Positions 1 to 38,230 of a stretch of DNA of 38,230 nt are shown in pieces. The stretch covers positions 1 through 38,230 of the forward strand of contig JAKURV010000021.1 in assembly GCA_022452035.1 (NCBI GenBank), in the 5' to 3' direction. The notes beneath the pieces are model-generated. The model searched no databases, was not told the origin of the DNA, and saw only the letters and a list, made by a program, of their open reading frames with translations. Numbering within the stretch: the stretch's first letter is position 1; each line of letters begins with the position of its first letter. Made by a program: the position numbers and the translations under genes. The stretch comes from Acidimicrobiales bacterium (GTDB lineage Bacteria > Actinomycetota > Acidimicrobiia > Acidimicrobiales > MedAcidi-G1).

Positions 1-5
1 AGGTC

Positions 6-500
6 GTGGCGACAGCGACGGACGACCCGGTCCTACGACTTGCCGTGTTGGCCCGGTCGGCTGGAGGGATGGCGTCACGCCTCGTCGACCTGCGATTGTC
101 CGGAACAGATGTCAGACGGATTGCCGTCCTGGTGGATGGTGCAGACCGGATCGTCGAGGGTTCGACAGACGGGCCGTGGTCCGACGAACAGGTCCGCCGC
201 CTGGCCGTCGCCGTAGGACCGTCCCTAGACCCGGTGCTGGACTTCGTTGATCTGATCGGCGTGGAGACCGGTGACCTAGTGGCGGTAGTGGAGCGGCTCG
301 TGTCGGTCGGGGAGTTCGACGATCTGGGCCCGGCGCTAGACGGGGATGCCGTCATGGTTCTGCTCGACCTGTCGGCCGGGCCGGAGGTCGGTGAAGCTCT
401 GTCCTGGCTGGTCGACCTGCGGCTCAGAGAGGGCCGTGTGGCCCCCGACGAGGCTGCAACCCGGCTGGCCGACTGGTGGTCGACCCGGGCTGCCGGCTGA
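6..500 (+). CDS. Hypothetical protein, possibly a C-terminal part
   Basis: I do not recognise this 164-residue protein. It is rich in Val, Leu, Asp and Gly, has no cysteine, no signal peptide and no long hydrophobic helix, so it looks cytosolic and mostly helical. Two similar stretches (SRLVDLRLSGT near residue 24 and SWLVDLRLREG near residue 133) suggest a weak internal duplication. The first in-frame start is a GTG at the very window edge, and the frame stays open upstream, so the real start may lie outside. It ends about 50 bases before the DUF5318 gene, in the same direction. Its codon use resembles its neighbours, so it is probably a real gene. Confidence 0.6.
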   Translation: MATATDDPVLRLAVLARSAGGMASRLVDLRLSGTDVRRIAVLVDGADRIVEGSTDGPWSDEQVRRLAVAVGPSLDPVLDFVDLIGVETGDLVAVVERLVSVGEFDDLGPALDGDAVMVLLDLSAGPEVGEALSWLVDLRLREGRVAPDEAATRLADWWSTRAAG

Positions 501-553
501 TCGTTCCGCCTGGCCCTCCGGTTGGCCCCGTTCTTTTGATCTAGGGTTTGCTC

Positions 554-967
554 GTGGCGAGTCGGCGAACTGGCGAGGCGGTACAGGCCCACGAAGGGCT
601 CCTGCCCGTTCGTCGCCCGGCCGACGTCGACTACCGCTTGGCCCGCCAGACCACGCTCGACGGCTGGAGTCGGGGAAACGTGGGCCTAGATGTTCTATGC
701 GATGCCCAACCGATGCTGCGGCGGAATGCCGTGGAGTGCGGAACCCCTACGTCGGAGACATGCCCGGTTTGTGAGGATCACGAGGTGGCCCACGTGACCT
801 ACGTGTTCGGTCCCCGCCTTCCGGCCCACGGCCGGTGCATCTCGACACCCGGGGAATTGGCGCGCCTCGATGCCCGACAGGCCAACCTGACCGGATACGT
901 GGTTGAGGTGTGCCCGTCTTGTGGGTGGAACCACCTGGTCCGGATCACCTCTCTGGGCCGGGGCTGA
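554..967 (+). CDS. DUF5318 family protein
   Basis: The protein is about 137 residues long and matches the actinobacterial DUF5318 pattern: a basic N-terminus with LARQTTLDGWSRGNV, then DVLCDAQP, a first CPVC pair (near residues 70-73), the conserved YVFGPRLP stretch, and a second pair in EVCPSCGWNHL (near residues 120-123). The two CxxC pairs suggest a structural metal site such as a zinc ribbon, which is inference. The family has no established function. In Mycobacterium a homologue also sits just upstream of the rpsF-ssb-rpsR-rplI-dnaB cluster, so the context is conserved. I chose GTG 554 because AGGG lies seven bases ahead. A TTG at 548 would add two residues. Confidence 0.8.
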   Translation: MASRRTGEAVQAHEGLLPVRRPADVDYRLARQTTLDGWSRGNVGLDVLCDAQPMLRRNAVECGTPTSETCPVCEDHEVAHVTYVFGPRLPAHGRCISTPGELARLDARQANLTGYVVEVCPSCGWNHLVRITSLGRG

Positions 968-1126
968 CTGCCGACCGATCCTCCCGAGATTCGGTGTCAC
1001 ACCCGGCGGCCATGCTCAGGGGGTGGACACGGGTCGGACCTCAGAACGGACGGCGGTAGCCTCTGGTTGCTTCCACGTAGGCCGGTACACCGGTCGAATC
1101 GAGAAGCGTGACAACCCATTCCCCCT

Positions 1127-1168
1127 GCCCCACTGCGGGGCCCCGGGCGCGCCAAGGGGCGACGCCCG
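1127..1168 (+). promoter_or_regulatory. Two hairpins in the rpsF leader, candidate S6:S18 control element
   Basis: Two adjacent inverted repeats precede rpsF. The first is GCCCC-ACTGC-GGGGC at 1127-1141. The second, at 1144-1168, pairs CGGGCG with CGCCCG and CGCC with GGCG around an AAGG loop, leaving one bulged A. The second hairpin ends about 25 bases before the ATG. In many bacteria the rpsF leader mRNA folds into a structure bound by the S6:S18 complex that represses translation. The position fits, but I cannot confirm the specific CCG-bulge motif by eye. The rest of 968-1193 shows no gene, and no promoter I would commit to. Confidence 0.35.
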
Positions 1169-1193
1169 AGTCCAGAGGAGGTGAGTGCCTGCC

Positions 1194-1550
1194 ATGCGGG
1201 CCTACGAGATCATGATCATCTTGGACGGCGACCTCGACGAGGAAGCCGTTGCGGCCAGCCTGTCGAAGGTGACCGCCAACATCGAATCTGAAGGCGGCCG
1301 CATCGCGTCTGTGCTGGATTCCGAGCCCTGGGGCCGACGACGGTTCGCCTACCGGATCAACCACAAGTGGGAGGGCGTCTACGTCGTCCTCGCCGTGGTG
1401 ACCGATGCGGGCAACCTGGACTCCACCGACCGCATCCTTCGACTAGCGGACCGTAGTGAGGTAGTTCGCCACAAGATCATGCGCCTGCCCGAGGCCGAGG
1501 CAACCCGTCGCGGCCTGCTCGGCGAAGCGTCACCGGCCGAGGCCGGTTAA
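1194..1550 (+). CDS. rpsF: 30S ribosomal protein S6
   Basis: S6 binds 16S rRNA in the platform of the 30S subunit together with S18. The 118-residue protein starts MRAYEIMIILDGDLDEEAV, contains the family stretch EPWGRRRFAYRINHKWEGVYVV, and ends with RSEVVRHKIMRLPEAEA. The ATG at 1194 is preferred over the in-frame GTG at 1185. The strong ribosome-binding site AGAGGAGGTG (1174-1183) sits almost on top of the GTG but at a usable distance from the ATG, and family members normally begin MRxYE. It is the first gene of the rpsF-ssb-rpsR-rplI set, 15 bases before ssb. Confidence 0.95.
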   Translation: MRAYEIMIILDGDLDEEAVAASLSKVTANIESEGGRIASVLDSEPWGRRRFAYRINHKWEGVYVVLAVVTDAGNLDSTDRILRLADRSEVVRHKIMRLPEAEATRRGLLGEASPAEAG

Positions 1551-1565
1551 GGAACGGAGAGAAAC

Positions 1566-2015
1566 ATGGCATTTGATAACAACGTGGTCATCGTCGGGAA
1601 CGTCACCCGCGACCCCGAACTTCGCTTCATCCCGAGCGGCACCCCAGTGACAAGTTTTGGTCTTGCCTGGAACCAGCGAAGTAGTCAGGGTGGTGAAGAA
1701 AAGGCCCACTATTTCGACGTCACTTGTTGGCGTGAACTTGCTGAAAACGTGGCTGAGTCGATCAGCAGGGGTAGTCGTGTTGTTGTATATGGCCGACTCG
1801 ACTACCGCTCCTGGGAGAACGAGAACGGCGAAAAACGCTCAGCTGTGCAGATAGTGGCCGATGAGGTTGCTCCGAGCATCCGTTGGGCCACCGCCGAGGT
1901 AACCAAGATCGATCGTCGCTCTGACAATGAAAGCGGTGCCGGCAGTTCTTCAGGACAAGGCGGCCAACCCACAGCCGGAGCGGGTGAACCGTTTCCGGAC
2001 GAGGAGCCCTTCTAA
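1566..2015 (+). CDS. ssb: Single-stranded DNA-binding protein
   Basis: SSB coats single-stranded DNA during replication, repair and recombination. The 149-residue protein has an OB fold at about residues 1-110 (VVIVGNVTRDPELRFIPSG, AHYFDVTCWRELAENVAES, SRVVVYGRLDYRSWENENG). A disordered Gly/Ser/Gln-rich linker follows, then an acidic tip ending DEEPF, the docking peptide for partner proteins. This order and length are normal. GGAGAG sits just before the ATG, and the stop overlaps the rpsR start by one base (TAATG). The gene is visibly richer in A/T codons than rpsF and rplI on either side. Confidence 0.96.
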   Translation: MAFDNNVVIVGNVTRDPELRFIPSGTPVTSFGLAWNQRSSQGGEEKAHYFDVTCWRELAENVAESISRGSRVVVYGRLDYRSWENENGEKRSAVQIVADEVAPSIRWATAEVTKIDRRSDNESGAGSSSGQGGQPTAGAGEPFPDEEPF

Positions 2016-2587
2016 TGGCCCGCCGCATGCCTCCCCGCCGTAACAAGAGCCGGGACGGCGCCCGTCGGGGCAAGAAGAAGGTCAGTCCGCTGACCATCGC
2101 CAAAGTCGACTTCGTCGACTACAAGGACACCGACATGCTCCGCAAGTTCGTCTCCGAGCGGTCCAAGCTGAAGACCCGCCAGAACACCGGCAACAACGAG
2201 AAGCAGCAGCGTGAGGTGGCCCGGGCGGTCAAAAACGCCCGGGAAATGGCCCTAATTCCTTACACAAACCGGGTTACCACGCAGCGCCGCGAGCGGCGGT
2301 CCGACGACCGGAGCGCCCGCGCTGATGGCCCGCCGCCCCGTCCGACCGCACCGCCTCCGGGTTCAGGTGACGAGGCCACCACCGAGGAGTTGGAGGCCGC
2401 CGAGTCAGTTGAGTCGGTCGAGGTCGTGGAGACGATTGAGGCCGAGGTGACAGATGAGCTGGTCGAGTCACTTGAGGCCGAGGTGACAGATGAGCCGGCC
2501 GAGTCACTTGAGGCCGAGATGACAGATGAGCCGGCCGAGCCACTTGAAGCAGTGGATGAGGAAGATGAGGAAGGAGCGGGGTCGTGA
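2015..2587 (+). CDS. rpsR: 30S ribosomal protein S18 with a long acidic repeat tail
   Basis: Residues 1 to about 90 are S18: a basic start, then DFVDYKDTDMLRKFVSERSK, a TGN turn, and REVARAVKNAREMALIPYT, which binds 16S rRNA beside S6. The cysteines of zinc-type S18 are absent: KVSPLT stands where KxCxFC is usual, and TGNN where TGNC is usual, so this is a cysteine-free form. S18 normally ends near residue 75-95. Here about 100 more residues follow: an Arg/Asp-rich linker, a Pro-rich stretch (about 105-116) and an acidic tail with a 12-residue repeat. The frame is open throughout, with a one-base overlap with ssb and a four-base overlap (GTGA) with rplI, so the tail is part of the gene and not an error-prone run-on. 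Confidence 0.93.
   Translation: MARRMPPRRNKSRDGARRGKKKVSPLTIAKVDFVDYKDTDMLRKFVSERSKLKTRQNTGNNEKQQREVARAVKNAREMALIPYTNRVTTQRRERRSDDRSARADGPPPRPTAPPPGSGDEATTEELEAAESVESVEVVETIEAEVTDELVESLEAEVTDEPAESLEAEMTDEPAEPLEAVDEEDEEGAGS
2429..2554 (+). repeat. 36-base tandem repeat coding the S18 acidic tail
   Basis: Three copies of a 36-base unit plus a half copy lie in the 3' part of rpsR. They encode ETIEAEVTDELV, ESLEAEVTDEPA and ESLEAEMTDEPA (residues 139-174), then EPLEAV. The second and third copies are nearly identical at the DNA level, which points to recent duplication. The unit length is a multiple of three, so copy-number change would keep the frame. Confidence 0.85.
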
Positions 2588-3030
2588 AGGTCCTCCTCCG
2601 TATAGACGTGGACGGTCTTGGTCGTACCGGAGACATTGTCGACGTGGCCCGGGGTTACGCCCGGAACTATCTAGTTCCCCGCGGGCTGGCTATCGAGGCC
2701 CTTGAGGGTGTGGCGGCCCAAGCCGAGGCCATGCAGCGCAAGCGCGCGTTGAAGGCAGCGGTTGACCGAAGCGATGCCGAGTTGGCGGCCGCCCAGATCT
2801 CCGGCGTGGTGCTCCAGGTGACGGCCAAGGCCTCCGACGAGGGCCGACTGTTCGGCTCGGTTGGTGTGGCCGAGGTGACCGAAGCCCTGGCCTCCCAGGT
2901 TGGCCTGGTGGTCGACCGTCGACAGGTGGTCGGTGAGACAGCCAAGGACATCGGCTCGCACGAATTCATTATCGAACTCCATGCCGAGGTCTCCGTGCCG
3001 GTGACCGTCGAGGTACAGGCCGAGGCCTGA
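2584..3030 (+). CDS. rplI: 50S ribosomal protein L9
   Basis: L9 binds 23S rRNA at the base of the L1 stalk. The 148-residue protein has the N-terminal rRNA-binding domain (MKVLLRIDVDGLGRTGDIV followed by RGYARNYLVPRGLAI, the family signature), a connecting helix at about residues 42-72, and the C-terminal domain with KASDEGRLFGSVGVAEVTEAL. Length and domain order are normal. The GTG start overlaps the rpsR stop (GTGA), so the two are translationally coupled. Confidence 0.96.
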   Translation: MKVLLRIDVDGLGRTGDIVDVARGYARNYLVPRGLAIEALEGVAAQAEAMQRKRALKAAVDRSDAELAAAQISGVVLQVTAKASDEGRLFGSVGVAEVTEALASQVGLVVDRRQVVGETAKDIGSHEFIIELHAEVSVPVTVEVQAEA

Positions 3031-3057
3031 CCCCCGTCGTGTCGTGGATCGTCCGCA

Positions 3058-3074
3058 GGTCCGATCTCCGGACC
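3058..3074 (+). terminator. Small hairpin after rplI, weak terminator candidate
   Basis: GGTCCG-ATCTC-CGGACC forms a perfect 6-bp stem 28 bases after the rplI stop. No T-run follows, so it is a poor intrinsic terminator and may only mark a processing or pausing site. The rest of the gap to dnaB (3075-3223) holds no gene I can support. Confidence 0.22.
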
Positions 3075-3223
3075 GGACGGCTGGCAATCCACAGGATGGG
3101 TCGCGATATCCCCGGTCGGAGCGGCGTGTTGGGGACCAGTAGCCGGAGTTTTCCCTCTAGCACCCCACAGGGCAGTCCGTGCATCCTTGGACTCATGGGT
3201 GGATGGGAGACCGGGGGGCCGAC

Positions 3224-4738
3224 ATGAGCGGGTCGCTCGATGACGATGGCGTGGACCAGACGAGCGAACCACCCGGTCCGGCGGACATGGCCCTTCCCGA
3301 CCTCCCGCCTCTCCCCGCCGATGTCCCGCTTCCCGAAGAACCACCGGACGACGATCACCACGATTCGCGAGCGTGGTCGGCTGACCGGGGTTCCCGCTCG
3401 GCCAACCGTTCGTCGGGTGCACGGGTCCCTCCGCACAACCTCGACGCCGAGGCCTCGCTCCTCGGCGCCATGTTGTTGTCGCGCGACGCCATTGCCGACG
3501 CGTTGGAGGTCGTCAACGCCGAGCACTTCTACAAGCCCTCGCACGGTCACGTGTTCGAGGCGATCTGTGGCCTGTACGCCTCGGGAGAGCCGGCTGATCC
3601 GGTCACCGTGGCTGAGGCCCTGACCCGGTCCGGACTGCTGGACCAGATAGGCGGACCGGGCCTGCTGTTGGAACTCCAGGCGTCGACTCCCGCCACCTCC
3701 AGCGCCCCCAAGTACGCCCGGATCATCCAGGAACACGCCACTCTGCGGGGCCTCATCGGTGCGGCCAACGAGATCGCTGAGATCGGCTACGGCCGACCCG
3801 ACGACGTGGTCAAGGCCGTGGACGAGGCCGAGAGCCTGGTGTTCCAGGTGGGTCAGGGACGGGTGACCGACTCCATGGCCCAGATCCGGAACCTCATTGA
3901 TGCCAACCTGGATCGCCTCGAAGAGTTGATGGAACGGGGAGACCACATCACTGGCACACCCACCGGCTACGAGGACCTAGACATGCTGTTGTCCGGCCTC
4001 CAGGACGAGTCGCTCATCATCGTCGGATCCCGGCCAGCCATGGGAAAGACCTCCTTCGGCCTCGGCTTGGCCACCCACATAGGGATCCGGTGCGAGCTAC
4101 CGACCGTGGTGTTCTCGCTGGAGATGAGCCAGATGGAGCTAACCCAACGGATCCTCTGCTCCGAGGCCCGGGTGGACGCCACCAACATCCGCAACGGACA
4201 GTTGAACTCCGACGACTGGTCGCGCATCAACCGTGGGGTCGGCAAGCTGAGCGAGGCCCATATCTGGATCGACGACAACCCGAATACCTCGGTCATGGAG
4301 ATCCGGGCCAAGGCCCGACGTCTCAAGAGCCGGGTCGGCAAGCTGGGGGTGGTTGTCGTGGACTACATCCAGCTCATGACCGGCCGTTCTACCGCGGAGA
4401 GCCGACAAGTCGAGGTCTCCGAGATCAGCCGTGGCCTCAAGATTCTGGCCCGTGAGCTGGGTTGCCCGGTGGTCGGCCTGTCACAGCTCTCCCGGGGCCT
4501 AGAGACGCGACAAGACAAGCGTCCGATGTTGGCCGACCTCCGGGAATCGGGGTCCATTGAGCAGGACGCCGACGTGGTGATTTTCCTATACCGCGACGAG
4601 GTCTACAACGCGGACTCCGTTGACCTGGGTACGGCCGAGGTCATTGTGGCCAAGCACCGTAACGGGCCGACGGGCACCGTAAAGCTGGCCTGGCTACCCC
4701 GCTACACCCGCTTCTCCAACATGTCGCGGGCTAGCTAA
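3224..4738 (+). CDS. dnaB: Replicative DNA helicase
   Basis: DnaB is the hexameric helicase that unwinds DNA at the fork. From ATG 3224 it has 504 residues. The N-terminal domain (VPPHNLDAEASLLGAMLLS, about 68-215) leads to a RecA-type ATPase with Walker A GSRPAMGKTS (268-277), Walker B VVVVDYIQLM (376-385), the ADLRESGSIEQDADVV segment (437-452) and the arginine-finger region AKHRNGPTG (476-484). No intein interrupts it. The first ~67 residues are an extra Asp/Pro-rich, probably disordered extension compared with DnaB of about 440-460 residues. An in-frame ATG at 3179 would add 15 residues, but 3224 has a G-rich site just upstream and a better-looking start. Confidence 0.95.
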   Translation: MSGSLDDDGVDQTSEPPGPADMALPDLPPLPADVPLPEEPPDDDHHDSRAWSADRGSRSANRSSGARVPPHNLDAEASLLGAMLLSRDAIADALEVVNAEHFYKPSHGHVFEAICGLYASGEPADPVTVAEALTRSGLLDQIGGPGLLLELQASTPATSSAPKYARIIQEHATLRGLIGAANEIAEIGYGRPDDVVKAVDEAESLVFQVGQGRVTDSMAQIRNLIDANLDRLEELMERGDHITGTPTGYEDLDMLLSGLQDESLIIVGSRPAMGKTSFGLGLATHIGIRCELPTVVFSLEMSQMELTQRILCSEARVDATNIRNGQLNSDDWSRINRGVGKLSEAHIWIDDNPNTSVMEIRAKARRLKSRVGKLGVVVVDYIQLMTGRSTAESRQVEVSEISRGLKILARELGCPVVGLSQLSRGLETRQDKRPMLADLRESGSIEQDADVVIFLYRDEVYNADSVDLGTAEVIVAKHRNGPTGTVKLAWLPRYTRFSNMSRAS

Positions 4739-4748
4739 GGACCGATCG

Positions 4749-4952
4749 GTGTTCTTGGGCGAAGACATCCTGGGCTGGCTGCTGCTGGCTCTTGGAGGGG
4801 CCATGGCCGTGGGCAATGCCGCGGCTCTTGTCCGACCACCACGACAACGAGACGACGGAGACCTAGTCCGTCCTCCAGTGTGGCGGAGCGTGCTCTACAT
4901 CGTCCTGGGCACCGTTGCCGCGCTCTGGGCCATAGCCAGCCTGAGCGGCTGA
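4749..4952 (+). CDS. Small two-helix membrane protein
   Basis: This 67-residue protein has two hydrophobic segments (about residues 7-27 and 47-65) separated by a charged, Arg/Asp-rich loop with PPRQRDDGD. It begins at GTG 4749, with AAGGA at the dnaB stop about eight bases ahead, so it is likely co-transcribed with dnaB. I do not recognise the family. The coding signal is good and the helices are clean, which supports a real small gene. It lies between dnaB and the MscS-type channel, and no function can be assigned. Confidence 0.6.
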   Translation: MFLGEDILGWLLLALGGAMAVGNAAALVRPPRQRDDGDLVRPPVWRSVLYIVLGTVAALWAIASLSG

Positions 4953-5002
4953 TCCTTGTCGTGGCCCCCGGGGGACTACCGTCCGGCGGGGAGGTGGCGT
5001 CG

Positions 5003-6109
5003 ATGCCTGAAGCGGTGACGACCGAGTTGCAAGCCGGCCTTGTGGATGCCTGCGGGGAGTCCCCGGGTTTCATCTGTGAGTGGATCTGGGACACAACGGA
5101 TAACGAGGCTCTAGCCGGGCTCGTGGACTGGTTGATCGAGCGTCCACTCAAGGTGGCGGTCATCCTGGTCGGCGCCCTGGTCGTGAACCGCCTAGTGAAG
5201 CGGGCCATCGACCGAATGGTCAGCCGCCTCGTGGAATCAAGGACCCGGGAGGAAGGCGAAGCTGAAGCCGAGTCATCAGCCCGACTGGCCCGGCTAGGGC
5301 GCCGGGCCCGGGGCAGACTCCAGAAGATTCACGACCAGGCCGAGCGCTCGCGACAGCGGGCAGTGACCCTGGGAGTGGTGCTTCGCGGCCTGGCGGGAGT
5401 TGCCGTCTACGCCCTGGCCCTCATGGTGGCCCTCGGAGAGTTAGGGCTAGACCTCGGTCCGCTGATTGCCGGTGCGGGCATCGTCGGCCTAGCCATCGGT
5501 TTCGGCGCCCAGTCGCTGGTGTCCGACTTCATCGCCGGGATCTTCATAATCATCGAAGACCAGTACGGGGTGGGCGACATCGTGGACGTGGGAGCCGCTT
5601 CGGGCACGGTCGAGAAGGTGACCCTGAGGACCACGATCCTGCGAGACATCGACGGAGCGTTGTGGGTGGTCCCCAACGGTGAAATCCGCCGGGTGGGCAA
5701 CTCCTCGCAACTTTGGGCCCGCACGGTGCTCGACGTGGACGTCGCTTACGACACGGACATCGACCTGGCGGCCAGCGTCATCAAGGAGGTGGCCGACAGC
5801 GTCTGGCAGGAGGAGGTGGAGTCAGCCACCATTATCGAGGAACCCGAGATCTGGGGCGTGCAGAGCTTCGGCGCCGACGCCATCTCCATCCGCCTAGCCG
5901 TCAAGACGGAACCCAATGAGCAGTGGGCCACGGGACGCCTCATTCGGGCCCGCCTCAAGAAGGCCTTCGACGCCAACGGTATCGAGATCCCGTTCCCCCA
6001 GCGGACGGTGTGGATCAACCAGGTCTCGGAGCGCACCACGGTGGTTCCCGAGACCGAGGTTCGCGACGATCTTCTGGAGCGTCGATCTGGCAGCGATGGC
6101 GACGAGTAG
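5003..6109 (+). CDS. mscS: MscS-family mechanosensitive ion channel
   Basis: MscS-type channels open under membrane tension to release solutes after osmotic downshock. The 368-residue protein has a hydrophobic helix at about residues 48-66, a long charged helical stretch (about 75-122), a second helix (about 125-147), and the pore-lining TM3 with its Gly/Ala pattern (LIAGAGIVGLAIGFGAQ, 154-170). The conserved DFIAGIFIIIEDQYGVGDIV and the beta domain follow (TLRTTILRDIDGALWVVPNG). ATG 5003 has GGGGAGG at the right distance, and an upstream open frame back to 4880 only overlaps the previous gene. It is the last plus-strand gene before the convergent paa/liv run. Confidence 0.9.
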   Translation: MPEAVTTELQAGLVDACGESPGFICEWIWDTTDNEALAGLVDWLIERPLKVAVILVGALVVNRLVKRAIDRMVSRLVESRTREEGEAEAESSARLARLGRRARGRLQKIHDQAERSRQRAVTLGVVLRGLAGVAVYALALMVALGELGLDLGPLIAGAGIVGLAIGFGAQSLVSDFIAGIFIIIEDQYGVGDIVDVGAASGTVEKVTLRTTILRDIDGALWVVPNGEIRRVGNSSQLWARTVLDVDVAYDTDIDLAASVIKEVADSVWQEEVESATIIEEPEIWGVQSFGADAISIRLAVKTEPNEQWATGRLIRARLKKAFDANGIEIPFPQRTVWINQVSERTTVVPETEVRDDLLERRSGSDGDE

Positions 6110-6133
6110 TCGCTGGCTGGGCTTTCGGTCCGG

Positions 6134-9004
6134 TTAGCCGTCGGAGCGGTCGATAGCCCGGTCGTCGGTGCCTAGGTAACTGGCCACCACCCGGGGGTCA
6201 TTTCGAACCTCGTCCGGGGATCCCTCGGCGATGATCTGCCCGGTCTCTAGGCAGTACACCCGGTCGGATAGGGCCATGATCATCGGCATGTCGTGTTCAA
6301 TTACGACCATAGTGGCGCCTAGTTCCTGCTGGATCTGCTTAAGCAGCGGTCCGAAGGCCTCGGTTTCTCGCTGGGCGATGCCGGCCGTGGGCTCGTCGAG
6401 GCACAGCACCCGGGCGTCAAGGGCCAACAGGCCGGCCAGCTCGACGATCCGGCGGGTTCCGGTCGACAGCTCGGCCACGAAGGCGTTGGCGTAGCGGCCC
6501 AGACCCAGGAAGTCGATCAGGTCGGAGGCGTCGGATGCCTTGGCCCGCTCAGCTCGGATCGACGACGGGAGGAAGAACGCTGCCGGGATCAGCCTTGTCC
6601 TCTCTCGGGCTTCTAGGGCCACCTGGACCGTTTCGTTCACGGTCAGTTCGGGGAACAGGCGGGCTGCCTGGAAGGTTCGACCCAACCCCAGGCGGGCTCG
6701 GTTAGCTGCCGATAACCCGGAGGCGTCGCGGCCGAGGATCTCGATGGTCCCCGTAGACGGGACGAAACCACCGATGGCGTTCATGAGTGTCGACTTGCCG
6801 GCGCCGTTGGTGCCGATGAGGCCGACCACCTCCCCCGGGTGGGCCACGAGCGACACGCCGTCGACCGCCCGGAGCCCCCCGAAGGCCACGGCCACATCGT
6901 CCACGACCAGCGCGGGCCCGTCGATCTTCCGACGGTCCCGTCCACCACCCAGGGCCACGGCCGGTGGTGTCGTCGTGGAAGTTGGTGTCGTATCGGGCAG
7001 GCGCGACTCGGCCCACCGCAGTACGGCGTCCCGGGCTGAGTAGGCGACCTGGATCAGTCCACCGGGGAAGTAGAGAAGCAGGATCAGCAGGCCGATGCTG
7101 GAGGTGAACAGGGGTACGAGTTCGTTATCGGGCCAGAAAGCGGGTAGTCCCACCACCCAGAGGGCACCCACCACTGGGCCCATGATTGTCCCGAGGCCGC
7201 CGATGACCACGATGGACACCAGGCGCAGCGAGTCGCCGATCTGGAACAGCCGCTCCGTGTAGGGGATGTTCTGTACCAGACCACCCAACAGGGCGCCACC
7301 AAGGCCGGCGATGCCACCGGCTATGGCGAAGGCCAAGAGCTTGGTACGGGTCGGGCCGACCGTGTAGGCGGCGGCCGTGGACTCGTTCTCGCGGATCCCG
7401 ATGATCGTCCGTCCGATGCCGGTAGACCGGAGCCGGGAGACCGCCACCAAGAGCAGTACCAGGAACCCGAGGCACAGGTAGTAGTAGGTCCGTTGGCTGG
7501 CCAAGTCGATCGGCCCCAGACTGCCCCGGCGAAACGGGATGCTCTGCTTGAAGCCACCGTTGAACAACGGCCGGCGGAACAGGTACTGCTGAGTGGCCAG
7601 GGCGAAGGCGAACGTGGTGACAGCCAGCAGGAGTCCCCGGACCCGGAGGGCACCCAGGCCGATGAGGGCAGCCGAGGCAGCAGCGACGCCTGCCGCGGCC
7701 AGCATCGAGACCAGGTAGGGGAGGCGGGGAACGGTGATGGAGAAGAACTCCAGGTCGTCACCGATTCCGACCCCGAACTCCAAGCCCCGGTTGAACCCGG
7801 CAGCGATCAGGGCACCGATCCCGGCGAACGCCATCTGGCTGAGAGACAACTGTCCGGCCCAGCCGGTCACGATGGTCATCGAGACGGCGCAGATAGCGAA
7901 GGCCAGGATGCTGGCGTACAACAGGTGGCGTGAGGGGCGGTCCACGATGGCGGGGATTATCAGGGCGATGCCCAGCAGGACGGCTAGCGAAATCGTCGAC
8001 AGGTGCCTCACCCACCAGAACTGTCGGAGGCGCTCGGGGATGGGTCGCCTCCGGGCCGAGAAGGAGAACGACGAGTCGACCTCCCGGCTCCCCCGGCTCT
8101 GGAAGGCAACGGCCACGGCAACCACGACGAACAACACGAAGTCGATCAGGCCGCCCTGGTTAAAGAACACGAACTGCACGTGGGCCTGGACCACACCAAT
8201 GAGGATTCCGGCACCGAGGGCCCGGGGGAAGGAGACCATGCCGGCGATGACCGCGGCGGCCAGAGCTCGGGCCATGGTGCTGGGCCCGAGGTTCTGAAGG
8301 CCACCGACGCTTCCCCGGTTCCCGGACAGCAGGAGCAGGGAGATGGTGGCCAGGAGTCCGGCCACCGTCCAGACAAACAGTTGGACCATCTTCGGGTCGA
8401 TTCCCGACATGCGGGCCAGGTCGGCGTTGCTGGCCGAGGCCTGCACCGTCTGGCCGAACACCGTGCGGTTCAGGAACCAGGACAAGCCCAGGGCCAGGAG
8501 GGGGACGACGACCAGAATGGTCGCCTTCGGCCCGGTGACCCGGACGCCGAGGACGTCGTCCCAGGTGAAGTTCACCGGAATGGGAAAGCGCTGGCTGCGG
8601 TCCCGCACGAGGTCGGGATACGAGGCGAGAATGGCCTGCATGAGCTGGGCGATGCCGATGGTGGCGACCAGCACAATGACCCGGGGGGCCTCGAACAGCC
8701 GGCGGATGACGGCCCGTTCGACCGTTGCCCCGACGGTGATACCGACCAGCAGGCTGATGGGCAGGGCAGCCCAGTAGGGGAAGCCGTAGTTAAAGGTCAA
8801 GAGGGTCATCAAGCCGGTGGCTGGGAGGCCCATATTGCCTACGGCCAGGTTGATGACCCGGGTGGACCGATAGACGAGAACCACGCCGAGGGCCAGCAGC
8901 CCGAAGACCATCCCGTTGACGATGCCGTCGAACCACAGTTGGCGGGTGGTCCAGACAGCCACTACGGCCATCTCACCTCCGACAATGGCCCCCACCTCAG
9001 CCAC
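6134..9004 (-). CDS. LivH-LivM-LivG triple fusion, HAAT-type ABC importer
   Basis: One 956-residue chain carries three subunits that are normally separate. Residues about 20-305 are the LivH permease. Residues about 335-665 are the LivM permease (VTGWAGQLSLSQMAFAGIGA near 379-398; IVVIGGLGTIMGPVVGALWV near 598-617). Residues about 697-956 are the LivG ATPase, with Walker A GTNGAGKS (731-738), signature LSTGT (846-850) in place of the usual LSxGQ, Walker B CLDEPTAG (868-875) and H-loop VIEHD (901-905). Thr/Pro-rich linkers join the parts. Family substrates are branched-chain amino acids, amides, urea or aromatic acids; here phenylacetate or a related compound is inferred from the operon. Its start overlaps the end of the MFS-LivF gene by eight bases. 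GTG 9004, GTG 8995 and ATG 8971 are all possible starts. No binding-protein gene is nearby. Confidence 0.93.
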   Translation of the reverse strand: MAEVGAIVGGEMAVVAVWTTRQLWFDGIVNGMVFGLLALGVVLVYRSTRVINLAVGNMGLPATGLMTLLTFNYGFPYWAALPISLLVGITVGATVERAVIRRLFEAPRVIVLVATIGIAQLMQAILASYPDLVRDRSQRFPIPVNFTWDDVLGVRVTGPKATILVVVPLLALGLSWFLNRTVFGQTVQASASNADLARMSGIDPKMVQLFVWTVAGLLATISLLLLSGNRGSVGGLQNLGPSTMARALAAAVIAGMVSFPRALGAGILIGVVQAHVQFVFFNQGGLIDFVLFVVVAVAVAFQSRGSREVDSSFSFSARRRPIPERLRQFWWVRHLSTISLAVLLGIALIIPAIVDRPSRHLLYASILAFAICAVSMTIVTGWAGQLSLSQMAFAGIGALIAAGFNRGLEFGVGIGDDLEFFSITVPRLPYLVSMLAAAGVAAASAALIGLGALRVRGLLLAVTTFAFALATQQYLFRRPLFNGGFKQSIPFRRGSLGPIDLASQRTYYYLCLGFLVLLLVAVSRLRSTGIGRTIIGIRENESTAAAYTVGPTRTKLLAFAIAGGIAGLGGALLGGLVQNIPYTERLFQIGDSLRLVSIVVIGGLGTIMGPVVGALWVVGLPAFWPDNELVPLFTSSIGLLILLLYFPGGLIQVAYSARDAVLRWAESRLPDTTPTSTTTPPAVALGGGRDRRKIDGPALVVDDVAVAFGGLRAVDGVSLVAHPGEVVGLIGTNGAGKSTLMNAIGGFVPSTGTIEILGRDASGLSAANRARLGLGRTFQAARLFPELTVNETVQVALEARERTRLIPAAFFLPSSIRAERAKASDASDLIDFLGLGRYANAFVAELSTGTRRIVELAGLLALDARVLCLDEPTAGIAQRETEAFGPLLKQIQQELGATMVVIEHDMPMIMALSDRVYCLETGQIIAEGSPDEVRNDPRVVASYLGTDDRAIDRSDG

Positions 9005-11261
9005 CCTCCCGGCCCAGGAACACGGCCCGGGCCAGGTCGTCCCGTTCGAGTAGCTCCCGAGCTGGGCCCTCGAACCGGATCTGTCCCTTTTCCAGGAAAA
9101 TGGCCCGGTCGGCGACCGACAGGGCCACGTTCAGGGACTGCTCCACCAGGATGATGGTCTGGCCGCGCTCTTGGAGCCTTTCGACCAGGGCCAGGAGATC
9201 CTGGACCACCGTGGGAGCCAAGCCCAGTGAGAGCTCGTCGATTAGCAGGATCTCGGGGTCGTGGAGCAGGACCCGGGCCAGGGCCAACATCTGCTGCTGC
9301 CCTCCGGACATGGATCCAGCCCGCTGGCCCTGCCGGTCCGCCAGGTCGGGGAAGAGGTCCAGGACCTCGACAATCCGGCGCTCCACGTCCTCCCGGTCGC
9401 CACGGTGGATATAGCCGCCCATCACCAGGTTCTGGCGGACCGTCATGTCCGGGAAGACGCCGTTACCCCCGGGGAGTTGCTGGATGCCGAGGCGGGACCG
9501 GAGTTGCGGCGAGGTGTAGGTGACGGTGCGTCCGTTGAGCCGGACGACGCCCCGCCGGGGCATACCGAGGCCACTAACCACTCGCAAGATGGTGGACTTA
9601 CCGGCCCCGTTGGTGCCCAGGAGAGCCAACGTCTCGCCCCGGCGCACCTCGAAGCCCACGTCGAACAGGACCTGGACCGGCCCGTAGGAGAAGTCCACGT
9701 TGTTGACTTGTAGGACAGGGATCTCGGAGGGGTCGGACGCCCGTTGCTGTTCGGCCTGCTCGTCGAGCAGTTCTTGGACGTTTAGCGATAGGTCATGGCG
9801 GACGTGGCGAGCGCCCCGGAACATGATCCAGCCACCGATGATCGAGGAAGGGACGGTCAGGACCAAAGTGGTGACCCGGGGTCCCCAACCGTCGGCGAAC
9901 ATGAACGAGATCAGTCCCCCACCCGTTCCCCCAACGAAGAAGATGTAGAGGGTAATGAGCGCCGTCCCGCTACCCCGAAGCCGATAGGGGACGATGGCCT
10001 GGATCAGCGGACCGACCATCGCGAAGGCCGTGCTGAGCATCACCTGGGTGGGTATGGACAGGGCGATGAATAGCGGCACGGTGGGCATGGCCCACTGGAT
10101 GGGCTTGAAGATCGCAGACAGGCCGATCAGGGCACCGACCAGGTGGAGGGTGCGGGTGGGGTTTTCCCGCCACAGCCGGTCGAACTTCGGCCCGACGTAT
10201 ATGAGGGCCAGCACGGTGAACACGCCGGCCGTGGTGGCCCAGGCGCCGCGCTCGAAGGACTCCAGGCCGAACTCGTCCTCCAGCCACAGGTTCTCCAGCA
10301 CCGGTGCGGTGAACAGGCCGAACCCCAGGGCGCTGAACCCGACGACCACCGTCTTCATGGTCCGGATCTGCATGAGGCGTGAGAACGCGGCGTCCATGGA
10401 AACGGGGAGCGGGTCGTCCTCGGTGAACGACTCTTTCAGGACGTCCTCCTTCTCCCAGCGCCCCCGCTGGGGCTCACGGAGAAAAAAGGCAGCCAAGGCG
10501 GCTACGGCCACCGGAATGCCGAGCAGGTAGTAGGCCCACCGCCATCCGTCGATCTCGCCCGGGCCATTAGCCAGCGCGGCGATGCCGCCCACCAGGATGG
10601 GGCTGAGGACGGCGAACAGGCGGCCCACTCCCTTGTCGAGGGCGCCGATCCGACCGCGGATACCGATGGGGTAGGTATCGGCGATGGTCGAAGAGTGGAC
10701 GGGGATGGTGTTGGCCTTGGCGATGCCCACCCCGAACCGGGCCCAGAAGAAGGCGAAGGCGTTCACCGCCATGCCCGAGAGGGCCACCATGGCGGCGAAC
10801 ACGATGCTGGACCAGCCGATGATCGGGATCCGGCGCATCCGATCGGCAGCCCAACCCATGGGGATGGCCCCCAGGACCACGAAGGCACCGGAGGCGCTGG
10901 CGATGAAAGTGATCGTGCCGTCGCTGACCCCGAAGGTGTCACGGATGTCGGGGGCCAAGACGGAGATGGCGGCCGTCTGGAGCTCATCGAGGGAGTTCAG
11001 GACCATCAGGACCAAGAACGTGGCCGCACCACCCCCCATGGCCAGGCCCTTGCGGAGAGAGATTCCCTCGCTCTTCACCCCAGGGAGAAGGTCGTCGGGG
11101 AACAGCACCTGGTCGGCCTGTCCCTCGGCGTGTCGGGCCGCCTCCTCGGCCAGCACGGTGGTAGCCAGAGACGCCGCGCTGTCTGCTCGGCCGCCGTCGC
11201 CCCGATCGGCGCGGTCGCCGGTCGAGACGTCGTTCAGGTCGTCGCTCAGGTCGTCGTCCAT
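8997..11261 (-). CDS. MFS transporter fused to a LivF-type ABC ATPase
   Basis: The 754-residue chain has an Asp/Ala-rich soluble N-terminus (1-70) and then a major facilitator domain of about 12 helices (about 72-485). That domain has the MFS loop motif GWAADRMRR at 136-144, a second-half DRLWR at 361-365, and a charged central loop (about 262-295). A coiled linker (about 490-510) leads to a complete LivF ATPase: Walker A GTNGAGKS (549-556), Q-loop near 594, signature MSGGQQQ (651-657), Walker B ILLIDEL (671-677), and VEQS where LivF proteins usually have VEQN in place of the H-loop histidine. LivF should pair with the LivG part of the next gene, so an MFS protein would be tethered to an ABC importer. 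The MFS substrate cannot be read from sequence. It follows the acyl-CoA dehydrogenase by 22 bases. Confidence 0.92.
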   Translation of the reverse strand: MDDDLSDDLNDVSTGDRADRGDGGRADSAASLATTVLAEEAARHAEGQADQVLFPDDLLPGVKSEGISLRKGLAMGGGAATFLVLMVLNSLDELQTAAISVLAPDIRDTFGVSDGTITFIASASGAFVVLGAIPMGWAADRMRRIPIIGWSSIVFAAMVALSGMAVNAFAFFWARFGVGIAKANTIPVHSSTIADTYPIGIRGRIGALDKGVGRLFAVLSPILVGGIAALANGPGEIDGWRWAYYLLGIPVAVAALAAFFLREPQRGRWEKEDVLKESFTEDDPLPVSMDAAFSRLMQIRTMKTVVVGFSALGFGLFTAPVLENLWLEDEFGLESFERGAWATTAGVFTVLALIYVGPKFDRLWRENPTRTLHLVGALIGLSAIFKPIQWAMPTVPLFIALSIPTQVMLSTAFAMVGPLIQAIVPYRLRGSGTALITLYIFFVGGTGGGLISFMFADGWGPRVTTLVLTVPSSIIGGWIMFRGARHVRHDLSLNVQELLDEQAEQQRASDPSEIPVLQVNNVDFSYGPVQVLFDVGFEVRRGETLALLGTNGAGKSTILRVVSGLGMPRRGVVRLNGRTVTYTSPQLRSRLGIQQLPGGNGVFPDMTVRQNLVMGGYIHRGDREDVERRIVEVLDLFPDLADRQGQRAGSMSGGQQQMLALARVLLHDPEILLIDELSLGLAPTVVQDLLALVERLQERGQTIILVEQSLNVALSVADRAIFLEKGQIRFEGPARELLERDDLARAVFLGREGG

Positions 11262-11283
11262 CGGCTGGTTCTTTCACCCCCAC

Positions 11284-12546
11284 TCAACCGCGGAGAACAT
11301 CTTTCCACGGTGTATTGCGGTCGTGTCCCGGTTCTCGGGGAAGGCCCAGCGAGCGTTCGGCCAGATTGTTCTTCTGCACCTCGGTGGTTCCGCCGCCGAT
11401 CGAGATGCTGAACCGGTTAATAACCTCGGCTTGGATCCAGGTACTGGTCCGGTCGGTGTCGACCATGCCCGCAGGTCCGGCCAACTCGGCGGCCAGGTCA
11501 CCGGTCAAGACCTTGGTGACGGCTGCCATGACTTTGGTCAGTCCCGGGTCGAAGGGCGGTTCGCGCCCGTCGCGGACGGCGGCCTGGATGCGCTGCCCCA
11601 TGAGTCCCTGGAGGCGTTCCCGGGTGATAACAGTGGCCAGGCGTTGGCGGATTCGGGGATCGTCCAGGCCACCGTGTTGGGCAGCCAGGTCTCGCAGCCG
11701 GTCGGAAGCCGGGACACCGCCACCTCGACCGATAAAGGCGGCCTCATTGGCCAGCACGGTGCGGGCGGGTGCCCAGCCTCCATGAATCTCGCCGACCACC
11801 TGGTTTGCTGGGACGCGGACCCCGGTGAGGAAGACCTCGTTGAAGTGAGTTGACCCGTTGGCCTGCACGAGGGGACGAACCTCGACGCCGGGCGACGACA
11901 TGTCAACGAGCAGGAACGTGATGCCACGGTGCTTGGGGGCATCGGGGTCGGTACGGGCCAGGAGGAAGCCCCAGTCTGCGAACTGGGCGCAGGAGTTCCA
12001 AACCTTCTGGCCGTCTACCACCCAGTGGTCGTCGTCTCGAACGGCACGGGTAGCCAGTCCGGCCAGGTCCGATCCAGCGCCCGGTTCGCTGAACAGCTGG
12101 CACCAGGCCACCTCACCGCTGATGAGAGAGGGGAGGAACCGAGAGGTGACGGCCTCGGTGGCGTGGACCTGGAGGGTGGGACCGAGCATTGCGATGGTGG
12201 AACCGATGAACCCAGTGTGGGAGCCGAAGCCAGCCGACTCCTCACGGAAGACGCGCTCGGCCCACGAAGGTCGTCCAGCGCCCCCGAATTCGCTGGGCCA
12301 GGTCAGGCCGGCCCATCCGTGTGCGGCCAGGGTGCGTTGCCAGTCCCGGCCACGCTCGAAGTAAGACCGGGCCTGCTGGTCGTCAGGGAACCCGGACACC
12401 TGCCATGGGTCGATGGCGGCCAGGGGCTCGGCATGTTCGGTTAGGAAGGCGCGTGCTTCAAGCCGGAAGGCCGCTTGGTCGGCCGGCTCGGTGACCGCCC
12501 GGTCAGAGGTGGCGGTGGAATCGCCGGGGAGGTCAGACACGGCCAA
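11284..12546 (-). CDS. Acyl-CoA dehydrogenase (FadE type)
   Basis: This FAD flavoprotein of about 420 residues would oxidise an acyl-CoA to the enoyl-CoA and pass electrons to ETF. It shows WPSEFGGAGR near residue 83, the FAD/substrate segment CQLFSEPGAGSDLAGLATRA (about 148-167), and the C-terminal GGGTTEVQKNNLAERSLGLP. In many family members the catalytic base is a Glu just before the GT of that motif (YEGT). Here the place holds Gly, so the base is elsewhere, the protein pairs with a second subunit, or it has changed activity. The start is TTG 12546 or GTG 12540, with no clear ribosome site. In the paa operon it may act on a phenylacetate-derived or side-chain acyl-CoA, which is inference. 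Confidence 0.88.
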   Translation of the reverse strand: MAVSDLPGDSTATSDRAVTEPADQAAFRLEARAFLTEHAEPLAAIDPWQVSGFPDDQQARSYFERGRDWQRTLAAHGWAGLTWPSEFGGAGRPSWAERVFREESAGFGSHTGFIGSTIAMLGPTLQVHATEAVTSRFLPSLISGEVAWCQLFSEPGAGSDLAGLATRAVRDDDHWVVDGQKVWNSCAQFADWGFLLARTDPDAPKHRGITFLLVDMSSPGVEVRPLVQANGSTHFNEVFLTGVRVPANQVVGEIHGGWAPARTVLANEAAFIGRGGGVPASDRLRDLAAQHGGLDDPRIRQRLATVITRERLQGLMGQRIQAAVRDGREPPFDPGLTKVMAAVTKVLTGDLAAELAGPAGMVDTDRTSTWIQAEVINRFSISIGGGTTEVQKNNLAERSLGLPREPGHDRNTPWKDVLRG

Positions 12547-12580
12547 TAACGCTAGTGGGATCCAGAATCTGACGGACCAT

Positions 12581-12599
12581 CAGGAAACGGCTTTCCCTG
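12581..12599 (-). promoter_or_regulatory. Hairpin between paaK and the acyl-CoA dehydrogenase gene
   Basis: CAGGAAA-CGGC-TTTCC(C)TG forms a stem of seven pairs with one bulged C. It lies in the 87-base gap downstream of paaK and upstream of the dehydrogenase gene. It could attenuate or process the long transcript. No T-run follows on the minus strand, so I do not call it a terminator. Confidence 0.22.
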
Positions 12600-12633
12600 T
12601 GGCCGCAACGATCTCCGGAGGTCAGGTGGGTCG

Positions 12634-13962
12634 TCAGGCCAGGGGGTCGGTGTCGTCGATCTGCTCGAAGACACGCTTGACCTTGCCCACCTCGGTCCGG
12701 GGCATCGACCCCTCGGGGACCATCTCAACGCCGGCTCGGATGCGGATCCGGTCAGCCAGTACCCGGGTGAGTCGCTCAGTAGCTTCAGGGATCCGGTTAC
12801 CGGCCTCCGCTGTGGCCTCGGCCCGGACCCGGATTTCGGCCATGGTTCCCCGACGGTCAACGACGATGGCGTAGTTGGCACCAACGTCCGGATCGTCCAT
12901 CAGGACGGTCTCGATCTCGCGGGGGTAAACGTTGATACCTCGGATCACCAGCATGTCGTCGGCCCGGCCGGTGAGGCGGGAGATCCGAGTCCAGTGCCGT
13001 CCGGGGACACCGGGCTGGTCCTCGGGGAGGATCCGTGTGATATCTCCGGTGCGGTAGCGGAGGACGGGCATGGCCTCCTTGGTCAGGGTGGTGAGGACCA
13101 GCTCGCCGTACTCGCCGTCGGGCACCGTCTCCCCGGTCTCCGGATCGACAATCTCGGGCAGGAAATGGTCGTCAAACACGTTCAGGGCGCCCAGGTCGTC
13201 GGGGGCTTCCATGGCCACCCCGGGGCCGATGACCTCGGACAAACCGTAGATGTCCAGGGCGGTGTAGCCCCCGCCCCATGCCTCGTTGATGCGGTCACGC
13301 ATACCCTCGGACCACGGCTCGGCACCCAGAATTCCCACCTCGACCCGTAGACGGTCCAAGATTCCCCGTTCCCTAGCCCGCTCAGCCAGGACCAGCGAAA
13401 AAGACGGGGTGGCCGACATGATGCGACTGCCTAGGTCCTCCAGTAACTGGAGTTGCAGGGTGGTGTTCCCACCCGACACGGGCACCACGGTGCACCCCAG
13501 ACGCTCGCCGCCGTAGTGGAGTCCCAGGCCACCGGTGAACAGGCCGTATCCGTAACCGTTGTGGAGGATGTCACCAGGTTGGGCACCAGCCAGCACGAGA
13601 GCCCGGGCATTGACCTCGGCCCACACGGCCAGGTCGTGGGGGGTGTACACGACGATGGTCGGCTTGCCGCTGGTCCCCGAACTGGCATGAAGACGCGTGG
13701 TGGCCTCCATCGGGGAGATAACCATGCCCAGCGGGTACCGCTCCCGAAGGTCCTGCTTGACCGTAAACGGAAGCCGGCCCAGGTCGTCCAACGAGGTGAC
13801 AGACCCCGGGTCTATGTCGGCCAGGCGCTCTTCCCAGAAGGCGTTGCCGCTGCCAGCGAGCCGGACCACCAGATCGGACAGCAGTTGGCCCTGGAGGTCC
13901 TTCTTGGCGTCACCGGCCAGGCCGGCGGCGTCGAGCGGCTCACCGGTCTGCAGAGTGGGCAT
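12634..13962 (-). CDS. paaK: Phenylacetate-CoA ligase
   Basis: PaaK activates phenylacetate with ATP and CoA to phenylacetyl-CoA, the first step of the aerobic pathway, in the cytosol. The 442-residue protein has the AMP-binding P-loop HASSGTSGKPTIVVYT (near 92-107), the PaaK-type DIYGLSEVIGPGVAMEA, the YRTGDITRIL hinge region, GRADDMLVIRGINVYPREIE, and a C-terminal PRTEVGKVKRV with the conserved lysine. Length and motif order match the family, usually about 430-440 residues. It starts at ATG 13962, about 50 bases downstream of the cyclodeaminase-family gene. A related aryl-acid ligase is possible, but the paa genes beside it make phenylacetate most likely. Confidence 0.93.
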   Translation of the reverse strand: MPTLQTGEPLDAAGLAGDAKKDLQGQLLSDLVVRLAGSGNAFWEERLADIDPGSVTSLDDLGRLPFTVKQDLRERYPLGMVISPMEATTRLHASSGTSGKPTIVVYTPHDLAVWAEVNARALVLAGAQPGDILHNGYGYGLFTGGLGLHYGGERLGCTVVPVSGGNTTLQLQLLEDLGSRIMSATPSFSLVLAERARERGILDRLRVEVGILGAEPWSEGMRDRINEAWGGGYTALDIYGLSEVIGPGVAMEAPDDLGALNVFDDHFLPEIVDPETGETVPDGEYGELVLTTLTKEAMPVLRYRTGDITRILPEDQPGVPGRHWTRISRLTGRADDMLVIRGINVYPREIETVLMDDPDVGANYAIVVDRRGTMAEIRVRAEATAEAGNRIPEATERLTRVLADRIRIRAGVEMVPEGSMPRTEVGKVKRVFEQIDDTDPLA

Positions 13963-14015
13963 CGCCGGACCCTAGGACCCGTCGGCCTGGTGGCCAAAGA
14001 ATCGAGCGGGCTCCG

Positions 14016-14948
14016 TCACCGGGAACCGGCCCGCACCACCGCACTAGCCACAATGAGGTCCCAGACGGCAAGGCCGACCGACTTGAACAAGGTGACCTCG
14101 TCATTGGACGAACGACCGGCCGTCCCGAGGCACAACTCGGCCAGATCGCCCCGAACCTCGTCGAAGGACCACCGACCCTCATTGGCCGCTGTGATCAGGT
14201 CGCCGGCTTCGTCGGCTGCCGCATGCCGGTCGTCGACAAAAACAGCGGACCGTCGGAGGAGGTCGGCATCGACCTCCCGGCGGGCCGTCGAGTAGGAGCC
14301 GACCAGGCCCACGTGGGTCCCGGGCCGGACGGCGTGGGTGGGGATCACCGGCGTGGCTGATGACGTGCAGCCGCACACCAGGTCGCACCCGGCGGCCTCG
14401 GTCGGGGACCCGGTCACCGCCTCGCGGCCCCCGACCTCGAGGCCGGCCACGAACCGGTCGGTCGAGTCCGCGGTCCGGCCTGACACCACGATCCGTTCCA
14501 CGGTGGGTCGGACGGCCAGCATGGCGGCCACATGGCCCCTCGCCTGGACACCGGTGCCGAAGATCCCCAGCGTGGTGGCATCCGGTCGGGCTAGCAGGTC
14601 GGCAGCCAAAGCCGAGGCGGCCGGAGTCCGCAGGGTGGTCAGGGCCGAACCGTCCAGGGTGGCCGTCGGTACCCCGGTCTCCCGATCGCAGTACAGGTAG
14701 AAGCCATGGATCAGGGGCAGGTCGCGGTCCCGGTTCCCCGACACCACGCTCACCACCTTCACGCCGATCCCAGACGGGGAGACGGCTGGCATCAGGAGGA
14801 AGTCATCTCCCTCACCCAACGAGACCTGAGACCGGGGGTGTAATCCCCCTAGTTCCCTAGACCCCTCCCGCAGGGCCTCGATGCAGGTTGACAGGTCGAC
14901 CACGGACCGAATGGCCTCAGCGTCGAAGTGGGGTAGGGGTCCGGGCAT
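14016..14948 (-). CDS. Ornithine cyclodeaminase / mu-crystallin family reductase
   Basis: The family includes ornithine cyclodeaminase, alanine dehydrogenase and delta-1-pyrroline-2-carboxylate reductase. The 310-residue protein has the substrate lysine in IGVKVVSVV (near 64), the family stretch GVPTATLDGSALTTLRTPAASALAADLLA, and a Rossmann fold with GIFGTGVQARGH (near 128-139) followed by VVSGRT. The next gene upstream is a proline-racemase-family enzyme, and in proline/hydroxyproline catabolism that pairing usually means a pyrroline-2-carboxylate reductase. I favour that over true ornithine cyclodeaminase. GGAGG lies just before ATG 14948, and only 11 bases separate it from the racemase gene. 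Confidence 0.82.
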   Translation of the reverse strand: MPGPLPHFDAEAIRSVVDLSTCIEALREGSRELGGLHPRSQVSLGEGDDFLLMPAVSPSGIGVKVVSVVSGNRDRDLPLIHGFYLYCDRETGVPTATLDGSALTTLRTPAASALAADLLARPDATTLGIFGTGVQARGHVAAMLAVRPTVERIVVSGRTADSTDRFVAGLEVGGREAVTGSPTEAAGCDLVCGCTSSATPVIPTHAVRPGTHVGLVGSYSTARREVDADLLRRSAVFVDDRHAAADEAGDLITAANEGRWSFDEVRGDLAELCLGTAGRSSNDEVTLFKSVGLAVWDLIVASAVVRAGSR

Positions 14949-14959
14949 CTGGCCTCCGG

Positions 14960-15955
14960 TCAGCGAAACAGGAATCCCGATCCGAGCGGATCGTGGGGGT
15001 CGAGGTGGAAGGTGCTGGTGGCGTGACGGTAAGCCGACCCCTCGATGGTGGTCGTCACGGTGTCACCGGTCGTGGCCACCACGCGGCCCGTGAACTCCCC
15101 GCCGGCCACCCCCCGGTTCTGGAACGCCTGGCCGACGTTGACCATCCCGAGGTGGTGGAGGAGGGCCAGGCGGGCCGAGGTCCCAGATCCGCACGGCGAC
15201 CGGTCAACCTGGCCGTCGGCAAAGACGGTCACGTTCCGCTGGTGGAGGGGATCCCCGCCCAGCGTCTCGTGGAGGATGGAGCCATAAAGCCCGGAAAGAC
15301 GGTCATCGTCGGGGTGGTAGCACGAGGGGTGGTCGCCGAGCACCGCACGTACCTCCCGGTCCAGGGCGATCAGGTTGTCGACCTGGTCGGCGGTGGCCGT
15401 GACGTTCAGGTCGTCGATAGCCACCGAGGCGTAGAAGGCGCCCCCGAACGACACGTGAGCCGTGACCAGGCCGAACGACGTCTGAACCTCCAGGTCGGTG
15501 GCCGAGACGTAAGACGGGACGTTGGTGAACCGGACGGAGGCGACGCAACCGTCCACCAACCGGGCGACCGTTGGTAGGCGGCCCGACGGGACGTCGATCA
15601 CCACCGGAACCTCGCCGTTGACCGGAGCGGCGATCCGACCGGTGTCGACGGCCCACGTGGCCAGGGCGATGGTGCCGTGTCCGCAGGCCGTCGAGAAGCC
15701 GTCCTTATGGAAGAACACCACGCCGATGTTGCCGGCGTCGTCGTCCGGGGGGACGACCATCCCGCCGTACATGCCGGCGTGGCCCCGGGGTTCGTGGACC
15801 AGGTACCTGCGGTGGTCGTCTAGGTGGTTCATGGCCCAGGACCGCCGGTCCAGCACGGTAGATCCCCCCATGGGCCCGAGGTCGACGATTCGGAAGGGCT
15901 CTCCGGCCGTGTGGTAGTCGTCGGCCCGGATGCCGTCCAGGGAGTCCCGGGTCAT
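14960..15955 (-). CDS. Proline racemase family enzyme (racemase/epimerase type)
   Basis: The family covers proline racemase, 4-hydroxyproline 2-epimerase and trans-3-hydroxyproline dehydratase. The 331-residue protein opens with DDYHTAGEPFRIV and has RGHAGMYGGMVVPP. Both catalytic cysteines are present: Cys91 in STACGHGT and Cys255 in DRSPCGSGTSARLA. Dehydratases usually replace the second cysteine with threonine, so this protein should be a racemase or epimerase. Its place between paaC and a cyclodeaminase-family reductase, inside a phenylacetate operon, is unusual; the substrate may be proline, hydroxyproline or something new. It starts at ATG 15955, about 55 bases after paaC. Confidence 0.85.
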   Translation of the reverse strand: MTRDSLDGIRADDYHTAGEPFRIVDLGPMGGSTVLDRRSWAMNHLDDHRRYLVHEPRGHAGMYGGMVVPPDDDAGNIGVVFFHKDGFSTACGHGTIALATWAVDTGRIAAPVNGEVPVVIDVPSGRLPTVARLVDGCVASVRFTNVPSYVSATDLEVQTSFGLVTAHVSFGGAFYASVAIDDLNVTATADQVDNLIALDREVRAVLGDHPSCYHPDDDRLSGLYGSILHETLGGDPLHQRNVTVFADGQVDRSPCGSGTSARLALLHHLGMVNVGQAFQNRGVAGGEFTGRVVATTGDTVTTTIEGSAYRHATSTFHLDPHDPLGSGFLFR

Positions 15956-16009
15956 GACACCGAACCGTACTGCGGCCTTCAGGTGTCGGCCGGATCGACG
16001 CCCGCCCGG

Positions 16010-16777
16010 CTACCAGGTAGCCGTGGGGTCGAGGGCGAACACCTCGCGCATCCGTTCCAGAAGCGGGGCGAAGGCAGGGCTGCGGTCTTGGCGCCCGTTC
16101 GGGGGAGAGGGGGCGGTGCACGACGGGTCGACCCCGAAGCGGTCCCGGACCCGTCCGGTCCAGGTGGGCAGGCAGGTGTCGAAGGGGGCGGCCGCTACAC
16201 CGGCCGCGACGGCCTCACCCTCGCCGGGTACCGGGTCGAACAAGCTGATGGCGACGGGCAGGAGGTCATCCAGCGCGGCGAGGAGCCGTTCGCGGCTGTC
16301 GGATCCGACCAGCAGAACGTCGAGCAGGCCGTCGGCGTGGCGTCGGTGGAACCACTCCTCGGAGGCCGCCCGGACAGCCGCTTCGGCCAACGGGGCCAGG
16401 GTGGACTCGGACACCAGATCCCATCGGAGTTCCTCGGCGGCGTCGTAGAGCCAGTGCCGGACCAGGGCATGGCCCCAGTCCTCGGACGGCTCCTCCACCA
16501 GTCGGCAGCTACGCCAGTCAGCGGGGTCACGGTGGAAGGCCAACTCGTCGATGGCCGGGTCCCCGACGCCTGTCGGGTCGCCGTCTCCGGCCACGATGGC
16601 GTACAGGGATGCCGCATGCCCCAACTCGTCCTGGCTGATGGAGCAGAAGGCCAGGTCCTCCTCAAGAAATGGGGCCACGCCAATCCACTCGGCGTGCTGC
16701 TGGCCCATCAGGTGCTCGTCGTCGGCGAAGGCCAGGAGGAACTCCCGGACGCCGTCGGTCAGCCCGGAAGCGGTCAC
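16010..16777 (-). CDS. paaC: Phenylacetyl-CoA epoxidase subunit PaaC
   Basis: PaaC is the non-catalytic, ferritin-like partner of PaaA in the 1,2-epoxidase. The 255-residue protein shows FAFADDEHLMGQQHAEWIG-type helices (near 15-33), FCSISQDELGHAASLYAIV (near 44-62) and ASEEWFHRRHADGLLDVLL, matching the family order. The GTG start overlaps the paaB stop by four bases, so the subunits are translationally coupled. It ends the overlapping paaZADBC block; 54 bases follow before the racemase gene. Length is close to the usual 250 residues. Confidence 0.93.
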   Translation of the reverse strand: MTASGLTDGVREFLLAFADDEHLMGQQHAEWIGVAPFLEEDLAFCSISQDELGHAASLYAIVAGDGDPTGVGDPAIDELAFHRDPADWRSCRLVEEPSEDWGHALVRHWLYDAAEELRWDLVSESTLAPLAEAAVRAASEEWFHRRHADGLLDVLLVGSDSRERLLAALDDLLPVAISLFDPVPGEGEAVAAGVAAAPFDTCLPTWTGRVRDRFGVDPSCTAPSPPNGRQDRSPAFAPLLERMREVFALDPTATW

Positions 16778-17052
16778 CGGTCATCCTCCTTGCGAAGTTG
16801 TCGGCGGCGGACTGCGATGCGCTCGCCATCATTGTGCCGGTGGGGCTTGTCAGCGTTGGGGGCCACGAAGTCCGCGTCACCGATGATCAGGTCCTTGCGG
16901 TCCACCAGCCACAGCCGGTCGCCTTCGGCTCGCCGGAGGTAGCTCTCCCGGGCCAGGACCAGGGCCATCTCGGGGTCGGGCGCGTCGAGCGAGCCGGCGT
17001 GCCGGTACTCGTCCCGCCCGTCCTTCTTCAGGAACACCTCGTAGCGCTTCAT
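16774..17052 (-). CDS. paaB: Phenylacetyl-CoA epoxidase subunit PaaB
   Basis: PaaB is the small structural subunit that holds PaaAC heterodimers together. The 92-residue protein starts MKRYEVFLKKDGRDEYRHAGSL and continues DPEMALVLARESYLRRAEGDRLWLV, all typical. The open frame runs back to 17127, but ATG 17052 matches the family start and overlaps the paaD stop (ATGA). It overlaps paaC by four bases at its end. Confidence 0.93.
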   Translation of the reverse strand: MKRYEVFLKKDGRDEYRHAGSLDAPDPEMALVLARESYLRRAEGDRLWLVDRKDLIIGDADFVAPNADKPHRHNDGERIAVRRRQLRKEDDR

Positions 17053-17522
17053 GCCCGGCCTACAGACGACGACCGCATGACCTCGACGACCTCGGAACAC
17101 GCCGGACAGGAGTGCACGGCTCGGCAACGGCTGGGGCCGAACAGCGAGGTTTCGGTCGTTGGGGCGTCACAGCGGGGGCAGGACACTGGTTCGACACCGA
17201 TCCGGACAGCCACTGTGAACTCCTGGGCCATGGCCTGCCGGGCCTCGTCGCTTACCCGGTCGACGGTCCACGCCGGGGCACCCAGCCACCGAACGTCGCA
17301 CGATGAGACGCCGTCGACCGACCCGACGACGGCCCGGACGTCATTGGCGATCATGGACAGCGCCGGGCAGCCGGAGAAGGTGGGGATGAGACCGACGACC
17401 ACGTGTCCGTCCAGTGTGACGTCCAGCGTCTCCAGCAGGCCGAGATCCACGACGGAGATACCCGGGTATTCCGGATCGTCGACGCTGGCGATGGCGGCCC
17501 GCACCCGCTCGACGGTCGTCAT
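17049..17522 (-). CDS. paaD: PaaD, MIP18-family iron-sulfur maturation factor
   Basis: PaaD is thought to help mature the Fe-S or diiron parts of the epoxidase system. The 157-residue protein has a DUF59/MIP18 domain (about 1-100) with VDDPEYPGISVVDLGLL and the reactive Cys52 in FSGCPALS. A C-terminal zinc-ribbon-like part follows, with CPRC (115-118) and CPAC (139-142). This matches full-length PaaD. ATG 17522 overlaps the paaA stop by four bases (ATGA); a longer frame to 17585 would intrude into paaA and is rejected. Confidence 0.92.
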   Translation of the reverse strand: MTTVERVRAAIASVDDPEYPGISVVDLGLLETLDVTLDGHVVVGLIPTFSGCPALSMIANDVRAVVGSVDGVSSCDVRWLGAPAWTVDRVSDEARQAMAQEFTVAVRIGVEPVSCPRCDAPTTETSLFGPSRCRAVHSCPACSEVVEVMRSSSVGRA

Positions 17523-18463
17523 ACCGCTGCCCCCGCTGGTCCCGGAGCGCGTTCTGGAGCGTGGTCCATGGCCTGGCGTACCCAACCGGTGTCGACCCAG
17601 TTGGCGGCGGCATCGGCAATACGACGGGCCGAGTCCGGTCCGCCCATAGCCAGGGTGCGTCGCAGCGGCTCCCAGTCGATGGGCCCGGAGGTCCAGGTGC
17701 CGGCCTCCGGGTCATGGACGAGGTCAGGGTCGGGGACGGTAAATCCGTAGGAGATCAGGAGCGGCGCGAACTTCTGGACCCACCGGGCCCGTAGGACCTC
17801 GTTGCGTTCCGACTTGATGTGCCATCGCAGCAGCACGTCGTCGGGCTGTGAGTCGGGTCCGAAAAGTTGGAGGGCCGGCCACCACCAGTCGTCCAACGAG
17901 GCCTGGAACAGGGCCCGCTGGATCTTGGTTCCCTCGGCGATCAGGAGCATCCGCTCCTCGCCCATCCGCATGTGGAACCCCTCCTCGGTGATGATTCGCT
18001 TCAGGATTCGGCGGTACGGGCCATAGGAGCAGTTCTTGAACACGGCCTGCTGGGTAGCCAGGGCGGCCGCGTCGACCAGGAACGAGATGGCCACCTGGTC
18101 GCCCCAAGTTTTGGCCCGGTAGTGGAAGACGTTGTGGAACCTGGACCTACCAGCGAAAAGGTCTTCCAGCATCTTTCGTCGGTGTTTGATCCCCATGTCG
18201 GCGGCCACCATGTACAAGAGGTGACCATGGCCGATCTCGTCCTGGGTTTTGGCCAGCACAGCCATCTTGTGCCGGAGGCCGGGAGTCTTTGGAATCCAGT
18301 CCCGCTCGGTCAGCCCGCCCATCAGTTCGCTGTTGGCGTGCATCTCGATGAAGGCGAAGACGGCCTGCCGGTAGGCGTCGGGCATGTCGTCGTCGACCTC
18401 CACAATCCCTCCGTCATCCAGGAAGGCCTCGAAGGCCACCATGGAGGCCCAAGACCGTCCCAT
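17519..18463 (-). CDS. paaA: Phenylacetyl-CoA epoxidase catalytic subunit PaaA
   Basis: PaaA carries the diiron centre that inserts oxygen into the ring of phenylacetyl-CoA. The 314-residue protein has the ferritin-like ExxH pairs DEIGH (75-79) and EEGFH (160-164) plus the upstream Glu in AFIEMHANSELMG (near 40). The surrounding segments KTQDEIGHGHLLY and CSYGPYRRILKRIITEE are highly conserved. The open frame extends to 18634, but the family start is ATG 18463, which overlaps the paaZ stop by one base (TGATG). All four following genes overlap, so PaaA, D, B and C are made from one message. Confidence 0.95.
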   Translation of the reverse strand: MGRSWASMVAFEAFLDDGGIVEVDDDMPDAYRQAVFAFIEMHANSELMGGLTERDWIPKTPGLRHKMAVLAKTQDEIGHGHLLYMVAADMGIKHRRKMLEDLFAGRSRFHNVFHYRAKTWGDQVAISFLVDAAALATQQAVFKNCSYGPYRRILKRIITEEGFHMRMGEERMLLIAEGTKIQRALFQASLDDWWWPALQLFGPDSQPDDVLLRWHIKSERNEVLRARWVQKFAPLLISYGFTVPDPDLVHDPEAGTWTSGPIDWEPLRRTLAMGGPDSARRIADAAANWVDTGWVRQAMDHAPERAPGPAGAAV

Positions 18464-20517
18464 CAGGCCATCTCCTCGTCCGGGGCACCGTTCACGCCGG
18501 GCCGGTTGGCAACCATGGTCAGGACGTCGTAGGCGGCGACCACCTCGTCGTCCTGGTTGGAGACCTGGGCGTCCCACACCACCTCGCCGTAGCCGGCCCC
18601 GGCCCGCAGGGTCTTTTGCTTCGCGGTTAGCCAAACGGTCAGCGTGTCACCGGGGTAGGTGGGCTTGGCGAACCGGCAGCGGTCTACCCCGTAGTTAGCC
18701 AGGACCGGTCCCGGATCGGGCCATACGAAGAGGCCGGCGGCCAGGGAGAGCACCAGGTAGCCGTGGGCCACCCGGCCGCCGAAGATGGGGCTGGCCGCCG
18801 CGGCCTCCTCGTCCATGTGGGCGTAGAAGTGGTCACCGGTGGATTCGGCGAAGTCCTCGATATCGGCCAGGGTGACGGTGTGTGACCCGGTGCGGACGGC
18901 CGTGCCGACTTCCAAGTCGTCGAAGTGGAGCTTGAACGGGTGACCCCGGTCGACGTGGCGAGTGGCGCCGGGCATCCACTGGCCGGTGACCGCGGTGAGT
19001 ACGTCAGGAGAGCCCTGTACGGCCGTGGTCTGGAGGTGGTGAAGGACGCCACGAAGGCCACCCATCTCTTCGCCGCCACCGGCCCGTCCGGGCCCACCGT
19101 GGACCAGTGCCGGGAGCGGCGACCCATGGCCCGTGCTGGTGGCGGCCACCGAGGCGTCCACTACGTGGACCCGGCCGTGGTGGGATGCGATGCCCAGCGT
19201 CAGGTGGGCGGCCTCGTCGGCATCGCCGGAGTAGATAGAGGCCACGAGGCTGCCCCGACCCAGGGCGGCTAGATGGATGGCGTGATCGGGGTCGTCGTAG
19301 CCGACCAGGGTGCAGACCGGGCCGAATGCCTCGACGTCGTGGACCGGACCCGCCTCGGAGTCGCTGGCCCGGAGCAGGGTGGGGGCCAGGAACGCTCCGA
19401 CGGCAGGGTCCACGTCGCGGAAGGTGCAGGTGTCGACCACCACGTTGGTCGTCGTGCACAGGTCGGATATGGCAGCCCGTACCTCGTCCCGCTGCCCGGT
19501 GCTGACCAGTGCCCCCATGTCGGTGTCCGGGTTCGACGGGTCACCGACGCGGACCTCGGCTAGGGCGGCGGCCAGGGCTTCGGTAGCCGTCTCCAGGTGG
19601 GATCGGGGTACCAGGGCCCGACGGATGGCCGTGCACTTCTGTCCTGCCTTAACCGTCATCTCCCGGACCACCTCGGCTACAAACAGGCCGAACTCGGGGG
19701 TTCCCGGTTCGGCAGACGGCCCGAGGAGGGCGGCGTTCAGAGAGTCGGCCTCGGCGTTGAATCGGACCGACCGGTCGACAATCCCGGGATGGGTCCGGAG
19801 GAGAGCTGCGGTGGTGGCCGATCCGGTGAAGCCAACCGAGTCCTGTCCGTCGAGGTGGTCGAAGAGGTCGCCGACGCCGCCACAGATCAACTGGAGAGCA
19901 CCGTCAGGGAGGATGCCGGAGTCGACGATCAGACGCACCATGGCCTCGGTCAGGAACGCCGTGGGGGTGGCCGGCTTGACGATGGTGGGCAGGCCGGCCA
20001 GGAGCGCCGGGGCCAGTTTCTCCAGGGCTCCCCAGCATGGGAAGTTGAAGGCGTTGACCTGGACGGCGACGCCCCGGCGGGGGGTGGCCACGTGGGCGGC
20101 GAGGAAGGAGCCGTCCTGAGCCAGGACTTCCGGTTCGCCCTCTAGGAGGACGTGGCCGTTGGGGAGTTCTCGCCGTCCTTTCGAGGCATATCCGAGGAGT
20201 ACTCCGGCCCCGCCCTCGATGTCGATCCACGAGTCGGCCCGGGTGGCCCCGGTCGCCGTGGATAGGTCGTAGAGGTGGTCCTTCTCGGTCAGAAGGTGTT
20301 GGCCGAGGGCCTTGAGCAGGGCGGCGCGTTCGTGGAAGGTGAGAGCCCGCAAAGCCGGCCCGCCGACATGGCGGGCGTGGCCGACGACGGCTGAGAAGTC
20401 AATGCCGTCGCTGGAGACCCCGGCTACGGGTAGGCCGGTCACCGCGTGGTGGGTGGCAAAACCCTCCCCGGGCGGCGAGTGCCACCTACCGCAGATGTGG
20501 CTTTCGAGCGTTCGCAC
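18463..20517 (-). CDS. paaZ: PaaZ, oxepin-CoA hydrolase / aldehyde dehydrogenase
   Basis: PaaZ opens the oxepin-CoA ring and oxidises the resulting aldehyde to 3-oxo-5,6-dehydrosuberyl-CoA. The 684-residue protein has an aldehyde dehydrogenase domain (about 1-520) with NAD-binding VGFTGSATTA (228-237), Glu256 and catalytic Cys295 in AGQKCTAIRR, matching E. coli PaaZ numbering. A MaoC-like hydratase domain (about 525-675) has STGDHFYAHMDEEAA with the catalytic Asp at about 562 and the hot-dog motif FGGRVAHGYL. The N-terminal half lacks nothing obvious. It is the first gene of the minus-strand operon. GTG 20517 has a GGGAGGG site three to five bases upstream, which is rather close. Confidence 0.95.
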   Translation of the reverse strand: MRTLESHICGRWHSPPGEGFATHHAVTGLPVAGVSSDGIDFSAVVGHARHVGGPALRALTFHERAALLKALGQHLLTEKDHLYDLSTATGATRADSWIDIEGGAGVLLGYASKGRRELPNGHVLLEGEPEVLAQDGSFLAAHVATPRRGVAVQVNAFNFPCWGALEKLAPALLAGLPTIVKPATPTAFLTEAMVRLIVDSGILPDGALQLICGGVGDLFDHLDGQDSVGFTGSATTAALLRTHPGIVDRSVRFNAEADSLNAALLGPSAEPGTPEFGLFVAEVVREMTVKAGQKCTAIRRALVPRSHLETATEALAAALAEVRVGDPSNPDTDMGALVSTGQRDEVRAAISDLCTTTNVVVDTCTFRDVDPAVGAFLAPTLLRASDSEAGPVHDVEAFGPVCTLVGYDDPDHAIHLAALGRGSLVASIYSGDADEAAHLTLGIASHHGRVHVVDASVAATSTGHGSPLPALVHGGPGRAGGGEEMGGLRGVLHHLQTTAVQGSPDVLTAVTGQWMPGATRHVDRGHPFKLHFDDLEVGTAVRTGSHTVTLADIEDFAESTGDHFYAHMDEEAAAASPIFGGRVAHGYLVLSLAAGLFVWPDPGPVLANYGVDRCRFAKPTYPGDTLTVWLTAKQKTLRAGAGYGEVVWDAQVSNQDDEVVAAYDVLTMVANRPGVNGAPDEEMA

Positions 20518-20564
20518 TGGCCCTCCCAGACGGGCGCGTCGCCGGAGGTCTCGACGACCTTTCC

Positions 20565-20595
20565 AATCTAATCAAACCTTTGATCATAATGTCAA
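20565..20595 (-). promoter_or_regulatory. Candidate paaZ promoter with palindromic operator
   Basis: On the minus strand TTGACA (20590-20595) is a perfect -35 box. A plausible -10 TAGATT (20565-20570) lies 19 bases on. The spacer holds the palindrome ATCAAA-GG-TTTGAT (20571-20584), six perfect base pairs per arm. A TATGAT overlaps the same spacer but is too close to the TTGACA to be its -10. A repressor bound to the palindrome would block RNA polymerase, as TetR-type PaaR or GntR-type PaaX do in other phenylacetate operons. No regulator gene is in the window. The long spacing and the imperfect -10 lower confidence. The remaining gap 20596-20687 shows only a 36-codon open frame. Confidence 0.45.
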
Positions 20596-20687
20596 GGGGT
20601 CCGAGTGGTTTGGAGGCAGTGCTTGAGGCGATCGACCAGATGGACGTCGAGGCCATAGCCCGGATGCGGCTAGGCGGGAAGGACAGA

Positions 20688-20761
20688 TGGAGCGGGTGAC
20701 GAGAATCGAACTCGCGTCATCAGCTTGGGAAGCTGGGGTTCTGCCATTGAACTACACCCGC
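20688..20761 (-). tRNA. tRNA-Gly (anticodon CCC)
   Basis: Read on the minus strand it folds as a cloverleaf. The acceptor stem is GCGGGTG/CACCCGC and the D arm is GTTC...GAAC. The anticodon arm is CCAGC-TTCCCAA-GCTGA with CCC at positions 34-36 and one weak outer C-A pair. The T arm is GCGAG-TTCGATT-CTCGT, followed by discriminator T and an encoded CCA tail (20688-20690). The CCC anticodon reads GGG glycine codons. It lies between the paa promoter and the HD-domain gene, on the opposite strand to the latter. I see no integration-site repeat beside it. Confidence 0.93.
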
Positions 20762-20909
20762 GCGAACTGCCAGCGTAGCGATCGGTGCCCTCATCGCCGT
20801 TTCCTGCCGAAGCCTGCGATCACCTAACCGGGCCCCGGTGATGCGTGCCCCGGCGGGGATCAACATCGTGAACCGGTCTATGTTCGCGACGGAGCCAAAG
20901 AGGAATTCC

Positions 20910-21521
20910 ATGACCGAACACACCATGACCGACCAGGCCACTCCCCCTCGGGCGTCGTTCCGATCGTTTCAGGAGTCCACACAGGACGACTGGATGCTGA
21001 TCATGAAACAGCGCGACGAACTTGAGGCTGCCCTCACTAGCCGAATCCTCGAGCAGTTCGAACACCTGCGCGACGACTATGGCGGCTTTCCCGTCGATCG
21101 CCTTGAGCACAGCCTCCAGACCGCCACCCGAGCCGAACGCGACGGTCGGGACGACGAATACGTGTTGTGTGCCCTGCTCCACGACCTGGGCGATCCGCTC
21201 ACCCCATACAACCATCCTGATGTGGGGGCGGCGATCCTCAAGCCCTTCGTGTCTGAGGCCAACCACTGGATGGTGGAGCACCACGGCATTTTCCAGGGGT
21301 ACTACTTCTGGCACCACCTTGGTATGGACCGCAACACCCGCGACCGTTACGTCGACTCGCCGCACTACGCCCTCACTGAGGAGTTCTGCTCCGAGTACGA
21401 CTCTCCGGCCTTCGACCCGGGCTACGACTCGAACCCGCTCGGGCACTACGAGGCGTTGATCCGCCAGTTCTTCGGCACCAATCCCTGGACTGGCCGGACT
21501 GTCGGCAGCCCTGACGTCTAA
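20910..21521 (+). CDS. PhnZ/TmpB-like HD-domain protein, probable diiron oxygenase
   Basis: The 203-residue protein has an HD fold: DRLEHSLQTATRAERDGRDDE (63-83), ALLHDLGD (88-95), NHPDVGAAIL (101-110), NHWMVEHHG (118-126) and a late Asp in AFDPGYDS (near 169). The spacing LEHSLQ...LLHDLG...H...H resembles PhnZ and TmpB, mixed-valence diiron oxygenases that cleave phosphonates. Candidate ligands are His67, His91, Asp92, His102 and His124/125. PhnZ has HDLGH, but here the last His is Asp95, so the substrate may differ. It could instead be a phosphohydrolase-type HD protein. ATG 20910 has AAAGAGG six bases ahead (20897-20903). The upstream stretch 20762-20896 has no gene. The next gene, dcd, is 46 bases on. 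Confidence 0.75.
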   Translation: MTEHTMTDQATPPRASFRSFQESTQDDWMLIMKQRDELEAALTSRILEQFEHLRDDYGGFPVDRLEHSLQTATRAERDGRDDEYVLCALLHDLGDPLTPYNHPDVGAAILKPFVSEANHWMVEHHGIFQGYYFWHHLGMDRNTRDRYVDSPHYALTEEFCSEYDSPAFDPGYDSNPLGHYEALIRQFFGTNPWTGRTVGSPDV

Positions 21522-21567
21522 GACGCCGGTCGCGGCGTCGCCCGACCCGGCCTAGCATCGGCGGGCC

Positions 21568-22134
21568 ATGATCCTCTCCGACCGCTCCCTTCGCGAAGAG
21601 ATCGCTGCCGGGCGCATCGTGATCGAACCGTTCGACGACGCCTGTGTGCAGCCCTCGTCGATTGACCTGCACCTGGACCACCGTTTCCTGGTCTTCCGGA
21701 ACCACACGATGGGCTACATCGACGTACGGACGGACCTCACTTCGCTTACCGAGCAGGTGGAGGCGGCTGAGGACGACCCATTCATTCTCCACCCGGGCGA
21801 GTTCGTGCTTGGCTCAACCTCAGAGAGGGTGGTGGTTCCCGACGACCTGGTGGCTCGCCTAGAGGGGAAATCCAGCCTCGGACGACTGGGCCTCCTCATC
21901 CACTCGACGGCCGGTTATGTCGACGCCGGGTGGGACGGTCAGCTCACTCTGGAACTGTCCAACGTGGCCAGCCTTCCCATCACCCTCTACCCGGGGATGA
22001 AGATCGGACAGATCTCGTTTGTCCGGATGACGACGGCCGCCGATCGGCCGTACGGTTCCAGCGAACTGGGGTCCAAGTACCGCGGCCAGGATGGCCCCCG
22101 GCCTAGCCGCTACTGGGAGAACTTCGACCAGTGA
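21568..22134 (+). CDS. dcd: dCTP deaminase, probably bifunctional (dUMP-forming)
   Basis: Dcd turns dCTP into dUTP, and in some bacteria straight to dUMP, supplying thymidylate synthesis. The 188-residue protein has QPSSIDLHLD (28-37), the P-loop-like LEGKSSLGRLGLLIHSTAGYVDAGWDG (98-124) with catalytic Glu129 in LTLELSN, and a C-terminal YGSSELGSKYRGQDGP lid. HSTAG, where the E. coli enzyme has HVTAH, matches the bifunctional Mycobacterium and Methanocaldococcus type. The stop overlaps the following RidA-family gene by four bases (GTGA), so a nucleotide enzyme is coupled to aromatic-acid genes. Confidence 0.93.
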   Translation: MILSDRSLREEIAAGRIVIEPFDDACVQPSSIDLHLDHRFLVFRNHTMGYIDVRTDLTSLTEQVEAAEDDPFILHPGEFVLGSTSERVVVPDDLVARLEGKSSLGRLGLLIHSTAGYVDAGWDGQLTLELSNVASLPITLYPGMKIGQISFVRMTTAADRPYGSSELGSKYRGQDGPRPSRYWENFDQ

Positions 22135-22538
22135 GCGATCCGCTCCCGGACACCCGGGGAGCATTTCCGCACGCACGCGCTGCAGGAGGCCTGGTCCACG
22201 TGTCGGGAACCAGCGCCCGGAGGTTCGACGACACCGTCGAAGGTGCCGACGTCGGAGACGATGGGACAGTCCGGCTGGACCCGGCCGTCCAGTCCCGGGC
22301 CGTGTTGGTCAACGTCGAGCGGGTTCTGGCCGACCACGGGCTGGACCGCGGCGACCTGGTTGATGCCACGGCCTTCCTGGTGGACATAGATCACTTTGAC
22401 GCCTGGAACGAGGCGTGGGCCGAGTTCTTCACCGGTCGGGAGGCCCCTGCCCGGACCACAGTCGCCGTACGGGCCCTTCCCCATCCCCACCTGCTGGTTG
22501 AGGTGAAGGCCACGGCGCTCATGAGGAACGGGGGCTGA
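22131..22538 (+). CDS. 2-Aminomuconate deaminase (RidA family)
   Basis: This 135-residue RidA/YjgF-fold protein matches the 2-aminomuconate deaminase subgroup (NbaF/AmnD) rather than generic RidA: FPHARAAGGLVHVSGTSARR (12-31), DGTVRLD, a repeat of VLVNVERVLADHGL, FLVDIDHFDAWNEAWAEFF and LPHPHLLVEVKATA. It would convert 2-aminomuconate to 4-oxalocrotonate with release of ammonia. It starts at GTG 22131 inside the dcd stop and is followed three bases later by the dioxygenase gene, so the pathway context supports the specific call. Confidence 0.85.
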   Translation: MSDPLPDTRGAFPHARAAGGLVHVSGTSARRFDDTVEGADVGDDGTVRLDPAVQSRAVLVNVERVLADHGLDRGDLVDATAFLVDIDHFDAWNEAWAEFFTGREAPARTTVAVRALPHPHLLVEVKATALMRNGG

Positions 22539-23072
<534 letters not shown>

Positions 23073-23076
23073 GGCG

Positions 23077-24072
23077 GTGGTGACACCGGTTGTTGACATC
23101 CACGCCCACTTCTTTCCTCGGATCACCCGGGGACAGGGGGCGATGCTGGGTTCGGCCGGACCATGGTTGCGCGACGACGGCGACGGCACGGGCCAGCTCA
23201 TGGTCGGGGGAGACGAGTACCGCCCGGTGGAGGCCTCCCTGTGGGACCCGGCCGTGCGGGTGGCCCAGATGGACGCGCACGGAATCGACATCCAGATCGT
23301 CTCGGCCACACCGCTGCTCTTCGGGTACGGGGCCGATCCGGTAGTTGCCAGGTCCTGGGCCCGTCTGGTCAACGACCTAGCCCTGGAGATGTGCGCCGAC
23401 CATCCCGACCGCCTACGTCCTCTTTGCCAGGTGCCACTCCAGGATGTTGACCGGGCCTGCGCCGAGGCCTCCCGGGCGGTGGCCGCCGGCCACGTCGGCG
23501 TACATGTGGGGACCCAAGTGTCGGGACGGAACCTGGACGATCGCGAACTGGAACGGTTTCTCCACCACTGCGCCGAGGAAGGGATCCCGGTTCTGGTTCA
23601 CCCCTGGGATCCGGTGGGCGCCGACCGGATGTCTCACCACATGCTGCAGTGGCTTGTCGGCATGCCCGCCGAGACCCACTTGGCCATCCTGTCGCTGATT
23701 CTCTCAGGGGCCTTCGAGCGCCTACCCCGAGAACTGCGGTTGTGCTTCGCCCACGGCGGAGGCAGCTTCTCCGCCCAGCTGGGCCGGGCCGACAACGCCT
23801 GGCATCGGCGAGATCTGGTCCGAGCCGACTGTCCGGACCCGCCATCGCACTACACGGACCGCTTCAGCGTCGACTCAGCGGTCTTCGACGATGACGCCTT
23901 GCGCCTCCTGGTGTCCGTGATGGGGTCCGAGCGGGTGATGCTTGGTTCAGACACCCCGTTCCCGCTGGGCGAGGAACACCCGGGGAAACTCGTGCGGGGA
24001 TCGGCCTTCCTAGATGACCGGCAGAGGGGCACCGTGCTGGGCGGCAACGCCATCCAGTTTTTCGACCTGTAG
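23077..24072 (+). CDS. nbaD: 2-Amino-3-carboxymuconate 6-semialdehyde decarboxylase (ACMSD)
   Basis: ACMSD removes CO2 from ACMS, keeping carbon out of quinolinate/NAD synthesis and sending it to 2-aminomuconate semialdehyde. The 331-residue amidohydrolase-fold protein has the zinc ligands His9 and His11 (DIHAHFFP), His175 (VHPWDP), His226 (FAHGGG) and Asp292 (GSDTPFPLGE), matching the Pseudomonas enzyme. GTG 23077 follows the dioxygenase stop by four bases, with AAGGA seven bases ahead; GTG 23080 is an alternative. It ends convergently, 18 bases from the EtfD-like gene. Confidence 0.92.
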   Translation: MVTPVVDIHAHFFPRITRGQGAMLGSAGPWLRDDGDGTGQLMVGGDEYRPVEASLWDPAVRVAQMDAHGIDIQIVSATPLLFGYGADPVVARSWARLVNDLALEMCADHPDRLRPLCQVPLQDVDRACAEASRAVAAGHVGVHVGTQVSGRNLDDRELERFLHHCAEEGIPVLVHPWDPVGADRMSHHMLQWLVGMPAETHLAILSLILSGAFERLPRELRLCFAHGGGSFSAQLGRADNAWHRRDLVRADCPDPPSHYTDRFSVDSAVFDDDALRLLVSVMGSERVMLGSDTPFPLGEEHPGKLVRGSAFLDDRQRGTVLGGNAIQFFDL

Positions 24073-24090
24073 AACGCCGACCGGATCGGG

Positions 24091-26331
24091 TCAGGCGCCC
24101 CTATCGCCCGCCTCGACCGCGGCGGTGTCCCGGGCTTCTAGAGCTTCGAGCAGGTGCAGGGCGATATCGCCGACCTTCACCTCGTCGTCGTCGACACCTT
24201 CTCCCCGAACCCCGTCGTCGATCATCACGTAGCAGAAGGGGCAGGCCGTGGCGATACGTCCGGCCCCGGTGGCCAGCAGTTCCTGGGAGCGTTCGACGTT
24301 GATGTTCTTGCCGATGTGCTCCTCCATGAACATGCGACCTCCCCCCGCTCCGCAGCACATGCCATTCGTCCCCTGCCGGTCGGCCTCCACCAGGTCAATT
24401 CCGGCCAGACTGCCGATCACGTTTCGGGGCGCCGAGTAGACGTCGTTGTGCCGGCCCAAGTAGCAGGAGTCGTGGTACACCACCCGTTCCTCCAGGCGAG
24501 CCCCCTCCATGTCCAGACGGCCTTGGTCGATCAGCCACTCCAGGAGTTGGCTGTGGTGCACCACCTCGTAGTGCCCACCCATCTGCGGGTACTCGTTAGC
24601 CAGGGTGTTGAAGCAGTGGGGGCACTGGGTGACGATCTTCTTCACGCCCATACCGTTGAGCGTCTCAACGTTCTGCGTGGCCAGCATCTGGAAGATGTAC
24701 TCGTTGCCGGACCGACGGGCCGGGTCGCCGGTACACATCTCTGACGGGCCGAGGATGGAGAAGGACACGCCGGCCCGCAGCATCAGGGAGGCCATAGCCC
24801 GCGACACCTTTTTGTTCTTATCGTCAAAGGACCCGGCGCAGCCCACCCAGTAGAGGTACTCGGACTCGAACGGGTCACCGCCGTCTAGGACCTCGATGCC
24901 CTCCAGGTCACCGACCCACTCGGCCCGCTCACTCTGGGACAGGCCCCACGGATTACCCGAGTTCTCCATGGACCGGTAGGCAGCCCCCAACTCCTTCGGG
25001 AAGTCCGACTCCATGAGCGACAGGTAACGCCGCATGTCCAGGATCTTGTCCAAGATCTCGATGTTGACTGGGCAGATCTCGTCACATGCCCGGCACGACG
25101 TGCAGGCCCACAACTCGTCGTTGGTGACCCGGTCGAACATCCAGTTTGCGGGCACTGTGACCTCGGCGTCAGTTCCCAGAGGGGGCGACACCTTCGGGTT
25201 GCCGGTGGCTGCCATGACCTCACCTGTCTTGAGCACGATCTCCCGGGGGTCCAGCGGCTTGCCGGTGGCGTGGGCTGGGCAGACGCTGGTGCACCGGCCA
25301 CACATCGTGCAGGAGTCGGTGTCCAGCAACTGCTTCCAGGTGAACTCCTCGATGGTCGAGACGCCGAAACTCTCTAATTCGGTTTCCATGAGGTTGGGGA
25401 GGGGCTTCATGGCTCCCTTTGGGCGGTCTCGGTCCCGCAGGTACATGTTCAGCGGGGAGGTGAACATGTGCCGGATCATGGTGATGGGCAGCAGGGCGAG
25501 GAAGGCCAGGAAGGCGCCCACGTGGGCGATCCACCAGCCCTGGTGCCAGCCGGCAAGGTCGTCGACCAACCAGTCCACCTCGACGATGGCCAGGGCAAGG
25601 GGGTAGCCGACCACGGACCAGGTCTCGGCGTCGGTCCCGTAGCCGCCGGACGCCGTGTCCTGCAGGGCGATGCGGAACGCCTCCGCGCCGAACCCGGTGA
25701 CACCGATGGCTAGGAAGATCAGCAGTACTGCGGCGTGCTCGGGCTTGGACTTGATGCGGATCCGGTACGGCCGGAACCGGCGTGGTCCGTAGCGGCGCAG
25801 CAGGGCCCACACCACGCCGACCAGGTAGAGCACACCGGCGATGTCACCCACCGCGGTGTAGGCCCGGTAGACGTCGCCGTGGAGGAACTTCATGGCCTCG
25901 GGGACCTGATGGTTGATCTCCAGGACGGTGGTCACGGCCATCAGGATCAGGAACGGGAAGTAGATGAGGGCGTGCATGACGCCGGCCGCCGGTTCCCGAA
26001 GCAGGGTCTGCATGTAGACGCCCGATCGGAAGTCGCCGAACCGTCGCTTGGCGTTGCCGGCCGTGGTGGCCCGGTTGTCGGGGGTGCCGCGCTGCCAGTT
26101 TTGGACCCGGTGTGAGAACAGGACGGCTCCGTAGACGATGAGCACCGGGATCACGGTGTAGAAGGCCAGCTTCAACGGCCCGGGAACGTTGAAGAAAACC
26201 TCACGAGTGACCGGGGAATCGTCGTGGAACCCGTTGACGACTGAGGCGACACCGGAGGCGGCGGTGAACAGAGCAACGGCGATGCCGAGTCCGATCACCG
26301 CGTGGTTGGGACGGAAGCGGTTCTCAGCCAT
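24091..26331 (-). CDS. Membrane Fe-S oxidoreductase, EtfD/HdrD-like
   Basis: The 746-residue protein has a cytochrome b-like N-terminus with about five to six helices (near 12-32, 55-75, 118-138, 160-178, 200-220 and 268-288; candidate heme histidines are scattered through it). Two 4Fe-4S motifs follow, CTMCGRCTSVCP (341-352) and CTSCRACDEICP (410-421). Two CCG-type domains come last: WVGCAGSFDD...EMCTGDPARR...QCPHC, and HDSCYLGRHN...MCCGAGGGRMFMEE...ACPFC. This order matches mycobacterial Rv0338c/EtfD, which passes ETF electrons from acyl-CoA dehydrogenases to menaquinone, and the related HdrD. That role is inferred from similarity. It starts at ATG 26331. Confidence 0.85.
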   Translation of the reverse strand: MAENRFRPNHAVIGLGIAVALFTAASGVASVVNGFHDDSPVTREVFFNVPGPLKLAFYTVIPVLIVYGAVLFSHRVQNWQRGTPDNRATTAGNAKRRFGDFRSGVYMQTLLREPAAGVMHALIYFPFLILMAVTTVLEINHQVPEAMKFLHGDVYRAYTAVGDIAGVLYLVGVVWALLRRYGPRRFRPYRIRIKSKPEHAAVLLIFLAIGVTGFGAEAFRIALQDTASGGYGTDAETWSVVGYPLALAIVEVDWLVDDLAGWHQGWWIAHVGAFLAFLALLPITMIRHMFTSPLNMYLRDRDRPKGAMKPLPNLMETELESFGVSTIEEFTWKQLLDTDSCTMCGRCTSVCPAHATGKPLDPREIVLKTGEVMAATGNPKVSPPLGTDAEVTVPANWMFDRVTNDELWACTSCRACDEICPVNIEILDKILDMRRYLSLMESDFPKELGAAYRSMENSGNPWGLSQSERAEWVGDLEGIEVLDGGDPFESEYLYWVGCAGSFDDKNKKVSRAMASLMLRAGVSFSILGPSEMCTGDPARRSGNEYIFQMLATQNVETLNGMGVKKIVTQCPHCFNTLANEYPQMGGHYEVVHHSQLLEWLIDQGRLDMEGARLEERVVYHDSCYLGRHNDVYSAPRNVIGSLAGIDLVEADRQGTNGMCCGAGGGRMFMEEHIGKNINVERSQELLATGAGRIATACPFCYVMIDDGVRGEGVDDDEVKVGDIALHLLEALEARDTAAVEAGDRGA

Positions 26332-26466
26332 GGCGACCGGAGACTAACCGTCCGGTGGTCACAGTCGGGCAGTCACCGTGGGGTAGTTGACCTTATGGTT
26401 CACGGAGACAGTGTCCGTCGGTTGAAACCAGCCAGGCGGGCCCGCCAGCAGCTCGATTCGGACCGG

Positions 26467-27210
26467 CTAGCCGGCTTGGCGCGCCACGGCCTCGGCTGCC
26501 GCCCGGGCCGCCTCAGGGTCCAGGGACCGTTCCAGGACTGCCATGTTCTCCTGCGGGCTGAGGTCTCCGGCTAGCTCGTAGACCAGTGGGGACCCGGTCG
26601 GGATGTTCAGGGCCGCAATGTCCTCGTCTGAGATGCCGTCCAGCACCTTGCACAGGGCGCGGAGGCTGTTGCCGTGGGCGGCCACCAGCACGATCCGGCC
26701 GGCCCGTAGGTCCGGGGCGATGGCCTCATCCCAGTAGGGGGATAGGCGCTCCACCACGTCGGCCAGGCACTCGGCCAGGGGTGGTTCCATGTCGGCGTAC
26801 CGGGGGTCGTGGTTGGGGTTATAGGGATTGTCCGCTGTGATGGGCGGGGGAGGGGTGTCGAATCCCCGTCGCCAGGCCAGGAGTTGCTCCTCGCCGTACT
26901 TCTCCCGGGTGGTTGCCTTGTCCAGCCCGGTGAGGTCACCGTAGTGACGTTCGTTGAGACGCCAGTGGCGACGAACGGGGATCCGGTCGCGCCCGAGGGC
27001 TTCCAGCGCGATGTCGGCTGTGCGGATGGCCCGGGTCAAGACCGACGTGTGGACCACGTCGGGGAGGATCCCTGCGTCGGCGAGGAGGCGGGCGCCTTCG
27101 CGGGCCTCGGCCTCGCCCAACTCGGTGAGGTCGCAGTCGTGCCAGCCCGTGAACTGGTTAGTGGCGTTCCACTCGCTCTGGCCGTGGCGCAACAGGATCA
27201 GCGTGGGCAT
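26467..27210 (-). CDS. gpmA: 2,3-bisphosphoglycerate-dependent phosphoglycerate mutase
   Basis: The enzyme interconverts 3- and 2-phosphoglycerate in glycolysis. The 247-residue protein begins [15 protein letters not shown] with catalytic His9, continues [32 protein letters not shown] and [19 protein letters not shown], and has the second catalytic His in [11 protein letters not shown]. Length is normal. ATG 27210 fits the family start; the open frame continues 23 residues upstream without similarity. It is transcribed away from dnaK. The gap 26332-26466 toward the next gene shows nothing. Confidence 0.94.
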
Positions 27211-27295
27211 GGGGTCCTCGAACCGTGGGATCGGCGGGCCGGCCAACGGTACCCGACTGGTGTCATTGGCCCCTGCCAAGATTTCGGCTCAAATG

Positions 27296-27325
27296 TTGCT
27301 AAACTAAGACTCAAGATTCTAGAGT
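27296..27325 (+). promoter_or_regulatory. dnaK promoter with HAIR-like inverted repeat
   Basis: A plausible promoter is TTGCTA (27296-27301), an 18-base spacer, and TAGAGT (27320-27325). Overlapping it is an inverted repeat, ACTCAAG-ATT-CTAGAGT (27309-27325), with one mismatch between arms. ACTCAAG is one half of the known HspR-binding HAIR element, CTTGAGT-N7-ACTCAAG, though here the arms are the other way round with a short spacer. Since hspR is the last gene of this operon, autoregulation by HspR is likely. The 27326-27487 leader is relatively AT-rich and holds no gene. Confidence 0.5.
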
Positions 27326-27487
27326 GTCCTTTAACACAAAAGGGTGGAGCCACCGCAGGCAATCCCTAGCCTGCATCGTCGGTCCCGATAACCCTCCCCC
27401 TGATTCCAGGGCCGACGGGGCCCATCCGCCCCTAAACCAACAAGTTTTCCCCAGAGAGAACCAGACAGAAAGCAAGGAGTGCAGACC

Positions 27488-29308
27488 ATGGGCAAGGCCG
27501 TGGGCATTGATCTCGGAACCACCAACTCGGTGGTCAGCGTCCTCGAAGGTGGCGACCCAGTCGTAATCGCCAACGCCGAGGGCTCGCGGACCACGCCATC
27601 AGTGGTTGCCTTCGCCAAGGACGGAGAAGTCCTGGTCGGCGAGGTGGCCAAACGCCAGGCCATCACCAACCCCGGGCGCACCATCCGTTCGGTTAAGCGT
27701 CACATGGGCACTAGCTGGACCGAGGACATCGACGACAAGGAATACACCGCACAGGAGATTTCGGCCCGCACGCTCCAGAAGCTCAAGCGGGACGCCGAGG
27801 CGTACCTAGGGACCACGGTCGACCAGGCCGTCATCACCGTGCCCGCCTACTTCGACGACGCGCAACGGACGGCCACCAAGGAAGCGGGTCAGATCGCTGG
27901 CCTCGAGGTGCTCCGCATCATCAACGAGCCAACGGCAGCCGCCCTCGCATACGGCCTCGACAAGGAGGGCGAGGAGCAGACCATCTTGGTGTTCGACCTT
28001 GGAGGCGGGACCTTCGACGTCTCGGTCCTGGAGATCGGCGACGGGGTGTTCGAGGTGAAGGCCACCCACGGCGACACCAGCCTGGGAGGTGATGACTGGG
28101 ATGAGGCAGTCATCCAGTGGCTAGTCACCTCGTTTCGAAACGACCACGGTGTTGACCTAGGCGCTGACCCCATGGCCGCCCAGCGCCTCAAGGAGGCCGC
28201 TGAGAAGGCGAAGATCGAGCTGTCCCAGGTCCAGCAGACTCAAATCAATCTGCCATTTGTGACGGCCACCGACGCAGGCCCCCTCCACCTTGACTACTCG
28301 CTCAGCCGGGCGAAGTTCCAGGAACTCACGGCGGACCTCCTAGACCGTTGTCGGGCACCGTTCGAACAGGCGGTAAAGGACGCTGGCCTGACCCGGGGAC
28401 AGGTTGACCATGTGCTCTTGGTCGGTGGCTCGACTCGCATGCCGGCCGTCGTGGATCTGGCCAAGGAGATCGCCGGGCGCGACCCGTCCAAGAACGTCAA
28501 CCCGGACGAGGTGGTAGCCATCGGAGCCGCCGTCCAGGCCGGAGTCCTGGTCGGCGAGGTGAAGGACGTCCTCCTCCTCGACGTGACGCCGCTCTCGCTC
28601 GGCATCGAGACCAAGGGCGGTGTCATGACCCGACTCATCGAGCGCAACACCACCATCCCCATCCAGCGCTCGGAGGTGTTCACCACCGCCGAGGACGGCC
28701 AGCCGTCGGTGGAGATCCATGTACTGCAGGGTGAACGCGAGATGTCACAGTTCAACAAGACCCTGGGCAAGTTCCAGCTGATCGACCTCCCCCCCGCCCC
28801 CCGGGGTACCCCGCAGATCGAGGTCACCTTCGACATCGATGCCAACGGCATCGTCCACGTGTCGGCCAAGGACCGGGCGACGGACAACGAGCAGTCCATG
28901 ACCATTACCGGCCAGTCCTCGCTCGACAAGGACGTCATCGATCAGATGGTGCGCGACGCTGAGTCCCACGCCGACGAGGACCGGCTCCGCAAGGAGCAGG
29001 CTGAGGTTCGGAACACGGCCGACAACCTCGTGTACCAGACCGAGAAGCTCCTAGCCGACCAGGCTGACCAGCTCAACGAGGACGAGACGACGTCAGTCAC
29101 TGAGAAGCTGGAATCCCTGAAGAAGGCCCTCGACGGCGACGACACGGACGCGGTGAAGGACGCCACCGAGGCTCTCATGTCGGCCAGCCAGGAGTTCGGA
29201 CAGCGGCTGTACGAGGCCGCTCAGGCCGAGCAGGCGGCTGGAGCGACCGACGGTGGGGACGTGGCAGATGACGACGTTGTAGATGCCGAGATCGTCGACG
29301 AGTCGTGA
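27488..29308 (+). CDS. dnaK: Chaperone protein DnaK (Hsp70)
   Basis: DnaK is the ATP-driven chaperone that refolds or protects proteins with DnaJ and GrpE. The 606-residue protein has phosphate-1 [20 protein letters not shown], the phosphate-2 motif [10 protein letters not shown] and the adenosine motif LVGGSTRMP. The substrate-binding domain starts with [14 protein letters not shown] and has the FTTAEDGQP strand. A helical lid follows, and the tail ends [11 protein letters not shown] 27488 has AAGGAG eight bases ahead (27474-27479); an in-frame GTG at 27479 is upstream but unlikely. Its stop overlaps grpE by four bases. Confidence 0.97.
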
Positions 29309-29937
29309 GCGGTCCGGTGACGGAGGGCGCTCCTTCTCCGGCCGAGGAGCCGGAGGGCGTTGACCCGTCAACAGACGTCTCCGGTCCGCTGCCCTCCGTC
29401 TCGGGTACCAAGGTGACTCCGGACCCCGATGTTTCTGAATCGGATAGTGGCAACGGCGATCCTCTGCCCGGTGATGACGAGGCGGAGGTCGGGGATCCAG
29501 TCCTGGACGTGATGGCCGTGCTGGAGGACGAGCGGGACGGGTACCTGGTCGACCTGCAGCGGGTCACTGCGGAGTTCGCTAACTTCCGAAAGCAGGTCGA
29601 GAAGCGCAGCGCCGCCGTCAGCGCTCGGGCTCGCGGCGACTTGGTCGAAAAAATCCTGCCGGTCCTGGATGCCTGCGACCTGGCCGTCGAACACGGCGCG
29701 GACGACGTGATCCCCATCCGGACGTCGTTGGTGCAAGTTCTGGAACCAGCCGGGTTGGAGGTGCTTGACCCGCTGGGTGAGCCGTTCGACCCGACCCGGC
29801 ATGAGGCTGTGCTCCATGAGCCGGCTGACGACCCCGAAGATGTGGACGTCGGCCAGGTGGTGGTTGGGGTTCTCCGTCGCGGCTACGTCTGGGACGGTCG
29901 GGTCCTCCGTCCGGCCATGGTCCGCGTCCGAGGTTGA
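29305..29937 (+). CDS. grpE: Nucleotide exchange factor GrpE
   Basis: GrpE swaps ADP for ATP on DnaK. The 210-residue protein has a long acidic, Pro/Ser-rich, disordered N-terminus (about 1-65). The coiled-coil helix contains [16 protein letters not shown], then come [18 protein letters not shown] and the beta domain [14 protein letters not shown]...[23 protein letters not shown]. The GTG start lies in the dnaK stop (GTGA). The N-terminal tail is longer than in E. coli, as is common in actinobacteria. Confidence 0.95.
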
Positions 29938-29958
29938 TTCGGTAGGACGGAGGCGTCA

Positions 29959-31050
29959 ATGACCGCCCAGCGCGAGTGGTTCGAGAAGGACTACTACGCC
30001 ACGCTCGGCGTCGAGAAGAGCGCCGCGGCCAGGGATGTCACCAGGGCCTACCGGAAGTTGGCCCGCCGACTCCACCCTGATGCCAACCCGGGCGACGACG
30101 CGGCCGAGGCCCGGTTTAAGGAAGTGTCGGCCGCCTACGACGTCCTTGGCGACGAGGAGCGACGGGCCGAATACGACCAAGTCCGGTCCATGGGGCCGAT
30201 GGGCGGTGGGATGCCCGGCGGTGGCTTCTCCGGCGGTGGCTTCCCCGGCGGTATCGATCTGGGAGATCTGTTTGGAGGGATGTTTGGCGGTGGCCGTAGC
30301 GGCTCGCAGGGTCGTCGGGGCGCCGACCTCGAGACCCGCCTAACCCTGTCGTTTCTTGAGGCAGTGAATGGTGTGACCACCGCCGTGCACCTGGTGAGTG
30401 CCGTGGCCTGTTCGGCTTGCGGGGGGAATGGTGCCCGCCCGGGGACCCGACCCACGACCTGTGAAACGTGTGGTGGCCGGGGTGTTCAGGCTGAGGACCA
30501 GGGCCCCTTTTCGTTCAGCCGACCATGCGAGGCATGCGGTGGTCGAGGCCACCGGATCGAGGATCCCTGCGGAACCTGCCGTGGCTCGGGGGCTGAACGT
30601 CGGCCACGCGAGGTCCGGGTGCGCATCCCCGCCGGGGTGGACGACGGCCAGCGCATTCGACTGAAGGGCCGGGGGGAGCGGGGCCGGGGCGGTCCGGACG
30701 GCGACCTCTACGTGGTGGTGGCGGTCGAGCCCCATACTCGGTTCGGGCGCCGTGGTCGGAACCTCACGGTGGTCGTGTCCATCTCTTTCCCCGAGGCGGT
30801 GTTCGGCGCCGAGGTGGCGGTGCCAACGCTCGACAGCGGACCGGTCACCGTCCGGGTCCCCGCCGGAACCAGAAGCGGCCAAACCCTCCGGGTGCGACGG
30901 CGGGGTGTGCCAGACCGTCGGGGCGCCGGTGACCTGCTGGTCACCGTGGAGGTCCACGTCCCGAGCGACCCGACTGAGGCCGAGCGAGCGGCTATCGAGG
31001 CCCTGGCCGAGGCGACCGACGGCAGCCTCCGTGACGGGCTGTCAGACTGA
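29959..31050 (+). CDS. dnaJ: Chaperone protein DnaJ
   Basis: DnaJ delivers clients to DnaK and triggers ATP hydrolysis. The 363-residue protein has a J-domain with the HPD triad in [12 protein letters not shown] (about 32-43 region), a Gly/Phe/Met-rich linker, and four zinc repeats: [24 protein letters not shown] and CGTCRGSG. C-terminal client domains follow with [20 protein letters not shown]. All parts are intact. It starts at ATG 29959, 21 bases after grpE. Confidence 0.95.
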
Positions 31051-31073
31051 GACCCGATGCAGGGAGCACGCTG

Positions 31074-31463
31074 ATGCCTCAGCCCAGGCCCGGTCCAGAC
31101 CAGGCGGTGTACGTCATTTCGGTAGCCGCCGAGTTGGCCGGCATGCACCCACAGACCCTGCGCATCTACGAGCGGAAGGGCCTGGTAGACCCGGCCCGGA
31201 CTACCGGAGGCAACCGGAGGTACAGCGAGGCCGACGTGGCCATGCTGTTGCGAATAGCGCAACTCACCGCGCAAGGCCTCAACCTGGCCGGCGTGAAGCG
31301 GGTATTGGCCCTGGAGGCCGAGGTGACCCGCCTGGAGGATGAGCTGGATAGGGCCCGGTCCGATGGCAGCCAGGCGGTGGCCGAGGTCCACCGGCAGTAC
31401 AGGCGTGACCTGGTTCCGGTTAAGCAAAGCGTGACCGTCTACCAGGGTCGGCGGAGGCGCTGA
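31074..31463 (+). CDS. hspR: Heat-shock repressor HspR (MerR family)
   Basis: HspR represses the dnaK operon, with DnaK as its co-repressor. The 129-residue protein has a MerR-type winged helix-turn-helix, [25 protein letters not shown] (12-36), then [34 protein letters not shown] and a coiled coil with a basic tail. The stretch [12 protein letters not shown] is typical of HspR. GGGAG lies seven bases before ATG 31074. Being in the operon it controls gives feedback. Confidence 0.93.
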
Positions 31464-31489
31464 TGCCCTTGTCTGGCCCTACTGACCTG

Positions 31490-31515
31490 CCGGTTCTCAG
31501 CAGTTCTCGAACCGG
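31490..31515 (+). terminator. Inverted repeat after hspR, terminator candidate
   Basis: CCGGTTC and GAACCGG (7 perfect pairs) flank a 12-base loop, 26 bases after the hspR stop. An outer CTG/CAG pair can extend it across a small bulge. No T-run follows. It could end or slow the heat-shock transcript or protect its 3' end. Confidence 0.35.
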
Positions 31516-31561
31516 TTGGCAGCCGGCCCTGGGCCTGGGAGCAGTGTCTGAAGCCGGCTTT

Positions 31562-31611
31562 CGGTCCACAGCGCTCGTCAACGGCCCGTAGGCAGCCGTC
31601 GGTTGTCCACA
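31562..31611 (+). other. Two DnaA-box-like sites in the hspR-purA gap
   Basis: TTGTCCACA at 31603-31611 equals the actinobacterial DnaA-box consensus. CGGTCCACA at 31562-31570 shares seven of nine bases with it. Two sites are too few for an origin and the gap is GC-rich with no AT-rich unwinding tract, so DnaA-linked control of purA, or chance, is more likely. The rest of the 337-base gap (31464-31800) holds no gene I can support. Confidence 0.3.
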
Positions 31612-31762
31612 GGGTGTTGGGGAAACCGTGGATGTTGCGCGGAGGTCGCGCAGGATCATCTCGCGAGAGGCTCCGGGTCTGTGCGACGACGGTATCCCCG
31701 GGCACGTCCGACGACCGGTGGGACGGATGAAACCCCGGCAAGGGCTGGTCCGCCGGCCGATA

Positions 31763-31788
31763 GGATCGGTCCGTAAGGGACCCGATCC
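31763..31788 (+). promoter_or_regulatory. Hairpin directly before the purA ribosome site
   Basis: GGATCGGTCC (31763-31772) pairs with GGACCCGATCC (31778-31788) around GTAAG, with one bulged C. The stem ends exactly where the ribosome-binding site AGGAGAGG (31789-31796) begins, so it could affect translation of purA. A -10-like TAGGAT overlaps its 5' edge; if that is the promoter, only part would be transcribed and the palindrome could instead be an operator. Confidence 0.4.
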
Positions 31789-31800
31789 AGGAGAGGTGCC

Positions 31801-33081
31801 GTGCCCGCGACCGTCGTCGTCGGGACGCAGTGGGGCGACGAGGGCAAGGGCAAGTTCACCGACCTCGTGGCGAGTGAGGTGTCGATGGTCGTCCGGTACC
31901 AGGGCGGCCACAACGCCGGGCACACGCTGGTCGTCGACGACGAGACCTTCTCCCTCCAACTCGTTCCCAGCGGCGTCCTATACCCGCACGTCACGCCGGT
32001 TATCGGCAACGGCGTGGTGGTCGACCCCCGGGTTCTCCTCTCCGAGATGGACATGCTTGGGGCGCGGGGGGTCGATACGGCCAAACTCCGCGTCAGCGGC
32101 AACGCCCATCTGATCCTCCCCTACCACCAGGAACTGGATGCCCTCCACGAGCGCCACTTGGGCAAGAACAGGTTGGGGACCACTAAGCGGGGCATCGGAC
32201 CGGCCTACGCCGATCGCGCCATGCGGGTCGGCATACGGGTTCAGGACCTCCTGGACGAGAAGATCTTTCGGAAAAAACTAGGTGCCGCTCTGGAGCACAC
32301 CAACAAGGTTCTCACCCGGGTGTTCAATCGCCTTCCCGTCGATGCGGACGAGGTGGCTGAGGAGTATCTGGGCACCTGTGCTCCCCGGCTGACCCCGCAC
32401 ATCGCTGACGCCGTAGGCCTGGTCCACGACGAGCTGGAAGCCGGTGGGCGGATACTCCTGGAGGGCGCCCAGGCCACCTTTCTGGACCTCGACCACGGCA
32501 CCTACCCCTTTGTGACCTCGTCCAACCCGGTGGCCGGCGGGGCCTGTACAGGAGCCGGGATCGGCCCCCGGGACATCGACCGAGTCATCGGGATCGCCAA
32601 GGCCTATGTCACGCGGGTGGGTGCCGGGCCGTTTCCCACCGAGTTATTCGACGAGGTGGGTGACCACTTCGTAGACGTCGGCCACGAGTACGGAACCAAC
32701 ACCGGGCGGCGTCGCCGGCCGGGCTGGCTGGACGCCGTGATGCTCCGCTACGCGGCCCGAGTCAATTCGCTGTCCGAGCTGGCCATCACCAAGTTGGACG
32801 TCCTGGACCAACTGGACGTGATCCGCGTATGCGTTGCCTACGAGGCCGACGGCCAGCGCCATGACCAACTGCCTTACCACCAGTCGGTTTTACACCGGGT
32901 CACGCCAATCTACGAGGAGCTGTCGGGTTGGGGAGTTGACCTTTCGGCAGTTACTGAGCGGTCACAGCTGCCGGCCGAGGCCGAGGCCTACCTGACCTTC
33001 GTGGAGGACCAGGTCGGGGTACCCATTGGCATGGTGGGCGTCGGACCGGGACGCCACCAGGTGCTCCGGTTCGCCGGTTGA
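31801..33081 (+). CDS. purA: Adenylosuccinate synthetase
   Basis: PurA joins IMP and aspartate using GTP, the first step to AMP. The 426-residue protein has the P-loop-like [11 protein letters not shown] (8-18), [51 protein letters not shown] and [12 protein letters not shown]-like residues ahead of TKLDVLDQL. All family blocks are present in order. It starts at GTG 31801, seven bases after AGGAG. The next gene, purD, starts 25 bases after the stop. Confidence 0.96.
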
Positions 33082-33106
33082 CCGCGTCGGGACGGATAGG
33101 CGTCGG

Positions 33107-34339
33107 ATGAGGGTCTGCGTCGTCGGATCGGGTGGCCGGGAACATGCCCTGGCCCACGTCCTGGGCCGGTCCCACGACGTGGTCGTCACCCCCGGAAACC
33201 CCGGCATTCCCGGGTCGGTGCCCGTTCCCCCTACCGAGGTCGACGCCGACCTGACGGTGATCGGCCCCGAGGTACCGCTGGTCGGCGGCCTAGCCGACCG
33301 GCTGAGGGCTGACGGCCGCCTGGTCTTCGGCCCGGGAGCCGACGGTGCCCGCTTGGAGGGGTCCAAGGCGTGGATGAAGGAGGTACTCGTCGAGGCGGGC
33401 GTGCCGACTGCCGCCCACGGAACCTTCGACGATGAGGCGGCCGCCCTGGCCTTTCTGGCTGGTATGGGTGACCTGTTCGTGGTTAAGACCGACGGGCTGG
33501 CCGCCGGCAAGGGCGTAGTGGTCACCACGAACCGGGCCGAGGCGGTCGACACCGTCCGGTCCTACCTCTCCGGAGCAGCTTTCGGCGACGCCGGGCGGAC
33601 GGTGGTCATCGAGGAGGGCCTTACCGGCCCCGAGCTGTCGGTGCTGGCCGTATGCGACGGGACGACCGCCGTGGCCCTCGCCCCGGCTCAGGACTTCAAG
33701 CGCGTTGGCGACGGTGATGCTGGCCCTAACACTGGAGGCATGGGGGCCTACTCGCCGGTGCCGGTGGCCACGAACGCTGTAGTCGACGACCTGGTGGCGG
33801 GTGCCGTGCAGCCCACGCTGGCTGCCCTGCGCGGTCGGGGGATCGACTACCGGGGTGTCCTGTACTGCGGGCTGATGCTCACCCCGGACGGGCCCAAGGT
33901 CCTGGAGTACAACGTGCGCTTCGGCGATCCGGAGACCCAGGTCGTCCTGCCCCGCCTTACCAGCGACCTCGGCTACCTGCTGGCTACCGCCGCCGCTGGG
34001 AGCCTGAAGGAACCGCCGACATTTGATGACGGGGCGGCCGTCACCGTGGTATGCGCCACGGAGGGCTATCCGACCGGTCCCCGGACCGGAGATCCAATTG
34101 ATGGCTTGGAGGCGGCCTCGGCTATCGACGGCGTCACGATCTTCTCTGCCGGGGTGGCTGACGGAGGAGATGGCGGTTTGGTGACGGCTGGCGGCCGGGT
34201 GCTCTCGTTGACCGGCCGGGGGAGGACGATTGCCGAGGCCCGGGGGCGGGCCTACGACGCGGTAGCCGAGTTGGCGTGGTCGGGGATGCAGTTTCGTCGC
34301 GATATCGCCGCGAACCCGACCGGCGCCGGGAGCGACTAG
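33107..34339 (+). CDS. purD: Phosphoribosylamine-glycine ligase (GAR synthetase)
   Basis: PurD couples phosphoribosylamine to glycine with ATP, step two of purine synthesis. The 410-residue ATP-grasp protein starts MRVCVVGSGGREHALAHVL, then GPEVPLVGGLADRLRADG, SKAWMKEVLVEAGVPTA, VKTDGLAAGKGVVV, and the family signature RFGDPETQVVLPRL. ATG 33107 fits the family. The open frame runs back into purA to 33026 without similarity and is rejected. Confidence 0.95.
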   Translation: MRVCVVGSGGREHALAHVLGRSHDVVVTPGNPGIPGSVPVPPTEVDADLTVIGPEVPLVGGLADRLRADGRLVFGPGADGARLEGSKAWMKEVLVEAGVPTAAHGTFDDEAAALAFLAGMGDLFVVKTDGLAAGKGVVVTTNRAEAVDTVRSYLSGAAFGDAGRTVVIEEGLTGPELSVLAVCDGTTAVALAPAQDFKRVGDGDAGPNTGGMGAYSPVPVATNAVVDDLVAGAVQPTLAALRGRGIDYRGVLYCGLMLTPDGPKVLEYNVRFGDPETQVVLPRLTSDLGYLLATAAAGSLKEPPTFDDGAAVTVVCATEGYPTGPRTGDPIDGLEAASAIDGVTIFSAGVADGGDGGLVTAGGRVLSLTGRGRTIAEARGRAYDAVAELAWSGMQFRRDIAANPTGAGSD

Positions 34340-34388
34340 GACTAGTAGGGACACAAGAGGACCCGAGGGACAGGAACAGGAGAATCCG

Positions 34389-34844
34389 ATGGTGTACAAG
34401 GTGGCGATCCTCATGGGTTCGCCCAACGACGGCGACAAGATGGCACCTGCCGCTGCGACACTAGAGCGTTATGGCATCGAGGCCGACGTGCGGGTCATGT
34501 CGGCGCACCGCAGCCCGGCCCTGGTCGCTGGGTTCGTGTCTGGGGCGCGGGAGGCCGGGTACTCGGCGATCATCTGCGGGGCCGGGATGGCGGCCCACCT
34601 AGCCGGGGCAGCGGCCGCCCACACCACACTTCCAGTGATCGGCGTGCCTCTCTCCGGTGGTGCCATCAACGGGTGGGACTCCCTACTGGCCACCGTCCAG
34701 ATGCCCAAGGGAATCCCGGTAGCCACCGTGGCCGTGGACGGTGCCATGAACGCTGCCCTGCTGGCCGTCCAGATGCTGGCCGTCGGCGACCCGGACCTCG
34801 TTGAAGCCCTTGAGGCCCACCGCGAGGAGATGGTTCCCCGCTAA
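34389..34844 (+). CDS. purE: N5-carboxyaminoimidazole ribonucleotide mutase
   Basis: PurE class I moves the carboxylate of N5-CAIR to give CAIR. The 151-residue protein has MGSPNDGDKM (9-18), the SAHRSP loop, CGAGMAAHLAGAAAAHTTLPVIGVP and LSGGAINGWDSLLATVQMPKGIPVATV, matching class I. Such enzymes need PurK to make N5-CAIR, and purK is not in this cluster. ATG 34389 has AGGAG at seven bases. Confidence 0.94.
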   Translation: MVYKVAILMGSPNDGDKMAPAAATLERYGIEADVRVMSAHRSPALVAGFVSGAREAGYSAIICGAGMAAHLAGAAAAHTTLPVIGVPLSGGAINGWDSLLATVQMPKGIPVATVAVDGAMNAALLAVQMLAVGDPDLVEALEAHREEMVPR

Positions 34845-34864
34845 GCGGCGGCGTCCCGGACCCC

Positions 34865-36280
34865 ATGGAGAACGTCCTCGCCTCCCGCTACGCCAGCCGG
34901 CCCATGGTCGGCCTCTGGACAGCGGAGGCCAAGGTGGTCATGGAACGCGAGCTCTGGATCGCCGTGATGGAGGCCCAGCGTCACCTCGGCGTGGACATCC
35001 CCGACGGAGTCGTCGAGGACTACCGGGCCGTGGTCGATCAGGTGGACCTGGCGTCGATCCGCGAGCGGGAGCGGGTCACCCGGCATGACGTGAAGGCTCG
35101 GATAGAGGAGTTTTGCACCCTGGCCGGGCACCAGCACGTGCACCGGGGCATGACGTCTCGGGACCTCACCGAGAACGTCGAACAGCTCCAGGTCCGCCGC
35201 AGCCTGGAGCTGGTGCTGGACCGCATCGTGGCCACCCTTGCTCGCCTAGCACGCTTGGCTGCCGAGTTCGACGGCCTGGTCATGGTCGGGCGTAGCCACA
35301 ACGTGGCCGCCCAAGCCACCACGCTGGGCAAGCGGTTCGCCACAGCGGCCGAGGAGCTCTTGGCTTCGCACCGTCGGATCTCCGATCTGCTGGCTGCTTA
35401 CCCGCTCCGGGGGCTGAAGGGACCGGTGGGGACCCAGCAGGACCAGATGGACCTCATGGGCGGCGACGGCGCCAGGGTCGACCAGTTGGAACAACTGGTG
35501 GCCGATCACCTTGGCTTTGCTCAGGTCCTGGACTCGGTGGGGCAGGTATACCCGCGGTCGCTGGACTTCGATGTGGTCTCGGCGCTGGCCCAGGCAGCTG
35601 GGGGGCCGGCCAACCTGGCCCGAACGATCCGGTTGATGGCCGGCCACGAGCTGGCCACTGAGGGGTTCCAACCGGGTCAGGTTGGTTCGTCGGCCATGCC
35701 CCACAAGATGAATGCTCGATCCTGCGAGCGGGTCAACGGCCTAGCCGTCGTGCTACGGGGGCACCTGGCAATGGTTGGGGGTCTGGTAGGCGACCAGTGG
35801 AATGAGGGTGACGTGAGCTGCTCGGTGGTTCGGCGGGTGGCCCTCCCCGACTCCTTCCTGGCCACCGACGGCCTGTTCCAGACCTTCCTCACCGTGCTGG
35901 ACGAGTTCGGTGCCTACCCGGCCGTGGTGGAGCGAGAGCTCGGCCAGTACCTGCCCTTCCTGGCCACCACGAGGGTGCTGATGGCTGCTATCGAGGCCGG
36001 GATGGGACGTGAAGAGGCTCACCAGGTCATTCAGGCTCACGCGGTGGCCGCCGCTCTGATCCGCCGGGAGGAGGGTCGGATGGAGACCGACCTGCTGGAT
36101 CGTCTGGCCTCTGACCCCGCCCTGCCGCTGGACCGCGACGATCTCGACGGCCTGCTCGACGATCCGTCAGCGTTCGTGGGCAACGCCTCAGCTCAGGTAT
36201 CCGCTGTCGTGGAACGGGTGGCCGAGGTAGTGGTCGCCCGCCCCCAGGCCGCCGCCTACGATCCCGAACGGATCCTCTGA
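34865..36280 (+). CDS. purB: Adenylosuccinate lyase
   Basis: PurB removes fumarate from SAICAR and from adenylosuccinate. The 471-residue protein has TRHDVKARIEEF, QHVHRGMTSRDLTENVEQLQ with the catalytic His region, and the fumarase-family signature GSSAMPHKMN (274-283) that includes the catalytic serine loop. Length and order are normal. It starts at ATG 34865, 20 bases after purE, so it is co-transcribed. Confidence 0.95.
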   Translation: MENVLASRYASRPMVGLWTAEAKVVMERELWIAVMEAQRHLGVDIPDGVVEDYRAVVDQVDLASIRERERVTRHDVKARIEEFCTLAGHQHVHRGMTSRDLTENVEQLQVRRSLELVLDRIVATLARLARLAAEFDGLVMVGRSHNVAAQATTLGKRFATAAEELLASHRRISDLLAAYPLRGLKGPVGTQQDQMDLMGGDGARVDQLEQLVADHLGFAQVLDSVGQVYPRSLDFDVVSALAQAAGGPANLARTIRLMAGHELATEGFQPGQVGSSAMPHKMNARSCERVNGLAVVLRGHLAMVGGLVGDQWNEGDVSCSVVRRVALPDSFLATDGLFQTFLTVLDEFGAYPAVVERELGQYLPFLATTRVLMAAIEAGMGREEAHQVIQAHAVAAALIRREEGRMETDLLDRLASDPALPLDRDDLDGLLDDPSAFVGNASAQVSAVVERVAEVVVARPQAAAYDPERIL

Positions 36281-36302
36281 CCCGACCGCCCACTGGAGTG
36301 CG

Positions 36303-37202
36303 ATGAACATGACGGTCGACCTCCCCCTCCTGCACTCGGGCAAGGTCCGCGACATCTACGACGCCGGAGACGGCCGCCTGCTCATGGTCACCTCGGACCG
36401 CATCTCGGCGTTCGACGTGGTTATGGCCGAGCCGATTGTCGACAAGGGACGAGTCCTCACCGCCATGACGTCCTTCTGGTTCGAGCAGTTCGCAGACCTG
36501 ATCTGCGGGCACCTGATCTCGACCGACACGGCCGATCTGGAGGCCGTCCTGGGTGCTAGGGCGTCGGTCGACCTGGTGGGCCGGACCATGCTGTGTCATC
36601 GGGCCGAGATGCTGCCCATCGAGTGCATCGTCCGGGGGTACATCACTGGCTCGGCCTGGAAGGAGTACCGGACCTCGGGCACCATGCACGGCACGGCGAT
36701 GCCCGACGGGCTCCTAGAGGCCAGCCGTCTTCCCGAGCCTGTGTTCACCCCGTCCACAAAGGCTGACGAGGGCCACGACGTGAACATCTCCTACGCCGAC
36801 GCAGTGAACCTGGTGGGCGTCCAGGTGGCCGAGGCGGCCCGCGAGGCGTCGATCGCCTGCTACCTGCGGGGTGCCGAGTGGGCGGCCCAGCGGGGGATCG
36901 TCATTGCTGACACCAAGTTCGAGTTCGGGATGGTTAACGGCCACCTGGTGCTGGCCGACGAGGTGCTTACCCCGGACTCGTCTCGCTTCTGGCCCGCCGA
37001 GGTGTGGGCCCCGGGGGTGACGCCTCCATCGTTCGACAAGCAGCCGGTCCGCGATTACCTGGACGGGTTGGACTGGGACAAGCAGCCGCCGCCACCAGCG
37101 TTGCCCGACGAGGTGGCGTCCGCCACGTCGTCGCGCTACGTGGAGGCCTACGAGCGCATCACGGGACGGTCGTTCGCCGACTGGCCCGGGGTGGGCGGCT
37201 GA
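36303..37202 (+). CDS. purC: SAICAR synthetase
   Basis: PurC condenses CAIR with aspartate using ATP. The 299-residue protein shows HSGKVRDIYDAGDGRLLMV, SDRISAFDVVM, PIECIVRGYITGSAWKEY, ISYADAVNLVG and IVIADTKFEFGMVNGHLVLADEVLTPDSSRFW, the full set of family blocks. This long type (about 300 residues) is usual in actinobacteria. ATG 36303 and ATG 36309 are both possible starts. It is followed by purS after 27 bases. Confidence 0.95.
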   Translation: MNMTVDLPLLHSGKVRDIYDAGDGRLLMVTSDRISAFDVVMAEPIVDKGRVLTAMTSFWFEQFADLICGHLISTDTADLEAVLGARASVDLVGRTMLCHRAEMLPIECIVRGYITGSAWKEYRTSGTMHGTAMPDGLLEASRLPEPVFTPSTKADEGHDVNISYADAVNLVGVQVAEAAREASIACYLRGAEWAAQRGIVIADTKFEFGMVNGHLVLADEVLTPDSSRFWPAEVWAPGVTPPSFDKQPVRDYLDGLDWDKQPPPPALPDEVASATSSRYVEAYERITGRSFADWPGVGG

Positions 37203-37229
37203 TCCGAGTAGGAGGACGGGAGGAGGGCC

Positions 37230-37484
37230 ATGCGGTTCGACGTGATGGTGGACGTGAGGCTGAGGGGTGGCATCGCCGATCCGGCCGGTGCCACGATCGA
37301 GCGGGCGCTGCCCGCTCTGGGCTATGAGGGGGTAACCGAAGTCAGTGTGGGCAAGACGGTTCGCTTCACCATCGAGGCGGCCGATGCCGTCGAGGCGACC
37401 ACCCGGGCCGAGGACCTCTGCTCCTCTTTCCTAACCAACCCGGTGATCGAGGATGCTTCGGTGATTGTTGAGGCCGCCGGCTGA
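37230..37484 (+). CDS. purS: FGAM synthase subunit PurS
   Basis: PurS is the small bridge of the three-part PurS-PurQ-PurL enzyme that makes formylglycinamidine ribonucleotide. The 84-residue protein reads MRFDVMVDVRLRGGIADPAG, then LPALGYEGVTEVSVGKTVRF and LCSSFLTNPVIED, typical of PurS. GGAGGAGGG-type purines precede the ATG, and the stop overlaps purQ by one base (TGATG). Confidence 0.93.
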   Translation: MRFDVMVDVRLRGGIADPAGATIERALPALGYEGVTEVSVGKTVRFTIEAADAVEATTRAEDLCSSFLTNPVIEDASVIVEAAG

Positions 37485-38164
37485 TGGCCACCACGGTGGG
37501 TGTCGTGATCTTCCCCGGCACCAACTGCGAGATGGATGCCGTGTCATCCGTGGAGCGGTTGGGGGGCACTGGCCGCCTGCTGTGGCATGCCGACGAGTAT
37601 CTGGGCGACGTGGACGCGGTGATTGTTCCGGGCGGGTTCGCCCACGGCGATTACCTTCGCCCGGGGGCCATTGCCCGGTTCTCACCCGTGATGGGTGCCG
37701 TGGCCCGGTTCGCCGCCGACGGAGGTCCGGTGGTCGGCATCTGCAACGGTTTCCAGGTTCTCACCGAGTCGGGGCTGCTTCCCGGCGCCCTCCAGAAGAA
37801 CGCGGGCCTGAAGTTCCTGTGCCAGCCGACGACGTTGCGGGTTGAGACCACCGGGTCGGTCCTCACCAGGAGGGCCGAGGTGGGGGACGAGTTGTCGGTT
37901 CCCATAAACCACTTCGAGGGCAACTACACCTGCGACGCCGAGACGTTGGCCCGGCTCCGGGATGAAGACCGAGTGGTGCTCCGGTATCTCGACAACCCGA
38001 ACGGATCGTTAGACGACATTGCGGGGGTCTGCAACGAAGGCCGCAATGTGGTTGGGCTGATGCCCCATCCGGAGCGGGCCTGTGACGACCTTCTAGGCAG
38101 CGCCGACGGGGCGGTGCTTCTGGGCTCTTTGCTGGATGCCGTCCGAGTCAGCAGGCCCTGGTAG
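37484..38164 (+). CDS. purQ: FGAM synthase glutaminase subunit PurQ
   Basis: PurQ releases ammonia from glutamine for PurL. The 226-residue class I glutaminase starts TVGVVIFPGTNCEMDA, has the oxyanion strand VDAVIVPGGFAHGDYLRPGA, the catalytic Cys in VVGICNGFQVLTE (near 85-97), and the His/Glu pair in NVVGLMPHPERACDD. It is intact. purL normally follows but would lie outside the window. Confidence 0.95.
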   Translation: MATTVGVVIFPGTNCEMDAVSSVERLGGTGRLLWHADEYLGDVDAVIVPGGFAHGDYLRPGAIARFSPVMGAVARFAADGGPVVGICNGFQVLTESGLLPGALQKNAGLKFLCQPTTLRVETTGSVLTRRAEVGDELSVPINHFEGNYTCDAETLARLRDEDRVVLRYLDNPNGSLDDIAGVCNEGRNVVGLMPHPERACDDLLGSADGAVLLGSLLDAVRVSRPW

Positions 38165-38186
38165 TCGGGGCCGAAGGGTTCTTGGG

Positions 38187-38230
38187 TCAGGTACTGCGGC
38201 GGATGCCGGCTTCCTTGAGGGTGGCCGCCG
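38187..38230 (-). CDS. Possible end of a convergent gene (fragment)
   Basis: The last 44 bases read on the minus strand as AATLKEAGIRRST followed by TGA, open to the window edge. The composition looks like a normal coding C-terminus in this genome, and the gene would converge on purQ with a 22-base gap. Thirteen residues are too few to identify it, and it could be chance. Confidence 0.25.
   Translation of the reverse strand, partial: AATLKEAGIRRST

Follow-up and report, generated by a model that had tools for sequence, protein, structure and literature searches.

The ORF at 8997-11261 on the minus strand of the window (the whole 38,230-nucleotide stretch of Acidimicrobiales DNA analyzed here) joins an MFS domain through a short junction to a complete LivF ATPase, and this MFS-LivF fusion is a family with two architectures rather than an isolated oddity. 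The reading that we favor, at a probability of roughly 45%, is that the MFS part is a working Spns-like carrier, its transport activity being a prediction, which sits on the LivF subunit of a binding-protein-dependent Liv importer and serves the same process. Transporters of the ABC and MFS classes, both of them major, are regarded as distinct in mechanism and energy source; a conserved ABC-MFS fusion with a near-fixed junction is a natural test of whether motor and barrel can influence each other.

The ORF is one frame of 754 residues, opening on ATG and with no internal stops. Pfam matches it to MFS_1 (E 2.2e-30, best stretch residues 91-384) and to ABC_tran (E 1.6e-27, residues 534-676), and LivF is the top NCBIfam match of its C-terminal part (residues 516-750, E 3.9e-56), with a score of 190 bits that lies below the model's curated cut-off of 441. 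The AlphaFold2 model, built from 20 sequences, places an ABC ATPase fold after the MFS helices (mean pLDDT 78.7, pTM 0.71), and the LivF part has its top Foldseek match in the Thermotoga maritima structure 1ji0 (39% identity, TM by target 0.91). The original prediction of a single unbroken frame holding an MFS transporter and a complete LivF ATPase is borne out, coordinates included, by the ORF itself, by Pfam and NCBIfam and by the model. At the N-terminus, pLDDT falls below 50 in residues 1-27 and 48-65; because of the former stretch and of the weak conservation of residues 1-77, the true start may lie downstream of the annotated ATG. The nucleotide-binding motifs of both ATPases are given with the other features in Table 1.

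Table 1. Features of the fusion, its partner gene and the genes upstream of it, in positions of the window.
Feature	Residues	Positions	Strand	Basis or remark
Partner gene, LivH-LivM-LivG fusion	956 aa	6134..9004	-	next ORF, same strand as the fusion
LivG ATPase domain of partner	699-945	6170..6910	-	Pfam, NCBIfam, domain profile; signature STGT, DE, EHD
LivM permease domain of partner	346-655	7040..7969	-	domain profile, PF02653
LivH permease domain of partner	24-302	8099..8935	-	domain profile
LivF-type ABC ATPase domain of fusion	516-750	9012..9716	-	Walker A, SGGQ, Walker B DE, EQS switch region
Junction of fusion	485-515	9717..9809	-	modelled helix continuing from MFS to residue 508
MFS domain of fusion, Spinster-like	78-484	9810..11030	-	PF07690, HnSpns 6e8j, SPNS2 8ex4
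N-terminal tail of fusion	1-77	11031..11261	-	weakly conserved, start codon uncertain
Acyl-CoA dehydrogenase		11284..12546	-	directly upstream of fusion, 22-base gap
PaaK-like CoA ligase		12634..13962	-	Pfam, NCBIfam
OCD/mu-crystallin family protein		14016..14948	-	top NCBIfam match pyrroline-2-carboxylate reductase, below cut-off
Proline racemase family protein		14960..15955	-	top NCBIfam match below cut-off

The partner ORF overlaps that of the fusion by 8 bases (8997-9004) if the partner's first start is used, and PF02653 matches it in two stretches in the Pfam scan. The LivF of the fusion likely pairs with the LivG of this partner, since relatives hold both ATPases in one chain behind the MFS part (35 MFS-LivF-LivG ORFs, duplicates included); pairing with the next gene, to which the fusion is tied by gene order, had been raised as a condition in the original prediction. 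We also considered the degenerate LivG signature STG[TS] as a sign of coupling to the MFS part and rejected it, as MFS-free sisters of the same group share it; the comparison of this signature with ordinary systems is incomplete, since a simple pattern picked up no motif in 30 of the 37 rows for ordinary LivG.

Two architectures were recognized in loci read with five domain profiles (MFS, LivF, LivG, LivH and LivM) built in this analysis: type A, composed of MFS-LivF plus LivH-LivM-LivG, and type B, composed of LivH-LivM plus MFS-LivF-LivG, with a separate LivG gene in a few loci. Next to the 35 MFS-LivF-LivG ORFs, the tally comprises 82 MFS-LivF ORFs (some loci being counted twice) and 17 others, of which 14 have the MFS domain alone and 3 match it twice; several of the 17 are ordinary MFS proteins from loci that were collected for their LivF. 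An MFS domain is found on 91 of 174 distinct LivF units, and it is N-terminal to LivF in every fused ORF, an order common to types A and B. Mean identity between the two types is about 25% for the MFS part and about 52% for LivF. Within each type, the distances of the MFS and LivF parts are correlated (r 0.868, n=42, for type A; r 0.659, n=31, for type B) at values equalled in 0 of 999 permutations, a correlation of the kind that shared descent alone gives.

The LivF tree has 98 rows, left from 125 complete units after thinning at 80% identity. It places all 44 fused rows inside one group of 57 rows (support 91, not starred), itself nested in a starred group of 60 rows (support 98). The rest of the 57-row group is MFS-free, comprising 11 LivF-LivG and 2 LivF systems; because the MFS part is absent in these 13 rows, the importer can dispense with it. 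The presence of the MFS part needs 6 changes over the tree; this is a quick tree with many open forks, and a single origin of the fusion followed by several losses would fit it.

The source genome, 96.1% complete, is a draft of 2.18 Mb spread over 65 contigs, and the set searched for the fusion numbered 61 genomes including it. Near-full-length matches (E = 0, no internal stops) occur in the own genome and in 15 of the 16 other congeneric genomes, G004 (85% complete) being the sole one without a match, and in 11 of the 20 other genomes of the family (again at E = 0 and stop-free). More full-length relatives come from other families of the order and from Yinghuangia and Embleya (Streptomycetaceae). 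Two single-contig genomes, G042 (types A and B) and G038 (type B), likewise have MFS and LivF in one frame, as does an Embleya record that is described as complete. When the MFS part was searched in 396 genomes of the phylum, matches came from 24 genomes, at 45 places in all; besides the own genome, these are 13 from the same order, 1 from elsewhere in the class and 9 from elsewhere in the phylum; at least 20 of the misses fell in the same order, and there were 352 further misses. At 39 of these 45 places, the match continues into LivF within the same ORF; the other six have no LivF in the stretch read (L174, L184/L209, L190/L205, L193, L197 and L203), which in one case covers just 4.2 kb, and a split MFS gene adjoining LivF was not seen among the 45. 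A search for proteins with both MFS and LivF domains, and for their genome context, had been proposed along with the original prediction; it turned up a family of fused loci with Liv partners.

Both halves of the fusion are under purifying selection: in pairwise comparison of 16 congeneric genomes (120 pairs), median dN/dS comes to 0.089 for LivF and to the same value for MFS residues 78-484; the MFS part is therefore not decaying. The junction (residues 485-515, 108 usable pairs) has a median of 0.16, and the tail (residues 1-77, 117 usable pairs) one of 0.31. Taken as the distance between profile ends, the MFS-LivF junction is 15 residues long with a standard deviation (sd) of 1.4 (n=91), and such a near-constant length is expected if geometry matters. 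The other fused linkers measure 37 residues for LivF-LivG (sd 17.8 where MFS is present, n=31; sd 24 where it is absent, n=12), 42 for LivM-LivG (sd 20, n=45) and 44 for LivH-LivM (sd 3.5, n=83). In the AlphaFold2 model, an unbroken helix spanning residues 426-508 runs from the last MFS helices into the junction, where confidence is moderate (pLDDT 75-77, residues 491-510).

Structural comparison with VIA-align gives human SPNS2 (8ex4) as the best match of the MFS part (Z 39.8, rmsd 3.0, 395 residues), with SPNS1 and HnSpns also in the list alongside further MFS proteins whose Z exceeds 30; the MFS part takes up this listing, and the ATPase assignment relies on Foldseek and sequence. The closest PDB sequence is that of HnSpns (6e8j, E 1.7e-6). 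HnSpns is described as having a D41-R122 pair, a D87-R91-D142 relay and an R42-E129 pair, of which E129 acts as the main proton switch (PMC9440201). In the alignment to 6e8j, the window has D92 and R175 for D41 and R122; D140, R144 and D195 for the motif A relay; and E93 and K182 for R42 and E129, the switch pair not being kept. Among the representatives of type A (42) and type B (31), D occupies position 92 in 33 and 25, position 140 in 34 and 31, and position 195 in 41 and 31, respectively; R occupies position 175 in 31 and 30, and position 144 in all 73; at position 182, 26 representatives of type A have K, and 21 of type B have either K or R. Residues typical of MFS proteins that are kept are D140, R144, D195, R175, R338 and R429. 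Judged by these residues, much of the carrier machinery is retained and the main Spns proton switch is replaced. With K182 standing for E129 and E93 for R42, canonical Spns proton coupling is not kept; because this TM4 switch is absent, we call the part Spns-like and not a canonical proton-coupled Spns. All 48 rows in which residue 182 is basic have E93, and a basic 182 occurs in 0 of 15 rows without E93 (Fisher 4e-9); once descent is allowed for with independent pairs, this covariation is not significant (median p 0.125), and we treat it as a lead and not as a result.

The profile used to seek binding proteins was grown from Peripla_BP_6 members encoded in the same set of genomes. The count covers loci longer than 9 kb and ORFs within about 6 kb on either strand, and one binding protein may be counted for several units of a locus. 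A point absent from the original prediction is that a binding-protein ORF adjoins most of the fused units outside the window's clade, namely 39 of 47 (24 of 29 of type A, 15 of 18 of type B). In the window's clade, the count beside the operon is 0 of 10 loci (a 22-bit match on the opposite strand in L052 being left uncounted). Within the window itself, no binding protein was found among the 20 ORFs scanned with Pfam, none of which lies beyond position 31050, and the profile gave no match on all window ORFs of at least 80 residues. The own genome has an orphan binding-protein candidate of 520 residues (G000:C48:3495-5054), whose five best matches, taken outside the 20 loci collected along with the candidate, are binding proteins beside type A fusions (the best at 124 bits and 40.5% over 153 residues). 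Orthologues of the orphan (E 1e-120 or better) occur in 22 of 37 genomes of the family, i.e., in 21 of the 27 with a type A fusion and in 1 of the 10 without (Fisher p 0.0003); these co-occurrences are not independent, because genera g2 and g6 are without both. The fusion-bearing genomes without an orthologue are G007, G008 (fragments only), G015, G016, G024 and G028, and G004 is the only genome with the orphan and without the fusion. The pattern suggests that the window's clade may import with a binding protein encoded elsewhere.

PaaC is also found upstream of the fusion on the same strand, in addition to the genes of Table 1. The acyl-CoA dehydrogenase adjoins the fusion in 16 same-genus loci (L001, L021-L035), and OCD and proline racemase family genes lie directly upstream of it in L042-L046. 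In a sample of 20 proteins from 5 loci of relatives (2 of the 20 without any match), the neighbors include a P450, a CoA ligase, a short-chain dehydrogenase, an enoyl-CoA hydratase, AtuA and TetR, and also the unrelated DnaG, TerC, fructose bisphosphatase and a rhamnosidase. The substrate class, as far as gene content indicates it, is likely that of organic or amino acids. The neighbors point to no single substrate; they vary between relatives, and some are unrelated housekeeping genes.

As in Liv/HAAT importers (LivFGHM plus a binding protein), LivF, LivG, LivH and LivM are all present and adjacent here, and most fused relatives likewise have an adjoining binding protein; unlike in those importers, an MFS part sits on LivF, LivH-LivM-LivG form one chain, and no binding-protein gene was found at the window locus. 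Spinster proteins (human SPNS2, SPNS1 and HnSpns) are the best structural and PDB sequence matches, and share with the fusion the motif A relay and the D41 and R122 equivalents; the fusion differs from them in the E129->K and R42->E equivalents, in the attached ATPase and in its catabolic gene surroundings. ArsA/ArsB combine an ATPase with a carrier that can also run without the ATPase, but the latter is not LivF-type and no MFS fusion is known there. The nearest functional precedent is found in Rhodococcus jostii RHA1, for which CamABCD (ABC) and CamM (MFS) are described as importing different cholate metabolites as separate proteins (PMC8399759). The likeness, of an ABC and an MFS transporter for one catabolic process, is one of description and not of sequence, and the two differ from the fusion in being separate transporters with different reported substrates (PMC8399759). 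No description of an MFS-LivF or MFS-ABC fusion was found in the open-licence literature at the level of titles and abstract openings, which agrees with the earlier statement that no example is characterized, most subscription papers being outside the scope of this search. Likewise, the passages on fusions in PMC3924187 and PMC7997004 describe no MFS-ABC fusion, and the word 'fused' is absent from the main text of the MsSpns preprint (PMC13192786). We found no study in the open-licence literature on the uptake system to which the fusion points in Acidimicrobiales and some Streptomycetaceae.

Briefly, we advance the following mechanism for a working carrier on the importer. LivH, LivM and LivG from the partner gene and LivF from the fusion would together form the importer, with the Spinster-like MFS carrier borne covalently on LivF. 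LivF would pair with LivG under LivHM, such that the MFS barrel would lie beside LivHM in the membrane, held by the short helix. The MFS part might move a solute of the importer's chemical class, namely the organic or amino acids of the surrounding catabolic genes, and would thereby offer a second co-located route, either for uptake or for the release and re-uptake of intermediates. The short helical junction could let the MFS and ABC cycles influence each other. The evidence in favor comprises the frame kept in many genomes, the shared MFS-LivF order, co-divergence, selection and the fixed junction, along with the SPNS2 fold match, the kept relay residues, the adjacent binding proteins, the catabolic neighbors and the CamABCD and CamM precedent. 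Against it stand the changes E129->K182 and R42->E93, the 13 MFS-free rows of the LivF group, the possible origin of the co-divergence in shared descent alone, the want of an adjacent binding protein in the window's clade, the 6 of 27 fusion genomes without an orphan candidate, the variable neighbors and the moderate pLDDT of the junction helix.

We favor this working carrier over a sensor or gate, and the latter over a mere passenger fusion. In the sensor or gate reading, which we consider unlikely, a non-transporting MFS part would bind a solute or sense the state of the membrane and switch LivF on or off via the short helix. Such a role is consistent with the nearly fixed junction length and modelled helix, with the substitution of the proton switch (E129 -> K, R42 -> E) and with the N-terminal position of the MFS part in all fused ORFs, whereas the retention of D140, R144, D195, R175, R338 and R429, as typical of MFS proteins, speaks against a part that no longer transports. 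By analogy, the reading might also draw on the Sensor Kinase-MFS Fusion family (TC 2.A.1.34), which is listed with unknown function in a source that also mentions ABC-2-peptidase fusions (PMC3924187); MFS barrels fused to signalling parts therefore exist. Both this family and the fused NarK1-NarK2 (PMC7997004) resemble the present fusion in joining an MFS carrier to another functional unit, but that unit is a kinase or a second carrier and not an ABC ATPase, and we liken them by description, not by sequence.

Lower in the order, and improbable in our estimate, comes the reading that two independent transporters were joined for co-expression only, with no functional contact. MFS-free sisters do exist (LivF-LivG with LivH-LivM, and LivF with LivH-LivM-LivG), many parts are fused in such operons anyway, and the LivH-LivM linker is likewise fairly constant (sd 3.5). 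However, the MFS-LivF junction is less variable than the other fused linkers measured; the fusion persists despite a mean MFS identity of about 25% between types A and B; and the split form beside LivF is unseen, with 39 of 45 MFS matches fused and 6 of 45 without LivF in the stretch read.

More doubtful still is a hybrid primary/secondary transporter, in which the MFS part and the Liv ABC system would be mechanically coupled via the helical junction and an ATP-driven movement would replace the lost proton switch. ATP hydrolysis by LivF-LivG might then drive or gate the MFS carrier; alternatively, an ion gradient through the MFS part might tune the ABC importer.

Finally, an assembly or frame artefact has next to no probability and is rejected: the origin of the window in a 65-contig draft is all that was found in its favor, and the identical fusion recurs across many independent assemblies of congeners and the family, and in single-contig and complete records. 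A stop or frameshift between the two domains, or absence of the fusion from close relatives, had been named beforehand as what would count against the fusion; the frame is open, and close relatives have the fusion.

Domain fusion is common in the Liv clade to which the window's importer belongs: some MFS-free sister importers join LivF and LivG in one chain and LivH and LivM in another (loci L211, L214-L216, L218-L220 and others). Further, MFS proteins akin to the fused domain, with no ATPase within the stretch read, were found at L174, L193, L197, L203, L205 and L209; they offer a natural control group for studying what the MFS part does. The LivG domain carries an STG[T/S] signature, which is shared by clade relatives both with and without the MFS domain; therefore one of the two ATP sites in importers of this LivG clade may be atypical.

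Further features of the window and of the same genome are given in the table. The OCD and proline racemase family genes possibly represent a hydroxyproline or proline isomer pathway adjoining the transporter. Two cysteine motifs read from the ORF translation in this region, ACGHG and SPCGSG, would suggest a racemase/epimerase-like rather than a dehydratase-like character. Two other ORFs of the window (420 and 158 aa) had no Pfam match at E 0.001. Finally, an orphan Peripla_BP_6-like protein from the same genome tends, in a family-wide comparison, to be present where the type A fusion (MFS-LivF plus LivH-LivM-LivG) is also present, and is a candidate partner for the window's importer.

Features of the window and of the same genome discussed here
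Feature	Position	Strand	Context
LivG with STG[T/S] signature	6170-6910	-	
OCD-family protein and adjoining proline racemase family protein	14016-15955	-	next to transporter genes
Phenylacetate genes PaaC, PaaA, PaaZ	16010-20517	-	upstream of transporter genes, same strand
Two ORFs	22110-23845	-	
Orphan Peripla_BP_6-like binding protein, 520 aa	G000:C48:3495-5054 (locus L232)		own genome, beyond window
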